A stretch of 64,000 nt of DNA from Antedon bifida (lineage: Eukaryota > Echinodermata > Crinoidea > Comatulida > Antedonidae): NCBI GenBank assembly GCA_963402885.1, contig OY727093.1, positions 1,426,001 to 1,490,000 of the forward strand, read 5' to 3'. The notes beneath the pieces were generated by a model. That model saw nothing but the letters and a program-made list of their open reading frames with translations. It searched no databases and had not been told where the DNA came from. The position numbers and the translations under genes were made by a program. This document shows positions 1 to 64,000 of the stretch, piece by piece; the first letter of the stretch is position 1; each line of letters starts with the position of its first letter.

Positions 1-59
1 GGATTCAGGGGACCCTTGAAATCTCTCAAATATAGTTTTAATAAAATGATATTATTTAC

Positions 60-186
60 CTGCATGTCAAAACTACTATGGTCATATGGCGAGAGTTTCC
101 ATGCAACCTTCTGTTCCTCCTTCTTTATCCTTGCGTCTATTTCACGTTCCAGTGAAGTTAACGTAAAACTTGATTGTTTAACAAAT
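60..186 (-). CDS. Unidentified left gene, coding exon 4 (charged helix)
   Basis: The acceptor is GATTTTAG and the donor GTAAAT. It encodes 42 codons beginning FVKQSSFTLTSLEREID and ending DHSSFDMQ. Alternating acidic and basic residues suggest a helix. The phase at the donor is 0, so the protein continues in an exon left of the window. Confidence 0.75.
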
Positions 187-2391
187 CTAAAATCATTTAA
201 ATTTCAATACAAAATAAAGATTTTACCTTATATAGGCATAAAGTATTAATTTAATAGAGGGTTATTTTAATCAATATTAATTTTTTACTATCGGTATACA
301 AATTGAAATTTCCAAGTTTGTGTGACAAAACAACTCCACTCCCAAAGACTAGCCTGTTATGTTGACCATGTTGTGAATGAATTGTCACCTAATCATTGTG
401 ACAGTGAGATAAATGTCACTGATAATAAAGTTGCCTAAAGAACATTCTTTCTTTATTCATTTCTATTTGGTCTAATCAGTAAAAAATAAAAAATATGTTA
501 TCAGAAAAATATAATACATAAAAAAACGGTTAAAGAAGTGATGTTACTAAAAAAATTATAAATACATTAAACTATTTACCGTATTTTGTCAGGTAACTGT
601 TGCCTTACAGGTTTTACAGAGGGCGTACGGCTGTTTGTTTTAGCAGATAATGTAGATGAAACTGTTGGTCCCAGATAAGCTTTTTTGAATGTTGGTACAT
701 ACATTAGATTCACTCGGTTTAACTGGTTCATAGCGATAATTGAACTTGGTACTTGGTTTACCTCCGCAAATCTTGGTCTAAAAGAAACATAAAACACTGT
801 AAAAACATTTTAAGACTGGTTTGTATATAATTGCTATATTACATGTGCGATAGTCCCAGCAGGAGGTAGGGCAGTCGGTAGAATTTACATGGAAAATGCT
901 TTTAAATTTTCCTTGCATTGATGGTGAAACATGCAGCAATACATGTACATCATCATGAATATTAAAATGACGTTGTTTCAACTTCGGTGTGTGATTGTTC
1001 AGTGGATACACTTTGTCTTCATGCTGCGACCCAGTAATACTGAATTTCCTCCTCAGTTTCCAGTTAAGCTTGAGGACCAGAATAAATACCGTTACATGCC
1101 CTATACTTACTGCTGCAACCTATTTTTATGTGATGGTCTTTTAGACACCGCATCCATTGGAACTGTCTCTGGTCTTTGCTTCAGAATTTTAGGCAAACGA
1201 TGAGGAATACTATCGGTCTCGTCATCATCACTGGTTTTACTGCTTCTTGCCTCTGATGTGGTATAGGCTGACCTGGGCACTGATGTGGTATATGCTGACC
1301 TGGGCACTGATGCGGTATATGCTGACCTGGGCACTGATGCGGTATAGGCTGACCTGGGAATTCGGGCTGTTAGCAGTTCTGGTAAAGAATCTTGTTGGAC
1401 CGACCTGAATGTGTGACAAATAATAATAAATGAAATAGTGATATTAATAATAGTGAAAATAACATAAGATCTGTTCCAGTGTGAGAGGGAAGCATGGGAG
1501 AAAATTGTGCATGCGAGATACATGAAATACGCAACTTTGATTAATGCTTGGTTTCCACTAGACACACGCAACTTAAGGGATTTGACCAATCACAAGCGAT
1601 GGATTATTTTGAACTGTTGCTTGTCATTGGTCAACGCGCTTGCATTGTGTCTACATGCTTGCGTTGCACCAAGCTTAAACAGTAAGCAGGTGATGGTAAA
1701 ATCAAGGAGTTGCTATAATAATTATATACAATTAAATAATTTCATCTAATTCAAAATAATAGTTTGTTGATATGTTTCGTTTTTACTATTTACTATTATG
1801 TATTGTAAAACATAACATGAAGAAATCAAATTTATTAAGCAATTACTTAGTAGGCCTACGCCGTTAAAGATATATTGTCCCCCTAAAAAAATTTTTTTTT
1901 TAAATTTTGTTGTTGAATATGTTATTTTAATGTCACGTAATAGTTATTCACTCTCACAAAAAATTGGGTCTGAAAAAAATTTATTTACCTGAGAAAAATG
2001 TAATTTAAAGCAAAAAATGGTCAAATTGTCTGGAAGACAATGAGTTTTTGGGTAATTTAACTGTTTATTTTGACTTTTTATAGGTGAAATAATTTTTTTA
2101 CCCGTTTTTTTTTTCTTATGGAATTGAATAACTTCATTAAAACTGCAAAATGGCCTATTCAAAGTCCGATTTTAAAAATCTTTATTTTTCATGATTTTGG
2201 GGGACACTACATCTTTAAGTACAGTATTGTATAGAACAAAGCAGGGGCGACTACAGTGTGACACCGCTCTGTGCTGGCTAAGCACGACACCCAAGGAACT
2301 TAGCCTACACGCTTTGCTTACAAAATACTACTTACGACGGGGGTAAAAATCGGCGAAATCTAGGACTATCCATCAAATTGCCTTGAGGCAT
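60..2391 (-). CDS. Unidentified Ser/Thr-rich protein gene, N-terminal part (4 exons, runs off left edge)
   Basis: I do not recognise this protein. Four minus-strand exons (2391-2336, 1404-1111, 777-580, 186-60) join with consistent phase: each of the first three ends with 2 nt of a codon and the next begins with the remaining 1 nt. Every junction has GT donor and AG acceptor (GTAAGT, GTAAGT, GTAAAT, GTAAAT). They encode about 225 residues: a basic start (MPQGNLMDSPRFRRFLPPS), four 9-residue repeats at about residues 35-69, an acidic patch SDDDETDS, a basic Ser/Thr/Pro-rich stretch and a charged, probably helical segment (LEREIDARIKKEEQK). No signal peptide or membrane segment is visible, so a cytoplasmic or cytoskeletal protein is my inference. 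The start was chosen for its Kozak context (GCCATG) and the good donor after it. The gene is divergent to the CDK gene, with a large repeat element between them. Confidence 0.75.
187..579 (-). other. Intron 3 of the left gene
   Basis: AT-rich with GT-AG ends read on the minus strand. I see no further gene or named repeat. Confidence 0.6.
580..777 (-). CDS. Unidentified left gene, coding exon 3
   Basis: The acceptor is CTTTTAG and the donor GTAAAT. It encodes 65 full codons, beginning PRFAEVNQVPSS and ending RQQLPDKI, rich in Ser, Thr, Pro and Lys. A second frame stays open for much of the exon but does not fit the flanking phases. Confidence 0.75.
778..1110 (-). other. Intron 2 of the left gene
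   Basis: About 330 bp between two well-supported exons. Nothing else is recognised in it. Confidence 0.6.
1111..1404 (-). CDS. Unidentified left gene, coding exon 2 with 9-residue repeats
   Basis: The acceptor reads ACATTCAG and the donor GTAAGT. The exon holds 97 codons plus split codons at both ends. It carries four copies of a nonapeptide of the form PRSAYTASV, then an acidic SDDDETD patch and a basic tail ending HKNRLQ. Confidence 0.8.
1256..1359 (-). repeat. 27-bp coding minisatellite (PRSAYTxSx repeats)
   Basis: Almost four copies of a 27-bp unit, in frame with the exon, differ by a few transitions such as TGATGCGG against TGATGTGG. A multiple of three preserves the frame on expansion, so length variation between individuals is likely (inference). 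Confidence 0.8.
1541..1678. mobile_element. TTAA-flanked MITE, family C (GCTTGGTT termini)
   Basis: TTAA, then TGCTTGGTTTCCACTAG at the left, with ACCAAGC and TTAA at the right. The interior holds a CAAT-like inverted pair (TTGACCAATCACA and TTGTCATTGGTCAA). Related copies lie near 26824 and 31497. TTAA on both sides is the signature of piggyBac-type mobilisation. Confidence 0.65.
1864..2218. mobile_element. TTAA-flanked MITE, family B (GTCCCCC termini)
   Basis: Starts TTAA AGATATATTGTCCCCC and ends GGGGGACACTACATCT TTAA, giving 16-bp imperfect inverted termini inside a TTAA duplication. The interior is AT-rich without an ORF. A second copy lies at 14572-14873. Confidence 0.75.
2336..2391 (-). 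CDS. Unidentified left gene, coding exon 1 (start codon)
   Basis: Start ATG is at 2391-2389 in the context GTCGCCATGC. The exon holds 18 codons plus 2 nt and ends at the donor GTAAGT (2335-2330). The leftover TC plus the first G of the next exon gives a serine codon. The element boundary at 2509 is only 118 bp upstream of this ATG. Confidence 0.7.
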
Positions 2392-2500
2392 GGCGACACT
2401 CTTTCAAAAGTCTACATAATAACTTAATTTTATATTACAAAGTATTCGAAATCTGACGTTTCAACACAACGCCACCATCTTTGTTCCTGTTACCATGGAC

Positions 2501-2508
2501 CAACAAAG
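2501..2508. repeat. Left target-site duplication of the 8.3-kb element
   Basis: CAACAAAG directly precedes the left terminus. (C)AACAAAG directly follows the right terminus at 10830/10831-10837. Confidence 0.7.
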
Positions 2509-2680
2509 GAGGTATATTCAGAACGTCATTCTGACGACTGAAGCATTCTCTACTTCTCTACGGAGCGCCATTTATGCCTTTATTAACTTCAGATATAGTA
2601 TAGAATTAGTACTACTGGTCCAGTGGATCAAATTTGGCATCGGTGGAGCACAGTGATATAGAATAGAAATAAGTCACTAA
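2509..2680. repeat. Left terminal inverted repeat of the 8.3-kb element
   Basis: It matches the reverse complement of 10660-10830, including GACGACTGAAGCATTCTC, CGGAGCGCCATTTATGCC and GAGCACAGTGATATAGAAT, with scattered substitutions and a short diverged stretch in the middle. Confidence 0.75.
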
Positions 2681-2975
2681 TTTAAATATATTTTTGTATG
2701 TTAATACACTGTGCTCAAGTGGACCCAATTTGGCACAAGGGGAGCACAGTGATATAAAATAGAAATAAAATCACTAAAATGTTATATCTCATTCGTATTT
2801 TAATATATAATATAAAATAAAAATAATAAAGTCAATGTATTTTAATATTAAGTTGTTTGTATTTTAATACACTGTGCTCAAGTGGACCAAATTTGGTGCT
2901 AGTGGAGCACAGTAATAAAATAAAAATAAGTCACTGCATTTTAATATTTTTTCGTATGTTAATACACTGTGCTCA
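2625..2975. repeat. Subterminal tandem repeats of the 8.3-kb element
   Basis: The block with CTCAAGTGGACC..AATTTGG, GGAGCACAGT and a following ATA/AAT-rich spacer recurs at about 2625, 2710 and 2875, and partially at 2965. One related unit closes the right terminus near 10680-10720 in inverse orientation. Confidence 0.7.
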
Positions 2976-2998
2976 AGTGGATATGAAATAAAACACGC

Positions 2999-3810
2999 AA
3001 AATATCTCCCTTTCAAAAACGTAGAAGGTCAAACCCAGAGGTGAGAGCACTCAAACCTAAGCATTACACGTTGCGCCACAAATTAGTACATGACTGAACA
3101 GCTGATAATAGTCTATTTATACGTGTATTACGTAATCATCATCATCATCATCTTTTTTAGGTTTTTTGGTAGTCTATTTAATGGATAAATGAATGCCATC
3201 CAACTGTGTTTCTGATTTTTAAAAAGTCCACTTGTTTAGGCCTAGGCCTGACATTTCCAACACTCTAAATATCTTAAATTCTATTTAAAAACAAATATAC
3301 GTAGAGGTTCGAACTCACTCTAGAGCTGAGAGCACTCAAATCTGAGAATTGCTGGAAACGACCCCAAAAGGCTGTTAATTTAGGGTAATATAATGTAAAA
3401 GATTAACAACATCAAAATTCAACTGTGGCGTGTTGACCGCGAATGACTAACAATACCATCTTTCCCACTACACCTGCACAAACTCATTTGCATAACAACG
3501 CCGACATACCAAACTACGATGAGATAATTCTTTTCTAAACACGTACACATTCCTTTTTTTCTGACATTAAAATTATTAGTCATTCGCGGCGGTCAACACG
3601 CCACTGTTGAATTTTGATGTTGTTAATCTTTTACATTATATTACCTTAAATTAACTTGACTCTCTAAATATCTCTGTTTCAAAATAAAAGAAAAACATTT
3701 TATACTTATTAAAAGAAAAAAGAAATCCGTGGAGATTTGAACCCCTGCTAGGAGAGCTGAGAGAATCCATCCAACTATAGTTACTAGAGCACTATCTGTT
3801 ATGCCACAAT
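2999..3810 (-). repeat. Three degenerate minus-strand tRNA-like modules
   Basis: Near 2999-3079, 3299-3350 and 3724-3810 the reverse strand carries decayed versions of the module seen intact at 3912-3975: a GTTCGAACC-like B box, GAGTGCT, and a TGGCGCAACG-like A box. The 3299 copy is truncated and the 3724 copy carries an insertion. Confidence 0.5.
3375..3654. mobile_element. Inverted-repeat insertion (MITE-like) inside the composite element
   Basis: The left arm begins TTAATTTAGGGTAATATAAT and runs through GTGGCGTGTTGACCGCGAATGAC to about 3452. The right arm (about 3572-3654) is its near-perfect reverse complement, so arms of about 80 bp flank about 120 bp. Half-copies of the left side recur inverted near 4435, 5270, 6195 and 6970 and in the duplicate unit, suggesting this piece was a founder of the internal repeats. 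Confidence 0.7.
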
Positions 3811-3911
3811 GTACACAAGTAATTAAGGGTGACAATAAGCTTTCATTCTTAGCTCTGCCCCAACCATGGTGAGCTTTAAAAAAAAAAACAATATTCATAA
3901 AAACAACATCC

Positions 3912-3975
3912 GTCGAGGTTCGAACCCCAGCTGATAGCACTCAAAACTGAGCATTACCCGTTGCACCACAAACTA
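3912..3975 (-). repeat. tRNA-like module, minus strand (T1)
   Basis: Read on the minus strand, TGGTGCAACGGG (3968-3957) is a perfect A box and GGTTCGAACC near 3916-3927 a perfect B box, about 30 bp apart. A T-rich run follows downstream. This is a Pol III promoter-like relic, probably from a SINE head. Confidence 0.6.
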
Positions 3976-4072
3976 AAACATGACTGAACAGCTGATAATA
4001 GTCTATTTATACGTGCATTACGTAATTCATCATTACGTCATAAATATCCTATTAACCTTGTAAAACCAAAAT

Positions 4073-4332
4073 GATCAGTTAGCTCAGTCGTCTGAGCGTC
4101 GTGTTAACACACGTATGTCGTGGGTTCGATTCCCACGCTGGTCGGTGGAATAGAGTTAAAGGCATGCGGCCACTGTGTTTGGGGTTCACAGAATTATACG
4201 TCCCCCTTTCCACCACACATCATGAGGCGACAACATCAATGCATCTGGTGATGTGGTGGAAACGACCCCAAAAGGCTGTGGCAGGGCCTTAGTGCTGAGG
4301 CAGGGAGAGCACATTTAACATCTTTTTTTTTA
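4073..4332 (+). mobile_element. tRNA-derived SINE, copy 1
   Basis: The 71-nt head (4073-4143) has A box TTAGCTCAGTCG, B box GGTTCGATTCC and a 7-bp acceptor stem (GATCAGT with GCTGGTC). Its anticodon loop is shortened to TTAACA. The body carries GGCATGCGGCCACTGTG and CAGGGCCTTAGTGCTGAGG, and the element ends in a run of T. D- and T-arms resemble tRNA-Lys. Confidence 0.75.
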
Positions 4333-5637
4333 TTTAATTTTTTTTTTCAACCTGTATTCGATCTCGTAAATTTTATGTTTGCCGCCCTCAATTTAAAAAG
4401 AAATTGAACTTATTATTTTCATCGCAGGTGTACGAAACGGTTTGGTATGCCGTGCGATGTTATGCAATGGTTGTGCAGGTGCAGTGGGAAAGATGCTATT
4501 GTTAGTCATTCGCGGTCAACACGCCACACTGTTAAATTTTGATTTTGTTAATCAATGTTGCTACATTGGTAGCGAAAACGTCCGATTCATGCAAGATATT
4601 CTATTGTAAAATGTTATGAATAAACTTTGATGGTAGTTGCTATGTATGGCCGCACCGTCCCCAGAATAAACATGTTTTAAACAGATAGTTTGTCTTCGAT
4701 GGTTCTTGTATGGAGATAATGGAGAGTAAAATAAGATCAAATATGGAACATTGGCAAAGATGCCGATTTTTAGACCAATTTCGAAGCTTAGACTAATTCC
4801 GCCGCCGGGTAGGCCTTATACGAAGTCGAGTTTTAAAGTAGAAAACCCCACCTAAAATTTTAAAGTCGCATCTGGATAGTTGAAATGTTAACATTATCAT
4901 AATTATCATATGTGATTATGTATAGTTATAAGTATAAGTGCAATTCTTGGCTCTATTTTCATTATTAGCTCTGCCCCAACCATGGTGGGCTAGTACTGGA
5001 GACTTAATATTTAATTTCATATGTTAATGAATTATAGGAGCACTTTCCGATGACAAGCTCTATTGTCCCTGGTGAATCTTATTAATAGTTTGTTTCATAT
5101 AATTTAAAATCATGTAAAGTGCCATTTTTTTGGGGCGGGAACCTATGCAGCTCTATTTTTCAAAATTATCTTTGCTCAGCCTCAAGCATGGTGGGGTACT
5201 GAAGAGTCTTATACCATGTTTAAAAAAATAATAGATGTCATTTCCGGAGACCTTGCAGCTCTATTTTAACCAGTTTGGTATGCCGTGCGTTGTTATGCAA
5301 ATGAGTTTGTGCAGGTGTATTATGGGCAAGATGGTATGTTAGTCATTCGCGGTCAACACGCCACACTGTTAAATTTTGATGTTGTTAATCTTTACATTAG
5401 AAGATTGTTCAAATCATGTAAATAAAACATTTTCCGGCCGGGAACCTATCAGCTCCCCTCTTTTAGTTTGCAAAAGTAATCTCGAAAAGAATGGATGGAA
5501 AATAATGTCATGCAACTTTGTTTCTGATTTTAAAAAAGGTCCACTTGTTTAGGCCTGACATTTACAACCCTCAAAATATCTCTCTTTCAAAATAAAAGAA
5601 AAAACAATATTAATTATTTAAAAAAAAAAAAAAAAAT

Positions 5638-5709
5638 CCGTAGAGGTTCGAACCCAATCTACTAGAACTGAGAGCACCCAAACCTGAGCATTACCCGTTA
5701 AGCCACAAA
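5638..5709 (-). repeat. tRNA-like module, minus strand (T2)
   Basis: On the minus strand it carries A box TGGCTTAACGGG and B box GGTTCGAACCT, separated by a longer variable part than in T1. It faces away from SINE copy 2, about 100 bp away. Confidence 0.6.
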
Positions 5710-5810
5710 GTAGTACATGCCTGAACAGCTGATAATAGTCTATTTATACGTATATTACGTAATTCAACACTACGTCATAAATATCCTATTAATCTTGTTA
5801 AAACCAAAAT

Positions 5811-6072
5811 GATCAGTTAGCTCAGTCGCCTGAGCGTCGTGTTGACAACACGTATGTCGTGGGTTCGATTCCCACGCTGGTCGGTGGAATAGAGTTAAAG
5901 GCATGCGGCCACTGTGTTTGGGGTTCACAGAATTATACGTCCCCCTTTCCACCACACATCATGAGGCGACAACATCAATGCATCTGGTGATGTGGTGGAA
6001 ACGACCCCAAAAGGCTGTGGCAGGGCCTTAGTGCTGAGGCAGGGAGAGCACATTTACCATCTTTTTTTTTTT
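5811..6072 (+). mobile_element. tRNA-derived SINE, copy 2 (intact 72-nt cloverleaf head)
   Basis: The head (5811-5882) folds as a near-complete cloverleaf: 7-bp acceptor, D stem GCTC/GAGC, anticodon stem with loop TTGACAA (anticodon GAC), and T arm GTGGG/CCCAC with TTCGATT. The D loop lacks the usual GG and the first anticodon-stem pair is T-T, so a functional tRNA is unlikely. A 190-bp body and a T-run tail follow, which marks it as a SINE. Confidence 0.75.
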
Positions 6073-7371
6073 GGCTCTCGCCAACTGCTTTGATGGTTTA
6101 AATTTTATGTTTAGCGCCCTCAATTTATTTTAATGTAAAAAAAGGGAATTAATTCTCTTCGTTATGTGTTTAGAAGAGAATTCATTATATCTCATCGTAG
6201 TTTGGTATGCCGTGCGTTTGTTATGCAAATGAGTGTGCACATGTGTTGTGGGAAAGACGGTATTGTCAGTCATTCGCGATCAACACACAACACTGTTCAA
6301 TTTTTATTTTGTTAATCTTTTACATTAGAATTATATTTCTACCGTTACACATTATAGTGTACTTTTAAATATCCATTTCATGCAAGATATTGTATTGTAG
6401 GCCTACTAATATTATGTTGTGAATAAAAGTTTATGGTAGAATAAATAAATAAATATGTTTTAAGCAGATCTTCGAAATTGAAGCACATATGAAGTCGAGT
6501 TTTTTTAAAACCCAACCTAAAATTCGCATCTGGATAGTTGAAATTTAACATTATAATTATCAAAGGTGATATGATAAATCTAATTGTTTTCTAAATTATA
6601 GAAATATTAAAATTAGTAAGTAGGCTTTTGTGTGCTAGCTCTGTTTGTATTTCATAATTTTGTTTGGTTAAATTACCGTCACGGCCGCGTGCATTGCAAG
6701 TCTCACACTTGGGAAACAATCACCATTGTATGGCTGGTCCTGAAGACTTTTATATTTCGTTTCATAATTTCCGGGGACTAGGCTTTCATTCTTAGCTCTG
6801 TCCCAACCATGTTGAGCTTAACTGGAGACTTAATATTTAATTTCATATTTCAATAAATATTTTTTCAAAATTGTCTTTGCTCAGCCCCAATCACGGTGGG
6901 GTAGTGAAGACTCTTATATATCATGTTTCAAAATACTATAGGTGTCATTTCTGGGGACCTTGTAGTTATTTTAAACAGTTTGGTATTCCGTGCGTTGTTA
7001 TGCAAATGAGTTTGTGCAGGTGTAATGGGGAAGATGGCATTGTTAGTCATTCGCGGTGAACACGCCACAAAATTAAATTTAAAAGTTAAATTTTGATTTT
7101 GCTAATCTTTATTAGAAATTCAAATCATGTAAAGATACAATTTTCCGGGCGGGAACCTAGAAGCTGCCCTCCTTTAGTTTGCAAAAGTAATCTTGAAAAG
7201 AACCCCATGCGGAAAAGAAGATTACCCGTTGAAAAGAAGCCCACCGTATCCAAGAGTACTAAAAAATGAGGAACACATGGGCTCTTTTTGCGGTTTTATG
7301 GTGTCTATTTAATGGAAAAGTGAATGCCATACAAAATAAAAAATAAAAAAAAACAATATTCATAAAAAAAA

Positions 7372-7436
7372 TATCCGTCGAGTTTCGAACCCCAGCTGAT
7401 AGCACTCAAAACTGAGCATTACCCGTTGCACCACAA
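7372..7436 (-). repeat. tRNA-like module, minus strand (T3)
   Basis: Duplicate of T1 in the second 3.46-kb unit. The A box is intact, while the B box differs by one base (GTTTCGAACCCC on the plus strand). Confidence 0.55.
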
Positions 7437-7537
7437 ACTGAAACATGACTGAACAGCTGATAATAGTCTATTTATACGTGCATTACGTAATTCATCATTA
7501 CGTCATAAATATCCTATTAACCTTGTAAAACCAAAAT

Positions 7538-7796
7538 GATCAGTTAGCTCAGTCGTCTGAGCGTCGTGTTAACACACGTATGTCGTGGGTTCGATTCCCA
7601 CGCTGGTCGGTGGAATAGAGTTAAAGGCATGCGGCCACTGTGTTTGGGGTTCACAGAATTATACGTCCCCCTTTCCACCACACATCATGAGGCGACAACA
7701 TCAATGCATCTGGTGATGTGGTGGAAACGACCCCAAAAGGCTGTGGCAGGGCCTTAGTGCTGAGGCAGGGAGAGCACATTTAACATCTTTTTTTTT
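7538..7796 (+). mobile_element. tRNA-derived SINE, copy 3
   Basis: Duplicate of copy 1 with the same shortened anticodon loop. It reached this site by tandem duplication rather than by independent insertion. Confidence 0.75.
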
Positions 7797-9107
7797 ATTT
7801 AATTTTTTTTTTCAACCTGTATTCGATCTCGTAAATTTTATGTTTGCCGCCCTCAATTTAAAAAGAAATTGAATTTATTATTTTCATCGCAGGTGTACGA
7901 AACGGTTTGGTATGCCGTGCTATGTTATGCAATGGTTGTGCAGGTGCAGTGGGAAAGATGCTATTGTTAGTCATTCGCGGTCAACACGCCACACTGTTAA
8001 ATTTTGATTTTGTTAATCAATGTTGCTACATTGGTAGCGAAAACGTCCGATTCATGCAAGATATTCTATTGTAAAATGTTATGAATAAACGTTGATGGTA
8101 GTTGCTATGTATGGCCGCACCGTCCCCAGAATAAACATGTTTTAAACAGATAGTTTGTCTTCGATGGTTCTTGTATGAAGATAATAGAGAGTAAAATAAG
8201 ATCAAATATGGAACATTGGCAAAGATGCTGATTTTTAGACGAATTTCGAAGCTTAGACTAATTCCGCCGCCGGGTAGGCCTTATACGAAGTCGAGTTTTA
8301 AAGTAGAAAACCCCACCTAAAATGTTAAAGTCGCATCTGGATAGTTGAAATTTTAACATTATCATAATTATCATATGTGATTATGTATAGTTATAAGTAT
8401 AAGTGCAATTCTTGGCTCTATTTTCATTATTAGCTCTGCCCCAACCATGGTGGGCTAGTACTGGAGACTTAATATTTAATTTCATATGTTAATGAATTAT
8501 AGGAGCACTTTCCGATGACAAGCTCTATTGTCCCTGGTGAATCTTATTAATAGTTTGTTTCATATAATTTAAAATCATGTAAAGTGCCATTTTTTTGGGG
8601 CGGGAACCTATGCAGCTCTATTTTTCAAAATTATCTTTGCTCAGCCCCAAGCATGGTGGGGTACTGAAGAGTCTTATACCATGTTTAAAAAAATAATAGA
8701 TGTCATTTCCGGAGACCTTGCAGCTCTATTTTAACCAGTTTGGTATGCCGTGCGTTGTTATGCAAATGAGTTTGTGCAGGTGTATTATGGGCAAGATGGT
8801 ATGTTAGTCATTCGCGGTCAACACGCCACACTGTTAAATTTTGATGTTGTTAATCTTTACATTAGAAGATTGTTCAAATCATGTAAATAAAACATTTTCC
8901 GGCCGGGAACCTATCAGCTCCCCTCTTTTAGTTTGCAAAAGTAATCTCGAAAAGAATGGATGGAAAATAATGTCATGCAACTTTGTTTCTGATTTTAAAA
9001 AAGGTCCACTTGTTTAGGCCTGACATTTACAACCCTCAAAATATCTCTCTTTCAAAATAAAAGAAAAAACAATATTAATTATTTAAAAAAAAAAAAAAAA
9101 AAAAAAA

Positions 9108-9183
9108 ATCCGTAGAGGTTCGAACCCAATCTACTAGAACTGAGAGCACCCAAACCTGAGCATTACCCGTTAAGCCACAAAGT
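9108..9183 (-). repeat. tRNA-like module, minus strand (T4)
   Basis: Duplicate of T2, preceded by an expanded A run on the plus strand (a T run downstream of the module on its own strand). Confidence 0.6.
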
Positions 9184-9282
9184 AGTACATGCCTGAACAG
9201 CTGATAATAGTCTATTTATACGTATATTACGTAATTCAACACTACGTCATAAATATCCTATTAATCTTGTTAAAACCAAAAT

Positions 9283-9543
9283 GATCAGTTAGCTCAGTCG
9301 CCTGAGCGTCGTGTTGACAACACGTATGTCGTGGGTTCGATTCCCACGCTGGTCGGTGGAATAGAGTTAAAGGCATGCGGCCACTGTGTTTGGGGTTCAC
9401 AGAATTATACGTCCCCCTTTCCACCACACATCATGAGGCGACAACATCAATGCATCTGGTGATGTGGTGGAAACGACCCCAAAAGGCTGTGGCAGGGCCT
9501 TAGTGCTGAGGCAGGGAGAGCACATTTACCATCTTTTTTTTTT
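9283..9543 (+). mobile_element. tRNA-derived SINE, copy 4 (intact head)
   Basis: Duplicate of copy 2 with an identical 72-nt cloverleaf head (9283-9354). The body ends in a T run. Confidence 0.75.
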
Positions 9544-10659
9544 GGCTCTCGCCAACTGCTTTGATGGTTTAAATTTTATGTTTAGCGCCCTCAATTTATT
9601 TTAATGTAAAAAAAGGGAATTAATTCTCTTCGTTATGTGTTTAGAAGAGAATTCATTTTATCTCATCGTAGTTTGGTATGCCGTGCGTTTGTTATGCAAA
9701 TGAGTGTGCACATGTGCTGTGGGAAAGACGGTATTGTCAGTCATTCGCGATCAACACACAACACTGTTCAATTTTTATTTTGTTAATCTTTTACATTAGA
9801 ATTATAATTCTACCGTTACACATTATAGTGTACTTTTAAATATCCATTTCATGCAAGATATCGTATTGTAGGCCTACTAATATGTTGTGAATAAAAGTTT
9901 ATGGTAGAATAAATAAATAAATATGTTTTAAGCAGATCTTCGAAATTGAAGCACATATGAAGTCGAGTTTTTTTAAAACCCAACCTAAAATTCGCATCTG
10001 GATAGTTGAAATTTATTAAAGGTGATATGATAAATCTAATTGTTTTCTAAATGATAGAAATATTAAAATTAGTAAGTAGGCTTTTGTGTGCTAGCTCTGT
10101 TTGTATTTCATAATTTTGTTTGGTTAAATTACCGTCACGGCCGCGTGCATTGCAAGTCTCACACTTGGGAAACAATCACCATTGTATGGCTGGTCCTGAA
10201 GACTTTTATATTTCGTTTCATAATTTCCGGGGACTAGGCTTTCATTCTTAGCTCTGTCCCAACCATGTTGAGCTTAACTGGAGACTTAATATTTAATTTC
10301 ATATTTCAATAAATATTTTTTTAAAATTGTCTTTGCTCAGCCCCAATCACGGTGGGGTAGTGAAGACTCTTATATATCATGTTTCAAAATACTATAGGTG
10401 TCATTTCTGGGGACCTTGTAGTTATTTTAAACAGTTTGGTATTCCGTGCGTTGTTATGCAAATGAGTTTGTGCAGGTGTAATGGGGAAGATGGCATTGTT
10501 AGTCATTCGCGGTGAACACGCCACAAAATTAAATTTAAAAGTTAAATTTTGATTTTACTAATCTTTATTAGAAATTCAAATCATGTAAAGATACAATTTT
10601 CCGGGCGGGAATCTAGAAACTCCCCTCCTTTGTGATATGGGTATATACGAAACGGTATT

Positions 10660-10830
10660 AAAAGTAAGTTTTATTTCTATTTTATATCACTGTGCTACCC
10701 TGGTGCTGGGTCCACTTGAGCAGTTAACGTAGTGCTATTTCTATTATTGAAGTTAATAAAGGCATAAATGGCGCTCCGTAGAGAAGTAGAGAATGCTCCA
10801 GTCGTCAGAATGACGCTCTGAATATACCTC
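10660..10830. repeat. Right terminal inverted repeat of the 8.3-kb element
   Basis: Inverse of 2509-2680. It carries GGCATAAATGGCGCTCCG, GAGAATGCTCCAGTCGTC and the terminal CTGAATATACCTC, followed by AACAAAG. Confidence 0.75.
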
Positions 10831-10837
10831 AACAAAG

Positions 10838-12286
10838 CTTTAGGTTTAGACTGCCCTCATGAATATTTATGAAAGTTGGCCACACGCGTTCTTTTTACGA
10901 TCTAAATTTGTATTAAAGTTATTACCGTATTATCATTGTCTGAAACCCATGGCAACATAAATGATAAACAAAATTAAGTAAATATTTACCCCAAAAAGTG
11001 TAATTGTTCAATTGTAAAATCGTTGTAGATCAAACGAAGGCACACGCGATACCATAGATGTTAATCAATTCAACACCTTTATAATTGTTTAAATGTATCA
11101 TGTTTATTATTAAAATCGACAATTGAAATATTGACTGTAGGCCTATATAGCCATACAAATTGTATATTGATGGTCCTAATTGAATGACTATTCCAATTCC
11201 TATTCAAATCATTAGCAGATTCTACACTTTAAACGTCGTGAAAAGGTGTCCATGGCGTCGACATTTAAAAAAGGTACTACTGTTACTCATCAAAAAAGAG
11301 ATAAATAAATTCCTGCAATATTGAAATAAAGATGTCTATTAAAAAAATAGACAGCGTTTAAGTTTCAACTCAACAATGTACGTTTGCCTCCTCCACTCTA
11401 AAGTTTCATTTAACCATGGACAAGAAATAATCATGGTTTAAGTGCGGTACAACCAAATCATAACTAGTTTATAATTTGTAAATTTAAGCAATAAATAAAA
11501 CCAAAGATGCCCTAAAATATAATTGTTTTATTTCGAAAAAGAGAGAACTCAAGTTTTTTATATAGCGTCTTTGAAAAAAAACAAACTTAAATTTAATTAA
11601 CAAAACAAAAATATAAACTCATTGTATATACTCATTTGATAAAAATCGAATTATATCAATCAGATGACCTATCAGAAGTTCAGAACTTTTCAAAGACGAA
11701 AGAAAAACGATTATAGCGCCACCTATTCTACTACTACTGAAACTTACCTGTAAATGGCACATCTAAAAAAAAAACCATTTCTTGTGCATGTTTTACGTTA
11801 TCTAGTATTCAAAGATGTTTTCAAAACATGAACATATATAATTTCGTGCTTAACTTTTTATTTGATATTAATTTGACAGTAAGAGAGACAGGGCCTAAAA
11901 TTAAATCTAAATTTGTAACTATTTTGAACAGTTCAATCATAGCTTTTATAACTTCATGGTTCCCAATTGAATGGTATATTTATATCAATAAACTTGTTTT
12001 ATAAATAATCACATTCTGAATGAAAACACGGAAGTTAATAAAAAAAAAGTTTAAAAACCACAGCGAAGGCGTGCCGTATCAGTCTCATGAATATTCATTA
12101 GTAAAACCACCGCAATGTGTATGCAAAGAATACCTATGGAGATTACACTGTTGTTAGTAAAGCATGTCCGACTGGTGGTAAATGGAGGAATGATACAAAT
12201 CCTCTCTCTCGCCAACTTAGTTATGGTATATTCGTGCTAATTTTATATTTGTCATACTTAAGATCCAGTTTGTGATATATCAAAAC
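10838..12286 (+). other. Intergenic 5' flank of the CDK14/15-like gene
   Basis: AT-rich, with no ORF of note. The last 250 bp before the ATG should hold the promoter and 5' UTR of the kinase gene, but I see no clear TATA box or initiator. A TAGGTGGCGCT motif (reverse strand, near 11713-11726) recurs in the intron-10 MITE and at 63374. Confidence 0.4.
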
Positions 12287-12323
12287 ATGGGTTCACTAAG
12301 TTTAGATATCGAGAACATGAACG
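12287..12323 (+). CDS. CDK14: CDK14-like exon 1 (start codon)
   Basis: AAAACATGGG gives A at -3 and G at +4. It encodes [12 protein letters not shown] plus 1 nt and ends at donor GTAAGT. Gly2 is present, but residue 6 is Leu, so the usual N-myristoylation pattern is not met. Confidence 0.8.
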
Positions 12324-15300
12324 GTAAGTAAATTCTCTTGTAAACCGGTTTGTTTCCATTTCTTTTGTGAGTAGGTAATGTTATGGTGTTCAGAATGTTC
12401 AGCCAACCGTACGCATGTCGTCGGGGGAAGCCCACTTGGTCTTTGCCTGAGTTCAGCAACTTTGAGTAGCCTGGATAGAAGAGACACGAAGATGATTTCA
12501 GATTGTATATGTATTTGATTTTCGTAACAAATTGTGGAAATTGTTTCATGATAGTTGTGAATTATAATTTTATAAATTTAATAATAACTAGAATTTAATT
12601 TGTCACTTTGACGAATTATAGGTGATCATTTTTATCATTTTTATTGACATTAATATTTTTAAACATGCACGTATGTTAACATACGATCGGAAAATGTTGA
12701 TGTATGCCATCCTATTATATACGCTTATAGTGCTGAGTTGTGCCTATTATATGCCATATACATTATGTACAGTATATACTGTATATCTATATACAGTGTA
12801 GCATTGGTGAAATTACAGACACACATCATGTTCTAATTTTTTTGGTATGATGACATTATCAAAATAAACTTGTGGATAACAAGATCGAAAGATAATGAAT
12901 TAAGCAATAAAATATAACAATTGGAAGAAAATTTGGCACGTAGAAGCGCGGTGAACGCTCTTTGAAATTTGTATAACTTTTATGAAAGAGACAAAAAAAC
13001 TACTTTTTAACTTCAACTGGCCATATCATAATGTCACAACATCCGATAGACTTAACTTTTATATGAATTCATATCTACATTTCATCAGCTTTCATAATCA
13101 ATTATAATCATCAAGGTCACCTTTAATTCTTAAAAGCTGTGAGATATTCAAATTTACGGTGAAGGTCAAATTACACAACCTACGTTATTCAAGTTTTTAC
13201 GCGTGATGACGCCATCAAAATAAAATGATGGCAACTCATGATAAAGATAATTAATATAGCAAGCACATACTGAAATCTGAGTGAAAATCGGGCTCAAATA
13301 ACGGAGATACGCTCTATTGAATGTGATAATCTACAAAAAAAGATAAAAAATCCTAATTTTTAAATTCAAGTGGCCATTTGATGACGTCACAAAATGTTGT
13401 ACGTCAAATGTGTACATGAATTCATCTCTACAACTCAGTAGCTTCCATAATAAGTTAAAAAAATTGGGGGTCACCTTCCATTCTGAAGAGTTATATTCAT
13501 TTTAAAAAGGTCTTATTTTTTACCATTTTTAGCACTTTTGTACAATTAATGTGCGCATTTTGTCATTTTTAACGTGCTCGTATAGCTCTATTTTAAGTCA
13601 GAATGGACTCAAAATCGGTGAATGTACTAAGAATTGTGAGTAGAATATGATTTATACATCACATTTTATTTTTTACGCTTTCTAAGATTCGCGTGCGCAA
13701 AAACGTGTTTTTGCGCAGTAATTTTTTGAAACACGCAAATGGCCTAATTCATGCTCTAAATTGATCAAAACTTAATTTTGAGCTTTTTAAATTTTTAACA
13801 CATGATTTCACGCTTATGACCTTGAAACGCGCAAGTTCTTATTTGCTAATATTTTTACCCTTGACCTGAAGTTTACGTGTAGTGAATTTCATTAATATGT
13901 GATAATGAATTATGGAGATATGATTGATAATGTGATTTCACAAAATGGCGTATAAATGACGTCACGGTTGAGTGATCACGCTGAAAAGCTTATTAGGATT
14001 AAGTTACAGTATTTGAAAGATATTGTAAAATTTTTGTGAACATTGACATTTTACATTTTGAGATAATTGACACACAAAATCTGTACAGAAAGAAATAAAG
14101 CGGAATAAGATTTCATACAATAACAATAGGTGATCATTTTATTCTAAATGATCACCTAATTAGGCCTACAACCATATTCTCTATAAAAAAAAATCATAAC
14201 AATATGTTCAATTATTGTGTGTAAATATTTAGTTTCTGTTTGATGTCAGACGATGTGACTAAATAGTTTATTTATTATAATTTATTTATTATGCCAATAA
14301 ACAAAAAGTAAAACTATTAGAATTTACTCAACTTTCCAACAAAACATGGTAAGCCGTGGTTATAAAGAATACGGCCTTAGGTTTTAACTTAAAGTATGCT
14401 TAATCTTAGTATGAGCATATGCTTAATCTAAGTATGAACGTATGCTTAATCTTAGTATGAACATATTATGAACGTATGCTTAATCTTAGTATGAACGTAT
14501 GCTTAATCTCAGTATGAACGTATGCTTAATCTTAGTATGAACGTATGCTTAATCTTAGTATGAACGTATGCTTAAAGATGTATTGTCCCCCTGAAAAAAT
14601 AATTCTTAAAGAATTTTTTGTTGAATATTCCATTTTATTGTAACATAACAGTTATCCACTTTGTCCAAAAATTAGATCGAAAAAAAATGTATTTACCTGA
14701 AAAAAAGTGTAATTTAAAGCAACAAATGGTCAAATTGACTGCTAGTTGATTGAATTTAACCATTTATTTTGTCATTTTGTAAGTGAAAACGTTTTTTTTT
14801 TCTATGGAAGTGATTAACTTTATTAAAACTACAAAATAACATAGTCTGATTTAATTAATCTGAATTTTATGTAAGTATGAACATATGCTTAATCTTGGTA
14901 CTGAGCGTATGCTTAATCTTAGTTTTATTAGCATACAGTATGCTTAATCTTTTCCTTAATAAAATGAAAGAGGATGGAAAAGTAGTGGTTTCAGCTTCCT
15001 TCCTGAATGAATCCATTTGAAACCATTGCACCACATGAGCATCCTCACTTACAAATTAAAGCATGTATAATAAGTACAAACACCTTGGTATAAGGAAATA
15101 ATACATTACCAGGTACTTAATGATGAAATGTTTTCTGGAAAAAGACCCTAATACTCCCTAATACTCCCTGCTACCCAATTATTCGCCCTTTAAGAATTCC
15201 CATTAAATGTATAGAAGATAGTTCATAACTTTTCTATTTTAACAAATACAGGGTTTTTTTTTCATGAAATAAAGTGTGTTTTGGAAATTCTTCCTCATTT

Positions 15301-18300
15301 TGTTTTGAATTTGTTTATTCTGTAAGTGAAAGCTTAATGAAAGATTGATGATTGAATGAAATATACATGAATGTACAGTATTTATAACAGCACACCTAGG
15401 AGACTGGGATTTTCCAACCTTAAATCTACATTCTTGTAAAAGAATAAAGAATTTTGTATACAGTATCAAGCAATGTTATAAAAGAGATGTTCTGACCTTC
15501 TGACAAGCTGACAATGACTAATTAGTAAAAGTAATATGAAAAATATTCTTAATGGAACCTTTAACATTATTGATTGATAAAGGTGACAAATTGGACATGC
15601 CATTTAATGCAGCAAACTTGATAGGCTTCAAGTGTTCAAGTGTAATTGGTTGTGAAATTTATCATTGTAATGTAGTTAAAATGATACATTTTTACACAGT
15701 GGATTAGTATGAATTTGACACACAAAGTTAACATTTAAATTACTAAGTACAAACTAAAGTATCCCTTAGTGATGTCCCCTGAATAGGTGTTGTGGTCGTG
15801 TAGTGTTAAAACATACATATTACCCCTTGTATTGTTAATTTCATTGTGTCAAAGTGTCTTCTTAATAGGGGTGAATAGGAGTGTTGCTACTGTATAATGT
15901 TATTAATTCTGTACTGTAAACTTTTCCTATAAAGGTTTCTTTTGATGACAGGCACAATTTGGGGTTTTATGGATTTATTTTATCAGAACCGAATTTGGTT
16001 AAATTATTCTTTCAGTTACAAATGAACATAAAGATAAATTGGAGAAATCTGAGGAGACAACCAGCAGATTCAAACAATTTAAACGCAGAATTTCAATTAA
16101 AGGAATCAAACGATGTAAGTATGGTTTCAAACTTATGGAATTTAAATTACAAAGTCCTCTGTTCAAATCCTATTTGATTCTATAATCTCAAACAATCGAA
16201 AATAACTTTATTTGATAAGATTCCATTATTAAGCTATATCTACACTATCAAACTAGTGTGATGTGCCCAAATATGGTAGTGATATGACATCATCATGTCC
16301 ATATATGGGAACATCACATTTTTTGTCACATAAACTTTGTAGACAGAGCTATTGAACTGTTTGATATTCTATTCTGTTTTTTGTTTTGTTTTACTCCAAT
16401 TCATGTTATCTGTTGTATTTCTATTTATCTTTTTATTATGCAATACTACCAGTAATTTACCCATCTAGTGACCATGAATTCTTAGCATTTGTTGTTCTGT
16501 TTATTCCGTTTTTTCAATTGTTATATCTGAAAATTAAAGTTTTCAAGTAATGTGACCAAATAAATAAAAGTGTGCAAAGAGAAAGAGTCTATGCTGCTAG
16601 ACATAAGATACCATTAATTAAAAAATTAAGATTATATTACAAAAATAAATGAATGCACATTATAATAATAATAATATTAAATATTGATATTAATTATGTT
16701 GGTTCAGTGATCACCTTACATAGTGTAAAGCTCTGTCTACACTATCAAACTAGTTTGACAAAAAAATGTGATGTGCCCATATATAGACATGATGATGTCA
16801 TATCACTACCATATTTGAGCATATCGCTACCATATTTGGGTACATCACACTTTGTTTGATAGTGTATGCGTCAGAAATGAAAACACTGAAAATTCGTAAT
16901 TTTATGCAAGGGTCTCGACTGAAGCCTCTTGATTTATTCTCGCAATAGGCTACGTGAAAACAAGAAGCAACATAAATCAACAATGGTCAACTAATCACGA
17001 CATTATACAATAGTGATATTAATTATTATTATTTCTAAGAAGTTTTAATCTATATTGTTTATCTTTTCGTATCAGTTGTTGTCAGCAACTGTCTCATTTA
17101 CATGTCAAATCCTGAACCATAACCTACTGTATATAAAATAGAGAGTGTTCGCATAGTCTAAGACTGCATTTACAGTGTGGACAGAGCTTTACAGAGTGTT
17201 AGCCAAACCTAATGGCAATGAAATTAACTGTTTCCCAGATCTGTAAGTTTCTTTGTTGTCACATTTTCATTCTCTCTGCCCACGTTTCTGGTTTTCTTTG
17301 TTGTTGTATGATTCAGAAATTTGAAATTATGAATAAATTATTCTCTGGACAATTTTCTTTGTTGGTATTCTTCATAGGGATTTGTACGACTGATAGGCGT
17401 TGCCAAATCTTTTTTTTTAAATAATTGTTTTGATTATATTTGTGGGTTCAACCAGGTAAATTCATTAAGATATTCCATTAAATGACTCAGATAAGATAAA
17501 AAAAAAATATGAATATCAAAGGGTATAAAGTAAGCATATTTAGATAAAACTAGGTGTGGCCTTAAACTAGGTGTGGCCTTAAACTTGCGAACCTTTAGGT
17601 TAGGCAACCTCGCCCACCTCCACCCCAACTCTTTACATCCATACCAACTGAAATGATTTTCATAGCAGTGATTGAAATGGTCTTTGATGGATACTTAACG
17701 TATAGTCCAGCAGATAAAACACCTGTAATTCAAAGTATAGTCCAGCAGATAAAACACCTGTAATTCAAAGTATAGTCCAGCCGATAAAACACCTGTAATT
17801 CAAAGTATAGTCCAGCAGATAAAACACCTGTAATTCAAAGTATAGTCCAGCAGATAAAACACCTGTAATTCAAAGTATAGTCCAGCAGATAAAACACCTG
17901 TAATTCAAAGTATAGTCCAGCAGATAAAACACCTGTAATTCAAAGTATAGTCCAGCAGATAAAACACCTGTAATTCAAAGTATAGTCCAGCAGATAAAAC
18001 ACCTGTAATTCAAAGTATAGTCCAGCAGATACAACACCTGTAATTCAAAGTATAGTCCAGCAGATACAACACCTGTAATTCAAAGTATAGTCCAGCAGAT
18101 ACAACACCTGTAATTCAAAGTATTGTCCAGCAGATAAAACACCTGTAATTCAAAGTATAGTCCAGCAGATAAAACACCTGTAATTCAAAGTATAGTCCAG
18201 CAGATACAACACCTGTAATTCAAAGTATAGTCCAGCAGATAAAACACCTGTAATTCAAAGTATAGTCCAGCAGATAAAACACCTGTAATTCAAAGTATAG

Positions 18301-21300
18301 TCCAGCAGATACAACACCTGTAATTCAAAGTATAGTCCAGCAGATACAACACCTGTAATTCAAAGTATAGTCCAGCAGATAAAACACCTGTAATTCAAAG
18401 TATAGTCCAGCAGATACAACACCTGTAATTCAAAGTATAGTCCAGCAGATAAAACACCTGTAATTCAAAGTATAGTCCAGCAGATACAACACCTGTAATT
18501 CAAAGTATAGTCCAGCAGATAAAACACCTGTAATTCAAAGTATAGTCCAGCAGATACAACACCTGTAATTCAAAGTATAGTCCAGCAGATAAATCACCTG
18601 TAATTCAAAGTATAGTCCAGCAGATAAAACACCTGTAATTCAAAGTATAGTCCAGCAGATAAAACACCTGTAATTCAAAGTATAGTCCAGCAGATACAAC
18701 ACCTGTAATTCAAAGTATAGTCCAGCAGATAAATCACCTGTAATTCAAAGTATAGTCCAGCAGATAAAACACCTGTAATTCAAAGTATAGTCCAGCAGAT
18801 AAAACACCTGTAATTCAAAGTATAGTCCAGCCGATACAACACCTGTAATTCAAAGTATAGTCCAGCAGATAAATCACCTGTAATTCAAAGTATAGTCCAG
18901 CAGATAAAACACCTGTAATTCAAAGTATAGTCCAGCAGATAAAACACCTGTAATTCAAAGTATAGTCCAGCAGATAAATCACCTGTAATTCAAAGTATAG
19001 TCCAGCAGATAAAACACCTGTAATTCAGACACATTGTTTGGATGACCATTGGTATAAATTGAATCAAATATGGATTATGAAATGATAACATTGAATACAA
19101 GAATAAGTTATAGAAAGAATTAATGTAAATTACAATATTTTGACTATTTTACCATTTTTATATATAAAATTTCTACTTTGTTTTCAACCGTGTTTGATAT
19201 TTAAGAGGCTTAAAACATCCAACTTTTGTTCAGTTACACAGTTTTATAATTTACATCTGAATTGCATTGATTTCTTGGAACTTGATTTCTAATCGCCCAT
19301 TTTGACATTTTTATTAATCGTTTGATTTCATTGTTTATAGTTAGGATTTTCTCATAAAAACAATATTTATTGTTATGTGTGCAAAAATCTAAAATTCTTT
19401 AAATAGGGAATACTTTCTCGTAATGTCTGCATCAGTTGTACTCAATGTGTACTCCCAAACTGGACAAAAATACCATACAAACTTGAATGTTAATATGCCT
19501 TTCTGCAGTGGCTTATATACAGAGGCCGAAATTCCCCTGGTTAAGGGCCCCCAAGTGGCCATTCAATGTTTGAAGGCATTTTTAGTCTTTTTTGCTTGCT
19601 TATTACTTCTGGGTCGTGCCTGCTCAAGGGGCCCTTTAAGCTCTTAAGGCTCCTGGTAGCCAGTGAGCGCTCATAGCTGTTACATCACTACACATAATAC
19701 CCTCCAACTAGGTAATTGCATTGGGCTGCTCATGCTCCAGGCCTCCTTTTAACCCCATGGGTTTAGCCAATGTGCGCTCATAGCAGTTATGGGACTGCCT
19801 TTCTGTAACATTTCAATAATGCAACTGAAAGTTGAACAACCGACTTATTTTGCTATCTGTTCCATTACGTGAATCTCGTGAACACTGGCTGTAAAGAACG
19901 TGATTGTATGAACCTTGAACCCTCTAACACGCTTCAACGTTAACTTGTCAATTGACTTTTAAAATAATACCTACTTAAATATTATTATGACACGAACATG
20001 TGAAATGAAAACCAAATAGATTCTGAAAATTAATAAATTAAATATTTTACAGAGTTAAAGTATTGATTGAAATTTAAAAGTTCAAAGGTTAAGTGTCACT
20101 TTTTGTTTGACATTTCAGGGCCCTTTTTTTGCTCTTAACATAGGTAAATAATTTAAATAAGATCAACCACTTAATTAAAGAACAACCTTATTCATGGAAC
20201 AGTCTTGTAAGTTTATAGATATGTTTTAATATAATAATGGTTGTCACTTCTGGCATATTTTAAAATATTTTTCTGATTTTTACACAATATTACCAAATTG
20301 TTTTACAGTTAGTACTGTATGTAGTGATATTCCACTTATTCAGATATTACTGCAGTAGTAGTATTTTATTCTGCCAAATCATGTTGTACCATCAATTATA
20401 TTACCGACAGTGGAATTATGGGATTGATGAACTTTTACGGGCAGACAACGAGAGCGATTCAAGCAATCTGTTACAGCACCACTTGAGCTTCTCAAAGTTA
20501 ATGACGGCCTGGTGTGATAGTTGACAGCACTTAGGCTTGTTTCTATAGTTACCGTTGATACACCTACATCATGTTGTGTCTTCGTCAGCTGATAAATATT
20601 CAGATAATGTTTGTGATTTGTTAAAATAGTTTTACTTGTAAAGTAATTATTATAATACTTTCATAAGTTATGGAGTCATTGCATTGTTTTTATATTTTGT
20701 TTATCTTTTAATTGGAAATTTGTTTCAGTAATTACGGAGGGACTTTTTTTTTAAAGGATTTTTTTGGTAGTTTTAGTAAAGTAGTTTTAACTACTTTACT
20801 AAAACTACAAAAAAAAAAAAAGTGGGTATATATACTTTGATCACATACAGTACTTAGATTTAAAGTCCTCTATATCCAGACCCAATTGGTCCAATCCTGG
20901 TGTTTTTTGTATTCTTAACTTCTGATCATATATTACTGGCATGATACTGTATGATGTCACCCATACATAGTATACAATACTGTATTTGCATCATCTTGTA
21001 GTCGAACCTAGTGGCCATTAAGGCAGGGGTACCGCAACTTGTACCCACAAAATCAGCATAGGTTCAAGGCTCTTCTCGGCCGTAGTAATGGTGGTAGAAT
21101 AAGTCGTCTCTGATAAAGAGACTTAACTTTCTTTATTAATAAGTTCATCCAAAGAGTCTTTGTAGTGCACACCTGTTTACAATTCAGCCCAGTAGACTGC
21201 AAGACAACTTACTCTTCTATACTTGCATATTTAAATTTATATTTTATTAATTCTGTAACAAATACTCAATTAAAATGCAATTTTTTTTAATGACATTGTC

Positions 21301-24300
21301 TTGCATAAACAGTATCCTTGATATATACATACTATTAATACATGTATAATCCATCCATTTTTATTTGGTGGATCATTTGTAATGGTAATTTTAGTGCTAA
21401 TCCTAAATTTGTTGTAAAAATCCCATGATAATATTTGAACCTGTCCTACTTATTAAAAATAGTGAATTGCAATGATCAGGTTAACTTTTCTCCTGAACAC
21501 CATGTTTTAGGAAAAAAACTGGTTTATGACTTTAATTGAAATGGGGATATTGGGGGGAGGGGGTAGAAAGGGGAATATTTAATGTGCAAAGTATAACATT
21601 TGTATATTGAAATATATTTGCTTGAGGTTTTATTTGTGTATTGTGTGAATAAAATATATGAGTTGGTGGAAGCAGTTAATTCATGGATTGGTAGCCCCAA
21701 AACCATCAAATGTGATTTTTTATTTTAGAATCTTTCAATTTATAGGCAAAAAAAATACTGAGCTTTTATTGTTCCAGTCTGCATTGATTATTTTAAATTA
21801 TGTAATGACACTAAGTGGATTGTAAATTACAATAAATTAATTATTTAATTTACCCATTAAATGGATTAGTTGACATTTTATGGATTGCGTAGAGTTTGAT
21901 AATTGAAGCAGATATGTATTTTTAATCTGTTCAGTTTGTACAAATACGATAAGAAATCTAATTCGAGTTTGTTAATTGGAATTTAAATTTACTGATACTT
22001 TTAAATGTTATACAAAGCGTGTTGAAAGATTTTCCAGTTATAAATAAACATAATTATTTATATATTTAGCAATAAGTTTAATAATAACATTAATAATTAT
22101 TTTTGTTAGTTTTTTCTTTGCTTTTTCACGATTGATCGACAAATGAAATTATCTATATTATTTTCAATTATCAGTACTTTCCTAGCAAAGCAGACACTAC
22201 CCGGGTGCTGACTTCACTACTTTTCTAGTTCTAATTTCTTTATAATTGGAATTTTGATTTTTAGTTAAATTTATTATTATTATTAATTATTATTAACTAC
22301 TACTAACTACTTATTTTTTTAAAAATCTATAAACCAATATTGAGATTATGAAATTAACTCAACATGTATCTTCTTATCGCGTCACCATGGCACTGAATTG
22401 TAATTACTGTTGTACTATCGGTTATTCAAACCAATTTAATTGCGATAACACAAATTGGCTCTTCTACTTCAAGATACTTGTATGACATTAATTACTAAGC
22501 CAGATTGTATATGCAAATTTTCTCATATTCATCTTTATTCTTACAGCGCTAAGTCGAGAATCGTCAAGTCCGACTTCACCTCCGCCGTCTCTCGAAGAAA
22601 ATGGGAATGTTGACGTAAGTAGAGTTGGTTTCTTTAAATGGTTTAAGTCTTAAATCATTTTGGAATGTAAAACATGGGATTATTTAATGTAGAATGTACT
22701 TTACATTTTCAGGTAATGTTTAATGTGTTTAGGTACATGATATATGAACGTTCTTAAACCCTAGGTAGTGCTTAATACGACATAACAGTTTTCTATCAGT
22801 TCAAATGAGAAGATGTATCACATTAATGTACATAATGTTTAAGTAATTAAATATGTATTTAATATCAGAAATTGTAGATAGACTAGGATTATGTCCTGTT
22901 AATTTGGTTACGTTGGTTCAAGTTCACGACAGGTTATATAGGCCTACCGATCGTTGGCTTTTTCTTGGTATTAATTATTATTTAACTCATTTAAATGTTC
23001 ATTGGTACATTACAGTATACTTTATGTTTAAGTAATTACATTCATTTACAGTATTTAATATCAGAAATTGTAGATTGTACAGGATGAATCCTGTTCATCT
23101 TGTTGTGTTGGTTCCGGGTTTGAGGCAGATAGATACCAATGATGGTTTTTAATTTATTTGTTTGTTCCTTTTTAGTACATTTTGCATTTTTAGAATGAAC
23201 AAACTATTTAAAAACAAAGTTATTATCTGAAAAATGTAAATTGCACTAATGATAAATAAGGCAGGAAATAGGAAAAAATGTACTGGTTTGTATTTTAAAA
23301 GGCACTCTGGTTTAACAGAACTCAAAAAATAAATGCACCAATCCAAAAAAAACAACAAAAAACAATGATTAAAGGGAAAAACAAAATCATTGCATGAACC
23401 TAAGGATTCTCTTCTCATTAAATTTGTAGGATACAAATTGTGTAATTGTTATGACAATCAAGGTGATTTGGCTAAAATCCTATGTTGAAAGGCAGACTGT
23501 GTTTTGCATTGTTTTACACTGTTTTTCACAGCACTGTGGATTTCTATACACCTGTATTGATGGCTTTGTGAGGGTTTATCTCAGCTCGTCATCAACCACA
23601 AATCAATAAATTTAACCTTGATTGATCACTGATAGTAAACTTTAATATGCATTCTCATTTCCAGCATTAAAAAATTATAATTTTTTTAATCAACACACCC
23701 TTTCCTTAACTAAATTCCTGAATAAACAAAAAATGAGGAAGAACCATTTTTTTGTTGTGGTTGTTTGTTTTTTATCCACAGAACAAATTTTTTCTATGAT
23801 TTTACCCATTAGCTTTCCAACTGAAATATCATTTTGGTTCCCATAAACTTCGCAGCCTATTCCATACAGTAGTATGTTCTACATAAATTAATGTAAGGTT
23901 ATAGTTGAACATGAAAATGTTTTTAGGTTACAGTAACCCAGAGCGGATGACATTTACTAAGTTTCTAAATGATTATTAGCAAGTAACAGAAAGAATCTTT
24001 TATTATAAATAAGTAATATTCAACAACCTTGATGGTTGGTGTTAAATCCTTTTGTGATGTTGTTATTGCCAATCATTGTTGGTCAAGTGTTTTCCATAGA
24101 TCACATGAAATCAATTTTTAAAAAGTACCACGAAACAGCATTCTATTAGTTTCACTTTAGTTTATCATAATCACACAGACCTTGAATCAAGTTAGTGCAC
24201 ATGATGTAGGCTTTAATATATTCTGAAAGACATAACACAACAATAATTAATACTGTACATGTTGCAATTTCAGTTGAATAATACATTACACTACTTACAA

Positions 24301-27300
24301 CATATATTTTCCTTATTTGTGTCATGAGTAAATGCCCCATTATTAACTAGAAATATTGCAAAGGAAGAGTTCTACGCTATTTGAATTTTTATCTTTGGTT
24401 TTAGTTTAATGTAGTTTAGTACTTCAATTAATCTAGAAAATAATTTTCCGAGTCTTATGTTTAGAAAACACATTAATATATTAGATCATAGCAACGGTGA
24501 CTACTGAAATAATATTGTTATGAATATTTGATGATCACATGATGATGAGAGAGTCTACAAAATGACGATTATTATTAAAATATAATCAAAACCGAAAAGC
24601 AAGTTAATAACTGTCATAAATTCAAACACATTCTGTGTTTTAGTTAAATTAACAAATTGTTTACTTGCAAATCTAGAAATACACATCTAATTAAAAAACC
24701 CTCATAAAATATGTGCTCCAATGTAGAACCACTACATGAATGAACAGTCATAATTTAAGTTTTGATACCAAACACATAGATGGTCTTGGAAAGAGGTGGG
24801 ATTTTGATATTTCTTGCCTAGGCACCAATCTTGAACTTTGGGGAGACAAAAAAAGACTATAACCATGTTCCCACTTCCCTAGGATTTACACCAGTGCCTA
24901 ACTTACCAGGATAAACCAACAACAGCTTATTTTCATCAAAGAGTGAGATATAAATCGAAAAAGTAGAAAATGTTAAAATATTTTGATTTGATCTTCCAAT
25001 CAAATTCAATGTCAATGATCTGTATGATTGCTGTTACTAATAACAGTTTAAGTTCAATCCAAAATTTAGTTACTTCCGATCAATCCTCTGATGTGAGAAT
25101 TTTTTTGTAGAAAGTCGATGATCTAATAATCAATAAACATATCTTTACCATCTGTACATGATTGTTGATATAATAATTATAGTTTCTTCCATATGATGTA
25201 ATATCAAAGACATGAAAAGACTTGTTTTTATATCATAATAATGATACAAAGGGTTATTGGTTATCTCTTGGGACGACGTCAATATAATATTTATAAGGTC
25301 AAATCAAAGCAGGCAGTAAAAATGCAGATTCATGTTTAAAAATGGTATAAAATAGTAGAAATAGATATGTTCTTACTTGTGGAGAAGTCAAGATTCATAA
25401 TGGAAATTGCTATATGGGTTTACAACATATGTTTTAGGGTTTAGGTCAACCATGGGACAACAAAGGAACATGAACCATAACTTGTTGGATTCAGTGATAT
25501 TACTGTCTTTTTCAGAATGTGTGCAACATGATACATTATCCTAAAAACATAATGTTTAGTATCTCACAGATTTTATCAAGTACACTGTTCTACAAAATGA
25601 CAAAAAACATATTTATGCGCGTGTTCAACCTACAAAAGAGGCAACAATGTCATGAGCAAGGATTATGTATTATCACTTCTGCTACCTGTCTCTAGTTTGA
25701 AAAGGGCACTACAGGAAAAAGGGGGTTCGTTCAAACCCTTGAACCCCCTGGCTATGAGATTGCCAACAGGCCTAACATTGTTATTGTAATGTTTCATACT
25801 GACATAGTTATAAATTTACTATTTTGAACCCTTTCTCTGAAATTCTATGTGCCCCATTAAGAGGAAGATTATCATGATTAATGTGCCCTAGAAACATTGA
25901 TACTCATTCAGTGGATCCAGTTTAAAACAACATTAATCCTCTTTGAATATGAAACATTATAAACACATAATATTACTCATCTACCACCAGTGGATCCATT
26001 TTAAAGCAACATTTTTGGATATGCAACATTATAGACACATTTATAATATTACTCATGTACTATCACCAGTGGATCCATTTTAAAATAACATTAATCCTTT
26101 GCTTTATACAACTTTTTAGACACATTACTCATGTACCATCAGTGGATCCATTTTAATGCATACTGTACATCCTTGTATTACATAGTTAATAGAGCAATTA
26201 CTATTTTAATTGAATTACTATAAAGAAGCATCTACTTTAGGAAGTAACCAGTAAAGTGATATTCATTCAAGCAAATTTCACATCAGATGGATAATTTGGT
26301 CAAGGAAATCAAATAATCAGATTTTTAAGTACTTAAAAGCCTTAAGTAAGTCATCTTATTTACTTAACAAACTCATGCAATATTCCATTTTTAATATTTG
26401 GTTGGTACAGTAGTACGGTAATGGAAAGACATTTTAGAATGTACTGTATCGTAAATTGTTTAACTTTATAACAGCAAATTGAATAAAAAAAAAGATGATT
26501 TTCAGAAATTACATTGTGGACTAAACCAAAGCACGAAAACACTCATGATAAACTTTCTCTTTCTCTTGGATTTTTATTTTTTGGGGGTCATTGTGACTTC
26601 TAATTGTGATTCCTAAAATGGTCTTATATAAATTGTTGATTATTGTTCATTTATAATATTGTTTGTAATGAAAGAAAATTACCATTTTAAAATAATAGAT
26701 GATCGACTTATCTGTATTCCATTCCTTCACTGAGAAAAATCTTAGAACAAAACAAGAATAGACTTGAATCCAGTTTTAGAATATGCCACTAAAATACTTA
26801 ATTTAGTTGCAGTCAGTTTGAACTAATGCTTGGTTCCCACTTGAATGCAATGCAAGGACGTAAGCATCGCGAAAAAAAAACTTTGACCACACAGGTGATG
26901 GATCATCCGAACGGTTGTTTGTGATTGGTCACTTATGTTGCACCTGTGTCGTTGTATCCAAGTGGGAACCACGTTTAATTCCTCCATTGATAGTTACACA
27001 TGGAGATTTTGCACAAAAACCTAAAATTTGTATGAATGTGCACTGACTCTTAGAACCTGTTGCTGAAAACATATTGTGGATACCAACAGTAAGATCTTTT
27101 ATAATCCTTTAAGCTTAAGTTCAAGATGGCTTTCTTTTTGTTGTCCTTGGATCAAACACTTCAATATATCCCTTCCTGTCATCTATGCTTTATTATACCA
27201 TAGAGTAACAAACTAAGTCCGTGCTTATACCCAATACTATACAACAAACAGGGATTTTTCCCTAATATTACCTATAGAAAGTCTCACTGTATGTGTACTT

Positions 27301-30300
27301 CAATGTTAAACTGTGATCATTATGTTAAACACATTAAACACTAAGCCATAAGCAAGTATATGAAAATGTATAATGCAGCATTGATGATGGACTGTCTACT
27401 TTTAGCTCTACCTCATTGAATAGACCAGTGAAAATATTCTCTCCATTAAAAACAGTATAAACATCCATTATTTTTTTTCAGTCAACTTTCCCAATACCGG
27501 ACACCCTTGGGTTTGCCAAGTATGTCCGGTTTTTAATGGTAAAAATATATTTTGGACCTTTTGGGCCTCAAGAAAATTTTGGGAGAGTTTCCGGTTTACT
27601 GAGTGTCTTAAAGATCATAATTAGATTAGAAATGTTGTTAATAATTTCTAATAATTATATTTAATTATTCAGAGCAAGTATATTTTCAATAATCCATTAA
27701 ATGCATTGCACTAACATATGGATGATGCAAACCTCACAAATCCATCCATGTGGCATTATTGCTATTACTAGAATCTGTGATTTGTGTCGCTAAAACACAA
27801 AACACTTTGATTCGCACATTCAATATCTATGAGTTAATTCAACCTGTTGTTGCAGCTAAATTTGTGCTGTAATTACATTATGATACTTTGTCTATGTGCG
27901 TTAAACTGAATCGACATTTATAACGACTGTTATTGATATCAACGGATGATTAACATTATTATCAGTTATAAAATATTTACTTTATCAAAACAGGAATATC
28001 TATTTAAACTCAAGGATGTGCAGTATGATTCATTGTTCAGTCTGTTATGTAAATTTTGCTTAATTACAATAGTCTAATTAAATGAATTCAGCATTATTAA
28101 GCTTATGTATAATGAATTAATTTTGTTAAGAGATGACAAATGAGTATTTCCACGTAAATATTAACCTTAATGTAAACATTACAGTATAATGTCCAGGGGT
28201 TTTTTCCAACATACAAGTATGTATGGAAGACATGCATAAAGATTTGTATGATACATTTTAAACATTTGCGTCAAAGTTTCCTTAATTACCCTTTCGGTGT
28301 TTAAAGTTCACTATATAAAATAATTTTCATTATTTCGTTGATTCTCAAGTAGCATGATATCTTGAAGGAATAACTGATGATGTTAAAAGCACTTAGTGGA
28401 TACTAGGAATGTAGAAAGTTCACTAATAAATGCGTTTTAGCGTGCACACATCGGCAACTTGACTAATAACATTTAATTACGTTGCAATATAATCGCTTTC
28501 AATGTGCTTCCATCTAAGTTCTACTTAAATTCATACGCACTGCTTTACTTTTTGGAATACTCTTGCAAACTGTGCTTAATAGCCACATGCATTTTAACTG
28601 GTCAATGCTATTAATTTGTTACACTTCTGTCGCTGTACCAAAGTTGATCTTCCTAATTTATGTGTGTACATTCCTGCATATTGATAGTGTAAAATGCTTG
28701 GAGTTGTCAAGTATTTCTTGTCAGTCTTGGACTTGATTGCGTTCATGTCTTACATGAAGATTGTGTAACAGTGGTAAGCTATATTTTATTCTTTTTATCG
28801 ATTCAGAACTGAACCCTAGAAGTACAGTAATTATCCAAAGGCGTTTTTCCAATATCTGAGATATAACTTGACATAAATTCTATCTTCAAACATTAGCAGG
28901 GATAAAAAGATTCCAGTTTGGAATTTAACAATTTATGAATATAATTCTGTTGCATAATATTTCACTAGATAACTACTGTACTTAATATTATGTTGGTACA
29001 TTAAGGTGTGTCTACTTGAGGGTTTCGGTTGCCTGATCAGTCCATTATTGTAGAGGGATGTTAATGGAACTTTAATCTTTAATGTATTGTATTCCTCCTA
29101 TTTGAGAGCATGATCTGTTGTTGGTTTATCCAAGAAAGTTGCACTCTAAGACTACCAACACCACCTTTGGTTTGTGTAATGTTTTTGAATTTCAGAATTA
29201 TTAACCAGAAAGACTGAATTGAAATGAAATTTTAAAACCAAATTGCATCACGACTGGGGAGTTATTTTTTATAATTATCAACTCTCTGGTTTCGCTTCCC
29301 AGTTTCAATCTAAAATCTGAATATTCATCAAAGGCTGGTCTAGTGTTTTCCTAGAAATATTAACATTCCTACCATAAAGCAAGCAGTATTCATGATTTGT
29401 TTATATTAATTATGGCTAGGCTTTCATACCGATATTTATTACCACAATTGAGTACAGTAATACAAAGAAATAGATGTTGTTACAGTTTCGGTTGTAGAAG
29501 GCATGGGTGGGCCCAACCCCATTGGGAGTTTTGAGGTGTGGTGCGGTGTTTCATAATTTGTGATTCATGATTCTTGACAGTACGATGTTGTGTTTGAATT
29601 AGATGTTTTGCAACGGAAAATGAGTTGTTTGGTTTGTGTTTAGCTGAAAGTGAAAATTTTGTTGTCATACTTAGACTAAATTTACTTTCTGTTGCTATTA
29701 TTATAATAGTTTTGATGCTGTTTTGTCTTTTTATTTTTAATTGATTGAAACTGCCTTTTGAATAAAAAAAAAAATTAATAAAAATTATCAAATAAATAAA
29801 TCTTATATTGACTACTCGTATTCTGTAAATCAAAAAATAATTGAAAGTTTATATTGAATGAAAATAATGGAAGGTAAAAGTTAGAGAAATTGTCCAAGTG
29901 GGAAAAAAAATTATTATGTTACTAACTTTCTAAAGCTCGGTCTTCAAACTTTATGTGACAAAAACATGTGATGTGCCCATATATGGACATGGACATGGTG
30001 ATGTCATATCACTACCATATTTTGGCATATCACTACCATTATGTGGGCACATCACACTTTTTTGTCAAACTAGCTTTATACTTAAAAAATATATAGTTAT
30101 GTCCATATATAACATTTTGATTCACTGTGATTTAAAATATCAAGTCAAATTTAATTTATACTATATACCCAGTTGTAGAAGTGACAACAAAGTACATTTT
30201 ATCATCTATAATAAGTATAAGGTATAGTACCATTATGTAGAGAAAAAAATAAGTGTGTGCTTTAGTGTACAAATGGCAAAAGCTGAAGATAAAACCTGCG

Positions 30301-33300
30301 GTATCAGTTATTGATGATGCCATGCTTGGATTTAATATATTCTGTAATGGTTAATAAGAAGGTACATGCTTTAATTAGAATACCTTAAGGGTCTTGAAAG
30401 CCTTCCAATTTATCATATAAATCAGATTTACCTCTGCCTGAAGAGTCTAGTCTAGTTGATAGAAAACTAATCATTTTAATTGAACAAAACTGAACTAAAT
30501 TGAAATATAAATCATACAAGTTGGAATGACATGTAGATTAATGCTGTAAAGTATTGACATGGTAAGGTTTAATTAGAATTTAGTAACTATACAATTTATT
30601 ATTCCAAACACATATTGTCTATTTTGTGCCTAGCTTACCTGGATAAATCTCGTAAATCTATAGCCATTGCTTTCCTAAGAGAGAGCAATGATAATAATAA
30701 TAATAATATTATATAATAATATGAAACGTGTGGAACACATAATTTAATATAATTTATTTAATGAAAATTAGGAAGCCCAGTTGCATAAAATGAGGTTCTG
30801 CAAAGTATAGGAAGATGATGATGAACACCACTGTTAAATACTGTAATATATGGATATCTTTTACGGGGATGTGCAAGATAAAAATAATAAATATATAAGA
30901 AAGATGATAAAGTTTTTGAGTGAATATAGTATATAGTATATGTCAAAATTCTTCTACTGCAGTTACTGCAGTAACCTTATTTTTAACTGCAATACGTATG
31001 GATTTAGTGTAATTGCATTAATAATGAGAGATGTATGAATGTGGTATATTAACATCAGATCATATTGTTTGATTTAAACTTAAGGTGTGAATCATTTATC
31101 ATTGTATTCTACAAAATGTTCAGTAATCATAAGCTTGGTTGATTCTGGAATGTTAATTGCAATTCAAATGCTGTGCATATTAATTAATCTTTTAAAAACC
31201 TCAATGTCATTAGAATTAGAATACCATTTTCATTAGATGCACACGTTTTTGTTCTTCATGCCAATTTGACAAACTTATGTTGGATATATCTGTCATCGCC
31301 ATATTATCTGCTTGATTTGTTTTTAATAATTGCTTATTTTATCTTTTAATCAGGTAACCTTGTTGCAGATCATTTGCCATATGATTTCATTTGTCTGCTT
31401 TAGACACCTTAACTACTTCATTGAATACAAGATTATTTATATCATATGCACATTTATATCATTGTGGTTTATTTACAACATTTATGAGGCTTTATAAAGC
31501 TTGGTTCCCACTTGGATTGCGCCTATCTCTTTGTGTTGCGTCTAAGTGGGAACCAAGCTTAAGGCCCTGTTCACACTGATGAAGTTACCGTGTTTTATAG
31601 CATACAATGCTGAAAAAATTGTGTCTGTACAGTCCGTATTATTGTTCTGAAACATATTAGTGGAAAATTTCCGAGTATATCATTTTAGTGGAAGATGCTG
31701 ATGCAGTTCATTGTTCTATCCAATTCAGAACGTTCCTATTTTCCATTTCCATTGTAACTAAGCAATGCCCTATGTCTGAACACCCTTATTTTTTTTCTTT
31801 GCAGTTTATAATTATACTATACAGCGTAGTGCTTATATGTGAACACAGCCTTAGTTTATTTGCTAGTTAACCCTCAAAAGTTATAATTTTACAATCAGTT
31901 ATTGTAAATATTTATTATACAATAATAAAATATAGTAAATCCAGTGCTGGTAATGTACAGTATTTGAATATTATATACTGTTATTGCGTTTTATGGATAT
32001 TAATAGCTTTAAATGTGTGGAACAAAGGGAGTTATGTATACTCTGTAAACTCTACTAATGACTCTAAAATTAATCTGAGGAGCCTGGAGACCAAATTGGA
32101 TATTTTTTACGATCCAATTATAATATTCTGATGTTGGTGAAATGTTCGTACAGTCATACCAGTGTAATATATCCTTGCCGTAAAAACACCATTTGGATTG
32201 ATAACAAACTCTTTAAAACCTTAAAACTTGTCCAAATCTGACTATTATTCCAGAGGTCCAAAATTTTACAAATTGATTGAACCATCTATGGCCCCTCTAC
32301 CATCCTGATTCACCTGCTACATATATTTTAAAAGTTTGTCATTTTTTCTGGAAAACGACCCTTCCCCCCATTCCTCCACCCAATTAACAACTCGGCGTAC
32401 ATGCATAGATACAATAAAATTACTGATATCAATTGATAATTATTGATGGATTTATCAAGAAAAATGTTGATGGAGAAATTTGACCTGGCCAACAGATGTG
32501 ATTAATCTTAAGACATCATTTGTTATTATCAACAATCCAAGCAGAAACTATACAATTAAGAGACATCCACAAGATGAGCTTTTACTTTGATCAATTACTT
32601 ATGGCTCGCAAAACTTCTTAGCAAAGACACTTTTACTACACAAGTAAATACTGTATTATAAACAGAGGTCCTAACTTGGGGAAATGTAATATTGGAAGAA
32701 TTTATGAAAACATCATATACATCAATCTATAGATGACGCTTTTACAAAAAAACAGTTAGGAATGGCTTCTATAATTTCTTGAAACCCTATTATGGCAGAT
32801 TACAGTTGATGTTTTGGTATCACTATATGCGCATGTGCATTCTAAAAGTAGGCGGGGCTTAGTGTGAATTGCTGTTATTGAGCGCTCGTGGTGTGTAAAT
32901 TCCCTAATATTTCAAAATGTTGGTACTTTGCATCACAAGAGATGCTGGACCCCTTTTTACCAAAGTTGCTTTTGACAGACTTGTATCAAAATGAAAGAGT
33001 CGCCTTATTTGGAGTTACACTTATTCAGTTAATCTTCTGGTACAAACAAATGAAATTGATTAAATATGCCTTGAAATTTGGGGGGGGGGGGGGGGGACTC
33101 AAAATATCAAAGGGCGATGAAAAGTTGATCAGATCGCATGCAATCCTCTCACCCAACACTTTCCTCAGGCACAAGGCAGATGTTTAACCAGTTCTGTGGA
33201 TTAAATTGTAATAGTACTGTAGGTTATCATCAGTTGTACAGTAAAGAGAAATTTGAAAATCATAACATCATGCTTGAGAATACAAATGTAATGAATGAAT

Positions 33301-36300
33301 TTGAGTCAGCCAAAATCTGTATAAAGTTTATCATGATTGTGTTTCATTTTGGAATAATAATTATCTCAGCTTACTGTTCAAAAGATATAATATTTTATTT
33401 TTATTCATTTTTATTTGTTTACAATTACATAGCAATAAAAATTATGTGAATATTACAAATCGATGGTAAAATATACGCTGACAATTCATTGTTTTTTACA
33501 CAAAGAGCTTCTACTTCTGACTGATCTCTAGAGGGCCAACTTTTTTTTTTTACAGTAATAAAAAGTTGAATCAAAATTGGTATCCTGGAAAAACACAGTG
33601 AAACTTCATCTAAATGTTGAAGTTTCCAATTAAGCCTCAACAAACACAGTAATGTAATGTCAAAGGTTATGTCAAACGCAACAAATGGCACATTTAGTTT
33701 ACAGATGTTGCATCTAATTTAACAGAAAGTATAACAAGATGTGACAATCTAAATGGTAATTGAGAATTCATGAATAATGTGTAAAAGAAACGGTGCTTGC
33801 ATATATACTTCCTACATATGAACATTGCCACGGAAAATTCATTATAATTAACGGAATAGAACAAAAAATAAATGGCAAGAAGTTAAGATTAAAGCCTTTA
33901 TGTGACAAAAAAATGTGATGTGCCCATATATGGTCATATCACTACCATATTTGAACATATCACTACCATATTTGGGCACATCAAACTAGTTTGATAATGT
34001 AGACAGAGCTTTAGAAGATAAAGTCTTGATAAAGGTGATCTAAATGGATTTAAAGGTTGAATTTGAATAATAAGGTTGACAGTAATTTCTTTTTCTTTTT
34101 GATACTATACAGTAAATTAAGATGTCCAAAACTATTTATAATAAACAAATCAAGCAACCTTATTTTTTTTAGGCTGAGTTATTTAAGTGCTAAGAAGGCT
34201 CATAAGAAGCAATTTATTCAGCTTACAGCTCTGAATTAACTTGGCTTATTATCCCTCTTAAATTTGTCCATTAATTTTGATGATTCCGGATATTTCCTCG
34301 GGTAGTACTAGATTGGCTTGCTGTATAATTTGGACATCAATATTTAATTCCAGCCAAAATTACTAGTTAGTATAGTTTGAAAGACTTATCTTCACCTTTT
34401 CATTTCGTGCCAATTATTTCTGATAATACGAATAGAAATGTACTTCAAATGATATAAAATATGAAGTAGGCGAAGGAATCTGAATTAAAGTTGTATTTTG
34501 TACCTAGCCTACCTACCTGACAATTGAAAAATGTTAAACAAAGTTGAGACAACTATAAAATAAACATGTGTATGCTCTGCAATTACGAAAATATTTAAAC
34601 TGGAGTAAAATCAGAATTAAACCCAGAGCATTAAAATTGTGTTGACCAAAATCACTTCAAAATGAGTTATTGTTGTTTAAAGATAAAAATAGTTACGTCA
34701 TGAAATATTGATAATGGTTAACATTTATAGTAAAACATATCAACCATATGTTGACCTGTGACCTGTATTGATTAGTTATATTAATTTGTTTTTCTAATTG
34801 GATATTCGACAATGACAAATCTAAATGTGAGTTATAGTTGTTAAATATAGAGATTATATTTTTAAAATGTGTTAAAATCAATATTATTTGAAGGCTAGAT
34901 GAATGGCAAGGTAAGATAAGTTACAGTATAATTGTATAGATATTAATATTTTTACACCGTGTACTGAGAAGACAATAATACTCATCTAACCCATAGTGCC
35001 ACTTTAGTTTAAGAAGACTGTTGCTCCCCAAGTCCATCTCCAGTAATTTGTTAAAAAGGGATAATGGATACATTTTTTTAAATGCACTTTCATACAGTAC
35101 AACTTTAAAGCACAGATAAACACTTTAATCTCCCCTAAGGATCCCTTGCCACCTAATGACACTCATTAATCTGTCCACAGCAGCAGAAACCAGTACACCT
35201 TTTCTTTGAAGAGCATACTAGCCAGATGAAGAGAGCCTGTGCTCATTTTATGGCTATAAAAAAGACACTGTTCTTATAAAAAGTCAACTTGTGGTAAAAG
35301 ATAGATATACAGTAGTCCTTCTCAGTACCTCTTTAGTTGTGCGAGATTGTTGCTTCTTTTTATCATCTTGTAGCTTTAAACTATGCTGCCTATTATATTG
35401 TAGGCCTATTGTCTGTTCAACCTCATAAACTTCAGTATTTATTACTAACCATTCATTTTGTCTATAATCACTTCCACTTTCTGATTCCATAAATGATGCA
35501 AAGAAAAGTATTTATAAAACTGTGTTAACAGAAAAATGTATATTTGTAATGTACTTATGGCCCAGTGAGGGCCTAGTTTTATTGTCCAATTAATCAAAAA
35601 CTGAAGTTAAAATTGATCATTTCTTAATAGGATTCCATTATTAGTTTTTCTTTGATAGATGATTTATTTTAGTAAAAGGTAAAAAATTGAACAATATTTT
35701 CTCAGTCATGGGAATTTTATAATAGTATTAGGAGCATTTTAAATTTTGGATGATGGATATAGATTGTACAAATGTGCTTAGATGTTGTACAAGTGCATTG
35801 ATCGCAGTAAAACTTTACATTCAAACGTCAATGCTTAGTTGAATTAACGAGATGAAAATGAAGAAGATCACATTGGTGAATGATTGCAACTGAATGAGAA
35901 CATTACCGCCTACGTGGCTTCATCATCAGCGAGAATTGACGACAGACCAACACTTTGGATGCGTAGTGCTTCACGGCTCTCCTAATGAAGCTTACGTCAC
36001 TCTCCGAGTTAACGAACTCTGAATACAACTTTCGATTGTTATTAAACGTACGCCAGGTTATGTATAAACATGTTTCTCTCTTCTTAGGGTGCTTTTACTA
36101 ATTCCAGTGCAATATTTAGGAGCGTAACCGAGGAGAATGGAAATCAGGTAATGGGAAGCTCTACCAGCGTCACGCTTCCAGCAAAGCCGAAAGGAGGTCG
36201 ACCGGCGCTCTATCGATACCGGTCAGCAAACGATGCGTTGCCTCAGCTGTACAACAATTATATAAAAGAGTTGGAAAAAAATAAAAGCAAGGATGATTAT

Positions 36301-39300
36301 GTTAGAAAACCGAGGCCTAGAAGTATGTTGGCAAGTGTAAGTTCGCCTTTACGTAATTAGTTGTCGTTTGGTAGAAATAGCATGCTACTTGTCAACTCTT
36401 TGTTTACTTTATACTTTGGCATACTGTTTAGCACTAATTCCTAATACTCACGTTTTGATTCAAGCATGATCCTTAATTTTAACAATTGAAATAGAAAATT
36501 GCATTTTCCCCTCTAGATATAGTGAGTTTTGTCAATGAATATTTTCATTACTTGTTTGTAAATGTATGTTTGAACACTTATTTTACGTAGTCTAGTAATG
36601 CATAGATATGTATTAATGTACAAAATTAATTTACTGCATTTGTGTTTTTATTAATGTTTTATCATAAATTATTTGTTCATTTGTGTTGTTTAGTTGTTGT
36701 AGTTTAGTTATTGTTGTATCTACAATCAGCTATCCTAAATTCAGACTCTCTTAAAATAATCTTTTGACAAGAATTTTCTGGTCCTAAAGTTCCCAAATTA
36801 TACAAGTATTCTACAATTAAACTTTCTGGACAACCATCATTTTTGGGTCAATTTTTCAAAGGTTTCTGATTTTGGGAAAGTTGAATGTATTTGTTTAAAA
36901 TAATCATAGTAGTGCATAGTACTGTATGGTGCATAGATTTTGAAAATTGTAATTGTGATATTTTTTGTTTGTTTGTGTCTTTTTTAAAAAACTTTATAGC
37001 TATAAATATATAGTATAGTATACATTGAATAACATTGAATAACAGTAAAATGTCTTCTTAGCTTTCTAACTATACTTTAATACAACAATGATTCAGTATT
37101 GCTGCACATTGGGGTTTTGTATCAACATTATAATAATATAATAATAATTATCATTATAACTTGAAGTTGTTGGAACAAGAAAATAAAATATTTCTTGAAA
37201 AAGGATTATTTAAACATTACAGTCGCTTGTAATGACTAATCAAATAAAAATGCAAAAGTGATTTGTAACTAGTAGTAGAATAATAAAAACATTTTGCGTC
37301 AAACTTAAATGAAAGCGTCGTCACTGAGACTCTACCTACTTGATGTCATCATTCAAAAGATGTATTAATGGCACATCAACAATTTCTGTCAAAATGTTAT
37401 ATTCCCCATCAAATCCTACTCTCTCTACTCATGGCATCAGTGAGAGATATTTTACGATGCCTTTTAAATGCGAGTAAGCCACACTAAATTGTATCTGTAT
37501 TCAATAGAACAACATACTACTTGCATCGGAATTAATAATTATTATCAAATTAATCATTTTGATTTATTTTCAACCAAATTTTTGAAAAGGTTATAGTTTG
37601 TCTTGAGATAAGGGAATCTCCTTTATTTCTTTCCCATTCTTTTACGAGGGTGATGGTTCCTCAAATATTATGTTGGGGAGTTGCTTCAACCATTTTCTTC
37701 TATTTCTCTTCGTTCACTTACTACAGTATCAATGATATTCTGTTTCTTCTAGAAACGATGCTTAGAGCACTACTATGTATCCATTTCCATTAAATGCATG
37801 ATACATTACCCTTTTATGGATCCATTATACCTGCTTAATGGCTTATTAAGACCAAGTTCCTCTTGTCATCGTCGTTTTGTTTTTCTTTAGATAACGATTA
37901 GGTTTTAAGACGTGTTTTGTCTGGAGAATGAGATCTTTTATAATCTTGTGTCTATATTTCTTGGCCTATTTCTCTCCGCTACAGCTCGAATACATACAAA
38001 TTAATTAAACACCCCTATCAGAAAATTGTACATTATATAAACCCTGGGAAATTTCCAATATACCACCATCATATCTAGGTAAGTGGCACTCGGCACACCT
38101 GACTACCAACAACACTTTGTTTGTGTGATATGGCTTTATCCAGGTGGTAGATATCAAGGTGGTAGATATCCAGGTTGTGTGATATCGTCATTACTTACAA
38201 ATTTTGATCATGAATATTCATTAAATGATTCAAATATTCTTGATCTAGTCGTGTTTGAGTAAATAATGTATGTGTACTAAAACTACTGTTTTGCTGCTGA
38301 TATGTTCTGTATCAATATAGTGGCTTGTAAAAATTCTAAAAAGCATGATCAATTTGATAATTAACCTTTGTTTTTTTACTTTTTGTGACATGCTTTCTTT
38401 GTGGTGATGGCAAATGTTTTCATCAATAATGTTCAAATTCATCAATAATGTTCACATTTCTGCTTTTTCTTTCAGTTTAAGCATCTTTTTATGTGCAATT
38501 TTATTATACTGATATTTTGATTTTTACATACTTTTTTGCACTTTTATTTCTTTGATAATAAATACATGATATTTAACCAGTAGTTTTTTTTTGTCTTTCA
38601 TGTATAATGTAATATTATAGATTTTTAACATAGACTTAATTTAACTAGTAGTTTGCAACAAAACTGAGGAAAACCAATTTTTTTATAATACAATATTTTA
38701 TTATTTTTACTGATAATATCGTTATAATCCGAATTTTTAAACGTGTGTGTACATTTACTCTACTGTTCCAAATTTCAAGTTTAAATGTTAATTTCTTGAT
38801 TTATTTTTTGCATTTGTTTTTACAGATTTGTGCCACGCAGGGTCGCCTGGAATCATATAAGAAGATATGTCGACTTGGTGAGGGATCATACGCCACAGTG
38901 TACAAGGCACATTCAATGTAAGTATGTTTTCAAAGTTTACTTCTGAGAGAATGGTGCGGGGGAAATGTCTCCCCTACATGTACAAAGGTGTAGTTGATAT
39001 TAGCTATTCATGGTAAAAAGTTTGATAAAATGGGTAGGCTAGACAATGAGAAAAAGATTGTCCCCCTCTGAGACAAAAATCCAGTAAAAATGGCTCAACC
39101 CTAACCCCCATTATTACACTAATACTGTAGTACAAATTATGTCCATTCTAAAGTATACCTGAAACATCTTATTAAACACTTTACTTTCAAAGGTGCAGTT
39201 TCAGAGAAGAGCCTAACAACATCATGATGAATTGAAGACAAATGGAAAAATGAAATTCATACTTCATCTTCTAGCCTATAATTTAAGCCAAATCAATATC

Positions 39301-42300
39301 AATTAAATTGAGTAGCTCTTCTATTTGCCAAATTTACCGTGGTAATTTTGTGAAATTGGCATGTAAAGGTTGTTAGGGTTACATCATATCTGTGATATTT
39401 GCCAAGATACAAACATTTGCTGGTTGATTTCAAACTAAATAAGCCTACAAGGTTGATTAAATTACATACTACTATACATTCCTGTCAATGTTTTCAGGTT
39501 TTCTTTCTATGTGTTCTAAAAGATTTGTTTCAACTACAAGAAAATAAATGAATTATTAAAACAAATTGTAGATATAGAATCTTGAAACAATTTTCTTTAA
39601 TCACAAAACATGAATAATAATTTATGCATAAATAATTTGTTTTTCACTGTAGAACCAACACCAACCAAATTGTAGCATTAAAAGAGATTCATTTACAAGA
39701 GGAAGAGGGCGCACCATTTACAGCAATACGAGAAGCATCGTTACTAAAGAAGTTGAAGCACGCCAACATTGTTCGTCTACACGATATTATTCACACAAAG
39801 AAATCGTTAACATTTGTATTTGAGTATGTGGTAAGTATAATAAGTTTGAGAAATAAGTGGAGATAAATAAATTGTTTTGACCCACCAATAAAAGATCCCT
39901 AACATCACTTTCTGTGAATCAGTGAACACATTAATTATACCTAATTAACGTTATTTTAAGTCAACTGAATTTGCTGAAGACAAAAGCCAAATTCCTTGTA
40001 GTGGTTTTATTTTGAATTACCACAAGAAAGAGGAATTTCCGTTTTTCCAACAATACCAGATAATCTTTCACTTCCATTTGTAGATCTTAAGATTGTGTCA
40101 AGTACACATTTGTAAGACTATTATGCATTGTACATTATATTAACTAGTATAGTGGTCAACACTTGTGTTTGAATTTATAGAAAATACCATAAAAGTTCAC
40201 TCAACAATGTGTACTTTATTTGAAGGAATGTTAAGATTTAAGTTACTGACTTTCTTTCATTACACATCAATATTCTCTTATTTCCCTTCTTGTTCTTATT
40301 TATTTTTTTATTTATATCTTTTCAATACAAATGTACTGATTTTTAAAGTGGTTCAGTAACTACAACATTTTCAATAATAACAACATTTATACAATATCAA
40401 GCAATATAGGAAAGAAGACATTATTATTGTATAATAAGAGTGTTTTTATCTCTGAAAGAAAGTAGTTAAAATGTTGTTTATCAGGATTCATGTCTCTTAA
40501 GTAGTTGGTAGGATTATGTTAGAGAATGTTGGAATGTTGTAATGTTGATTTAATAGTGTGTGAGGTAATGTTATATTAATCAGAACACGGCACAGTAAGT
40601 ACAGTAGGCTAACAAACAAGCCTAAGTAACCACTTACACAAGATAATGTACAATGATTTTGAAAACGTGAAAAACATGTAAATATTGAAAATTCGCAGTC
40701 TGAATAGACTTAGCCAGAAGGTAAAATTTGTTTAGTTTAATCTTGTACGGGTTTATTCGTTGACATTTTTATGCGATGTACACCATTAGGTAAATATTGT
40801 GATTGTGAAGCTATCTACAGGAGGATAAATCTGAATTTATAAACATCATTATAATAATTATGTTTTATTTAGCTGATTCTCAGTATTAAATTCGTCCAGT
40901 ATTATATAATATTAGACAAACATTACCATATATGGAGATACATTTTTCTTATCATACACATTTATACATAATATTACATTTAAAAGTTGTGATTCCTTCA
41001 GTAAATGTAATCCATGTGTTTGCAGTGTATGGACGAAAAATGTTTACCTAGAGACATTACGTTTGTGTGTTGACAATTTTCCATCGGTTAATGCCACTTT
41101 TATTGGCCATTTATCAGCAGAATACAGAGACAGTCAAATAATAGTTGGACTTTAATAAGAAATTGATCACTAAGATTCTAGAATAATTTAAGAAGCTTTC
41201 TTTTGCATTGGTAATAAATTGTGAAATTGTTGATAAAGTTTAAATAATTACTATTGTAATTATCACGATTATCATTATCATTATTACAATCTTATTACCG
41301 TAATTATAATCAACACTATCTTTATAATCATCATCAATTCAAACATCTTCATCATTTAATAAAGACATCAATATCTTTATAATCATCATATCATCATCTT
41401 TGTCGCCGTCATCATCATCGTCATTATATTCCCATCATCAATAATAATTTGCTAGCATTCTCACCTTCATTATGTCATCATTGTTATCAACATTAACATT
41501 TTTCTCTTCCTCAACATATTATCTGCACTATTGTCATTGTTTCCGCATGGAGTCAAGAATAATTACTCCATTGTTTCCGTCTTTACTAGGTCTTAGATAT
41601 TTGTTGAAAGTAATAATGACATTATTTCTACCTATACCTTTCTAAACTATACAAACTAATAATAGTGATTATTTTTAGAAATAACAACATGTTATGTTAA
41701 CAAACAACATAAAATTGATTCAGTGTTCTGGATTTTCCTGGCGGGAAATGTTAAGTACTAATAGGTTCCTTTGACCTTATCCATATTTCCGGTATAGGAT
41801 CTTATCTCAAGGAAGCGTCCTGAAAGATCCATGGAAATGTTGTTGCTGGGAATTCAGTTGGAAGTATTAAGTGGTTCAATATTACTGGATGTGGTTGTTG
41901 TTTTAATTTTTGACAAGTGTCGTTTGAACGCTCTATTGCTAGGTTAATGACTATTGTAGGATTGAATGAGGCAACTACTATTTTATTTGTTTAATAACGC
42001 AAACAGATTAATAAGATGTGTATCAAAAATGTATTATTTTGAACTTTACCATAACTAATTTTTTCATGCTATATAAGAAATACACAAAAACCTAAAAAAT
42101 TTAAAGAAAGGGGGAAAAAAGGCAATTGAAAATGGAGTAAAATTTGTTTTCTTTTGAGCTATCCAGTCTTTGACTTTACTTTCCACTTAAGTGCGAAATT
42201 ATTTTATATTCATATCCTATTTATTGTTATTATTTTGCAGAACACAGACTTAAATACACACTTAGAGAACCAAGGAGGTAGTCTACACCCAAGCAACGTT

Positions 42301-45300
42301 TGTCTGTTCCTCTTCCAGTTATTACGTGGCTTAGACTTTTGTCACAGGCAGCTTATTCTTCATCGGGACTTAAAACCACAGAATATTCTTATTAGTGAAA
42401 ATGGCGAGTTGAAACTTGCTGATTTTGGTGAGGATTTCTTAAAATTGTTTTTGTGTTTTTCACAAAAATATCATCAATATTATCATCAAAAGTAGCTGTA
42501 TACTTGTACCCAGTAATCTATTTTTCTATTTTGTGCTTAACTTACCTGGATAAACCAACAATAGCCCATGCTCTACTGAAATGATGATGCTGGTACCTTT
42601 ATGTGGTTGGGTGATTGGTCCATTATTCTAATGGGATGTTCAAGGAACTTCTATAGACGATTGGATGCTTAGCCATTTTTGTAAAGGGTTGTACAAGAAA
42701 CTTTTCATGTCGTAGCTTCCTCCCAGAAGAGCATGGTCTATTTTCGGTTTGTCCAGGTATAGCGGAACTCAGATTAATAATAAAAATATTCGTTCTTAGA
42801 TAGCGCTTATTGCACAATTCTTCCAAGCGCTTTACATTATTACCCTGGTAATTGTAACACGTATGGAAACATACTCCCATAATGCAGTTAGTAATCAGCG
42901 CAAGGTTGTGTCTTGACCTACCCATGGTTACACCTGGATTACCAACACTATACTATTGGTTTGTGTATTAATACATTAAGCCAATCAATTAAAGAATTTC
43001 TCATAAAGAGCGATTACAAAATTCTTCACTCTCCGTCTTTTTCAATAGTTTTTAACTATTATCTTAGTATTACATTAAATGAGAGACTTTATATGTAGCT
43101 AAGTATTGTGATTCCTGCTACATTGAAATAATTGGCAATAAGTAGCTAGTGGCAGGGTAATAAACAAAGGGATTACCGTGGCGACTGATGTACATCGTGC
43201 CATGCATTAAAAGTAAAAACGACAACATTATTTACATTTTATATTACGAATGTGATACATCGATGTTATAGATATTAATTTATAATATCAGGTTTCTTTA
43301 TTTATGTAAAAAACAGGCTTAAAAAATGTACACTAACATTATCAAAGAACCTGAAATTGATTTGTATCAACAAAAATAAAATTTTAAAAAATATATACAA
43401 AATTAAAAATTGATCCACATAAAATATATATATCTCAGTTATTTAGTAATTTATGCTTTACAGTAGATTTAAATAAAGCTTATACAGTAGTAGTATTAAT
43501 CGTGTCTATACTTATGTAATTTGACAAACAAATATTTTATCTGACCGTCAAATGTAATTAGGTCTATATGTAATGTTATTCTGCCTTCAATTAATTTTGT
43601 ACTTTCATTCGCGTCTTACACTTTATTTTGATGTCACACTGATTTGAAGAAGGCATTTCGTTAATGAATTGATTGAAAGTACCTGAAAATAGAAAATAAC
43701 ATCTGTGTAACTTAATAAGTGTGTATTGTTGCTGTAACCTCGTTAACAGCTTGAATGTTGAAATTATACAGTACATAAAAACAGAATCGTAATAGGGGAT
43801 TCATGATGCGGGTGGTCAGGGGAGCAGGGTTTGGGCGGGGAAAGCCACCCCACCCATCAACCCTAAATTCTGAAAATTGCAATACAAAAAATAGGACATG
43901 TTAATTTCAGAAGTTTATTTTACAATTTTAGGCCCTCATCCTTCTCTATTTCAAAATGCTTGATACAATATCACTGAACATGATTAACAAATATAAAAGA
44001 TAAAATTTAATGAAAATGACACAAAATCTTTTTTTTCTAGGCCTAGCCAGAGCCAAGTCGATACCGAGTAAGACCTATTCACATGAGGTTGTAACACTAT
44101 GGTACCGGCCTCCTGATGTCCTCCTAGGCTCAAAAGACTATTCAATACAGTTAGATATGTGGTAAGAAACTTGTTAAGGAATTTAAATAATTATAGAACA
44201 TTTTATTAGTCTATATACTAATCATAATGGTATAATACTCTTTACTTTTGAGATGTTTTCGTTATTTGAATGGACATAAGTCCTTGTGAAGAATTTTGTA
44301 GGCCTACTATTGGACAATTGCAGTGCTGATCATTGCACTGTATTGGATGTGGGTTCTTAGAAGACCAAATCAAAAAGCAATTTAAATTTTATTGAAAGTT
44401 ACTTTTTCTACATTTTGTAATTCCGCACTATATATACTATACTACTTGCTTTATCTATTATTTGGTAATAATTCGCGAGGTCATCCACTTTGCTGCCCGA
44501 CTGTACAGTACACTTTCTGTGCATGAATAAATAATATATTTATTGCCATTTTCTTATTATTTTCAGGGGTGTAGGGTGTATTTTTGTTGAAATGATCACA
44601 GGCCAAGCATTATTTCCTGGAATGAAAGACTTCAAAGACCAGCTAGAGAGAATATTCAAGGTAGGCCTAGAATTCTCTCACCCATCTCTGGTTTCTGTGT
44701 TAAGTTAAATAAAACAAATACATCTTGCATACCATGTTCTACAGACACCTGAAATAAGGTTCCTGCTGTGTCATACTATTGCTAGAATCATAGTAGAGCA
44801 TTATCTAGTCTTGCTAGCATTTAGAAAATATACTCTCTGGCTCTTGGGAATTCTTAATACAGGATTAAGAATCAATGTATCTTGTTGTACAGGTCTCCCT
44901 TAAAGGCCAGGTACCGAACTAAAATGTTAGTGGTTTTAAGCTCTGTCTACACTATCAAACTAGTTTGACAAAAAAAGTGTGATTACGTGCCCAAATATGG
45001 CCACTGTGGTCATATTCACAATTCACACTTAGGCTAAGGGAAACATAAGGGAATTAAGAAAATCTAGGTGAATACAATTTCAGGGAAATCTGGTGCCTAA
45101 CTAGAATTTGAGTGGTCATGGCAAATTGTCTTGAATTAATGTCAAATGGTCAATTAGTCACATATACAGTAGCCTAATAGTGTGACCTGTGAAATGTATT
45201 TATTTTCTAACAGATTTAACAGATAAGAAAGACAGATTCAGTAAATTATTAAATTCCACCAATGAAATTTATCTAATTTTTATATATTTATTTCTTCATT

Positions 45301-48300
45301 TTTTGAATTTTCAATTTGGCAATTTATCATTATTAATTTATATTTTATGCAAAGCCGCATAGAAATTATGAGAAGACTCAGATTCCATTACCGGTAATTG
45401 AATTCGTAGTAGAGATTCCCTTACGGTTGGTGTAAAACAACACTGTAACCATGACAACCTAACAGGTTGTATCCCGATCATGCTGCTTGGGTCATATAGC
45501 TTGTACAAATTCCTTTAATAACATTCCTTTAACTCACTTGTGTGTTGAAAACTTTTTTGTTAAATCCGTATCCACCCACAAATTCCCTTAACTAACTATC
45601 ATCTTACTTTTATGAACTCAATTATCATCTTATTTGAGAACTAAACTAAAAAGGGACTAGAAAATTACAAAAACTACGACAATCACTATAATTGTACCAA
45701 AATCATATAACATAGCATAAAACTTACTCCAAATAATGAGAAAAAAAGTAATGATTCAGGTTTAGATTTGTATTGGATCATCAACAGGAATCCTTCCCTT
45801 ACATTAATTTCATATACATTTTCTTTTTTTGTAAGCTATACAAAGTTCAAATATGTTTGAATTAGTACTAGCCCACCTTACAATACCTGTTATTATCAAG
45901 TTTTGTAAATGATTTGTCATTGTAGGCTTACACACCTTTACAAAACTGACAATCAGCCCTGACTTGCATTTTATATTTTCTGGTACCACTTGGTCAATTT
46001 TTCAAATATTTTAAATATTAATTGTATTTCAGATATTAGGGACACCAACGGAACAGAGTTGGCCTGGAGTGTCATCGTTACCCTATTACAAAGAAGGTGA
46101 GATAAGAACATTTGAAGAGTTGACAGGTTGAGTTGGAGTTTAGGAAAAAGAATTTTAAAAAGACAATGATTGGATAAGAGATGCATAAAAGTACTGGTTT
46201 ACTCTGCCAATACAAGACTATCTCAAAATAGAACCAGAACTGGAAAGGTCCCATTGATAACACAATATATTTAAAGAAATATGAATAAATCTACGAAAAT
46301 AAGTCACCAGTGGAACCATCCTTGAGCATGTTTTCTGTGAGCTGGCTATAGAGTTCTGCGGTGTGACGTCACAATGATAGATGGCGCTGTATGGTTGCTA
46401 GCCAACCAAAAAATGCGTTCAACGCTACTATGTTGATAAACTGTATAGATCTGTATTTCTATCAAATTATGTATCTTATCTTGATTTTTTAAAACTTAAA
46501 CTGTAGTTGAAGATAAATAGATTAAATATTTAGGGATCTTTTGAAATTTTAGTTTTAAGTTTTAAAATTGGTACTTCAATAAGCCTATTCCAAACCATTG
46601 GTAACCTTGGAGTCACTCAGGCAGGTTGAACGCATTTTTTAGTTGGCTAGCAACCACACAGCGCCACCTACCATTGTGACTTCAGCACCGCATAACTCTA
46701 TTTGATCGATGCAACTACCATCTTAGAAGGTCTTTTCTTCTTTCATTTTTTTTTTCAATTTTTTTTAATTTTCTAACTTTGATTTCTTGTTTTGTTGCAG
46801 CTTGTGTTAAGTCATATCGACAGAAATCTTTAAGGACATCCATTCCAAAGTATGTATTCAACCATACCATATCAACAACCAAAGCGATAAAAACATAACC
46901 GTCTTAAATGTTTTACCAAGTGTTACATAATGATATTTTCATTCATTTATTCTTTATTCATAATCATTGTGCATATGTGCATATATAAGTATGAAAGATA
47001 CACTATACAAAAAACCGATACAATAACAATCACCTCAGGCTGGCAAATATATTAGTTTTGTTTTATTTTTTTCTATAGGTTATGTAACATTCCGTGGGCT
47101 GCAGAACTTGCTGAACAACTCTTACAGGTATGTTGATAGAGGGCAGTATTATAATTTATTTTGTTCTCACAACTGATTTCATGAAACAAATTGTTGTAAC
47201 TTTCGATAGTGAGCCCTCTAGTTTGACTAAAACATGAAGTAGCCTCAATCATTGTAGACAGCAATGAACAATTAAATAAATTGTTTGGTTAATAATAATC
47301 AAATTTTATTCTGCTTATTAAAAACTAATAGCCCAATTGATATTGATCAAAGTACAGATATATTTATATTACAATAGTAAAATTCTTTTACCTGATGCTA
47401 AAACGAGTAAAACAATATATTACAGAGGTAAAAACAAAAAATCAAAAAAATTGCAAAACAAGGAAATTTCAATTTTGATAGCAAAAGCACTTTTTACCTC
47501 CTCCAAGGAGGTTATGTTTTCAAGCATGTGTGTTTGTTTTCCTATTTTATTGACGAATTTTTAGGATCATTTTATGATAATTAAATTCCATTAAAAGTGT
47601 AAAAATGTAAATATGTCTGATTCTTTGAGTTGTTTTATTAAAATGTGTTTTTGTTGGTTTCTGTAGATGGATCCAAAGAGAAGGATAGATACGAAGTCAT
47701 CAATGCTCCACCAGTACTTTAGCAGTCTACCACCAAGTGTACACAGCTTACCTCACAGTAAGTATTATGCTTAAAGGCTCTTTCACACCTATTCCGGCAC
47801 GGTTGCGGTCCGGCGCCAGCAAATCAAATCAGCTACACGCATATCAATTGGTGCATGGAGCGTCGAAAAAATAAAACAATGACGATTTGATTTGCCAGTG
47901 CTGGTGTGAAAGACCTTTGCAGCAGTAAATGTAAATAGCAATGTACTCGACAGCACAATCCTGTAACCAGGATTTCCACAAGGGGTTCTTTCGAATCCTA
48001 CAAACCTCCCTGGTTCCCTCCCTTGCAGCACACAACCACAATCATCTGCTATTTAACTTCAAATGAAATACATTTTTAAATAGGCATGGGTTCCAATTAA
48101 ATTAATCATTATAAAATGCTTTTTAAAATTCATGTTATTGAATTACACCAATTATGTTTATAGCACATAAAACTCCACAAAGATTTTTATATTTTAAAGT
48201 CTATATACATGAGTCATCTCACATTCTGTAGCCTGCCCTCTATCGTATGACAAAATTAAATACTCATCATGATTCAGCAATGTTTATGACATGTTTTCAA

Positions 48301-50419
48301 GTTTTTATCGATTGTTTTACATTTTGAACTGTTTCCAAAAAATATTTTTTAATATTTATGTTGCAATAAAAGACAGTTAACCACGTTTATGTAAAATGAA
48401 GTGAAACTCAAATTTTAATGATGTTTTTTTTGGTGAAAACGTGAAAGAGTAAAATATTTAAAACATTTATGAAGTTCATAATTTGAAACTGTGACATTTA
48501 AATTATAACAGACAGACAAAAAAACCACATTAATTAAGGTCTCTGCTCTAGTTGTCAACATTATTCAAATCCATTGATAATGAAAATGCACTGGACAGTT
48601 TCTAAGCTTAAAGTTAATGTGTTAACATTAGGAAAAGGACAATTCCAAGAAAATACGGAACAATATTCAAAGAATTTAAATATAGACCTATTACAAAATT
48701 TACTTATAATGGAACAAAGCTATCTGTCACATTTACTGTTGTTTTCAACACTCTGGAAATATCTGTAAGGGAAAACCTCAAGAAAGAAAAATAATTGTTT
48801 CTAAATCAAACAGAAAAGAGACATTTTACACGTTGAAAAAGAAACTATCGTTTAATAGATAACACATTTTTGAATTTCCTGCATGTTCAAAAGATGGGTG
48901 TTATAAATTCACCTTAACAGCTGAACGTAATTGCTAAAATGTATAAGTAATTTCATGCAGCAATACAAAGCTTTTTCTCTTGGGTATTTCAGACAAACTA
49001 CAAGTAAAACGTGCAAGAACCTTACCTAATGATTAACTTTCCCATCTGCAAACACGAGGGAGATATTACCCACACTTCAATTTACCTCATTTCCCTCGTC
49101 CCAGCCATAATTTTAAAGGAAGTTGTTTTTCTTCATGAGTAATTTTTTTGTTTTTGAGATGTGTGTTGTATGGATTTGTATGTTACATTCTATGAACACA
49201 TTTGAATGTTTTGTACATGGCACAGTAAACTTTCATTTGTGTTTTATTATTTGTTTTTCTTTGTAAGCAGTAAACATATAAGGCTCTGTCTACACTATCA
49301 AACTAGTTTGACAAAAAAAAGTGTGATGTGCCCAAATATGGTAGTGATATACTTAAATATGGTAGTGATATGCCCAAATATGGTAGTGATGTGACATCAT
49401 GTCTATATATTATGAGCATTTTTATCACATAAAGTTTGGTAGTGTAGACAGAGCTTAATGCTCATGTTAACTGTCCCAAAATTAGACTCCCTTCTGCTTG
49501 CCCATATTTTCAAGACCTTTGGAAGTTCACAGAATTTGGGACCTTTTGTACCTTAACAAGTTGTTGATTTTCGTTGTTTGAGTCCGGGAGAGTTACATGC
49601 ACAAATTGCCTTTTGCTTTTGTCTATATTTGGCAGGGCGAGGCAAATATTAATAGTATAAATAATTTCACACACACCTACTAGTTTTAGTGGTTCCTTTT
49701 AAATGCTATGTGTCAGACAGTCTTTCAAGAATTAACACAATTTTACAGATAATGAATAAAAATAGTGATAGGATATGAAACATGTTTTTAATGGTCAACT
49801 AAGGACATACATGACCACGGTCACCACAACATAATCTAATTTTAGATACAGATCTAAAAGTGAAATCATCATCAAACATTTAAAAACAAATTTATATTTC
49901 TTTAAATTGAACATGAATTCAAGGTTTGATTTATTACCAATCTGAATCAAATGACATTACCACGATTCATGTGGTGGTAGGGATAACCCTTGGGGATGTG
50001 TCTTGCCCTCAAGGGAGACATATGCCCCTCACCCGAGGGAGACACATGTCCATAACCAAGGTGATTTTATTGTCTGTGGTTTTGCAAACTTTGAGAATTG
50101 AACTAGAAAGTTGACCTGGCCAGCTGTGCATTTGGCCAGTTACAAATTGTATTTAATTGTCCTTAATCAACTGTTTGCTCTTCTGACGTAATCTGATACA
50201 AAATACTGAAACATGTTATTTCTAATTTTATTTCCTCATCAGTCTTCACTCTCTTAATACTTAATTATACTTGTAAAAAATACTATAGAATAAGAATACA
50301 TTATTTATTAAACAATAGAAAATTTACAAGGCGTATGATTTTTTTAAATTTCCACAGCATCTTCAATCTACAACATTCCTAGTTTGGTGTATCGACCAGA
50401 ACCTTCAAATAATAACTAA
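12287..50419 (+). CDS. CDK14: CDK14/15-like cyclin-dependent kinase (PFTAIRE kinase), 14 exons, 479 aa
   Basis: Fourteen exons sum to 1440 nt with all phases compatible. The protein has a basic N-terminal part with KRRISI and a Ser/Pro-rich segment (residues about 30-60), then a kinase domain from about 162. Visible are the Gly loop GEGSYATV (169-176), catalytic Lys192, the diagnostic PFTAIRE helix (203-209), HRD (282-284), DFG (302-304), and the T-loop [15 protein letters not shown] with Ser317 where CDK2 has Thr160. CDK14 pairs with cyclin Y at the plasma membrane and phosphorylates LRP5/6 in G2/M, promoting Wnt signalling (family knowledge). Length is close to human CDK14 (469 aa). One gene standing for vertebrate CDK14 and CDK15 is inferred, and the symbol is used in that sense. 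The kinase domain looks catalytically complete. A CRD-type Wnt-binding gene lies downstream on the same strand. Confidence 0.95.
12620..14157. mobile_element. Possible 1.5-kb non-autonomous element with AGGTGATCATTT ends
   Basis: AGGTGATCATTT at 12620 matches the inverted AAATGATCACCT at 14146-14157. Another AGGTGATCATTT at 14128 makes the right end a hairpin. Two diverged direct repeats of about 350 bp (from 12845 and from 13203) share GATGAC..ATCAAAATAAA and the later GTGGCCAT..GATGACGTCAC-like blocks. AATTA occurs at both flanks. Confidence 0.45.
13694..13717. repeat. Palindrome with 11-bp arms
   Basis: TGCGCAAAAAC and its exact complement GTTTTTGCGCA are separated by GT. It lies inside the presumed 1.5-kb element. 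Confidence 0.7.
14394..14956. repeat. 22-23 bp minisatellite interrupted by a MITE
   Basis: About eight units of the type GTATGCTTAATCTTAGTATG cover 14394-14575. Diverged units resume at 14874-14956. The interruption is a family B MITE. Confidence 0.75.
14572..14873. mobile_element. TTAA MITE family B, right-truncated copy
   Basis: It starts at a TTAA inside the minisatellite with AGATGTATTGTCCCCC and follows the 1864-2218 copy along its length (TATTTACCTGA, AAAGCAA..AAATGGTCAAATTG). It lacks the right GGGGGACA terminus. Confidence 0.7.
16016..16114 (+). CDS. CDK14: CDK14-like exon 2
   Basis: Acceptor TTCTTTCAG and donor GTAAGT. It encodes residues 14-45, a basic segment ending [14 protein letters not shown] is a candidate basophilic-kinase site and the region corresponds to the serine-rich basic N-terminus of vertebrate CDK14. 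Confidence 0.85.
16231..16350. mobile_element. TTAA MITE family A, copy 1
   Basis: Left end AAGCTATATCTACACTATC, right end ACTTTGTAGACAGAGCT. Between them are opposed GATGTGCCCAAATATGG and CCATATATGGGAACATCAC blocks, so the whole element is a near-palindrome. Confidence 0.75.
16728..16866. mobile_element. TTAA MITE family A, copy 2 (right end lost)
   Basis: Starts AAGCTCTGTCTACACTATC. Its interior is in the opposite orientation to copy 1. It stops at TTTGATAGTGTA without GACAGAGCTT. Confidence 0.75.
17701..19027. repeat. 35-bp satellite, 38 units, intronic
   Basis: Thirty-seven full units and one partial, all exactly 35 bp with no indels. Each opens TATAGTCCAGCAGAT and closes CACCTGTAATTCAAAG. 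A variable core splits them into AAAAC, ACAAC and AAATC types. Types are not random: units 25-36 repeat the order ACAAC, AAATC, AAAAC, AAAAC three times, a 140-bp higher-order unit. Confidence 0.95.
20767..20808. repeat. Perfect hairpin with 20-bp arms
   Basis: GTAGTTTTAGTAAAGTAGTT and its exact complement are separated by TT, flanked by a T run on the left and an A run on the right that extend the pairing. Confidence 0.85.
21543..21573 (+). other. G-quadruplex motif
   Basis: Four G runs of at least four on the sense strand with loops of five, one and six bases. This is a canonical intramolecular quadruplex pattern in an AT-rich intron. Confidence 0.6.
22547..22614 (+). CDS. CDK14: CDK14-like exon 3
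   Basis: Acceptor TTCTTACAG and donor GTAAGT. It encodes [19 protein letters not shown] plus three residues, a Ser/Pro-rich linker comparable to RRHSSPSSPTSP before the human CDK14 kinase domain. Confidence 0.85.
25912..26170. repeat. About 78-bp tandem repeat, 3.4 diverged copies
   Basis: Each copy starts AGTGGATCCA(T/G)TTTAAA and includes AACATTA..GACACAT and ATTACTCATGTAC. Starts are near 25912, 25990, 26068 and 26141. Confidence 0.7.
26824..26972. mobile_element. TTAA MITE family C, copy 2
   Basis: Inverted ends TGCTTGGTTCCCACTTG and CAAGTGGGAACCACG. The right end is followed by TTTAATT. Confidence 0.65.
29932..30079. mobile_element. TTAA MITE family A, copy 3
   Basis: Left end decayed (AAAGCTCGGTCTTCAAAC), then TTTATGTGACAAAAA. 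The interior has inverted GTGATGTGCCCATATATGG and GTGGGCACATCACAC. The right end is TTTTGTCAAACTAGCTTTA. Confidence 0.7.
31497..31563. mobile_element. TTAA MITE family C, short copy
   Basis: AAGCTTGGTTCCCACTTGG and the inverted AAGTGGGAACCAAGC surround only about 30 bp. The right TTAA (31560-31563) is shared with the next element. Confidence 0.65.
31559..31855. mobile_element. MITE-like element with TGTTCACA ends
   Basis: Left TTAAGGCCCTGTTCACACT and right ATGTGAACACAGCCTTAG are inverted relatives. No ORF is present. It begins in the TTAA that closes the preceding element. Confidence 0.5.
33080..33096 (+). repeat. Run of 17 G
   Basis: An uninterrupted G tract in AT-rich intron DNA, likely length-variable. 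Confidence 0.9.
33891..34012. mobile_element. TTAA MITE family A, copy 4
   Basis: AAAGCCTTTATGTGACAAAA at the left, GTAGACAGAGCTTT at the right, with the family's inverted GTGATGTGCCC and GGGCACATCA blocks between. Confidence 0.7.
35830..36080 (+). promoter_or_regulatory. CpG-richer stretch before exon 4, possible internal promoter
   Basis: About 15 CpG dinucleotides in 250 bp (CCGCCTACGTGG, TTGACGAC, ACGTACGCC and others), against a CpG-poor surround. It directly precedes exon 4, which carries an in-frame ATG with good context at 36151. Promoter activity is inference only. Confidence 0.3.
36088..36336 (+). CDS. CDK14: CDK14-like exon 4 (possible alternative start and donor)
   Basis: Acceptor CTTCTTAG and donor GTAAGT, phase 0 at both ends, 83 codons (residues 69-151). 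It encodes a Ser-rich start, then [13 protein letters not shown] and a charged segment. An internal CAG/GTAATG at 36147/36148 is a second plausible donor, also phase 0, that would remove 63 residues. ATG at 36151 (G at -3 and +4) begins MGSSTSV, which fits the N-myristoylation pattern. Confidence 0.8.
36337..38825 (+). other. CDK14-like intron 4
   Basis: AT-rich. A short duplicated GGTGGTAGATATC block is at about 38135-38175. No other structure is recognised. Confidence 0.55.
38826..38917 (+). CDS. CDK14: CDK14-like exon 5 (Gly-rich loop)
   Basis: Acceptor TTTTTACAG and donor GTAAGT. Residues 152-181 include [20 protein letters not shown], the ATP-binding loop with Ser172-Tyr173 at the CDK2 Thr14-Tyr15 positions. 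A second acceptor CACGCAG before 38841 is in phase and would drop five residues. Confidence 0.95.
38918..39652 (+). other. CDK14-like intron 5
   Basis: About 735 bp of AT-rich sequence. Nothing recognised. Confidence 0.55.
39653..39830 (+). CDS. CDK14: CDK14-like exon 6 (catalytic Lys, PFTAIRE)
   Basis: Residues 183-241 carry [20 protein letters not shown] with Lys192 and the PFTAIRE cyclin-binding helix, then [20 protein letters not shown]. The acceptor is ACTGTAG and the donor GTAAGT. Confidence 0.97.
39831..42240 (+). other. CDK14-like intron 6
   Basis: AT-rich, with a degenerate ATC/CAT microsatellite at 41265-41520 and a slightly GC-richer patch at 41740-41900. No coding signal. Confidence 0.55.
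41265..41520. repeat. Degenerate (ATC)n microsatellite
   Basis: Repeated ATCATC, ATTATC and TCATCATC words with interruptions across 250 bp. Confidence 0.7.
42241..42427 (+). CDS. CDK14: CDK14-like exon 7 (HRD catalytic loop)
   Basis: Residues 242-303 include [28 protein letters not shown] and GELKLADF. The donor GTGAGG splits the Gly of DFG. Confidence 0.97.
42428..44040 (+). other. CDK14-like intron 7
   Basis: Holds an old interspersed repeat at about 42530-42970 and a short GC-rich patch at 43805-43865. No coding signal. Confidence 0.55.
42530..42970. repeat. Old interspersed repeat remnant
   Basis: GTGCTTAACTTACCTGGATAAACC recurs in diverged form near 24892, 30624 and 50562. Inside are opposed TAGCGCTTATTG and CAAGCGCTTTAC words, then ACCTGGATTACCAACAC, which has relatives near 29150 and 38100. 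The family is unknown. Confidence 0.45.
44041..44161 (+). CDS. CDK14: CDK14-like exon 8 (T-loop)
   Basis: Completes DFG, then [20 protein letters not shown] and [19 protein letters not shown]. Ser317 takes the activating-loop position, as in vertebrate CDK14. The acceptor is TTTTTTCTAG. Confidence 0.97.
44162..44566 (+). other. CDK14-like intron 8
   Basis: 405 bp, AT-rich, nothing recognised. Confidence 0.55.
44567..44660 (+). CDS. CDK14: CDK14-like exon 9
   Basis: Residues 345-375, [20 protein letters not shown] then [12 protein letters not shown]-lobe helix F to G. Acceptor ATTTTCAG, donor GTAGGC. Confidence 0.95.
44661..46032 (+). other. CDK14-like intron 9
   Basis: Holds a partial family A MITE. 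Otherwise AT-rich without coding signal. Confidence 0.55.
44937..45030. mobile_element. TTAA MITE family A, left half only
   Basis: TTAAGCTCTGTCTACACTAT and the ACTAGTTTGACAAAAAA stretch are well kept. Sequence after ACGTGCCCAAATATGG diverges and the right terminus is missing. Confidence 0.7.
46033..46096 (+). CDS. CDK14: CDK14-like exon 10
   Basis: Residues 376-396, [20 protein letters not shown] plus E. Conserved GTP..WPGV segment. Donor GTGAGA. Confidence 0.95.
46097..46800 (+). other. CDK14-like intron 10
   Basis: About half is the MITE at 46348-46701. The rest shows nothing. Confidence 0.55.
46348..46701. mobile_element. MITE with about 75-bp inverted termini (family E)
   Basis: The left arm ATAGAGTTCTGCGGTG, then TAGATGGCGCTGT and GGTTGCTAGCCAAC, then AAAAAATGCGTTCAAC, is matched in inverse at 46620-46701 with few changes. 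No ORF in the AT-rich centre. Confidence 0.8.
46801..46849 (+). CDS. CDK14: CDK14-like exon 11
   Basis: Small exon, residues 398-412 ([15 protein letters not shown]) with split codons at both ends. Acceptor TTGTTGCAG, donor GTATGT. The segment is variable in the family. Confidence 0.85.
47079..47127 (+). CDS. CDK14: CDK14-like exon 12
   Basis: Residues 414-429, [16 protein letters not shown], matching the NHAEDLASKLLQ region of human CDK14. Acceptor TTCTATAG, donor GTATGT. Confidence 0.9.
47128..47666 (+). other. CDK14-like intron 12
   Basis: 539 bp, AT-rich, nothing recognised. Confidence 0.55.
47667..47757 (+). CDS. CDK14: CDK14-like exon 13
   Basis: Residues 430-459, [20 protein letters not shown] then [10 protein letters not shown], the end of the kinase domain (HxYF..LP signature). 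Donor GTAAGT. Confidence 0.95.
47771..47918. mobile_element. MITE-like element with CTTTCACACC ends (family D)
   Basis: TTAAAGGCTCTTTCACACC at the left is answered by GGTGTGAAAGACCTTTG at the right. Inside, CAAATCAAATC is inverted as GATTTGATTTG. TTAA is kept only on the left. Confidence 0.6.
49280..49456. mobile_element. TTAA MITE family A, longest copy
   Basis: AGGCTCTGTCTACACTATC left and ATAGTGTAGACAGAGCTTAA-type right end (TTTGGTAGTGTAGACAGAGC then TTAA). The central CAAATATGGTAGTGATAT word is present three times, making this copy longer. Confidence 0.8.
50358..50419 (+). CDS. CDK14: CDK14-like exon 14 (stop codon)
   Basis: Residues 461-479, [19 protein letters not shown], then TAA at 50417-50419. 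It aligns to SSIFTVPNVRLQPE of human CDK14. The tail is much shorter than in vertebrates. A strong donor-like AAAG/GTATGT lies 23 bp past the stop. Confidence 0.92.
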
Positions 50420-50639
50420 AATGTTTGACTCGGTATTGAAAGGTATGTATTTGTTTTAGTTTTTTAAGCTTCATTTTGTAATTTATTTTTACTAGAGTAG
50501 TGAATACGACTGAAGTTATGGCTTAATTCCTTTAAGAATGTGACATCATTATATTATTATATTTCGTGCCTAGCTTATTTGAAAAAAACCGACATAGCTG
50601 TTCCTTTACCTTTAAATATGATATAGAAATATTTTCATA

Positions 50640-51262
50640 GTGGAAAATTAGACTGGGTGGATAATATTAAACTTAAGTTGTAACCATTAGGGCTTAGTGC
50701 TTAAATATTGTGAAAACCTAGCCTAGAATTATGTCCACTATATTACATCCAACCTCATTATAATGTAGTGTTTCATTAGGATTTTAGGCTATGGCTGTCA
50801 CCGTGATAGTTTAACTTTACCTGGCCACTATTAAACTTTTTGTTTTTTACTAGAATAGTAATAGGTCTAGATGATATGCATTGGATTGAATGATATTAGG
50901 CTTAGGTTGTAACCATGATGGCTTAGCGCTTACATGTGACAACTTAGCCTAGCCTTCTGTCCACAATAAACATTGTTTTTTAGAATAGTAATAAGTCTTG
51001 ATGATATGCATTGGATTGAATAATATTAGACTTAGGTTGTAACCATGATGGCTTAGCGCTTACATGTGACAACATCGCCTGGCCTCATGTCCACTTTAAA
51101 CATTGTTTTTTACTAGAATAGTATAAGTCTAGATGATATGCATTGGATTGAATAATATTAGGCTTAGGTTGTAACCATGCTAGCTTAGCGCTTACATGTG
51201 ACAACTTAGCCTAGCATTATCACAATGTCCTCTATACCTGTCTCATTATAAATGTAGTTTTT
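50640..51262. repeat. About 131-bp tandem repeat, three good and one diverged copy
   Basis: GAATAGTAATA(G/A)GTCT, GATGATATGCATTGGATTG, TTAGGTTGTAACCATG and GCTTAGCGCTTACATGTGAC recur at about 50853, 50984 and 51116. A more diverged copy precedes them. Confidence 0.8.
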
Positions 51263-51744
51263 TACTAGGATTGTAGAGGCAATACTTAGTATGTGACAAG
51301 TTTAATCCCTAACCATCAAGATTTAAAAGCCTTCTAAAGCTTTTTACTTCATAAACATGTTGTACCGTATTAATATTTTTTTACTTGTACTTCAGAATGT
51401 TTCTCTTATTTTGATGTTCATTGCCAAATATAGGTCATAATCAAATCTTTTGAGTTCATATTGAATAATTTAATTTTGCATAGTTCATGATATCGGCAGG
51501 AGATACTAAACGGCGATGCTAATTCTCAGAAGCCAATGTGGAATAATGTGAATTATAAAACATTTTTTATATAACAGAATTCTACACATAGAACATAAAA
51601 CATTATTTTGAATTTATAACTTCTATCATATGAAAATCAGCAGTGGTTTTCACAAGTAGTAGTATGCCTACTGTACTAGATTATATAAGCAATATTTTGT
51701 GTAAATTGATTCAATTTTAGAAAATTATGAACTTAATCTATTCT

Positions 51745-52009
51745 TAAGCTCTATCTACACTAAAATAATAATAATAATAATAACTTTATTGAACATACGC
51801 CTTTAAATCGGCGGCACCCGTTCTTCTTCTTACATACATTACATACATTATGTTAGCCTGAAGGCTAAATAAAAGTATAAAGAGAAAATAAAAGAAAAAA
51901 ACATTTAAAACTAAACTAAACTATCAAACTTTATGTGACAAAAAATGTGATGTGATGTGATTTCACTTTTTTTTTGTCAAACTGGTTTGTTAGTGTAGAC
52001 AGAATTTAT
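51745..52009. mobile_element. TTAA MITE family A split by a nested insertion
   Basis: Left TTAAGCTCTATCTACACTA is separated from ACTATCAAACTTTATGTGAC by about 155 bp of other DNA starting ATAATAATAATAATAACTTTAT and containing GGCGGCACCCG. AAACTAAAC-like sequence at the edges suggests a short target duplication. The right end is TAGTGTAGACAGAATTT. Confidence 0.65.
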
Positions 52010-55000
52010 CCCCCACACAAAATGTTGTATCAATTATTTTAGGTTTTATAATGCTGTAGGTATTTTCTGAGGAATTTAAAGTGAATTTTAATGATTTTGT
52101 CACATAGAAACGAGTTTGATCTGGGAGGTGTGACTTGTTGATTAGATTTTGATTGTGTAGCCTTGTTTCCAGATTTACATCATTTAAATGTCATTTCTAT
52201 GAATGACTTCTGTTAATATTTCTTGCCAGAGTGACCATGAACTGATTTTATAAGTTGAATCATTTTAAATACATTTAAACAAATCTGTTTGTCATCTTCA
52301 ATAATTATACACAGTACATGTTGCCTTGTTGAATGACTATAAGGATATGAACCTAAATTTCGCATAGTTGTGAACAGCCACCCCATTTTACCATGATAGT
52401 TAAGAACTGACTTACTTTGTCGAGTTTATTAACTAGCAACATATAAATATCTTTTTGAACAAGTATGTATGTTTGCGATAAACATTCTCTGTTTTTTAGA
52501 GAGAAAAAATAGTTCCTTTAGTTACAGTACCAACCCGTTTCATAGAATCACCTCAACATATGCTAAAAGTTTAAAGGGAAACATGTACATATGGGAGTTA
52601 ATGGTTTGAGAAAAACCAGTGCTATTGTACATACGTTCTGTCAGCTTCAATAAGCAATACTGAGTATTTGAATATACAGAAATAAAGTTGGAACAGAAAG
52701 TGAATTGGGTAGTGAATAGAGATGGAAACAAATGCCACCATACAAAGGAATGTTGAAGACATTGATAGTCAATAAACCCATTTTTAATTGGATTTAAAAA
52801 CTGTAAGATATCTGAGTTTAAAGATATGTTCAATCATTATTTAATCACGCTATTTTAAATTATTTTTAATTGATTTACCTTAATTTGTTCCTTGAATTAA
52901 TTGCTTTACTAATAATGCAAGGATCACAAAAATATCTCCTTGGAATGAATGTGAAAATGTGTAATGCAAAGATAAACCTATATCAGGTTAATACGTTGTA
53001 ATGAATTGATTTATTTTAATGAGACTAAGTGGACACAAAACATATAAATATATCCTTGTGGTCAGCAAAGATAACCCCATTTGTGTAGTCTGATTTTTAA
53101 TTAAAATTTAATTTAAAATGTACCTTTAATTGGAAGTTGATTTTAAATCCGATGTCCCTTTAATTGCATATACACCAAGAGTTCAAGTTAAGGTCATCTA
53201 CAAACCACTAGTCTTTCCTGCTAATTAAATTGTAAATAGTAGAAATAAAACATGATCACATTCCCCCTCCTGTGATATTTGCATAACTAGCAGATATTGA
53301 TAATCTTGTCTAATATTAATTATGTTAATCCTTATTGATCCGATTAATCCTCCATCAGGTCATTGGCTTATACTTGCATAAATCTGGAGATTTTTATATC
53401 ACAGAAAATTCTTCTTAAATCTTTCATGAACATAAAAGTAAAAAACAACATGACATTATGATTTATTTTTTTTATCCATTTAAATCTGTTTAATCCGCTA
53501 ATCCATATTACCTTGTTCCAGTTCATGTACGAACGTTACAGTTTTAATATTTTGAAAAATATTCGGCAGCATGTTTTTAAAAGTTTTATGTTAATCCCTC
53601 AAGTGTTATGTTAATCTATGTAAATTCCTTTTGGATTATTAGTATTATAGAAAAGATTAAATCATGTTTAACCAGCTTACCGAAACACAGCCCTCCAACT
53701 TTGTAAACTATTTTTGTATGATCTTCAAGTTGTGTTAACATTTAGTTACCATTTCTTTGCTTGTGTGAAACAGTTTAATTTCATTTAGGAAACAATGAAA
53801 CTTGCCCCAAGTCTGTATTTAATTTGTCTTTCTCACGTTAGTCCACCAGTTGTCGTTTCAATTTTGTCTCGATAATAAAGTATTATACGTATGAAATGCC
53901 ATATGTGGCAAAATATTTTTTTTGGTCAAAAACACAGAACCTAGACGATATACTGTTTTCTTTTGACTATAACTAAAACAAATTTTATTATACCACTTTA
54001 AACATAAGTTGAAATATTTTTTCCATAAACCTAGAGTTTGAATTGCTCTTGTTTTTCTGTTAAAAAGTTAAGCGCAATGTTTAGGCATTCTCATAGACTT
54101 AGTCACGGCAACAGGTGAATGAATAACATGTATTTGTAGAGATCGTGCGTACAATCGTGAAAGCAACTTGCTGTATACACCAGAGAGATTAAATCGTCAC
54201 TACAAAATCTTGGATTATATCAACTGTCTTTAGACTGCTATTTTATCTAGGGTTTAACTACCTTGGTTTACCTTGTTCTGTGAAGATTAGTCCGGTTCTT
54301 CTACAACAAAATATTCCTTTAAATATTTTTTTCAGGGTTAATAACCTCCTCTTGTGTAATTGTTATCGTTATAATTATAATGCGATTTAATAGGCATTTG
54401 TTTAAATTTTGTTTAACTTTGAAATTTGCGGCACAATTTAACCTTTTTAATATTTTGATTCAATTTCAATTTACAAAAATACCTAGCATTGTGTGCAATT
54501 TAATAAAGTACAGCAATATAAAACAAAGCAGATGTACAAACACAAACTAAAAGTTCAGTATTTTGTGGGGGTATTTATATGAAAAAGTACATTGTGGTAT
54601 AAACAGTGTATCAGTTTAAGATACTCTCTTGCTATTGTTTTGAAAAATACCAAATTCAACTTCTGCTGAAATATAATTTTCTAATAAATATTGTGTCTAA
54701 GTAAATTTGAGTGACAGACAGTAAGTCACACTGCACTGTCTTTTGACCTACTTGTCCCTGTATTTATTTTCATTTAAATGCCTAGCGTCCAGTAGAGTGT
54801 CTTATCTAAAATTGGCTTCACTGTAATTTTCTATCGCTACAGGCGACGTTCCAACAATTTGTAATTTCAGGGCACGTTCCTAACCCAGGTGTTTTGTACG
54901 TCTGTCTGATTTATGTTTCTCTTCGGTGCGGTGCTTTAAGCATGTTGTGATTTACGATTAGAAAAAAAATTTATTTTACTAATGTAGACTTAAAGTAAGA

Positions 55001-58000
55001 TTTGTAGATGTTGAAAATACTTATGTCAACCTAAAAACTATATTTTAAGCGGCTTCCTCTAAGAATATATATTTTCTTTTCTGGACATCCGTTTCTAAGA
55101 ATAATACTTGCTTGTTTTGTTATCATTTCTAAAAACAATTTACTTTATTCTGCTTTATCTTTTATGTAAATTTTATAAACCTTACATCCACGATAAATTA
55201 CTTATCTTAAGTACTCTTAAACTACTCAAAAGCCTTCTGATTTAGTAAGGTTGACAAAATATGATGGACATTCGGATATTTTTTATTATTTATAGGAACA
55301 TTAATCACAATCACATGATTCCAATAATAAGTAACAATATCTATCTCAAACTACCAGAAACAAAACTGAATTATTTTAAGTTGCATGTCATAAATATTAT
55401 TTGTCAGCTGTTTTTAAAGTACAGTAAATGTTTCTTTTATGATATTAAGATATACTTTTCCAAAGTCCCATTTCTAAACTTCAAAACTAGATATTCCATT
55501 AAGTTTGCAATAAACAAGTATTTGATTGATGGTTGAATATAAGGTAAGCCATGTACTGTTGTGTACATTCCTGTGTGGATGACCTAAAGATGGGTTTTTA
55601 ATAATGGGTAAGTTATTGCAAATTGGCCTTTGCGGCTTGTACTTTGCTAGTGTTATGACAGCAAAAACAGCTAGAGTTCGATAGCTGCAGAGTCAGTTCT
55701 TCCAAAACTTTACCACTTTGGTAGACAAGGAACCATAAATTGTGATTTTAGACCATGCTTGCATTTTTTGGGATTAAATTATTACCCCAGTAGTTTTGTA
55801 ATCTATTAACCAACTGATTGTGGTCAAAATTCTTCTATTTTGACCACATCCTTTTAATAATGTCACATCTCACAGTTTTTGTCAAAATCTAAAAAAAAAA
55901 TCTTTTTAGAAACTTGTTGTCATCAAGATAACTATCTACACTGTAAGTGTATTAAATAACTTTGTAACTATATGTTTAGGTGTGTTAATTGTTTATTTAA
56001 TGAGGGTTTCGGCCAATTAGGCCTAATATGTAGCGCTTCTTTAGTTCTAGCTGATAAGGTGTATTTGCCAGAATCATGAATCCGCTTTTATCAGATTGAT
56101 GACTGCATTTTGCAAATGTTGGAAAATAAATAAGACCAACTGATATTTGTTCTACCTATGTCATCTTACATATTATAACCTAATAAGAATTCTGCACTAT
56201 TCCAATTAAAGTTTTGTAAATGTGTGAGATTATAAAATCTTTGAAATTATTCAAGAATTCAAAAGGGAAGTATTCGGTTTTAGTATAATGTTAATTTCTT
56301 AAAGATATCACGTTTGTTATTTTTACTTCTTAAGTTGTCAATTAGAATAATGAATCCATCCTTGAAATCAGTGTTAATAACCAGTGCTTTTTTTGTCAAT
56401 AAAGGTATATTCATTTTATCATCATATCACACACTTTTTAATTCTGATTTGTTTCTTTGTTGCTTGTTGCACCCAGTATTTTATCATATAAGCTTTTTTT
56501 CTTTGATTGCACCGAACATTTAATTGTCTACAGCTTTTTATCTTTTGTTAAGATTAATTTTGTAATAATTCTACTGTTTTCTTCAGAATGGTGCGTTGTA
56601 ATAATATTTTACATCTAGAAAAATGGACGACAAAATCTGTCCAGTCTAGCCAAAAATGTGATATATTATGCACCATTGCTATTGAAAAGTTGTGGAATTA
56701 TCCATAAAGTTAAATATAGACTGTAATAGTTCTGTCTGGACAACAAAAAGTGGTCTTGGGTAAGAGTAACTCCTCCTTGATTGGTTGCAGGGTGTAATCA
56801 AGGGAGTCCTTAATTGGAGGAAGAGCTGTGTCCGATTTCAGGTGAAGTCATGGTGAATTAAAAATTAGGAATGTTGTCAATTCAACCCCTGTGATGTTTT
56901 AGTTTAACTTCTACCAAATGTTCGTTGCAACAATTTATAAGAATGAATCATACACAAATTGCAATATGTGGTGTATAACTATAACTATAGACATATTTAG
57001 TATCTTTGCTGAGAAAATCTCTCCTAGTTCAAATTTGTAATAGGATCAACAATCAGGTGTACCTCCAAATATGTGTTGGTCTCCAGTTAGAAGCACTATG
57101 TCTATAAGACTACTGTAGATTTCACTGAAATTGAAAGTTTGATGATTCTATTTGCCATCTCATCATAATCCACATAAAATATAAAATCAAGATAAAAAAA
57201 GATATAAACATTTTTTTAAATAAAAAAGATGGGATAAATGAAGTCGAATAGGATGCACAGAATAACACATACAGTAGTTTAAAAATAAACAACTTATTCC
57301 AATGTGGTCCCTAAATAATATTAAAAATTATCAGTAGACCTATTCTATTTGAACTATCAGACATTCATTGTCTGCACGTTTGTAAAATGTTTTTCTTTTC
57401 TTAAAATTTGTCCGGTTTCATCAATCTATCAACGAGACATTTTCTTAGCTTAATTTGTTGTTTCCTAAATGTCATTAGAAGTGTACTGATTTAGCTGGGG
57501 CTACTTTAATATAACATTTGAATGACCTTTAATGTGCCAAGTGATTCCTGCTGAATGATGTGCGCATTTTCTCCATTATGATAGACATGTTTAAATTCAC
57601 CTGTTGCTTGTTTTATCCTCCTTTTCAAAATATTGTGGCACAGAAGCTTGGTGTGAAATGTTTGTCTTCCAATCCTTAAGTTCTTGGTTCAAATCTGCTC
57701 TGATTCATTAATATTCAAAGTAATGTGTAGGTTTCATGATGCTTTTTTGTTTTAAATAAAGCATTATGTGGAAAATTGAAGGATGATTCGGTAGATTACC
57801 TAAATTAAATTTTGTATTCAGTCAGACGAACTGATTGTTAATTATTAGACAACCAGACCGATATTCATTGCTCAATTTAAGCACCCATGTGCGAGTGTTT
57901 CATAAGTATGAACTTTAAACACCGTTTTGAAACTGAGAACCCTGTGGTAAAACGAGCATCCTCACTGAACCAATCAAAGTCTATCGCCTTTTACATGCAA

Positions 58001-58759
58001 TTCTACCTCAGGAAGCCTATTTGTACAAGAATACAAGTAATTGGCTAGCAATCAAAATGTAATTGAAAAATTTAATTTCTAACTAGGCTCCCCTGCTGTA
58101 CTAGCGTTTTGAATGAGGTATTTGCGGTAGGCAGGTCCTGGTGTGATATCCTTTCTGATGCAAGTCATGGCCTGAAGATGCATGACAGAAGCATGTTTGA
58201 GGTCAGCTTACCGAAGCTGAGAAGCGGCTTCTACACTTACTGTAGCCTTTGGTTTGGATTGTACTGATAAGATATAACTATTAGGAGCTGTTATTATCTT
58301 TATCAACATGCAGTCAAAAACACTTTGATATTTAATAAAGGTGATAAAACATAGGATATATGTAAAAGATCAGAAAATGAACTGTATTGATATGAATTTA
58401 AAGTAAAAATAATGCTATAAATTAAAATAACAACATTATAGATTAAGTTATATGATATGATTCTATTACAAATTGAGGTTGTAATATAATTATACTTTAT
58501 ATATTTTTCTTATCTACAGATTGTTTCAATAAAAAACATAATATATAATTTATTTTTATTTATTTATTTCACCATATTTCAGGATAGATAATAAACAAAT
58601 ATTACATATGTCTGTACATGTTAAAGATTTTTTTTCCTCAGGTGTAATAAACCAGCATTTATTGATCACAACAATAAACACAATTTATCATCTATATAAT
58701 AAAGAAATAATAGTATCAAAAATTATCCATTATCACATTATATTATTATTATTTCTTCT

Positions 58760-58891
58760 TAAGCTCTGTCTGTCTCAAACTAGTTTGACAAAAAAAGCCC
58801 GAATATGTTAGTGATATGACATCATCGTGTCCATATTTGGGCACATCACATTTTGTTGTCACATAAAGTTTGATAGTGTAGACAGAGCTTT
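58760..58891. mobile_element. TTAA MITE family A, copy 8
   Basis: TTAAGCTCTGTCTGTCTCAAAC left and TTTGATAGTGTAGACAGAGC right, with the GGGCACATCACATTTT block inside. Confidence 0.75.
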
Positions 58892-59295
58892 GGTCCTCCT
58901 TACACTTTAACATATAAAACATTTTACAGAGAAACATAGAAAGGAGCTCATTCCATCTTCTGTTCTCCTTTAAATAACTTAGCATTTGATTATTTTAGAA
59001 CAAAATCTATATATCTTTACTCTTTTCTATCTTTCAGAAACATACATATGGCAGCAGTGCTGTCTGAAAACTAATTGCTGGGCTGGTTCTTTCTGTCTAT
59101 CCTGTATATAAACACTCATATTATGGTTACATGCCCATTGAATGGTATCTTTTGGTATAGTAATGTTATCCTGTGTACATGGCAGCAATGCTGTCTCACA
59201 CACGACGTGGTAACTAAGTCACACATTCATGCTAAATATTCTTCATACTTACTCTGAATAGAATATATTAAACATTTAGACTTGAGTATACCGTG

Positions 59296-59367
59296 ACAGC
59301 CCTGGTGGTCTAATGGTAGGCAGGGCATCTGCTTTGAAAGCAGGGGCATCCGCAGTTAAATGCTTCC
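59296..59367 (+). repeat. tRNA-like relic, followed by a T run
   Basis: TGGTCTAATGGT resembles an A box. CTGC-TTTGAAA-GCAG forms an anticodon arm with a 7-nt loop whose centre reads TGA. The T arm is decayed (CAGTTAAATGC in place of GGTTCAAATCC). It is probably a tRNA pseudogene or SINE head rather than a working tRNA. Confidence 0.4.
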
Positions 59368-60343
59368 TTTTTCTTGCAAATATTTCAATCTATTCCATTT
59401 ATAATTATATCTATTTTAAACATTATTACTAGCTGATTTCAAATTTCTCTCAAGCATTATTATAATTTAGTATTTTAAATAAATTTAAATGACATCTTTC
59501 CAAAAATTATTCAACAGTTTGAGATTACATATTTTGAACATTTTATATAATTACAAAACTCCTAATTTGGATCAAAATAATAAGAGATAATAATATAAAA
59601 AATTCTCTTTCATCAAATATTGATATATATTTTTAAATTAATAATGATTCAGAATTTTAATTAATCACCTAACTAGAATTTCAATTTAATTGTTGTAAAA
59701 TTGTCTAAAATATAATAGTATAGAAAACATTTTTAAAGATAGAATCTTGTTTTTTTTTCAATTTTTAATAATAAAAGAAATTAAAGATTTTCTGTAATTT
59801 TAAGGACCAAATAGTGTACTTTTTTTAGAATTATATAATACTGTATATATACTGTATTATATTATATAATATATATCTTTGGCTGTAATATAGATTGTTT
59901 TAACTTAGTGAAATTAACATGTATATCCTAAGTAGATTCTTTTTATTATTTTTCTAATTCAAAGACAAAGATTGGCCTTTCATAAGGTAACATAGTAATG
60001 TGTGCTATAACATGCCCTACCAGTATCGTTATTAATTGATTGCTTGTATTTTGTATTACTCGTATAATATCTAAAACAACTTATAGCCAAGTTATATATT
60101 ATCAAGTTTTTATTTTAAATACTTGACAAAACAGTAATTATATTTCGGTAGAAAGATATTTTTTTATAATATTTATTATGTAAAATTGGACATATAGAAA
60201 CATCAGATATTGTATAGAAGGGAGAAGTGTATAAAGCAGATAGTGTACAGTTTAATGTAATTAGATTTTTGTATGGAAAGTGGGCTCATTTTGTATTGTT
60301 AAATTGAAGGCAGCATATTCATGTTTCGTGCACCTGGGTGGGG

Positions 60344-60420
60344 GTTGAGTGGCGGGGGGGGGGGAGTTGAGTGGGTGGGGATTGAGTGAGGATTACAGGT
60401 GAATGGGGACTCGGGAATTT
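60344..60420 (+). other. G-rich tract, quadruplex-prone
   Basis: Several runs of three or more G, including one of about 14, with short GTTGAGT spacers. Confidence 0.6.
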
Positions 60421-60768
60421 ATTTTTATTTTTGTGAATTATACAAAATATACCATTTTATTCACATTTATATCATTAATAGTTTATTATACACAATAATA
60501 AAAATTCATTGCTATAAAACAACAGTAAATAACCATGTTTGAATTAATTTCAATATCTAAAAAGAACAGCACCAGATGAAGATGTCTTGTTTCAAGAAAC
60601 TAAATTGACAGTTTAAAATAATGGCGATATTCTAAAGCATTAAATACTTATATAACCAATCGTTTGGTGCGGTCCAATCGGGTTAGTAAATATCCTAAAT
60701 GTGGAGATTATAACAATCCCATTGTTTCCATCATATTACAGTAATAATTTCCAATATAGAGGACATTT

Positions 60769-61167
60769 TCAAAGTAGCAAAGATGATTGCAATATGTAAT
60801 ACAAAGTGCTTAAATAAAGGTTTCTCATGACGATATTGTTTTCTGGATTTATTTTATAAAAGTTGTTTTTGCTGGCGTACGGTTCACATTCCTTCGTTAC
60901 CGTCATTTGACGTCGATTATGCAAATCCAATCCATTCATGGTTTCAGTGCTGTTTTTAAAGTACGTTGTTGTTAAAACGCTTGAATTAAACATCTGACGG
61001 ACGGATAATACCCAAGATAATAAATTGTTTCTTATTTCTGTGACTTTTTCATGTTTTTGTAAAATTACTGCAGACTTCGATGAATTTAATAGTTGAACGA
61101 TTAGCGTTGCAAATGGAAAATTGATATCTAAAAGTGGATGCGTTAAATTTGTAAACCAATGAATTTG
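60769..61167 (-). CDS. Unidentified minus-strand gene, last exon with stop
   Basis: 132 codons and a stop, opening QIHWFTNLTHPLLDINFPFA. Amphipathic leucine-rich segments are followed by a polar tail. Intron size before it is 166 bp. Confidence 0.6.
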   Translation of the reverse strand, partial: QIHWFTNLTHPLLDINFPFATLIVQLLNSSKSAVILQKHEKVTEIRNNLLSWVLSVRQMFNSSVLTTTYFKNSTETMNGLDLHNRRQMTVTKECEPYASKNNFYKINPENNIVMRNLYLSTLYYILQSSLLL

Positions 61168-61729
61168 CTGTGGCAACTAAAGTTCAAACTCCTCAAAGCG
61201 CATGTTGTCTGCTCAACAATTTGTCAGGTTTCCCGCTATGTTTAGTTATTATCGACAAGTATAACTGTCAGAGATGCAGGCCTCATGTAATTTATTTCTA
61301 GTTCGTCTTCTTAACATCATCACGTTTACTTACATCGTTCATTTCAATCTCTTCGTTAGAACGTGTAATTAGCAAAACTAGATTGTCTGCTTTGTTGTGA
61401 TGCGCCAGATTGTGAAGTGTTCTGATGTTCCTCCATTCCGATGCAAACTCGTTGGTATCTGCCACCTGCTGAGCACTGTGGAGGCAAATTAATTTTAGAA
61501 TTATTAATCGCGTGCGCTTCTTTCATTTGACATTGAGTTCACAATCTAACTGGTCACGACTTCGGAAGTATTATCCGGATTTTACATTCTTGCTGCGTTT
61601 TCTCAAAACATTTATTGACCTTTCAACGTTCTACTAATAATTCCTGCCGTGAATGTTCACCCTATAGTCTGCTGAAACGCTGGAAGCAGACGGTATTTTG
61701 TTCGATAGAATGCATTCGACAATATTTGA
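60769..61729 (-). CDS. Unidentified minus-strand gene, three 3'-terminal exons
   Basis: I do not recognise this protein. Exons 61729-61661, 61468-61334 and 61167-60769 are all in phase 0 and keep one frame of 200 codons to a stop. The first acceptor is strong (CTATTTTTTACAG), the second is CTCAG and the third GCCACAG. Donors are GTGAAC and GTAAGT. The product is soluble-looking, with WRNIRTLHNLAHHNKADNLV and a leucine-rich stretch DINFPFATLIVQLLNSS. No ATG opens the first exon, so the gene must start further right, which would place the plus-strand Frizzled-like gene in its intron. A candidate AATAAA (minus strand) is at 60461-60456. Confidence 0.55.
61334..61468 (-). CDS. Unidentified minus-strand gene, penultimate exon
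   Basis: 45 codons beginning QVADTNEFASEWRNIRTLHN and ending SNEEIEMND before donor GTAAGT. Acceptors at 61476/61475 or 61469/61468 are both possible; phase favours the latter. Confidence 0.6.
61661..61729 (-). CDS. Unidentified minus-strand gene, internal exon
   Basis: 23 codons, SNIVECILSNKIPSASSVSA then DYR, flanked by a strong polypyrimidine acceptor and donor GTGAAC. It is the least certain of the three exons. Confidence 0.45.
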
Positions 61730-61881
61730 CTGTAAAAAATAGAGGAACAAACGATTCTCTCTGCTTCTCCAAACAATTCTGAGAAGCTGAGCGACCGGAT
61801 ATAGAAAACGAAGTTGTCAATGATTGGCTGTGGAAAGTGCTTTTAATGATTTTGATATTGGAAGAAAAAGGAAGTATTACT

Positions 61882-62610
61882 ATGTATCTATACATGATTA
61901 TTTATATTTTGATGGACGTCGTTAATTGCAACCCTTTGATTCAGGATCTTGGATATCTTTATGAATGCGAACCTATACAGATAGACATGTGTACCGAGAT
62001 GCCATACAACATGACACATATGCCAAACTTTCTTGGACATGGAAGCCAAACCGAGGCCAGCCTAGAAATCAGTAGTTATAACTACGAATATTTCAGTGGA
62101 TGTTCAGAGGATCTTCAGTTATTTATATGTGCTGTGTATACACCAATGTGTAACATGGTGTCTTATAAGCCGTTTCCGCCATGTCGTCAGCTCTGTGAAA
62201 CTGTAAGACAAGGCTGCGAACCTGCTGTTAACTCTAAAGGCTTCGATTGGCCGGAACATCTTGACTGCCTCCGTTATCCCAAATCAGGATTTTGCTTTGA
62301 TAAAGATAGATCAACGGATAGAGGAAATGGATTACAGCATACTGCACCCCATACAACGCCTGGTTCATCAACGTCTGAAGAAACTCGAAATATTTGCTCA
62401 AAATCCTCTTTGAACGTTAAACCAAATACTAAAGTTTTACCTACAGCACACGGTGGCCTGGGATATAGCAATCCCAGACAAGACATCGATACGATAACAC
62501 AATATACCACATCAACGGTCAGTGGAAATAATTCTGGTTATTGTTTGAATAAATCAACATTTACACTTGTACTTTTAGCGTTTATGAATTATCTGTTTAT
62601 AGAAACTTAA
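61882..62610 (+). CDS. Frizzled-type CRD protein, intronless, no 7TM, GPI-like tail (242 aa)
   Basis: A short hydrophobic N-terminus (MYLYMIIYILMDVVN) looks like a signal peptide. A full Frizzled CRD follows at about residues 29-138, with all ten cysteines (29, 37, 74, 83, 90, 101, 105, 112, 129, 138). It has the conserved N-glycosylation site in CTEMPYNMTHMPN, CAVYTPMC, PPCRQLCETVRQGCE and KGFDWPEHLDC. The GF(x)WPE(x)LxC ending resembles FZD1/2/7. A Ser/Thr-rich linker leads to a hydrophobic end (STFTLVLLAFMNYLFIET) preceded by SGNNSG, which fits a GPI-anchor signal. No transmembrane heptad and no NTR domain follow, so it is neither a full Frizzled nor a classical sFRP. A Wnt-binding surface or secreted protein is inferred. 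ATG 61882 is preferred; an in-frame ATG at 61846 would put charged residues before the hydrophobic core. It lies 11.5 kb downstream of the CDK gene, same strand. Confidence 0.9.
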   Translation: MYLYMIIYILMDVVNCNPLIQDLGYLYECEPIQIDMCTEMPYNMTHMPNFLGHGSQTEASLEISSYNYEYFSGCSEDLQLFICAVYTPMCNMVSYKPFPPCRQLCETVRQGCEPAVNSKGFDWPEHLDCLRYPKSGFCFDKDRSTDRGNGLQHTAPHTTPGSSTSEETRNICSKSSLNVKPNTKVLPTAHGGLGYSNPRQDIDTITQYTTSTVSGNNSGYCLNKSTFTLVLLAFMNYLFIET

Positions 62611-64000
62611 CTTATCACAAGTTTAGCAGCAAGTTACCGTATCTTTCTACCTATTTCGTTGTTTATTGTAATCCCTGTATGCTATTTTGTAGAGTTTTGA
62701 GTCAAAAGATTAAAATATTTTTCGAAAACTCTCGAATCTGGAAATGTTTTTAGGATGGATATTTGGATACTTTTCTAGTGTTGAGAAAATATGACATTTT
62801 TAACGCTGAACGAATTACACAGAAGCGAAAAATTATTTTGTTTTATTTTTGTGTTAATATTTATTAACTGTTCAATACTTTGTACAGATGCATTTCTAAC
62901 TAAATAAAGCGTTGATTAGGCTATGGTCAAATGTATTACCAATAACTGTTGATATTTTAACCATCTTGCTAATACAGCATTGATACTATACCTCTTGGAC
63001 TGGTGAACGAACTCAAACTCTTCTATACTGGTTCAAGTAACTGTTCTATTATGATAGCGCTTTTGGACGAAATATTAAGAGCGCAATAGAGTGGACGTTT
63101 CCAGAGAACCGTACCATTATTGACATTTTTTTATTAAATAAATTTTAAATATACTTACTGACGGAAAACATTATCATTTTATATTATTTATTATATTAAA
63201 ATTATATTATTATATGAGTGTATAAACATCTGGGTGACAAAAAAGAACAACTTACTGTAAAACCGAACGCTGTTCAGCTTTGAAAATATTGTTTTTAGCT
63301 TTTTTTAGACATTAAATTATTGTTCAAATGTTTCATTTAATTTCCTTTTTGTCCGAGTTGTTAAACCTGCCTATAGATGGCGCTGTGTTATATAAATCAT
63401 GTAGTTTACGTTCTGATAAATGGGTTCCTTTGCTATATCATTTCACTATATTTTGCTGAACTAAAATACTGGTACTGGTTCCAGTAACCGTCTTCTTAGA
63501 GACATCTGGTAGCCATTGACTTAAAGTTGGCATTTAGATTAATGCTACTTTTAAGTGTACACCTTTTTTTTATACCGTTCTTAATTTTAGCGAAAAGTCT
63601 GCTTTTGTAGTTTGTTACTTTGGATTATGGCGCGTAAACTCTACGGTAATGGCGCTTTCGATTTCCGACGTGACGCATTGTCGTCGTCGTCGTCGATTCC
63701 TTGAATCGGTTTTTGTCGGATTCTGGTCCAGACGAACATGACGTAACCAGTTGTCAAATCGAAACCTCCATGTTTTGAGTGACGCTGGACAAGAGTATGA
63801 TAAATTGAATAATTCATCATCTGCGCACGATAACAAATATTGAACTAAAATTAGTTATGACTTTGTGGATTTACCAACTTACTGAACAAGGTTAATTCAA
63901 CAAATAGGATTGCATTTTATTACAATCCTAATGACAATTGGTACTAATATTGTGCAAGATTAAACAGTAACCCTGCTTGTGTTTTTTTCCTTTTATGCAA
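62611..64000. other. 3' flank of the CRD gene
   Basis: 3' UTR, then AT-rich DNA. A TAGATGGCGCTGT motif lies at 63374. A CpG-richer stretch at 63620-63760 with a (TCG)5 tract could be a promoter for the minus-strand gene or a neighbour outside the window, but no exon can be fixed. Confidence 0.4.
62903..62908 (+). terminator. Polyadenylation signal AATAAA of the CRD gene
   Basis: First AATAAA after the stop codon, 293 bp downstream, giving a compact single-exon transcript. Confidence 0.5.

Follow-up and report, generated by a model that had tools for sequence, protein, structure and literature searches.

A foldback-like DNA transposon family of Antedon bifida that probably carries arrays of a homogenised Pol III-type RNA gene

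Introduction

Genes of the kind transcribed by RNA polymerase III (Pol III) are already known from mobile elements, namely SINEs and LTR elements such as Cassandra and Helenus. A tRNA-derived SINE combines a tRNA head containing A and B boxes with a tail and a T-run. Among DNA transposons, the P superfamily has termini that begin with CA. Galileo of Drosophila, which belongs to this superfamily, is described as having a 7-bp target-site duplication (TSD), long terminal inverted repeats (TIRs) and copy-variable tandem repeats in or next to the TIRs (PMC3573991). Tetris of Drosophila virilis is a non-autonomous foldback-like element with a TSD of 8–10 bp, and the copy-variable tandem repeats within its TIRs seed satellite arrays (PMC4079207). 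The TRIMs Helenus, Ajax and Cassandra have no coding capacity and retain a Pol III promoter derived from a tRNA or from 5S; these LTR retrotransposons hold the RNA gene within their direct terminal repeats (PMC10886601). Dada elements are DNA transposons tied to small RNA genes with TSDs of 6–7 bp; in the families described no TIRs were found, and the RNA genes serve as targets rather than cargo (PMC3706591).

The element analysed here lies in a 64-kb stretch of DNA (the window) and resembles each of these systems in part, as far as the passages cited portray them. Its family shares with Galileo the 7-bp TSD, the long TIRs and the subterminal tandem repeats, and differs in carrying RNA genes, of which the passages on Galileo mention none (PMC3573991). 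Like Tetris it is non-autonomous and foldback-like with copy-variable tandem repeats, whereas the Tetris passages give a longer TSD, place the repeats within the TIRs and leave a Pol III gene unmentioned (PMC4079207). As in the TRIMs, a non-coding mobile element holds a tRNA-derived Pol III promoter (PMC10886601); unlike theirs, the ends are inverted and gene-free, with a TSD of 7 bp, and the genes form units in the interior. The family is also, like Dada, a DNA transposon tied to small RNA genes with a TSD in the same range (PMC3706591). Titles and abstract openings in the open-access literature yielded no description of an interior Pol III gene array in a TIR element. In our view the window element is probably one member of a multi-copy, non-autonomous, foldback-like TIR DNA transposon family whose cargo is a homogenised, perhaps selected, array of Pol III RNA genes.

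Results

Boundaries and interior of the window element

The element spans positions 2509–10830 of the window (8322 bp; Table 1) and is bounded by inverted termini of ~160 bp. An earlier note on this sequence had pointed to long inverted ends with AACAAAG on both sides, and this description holds: the left terminus matches the reverse complement of the right one at 83% over 170 columns (94% complementary in the outer 90 nt), and the 7-bp duplication flanks the pair. The termini are the best-scoring inverted pair of the window at 173 bits, and spacer pairs inside the element are nearly as good at 172 bits. For random window positions the chance of a 7-mer match is 1.8e-4. The start at 2501 given in the earlier note would permit an 8-bp duplication, CAACAAAG; we take the TSD as 7 bp because the comparison across the family gives that length.

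The interior contains a 3.47-kb tandem duplication (3880–7175 versus 7345–10631, 98.6% identity), each half of which is an older A/B dimer of ~1.73-kb units, giving the order A-B-A-B. In a relative of the window element, L009, the collinear flanks enclose a single full unit.

Table 1. Features of the window element (positions in the window)
Feature	Position	Strand	Basis or remark
Left target-site duplication AACAAAG, 7 bp	2502–2508		Compared across family
Right target-site duplication AACAAAG, 7 bp	10831–10837		Compared across family
Left terminal inverted repeat, starts GAGGTATATTCAG	2509–2672	+	Alignment including 42 family termini
Right terminal inverted repeat	10671–10830	-	Inverted match to left terminus
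Subterminal tandem units, ~95 bp, partly common with inner TIR end	2616–2990	+	Window self-comparison
Degenerate unit remnants: minus-strand tRNA-like modules, half promoter-like region, 26-bp tail fragment (3350–3375)	3020–3373		
Foldback made of inverted unit-spacer copies	3374–3655		67-nt arms, 97%; present in L009 too
Unit A1	3880–5588	+	Self-alignment
Minus-strand tRNA-like module of A1, A/B-box-like, degenerate fold	3908–3982	-	Counterparts about 5636–5715, 7373–7447, 9108–9187
tRNA-Val-like head of A1, 6-nt anticodon loop	4072–4145	+	40.9 bits
177-nt tail and T-run of A1	4146–4331	+	
Unit B1	5589–7344	+	Self-alignment
~90-bp region between B1 head-to-head modules, TATA-like and ACGT motifs	5716–5809		Putative promoter; counterparts about 3981–4071, 7446–7536, 9188–9281
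tRNA-Val(GAC)-like head of B1	5810–5884	+	50.8 bits
177-nt tail and T-run of B1	5885–6072	+	
Unit A2, recent duplicate of A1	7345–9060	+	Self-alignment
tRNA-like head, tail and T-run of A2	7537–7796	+	
Unit B2, recent duplicate of B1, shorter at 3' side	9061–10631	+	Self-alignment
tRNA-like head, tail and T-run of B2	9282–9543	+	

A family of paired-end elements

The terminus was searched for in the genome from which the window comes (315.6 Mb in 27 contigs); of 20 loci fetched in this way, 17 hold paired-end elements of 2.3–6.8 kb; the remaining three (L010, L015 and L025) show one end only within the fetched stretch and are therefore either longer or unpaired. Termini standing alone, which the earlier note had set against its own interpretation, were looked for, and the opposite prevailed. 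Together with L029 and the window element this gives 19 paired elements, and paired copies are present on several contigs. The shared family ends read GAGGTATATTCAG...CTGAATATACCTC; the termini begin with GAGG, unlike the CA of the P superfamily, and the full GAGGTATATTCAG is found in the majority of the 42 termini aligned.

A 7-bp TSD is exact in 8 of the 19 paired elements, has one mismatch in two and is not convincing in nine, whereas exact TSDs of 6, 8 or 9 bp occur in none. The length is thus a misfit for a Mutator-type foldback such as Tetris. The eight exact TSDs have no common target sequence and the family possesses TIRs, unlike the Dada families described, and Dada was rejected. Elsewhere too the termini come in pairs and have 7-bp duplications of their own, which supports movement of such units in one piece, as the earlier note had proposed for this one. 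Its expectation of a single insertion rather than stepwise growth is borne out in part: paired ends and TSDs support mobility of the whole element, whereas the interior grows stepwise, as judged from A-B-A-B in the window against the single unit in L009.

At least one RNA-gene unit is contained in 18 of the 19 paired elements, the exception being L011, which has longer subterminal tandem arrays than the window element. These ends are found together with these units at many loci, and the view of the window element as a one-off composite is rejected accordingly. Interiors hold one to at least four units, mostly 1.7–1.9 kb apart and in nearly fixed orientation; all RNA genes point the same way in 12 of the 13 elements whose ends can be distinguished. 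One tail variant has 142 exact matches in the genome (reversed control, 0), from which, together with the comparison of 42 units, we infer roughly 300 copies.

Coding capacity

The longest open reading frame (ORF) of the window element is 99 aa, whereas the longest ORF of a shuffled sequence averages 105 aa (200 shuffles). ORFs of at least 45 aa number 59 against a shuffle mean of 45, an excess due to the near-identical duplicate units. With a longest ORF that does not exceed the shuffles and no Pfam match in the six ORFs scanned, we reject a protein-coding remnant. In other fetched elements, four of the 12 ORFs of at least 110 aa were scanned, and the only match was RVT_1 in L024, a reverse-transcriptase ORF taken as an insert in that element; no transposase was found in these ten ORFs (six from the window element, four from others), nor did an autonomous copy turn up among the fetched elements. 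In L012, L018 and L025 one end is adjoined by a 755-bp stretch, parts of which also occur in L009 and L013. It encodes what we take to be the C-terminal part of a LINE ORF and not a transposase.

A Pol III-type RNA gene

The gene in each unit is ~250 nt long and consists of a tRNA-Val-like head with A and B boxes, a 177-nt tail and a T-run; to judge by these signals it would be transcribed by Pol III. Usually the unit also has a second tRNA-like module, placed head to head with the first across a ~90-bp promoter-like region. The A-box pattern and B box are present in 41 of 42 units, the T-run in all 42, as in a tRNA-derived SINE, and TATTTATA in 40; the plus-side ATAAATA motif occurs in only 23 of 42 and the B box of the minus module in 26 of 42. 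At the Rfam gathering score the RNA gene is recognised as tRNA only, a score passed by all four genes of the window element (50.8, 50.8, 40.9 and 40.9 bits), and the minus-strand modules gave no Rfam match. The tail folds with a z-score of -2.44 (3 of 200 shuffles fold equally well), and no compensatory change was seen at 69 predicted pairs, nor any covariation. An H/ACA or C/D snoRNA in the tail was rejected, as motif candidates are present with unconvincing folds. A 23-mer of the tail had no match in a collection of bacterial and archaeal contigs or in one of viral contigs.

Uniformity of the gene relative to its spacer

Uniformity was evaluated in 42 units from 22 loci, with units having less than 200 bp of gene left out; beside this set stand nine partial matches, including four L015 copies whose first few bases have diverged. 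Per 25-bp bin, between-locus identity is 0.946–0.998 in the gene and 0.43–0.96 in the spacer, with 0.862 for the bin that holds the T-run. Restricting the comparison to 15 A-type units, one per element, gives a nucleotide diversity (pi) of 0.0225 in the gene and 0.085 in the downstream spacer, about a fourfold difference (variable sites 27/251 versus 160/428; the Fisher test on gene versus spacer assumes independent sites, and part of the step falls within the T-run). In 10-bp bins of one spacer type, the last six tail bins have a pi of 0–0.014 and the next two 0.12–0.22. Mean pi over 4349–4434 is 0.0975, and a second low-diversity stretch lies beyond the T-run at 4355–4394.

Tails diverge by about 1.1–3.3% whether their spacers differ by 1% or by 50%, and each of two tail haplotypes occurs with both types of spacer. 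Purifying selection alone predicts neither, which indicates that exchange between units matters. The A and B tails of the window differ at 1 of 177 positions over spacers that differ by ~35%, and each of the eight parts compared is more similar among units of one element than between elements. In the recent duplication inside the window, a single change falls in the 778 sites of the block and 21 in the 2297 of the spacer (p = 0.024 combined; A alone 0.48, B alone 0.077).

Discussion

In the mechanism we propose, the element as a whole would be cut and pasted by a transposase supplied in trans, the number of units would change through unequal exchange within a copy, and Pol III would transcribe the gene. 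Selection, exchange centred on the transcribed stretch, or both would keep that stretch uniform from element to element. Our best guess is that the RNA gene would benefit the element in cis, with Pol III factor binding or transcription holding the copy in an open state in which it can be mobilised. The RNA gene may be something that the transposon depends on, or simply something that it spreads.

A bolder reading, which we hold to be less likely than not, is that the RNA gene functions as part of the transposon: a Pol III gene maintained by selection in a TIR element that encodes no protein, its transcription or its RNA aiding carrier copies to mobilise or to escape silencing. Next to it stands the possibility, to which we give some but limited credence, that the gene is a passenger: a tRNA-derived sequence captured long ago and homogenised by gene conversion and unequal crossing-over, with spacers too rearranged to convert and an RNA that does nothing. 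The independence of tail from spacer divergence, the tail haplotypes on both spacer types, the nearly identical A and B tails of the window and the greater likeness of units from the same element are all consistent with such a passenger. It accounts less well for the rise in diversity at the terminator even within one spacer type with unbroken homology, for boxes and a T-run that are intact in nearly all units, and for the excess of spacer over block changes in the window's recent duplication.

Conservation by host need, of a lineage-specific Pol III RNA captured and dispersed by the transposon, would also fit strong uniformity with intact promoter signals. We regard it as improbable: there is no stand-alone copy among the 59 tails examined, Rfam recognises nothing but tRNA at its gathering score, and with roughly 300 copies each would be nearly dispensable to the host. 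Least probable is the insertion of ordinary SINEs into a DNA transposon that was duplicated afterwards. The tRNA-derived head, A and B boxes, structured tail and T-run do resemble a tRNA-SINE, and the earlier note had listed SINE heads among the repeats that it took to make up the whole interior. Its subterminal tandem units, foldback and large duplications are confirmed; the SINE heads are not, as 57 of the 59 tails lie in a full unit context (promoter-like region and downstream spacer) and the other two retain one side of it, so that ordinary SINE insertion is rejected for the copies examined. Moreover, all 16 loci fetched by the RNA gene, not by the termini, proved to be full units, and the rest of the window is without a further tRNA-like gene copy. 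Unlike a tRNA-derived SINE, the gene is not seen solo but sits in a larger unit of a TIR element, and the part shared among units extends upstream of the RNA start.

Should the gene be under selection, dependence on a non-coding RNA gene would extend to DNA transposons as well, and the family would exemplify a DNA transposon whose accessory gene is non-coding and has been amplified into an array in the interior. If the gene is only homogenised, the limit of sequence exchange among dispersed repeats is marked by a Pol III transcription unit. In both cases the family offers a route from transposon to satellite-like array, and its hundreds of tRNA-like loci could inflate tRNA annotation.

Termini and genomic family of the element

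The window element (2509-10830) has inverted termini of ~160 bp that match at 83% over 170 columns (94% over the outer 90 nt) and is bordered on each side by AACAAAG, where the chance of a random 7-mer match is 1.8e-4. The alignment of the ends is the top-scoring inverted pair of the window at 173 bits, with spacer pairs within the element reaching 172 bits. The inverted ends and flanking heptamer described in the earlier note are confirmed. Searching the window's own genome (315.6 Mb, 27 contigs) with the terminus gave 673 first-look candidates, 40 of which were scored, and 20 stretches around the best termini were taken. Three of these loci (L010, L015 and L025) have a single end within the stretch taken, so the elements there are longer or unpaired; the other 17, with L029 (taken as a pair) and the window, make a paired set of 19 elements of 2296-8322 bp. 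A 7-bp TSD is exact in eight of the 19, has one mismatch in two and is absent from nine, including two with a damaged end (L012 and L026), and exact duplications of 6, 8 or 9 bp were found in none of the 19. The proposal that the unit moves as one piece, between termini that pair elsewhere (17 of 20 loci examined), thus holds as whole-element insertion with a 7-bp duplication.

RNA-gene units are present in 18 of the 19 paired elements. Among the 13 whose ends can be told apart (CTG versus TGG variant), 12 have every RNA gene directed away from the TGG end and towards the CTG end, the exception being L016 with one gene each way. L009, a close relative, aligns collinearly with the window element on the left (2822-3904, 89%) and at the right end (90%) yet has one full unit, indicating that array length varies among copies of a common flanking architecture. 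We hold with high confidence the structural account as a whole: whole-element insertion with a 7-bp TSD, variation in array length and a uniform RNA gene.

The one paired copy without an RNA gene (L011:2194-5665) is flanked by GTATATT, a heptamer from the family's own terminus, and adjoins another copy's end, an apparent self-insertion; its subterminal units form long arrays on both sides, possibly the seed of a satellite. Adjoining a terminus of the family, L010:1002-3324 forms a palindrome of 2.3 kb that matches its reverse complement at 93%. A fragment of up to 755 bp lies beside one end at L012:4700-5455, is common to L018 and L025 and partial in L009 and L013, and resembles the C-terminal end of an ORF of the LINE type.

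Internal anatomy and coding content

The two A-B halves of the array are 98.6% identical over 3.3 kb. Within a half, the A1 and B1 spacers differ at 352 of 1081 aligned sites plus 27 gaps, whereas the block holding the RNA gene differs at just 18 of 388 plus 2 gaps, the majority within the minus-strand module and promoter-like region; the plus-strand head has 2 differences in 74 and the tail 1 in 177. The two heads are ~90 bp apart, and inspection by eye places TATA-like stretches ~27-35 bp off each start, a distance that suits Pol III. The foldback may itself be a small independent insertion into a TTAA target.

The GC content is 36% in the interior and 32% in the window. The longest open frame of the interior, 99 aa, is of the length that shuffled sequence yields; a Pfam scan of six ORFs of the element gave no match. 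At gathering scores Rfam reports four tRNA-like genes in the element and nothing else, the minus-strand module being too degenerate for it, and a lax threshold adds weak tRNA-like viral elements on those same four genes.

Features of the element and of the surrounding window
Feature	Window position	Description
Subterminal units, ~95 bp each	2616-2990	Inside left end
Degenerate unit remnants		Between subterminal units and foldback
Foldback	3374-3655	Inverted spacer sequence; TTAA close to both outer edges; also in L009
Four units, ~1.73 kb, A1-B1-A2-B2		3' of foldback
RNA-gene block	3934-4322	Plus-strand tRNA-Val-like head, 177-nt tail, then T-run; head-to-head minus-strand tRNA-like module
Different repeat	12580-14158	87% like L009:7601-9240, inside L009's element
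Satellite	17700-19027	35-bp units, ~38 copies, 97% matches
Dispersed repeat	16799, 30005, 33924, 49323	With 21-bp minisatellite (CATATCACTACCATATTTG-like); both orientations
Kinase exon (Pfam Pkinase)	42130-42495	Presumably CDK-like
Frizzled-domain ORF	61783-62610	Hydrophobic C-terminus

Conservation of the RNA gene

Across 42 units from 22 loci (units with <200 bp of gene excluded), between-locus identity per 25-bp bin is 0.946-0.998 in the gene, 0.862 in the T-run bin and 0.43-0.96 in the spacer bins; nine partial gene matches were also found, four of them L015 copies with the first few bases diverged. For one A-type unit from each of 15 elements, 27 of 251 sites vary in the gene (pi 0.0225) and 160 of 428 in the downstream spacer (pi 0.085; 24 gap-rich columns removed), with a Fisher p of 6.6e-15 when sites are taken as independent. 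This step in diversity lies at the terminator, the T-run itself accounting for part of it, and a second low-diversity stretch follows shortly after (4355-4394, pi 0.013-0.065).

Of the 42 units, 41 retain an intact A-box pattern and B box, and all have a T-run; TATTTATA occurs in 40, ACGTCA in 36 and TACGTAA in 33. The B box of the minus module is found in 26 units and the ATAAATA of the plus side in 23. Valine anticodons predominate, as bases two and three are AC in 41 units, the first base being A in 21, G in 19 and T in 2. In 11 units the anticodon loop is shortened, making a role in translation unlikely for these.

Exchange, selection and dispersal

Tail divergence stays at ~1.1-3.3% whichever bin of spacer divergence is taken, from <3% to 50%, and both spacer types are found with two tail haplotypes; it follows that units do exchange sequence. 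Such exchange does not by itself easily account for the diversity step seen at the terminator among units of a single spacer type. Selection on the transcript, or exchange focused on the transcribed region (for example via cDNA), would account for it. Compensatory changes were seen in 0 of 69 pairs of the predicted fold, a test for which the gene varies too little. That the RNA gene has a role under selection is a tentative reading, which we consider somewhat less likely than not.

The earlier note had described SINE heads. The 40 head-plus-tail copies scored in the genome are all 99-100% identical across nearly the whole query. For the copies examined, their context leads us to reject an ordinary dispersed SINE. 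Sixteen copies were inspected from among those of the 40 outside the earlier loci, and thus picked by the RNA gene; all 16 lie between the promoter-like region and unit spacer. The same holds for 57 of the 59 tails measuring 150 bp or more across all loci examined; the exceptions are a second copy at L041 truncated by the locus end and an L019 copy without an upstream match.

A 23-mer from the tail has 142 exact genome matches (reversed control, 0). Since it covers one of two bases at a variable site, a base carried by 20 of the 42 sampled units, the genome may hold roughly 300 units. Neighbouring matches are mostly 1.7-1.9 kb apart (range 1497 to 2366 bp), and seven occur at ~1.77-kb spacing at 35.36-35.37 Mb of contig C7. 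Among the matches listed, 95 of 100 places are on seven contigs of known length (C1, C7, C8, C9, C11, C12 and C13) and form 65 clusters. Of these clusters, 45 fall no further than 2.5 Mb from a contig end, where 16% would be expected, although a contig end need not coincide with a chromosome end.

Proposed mechanism and related elements

We propose that a transposase supplied in trans would move the element, that unequal crossing-over would alter unit number, and that Pol III would transcribe the RNA gene, with the transcript or its transcription perhaps helping the copy. The family is filed as non-autonomous TIR DNA transposons and nothing narrower; P superfamily ends begin CA, and we do not claim that superfamily because the ends here do not and no transposase was seen among the ORFs scanned. 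In the descriptions consulted, the foldback-type TIR elements Galileo (PMC3573991) and Tetris (PMC4079207) resemble the family in their ends and internal tandem growth, and Cassandra or Helenus (PMC10886601) likewise retain a Pol III gene while coding for no protein; Dada transposons (PMC3706591) were compared as well.

Outside the element, three ORFs of the window were scanned against Pfam, and the kinase exon and the Frizzled ORF, which suit an animal genome, were the two clear matches.
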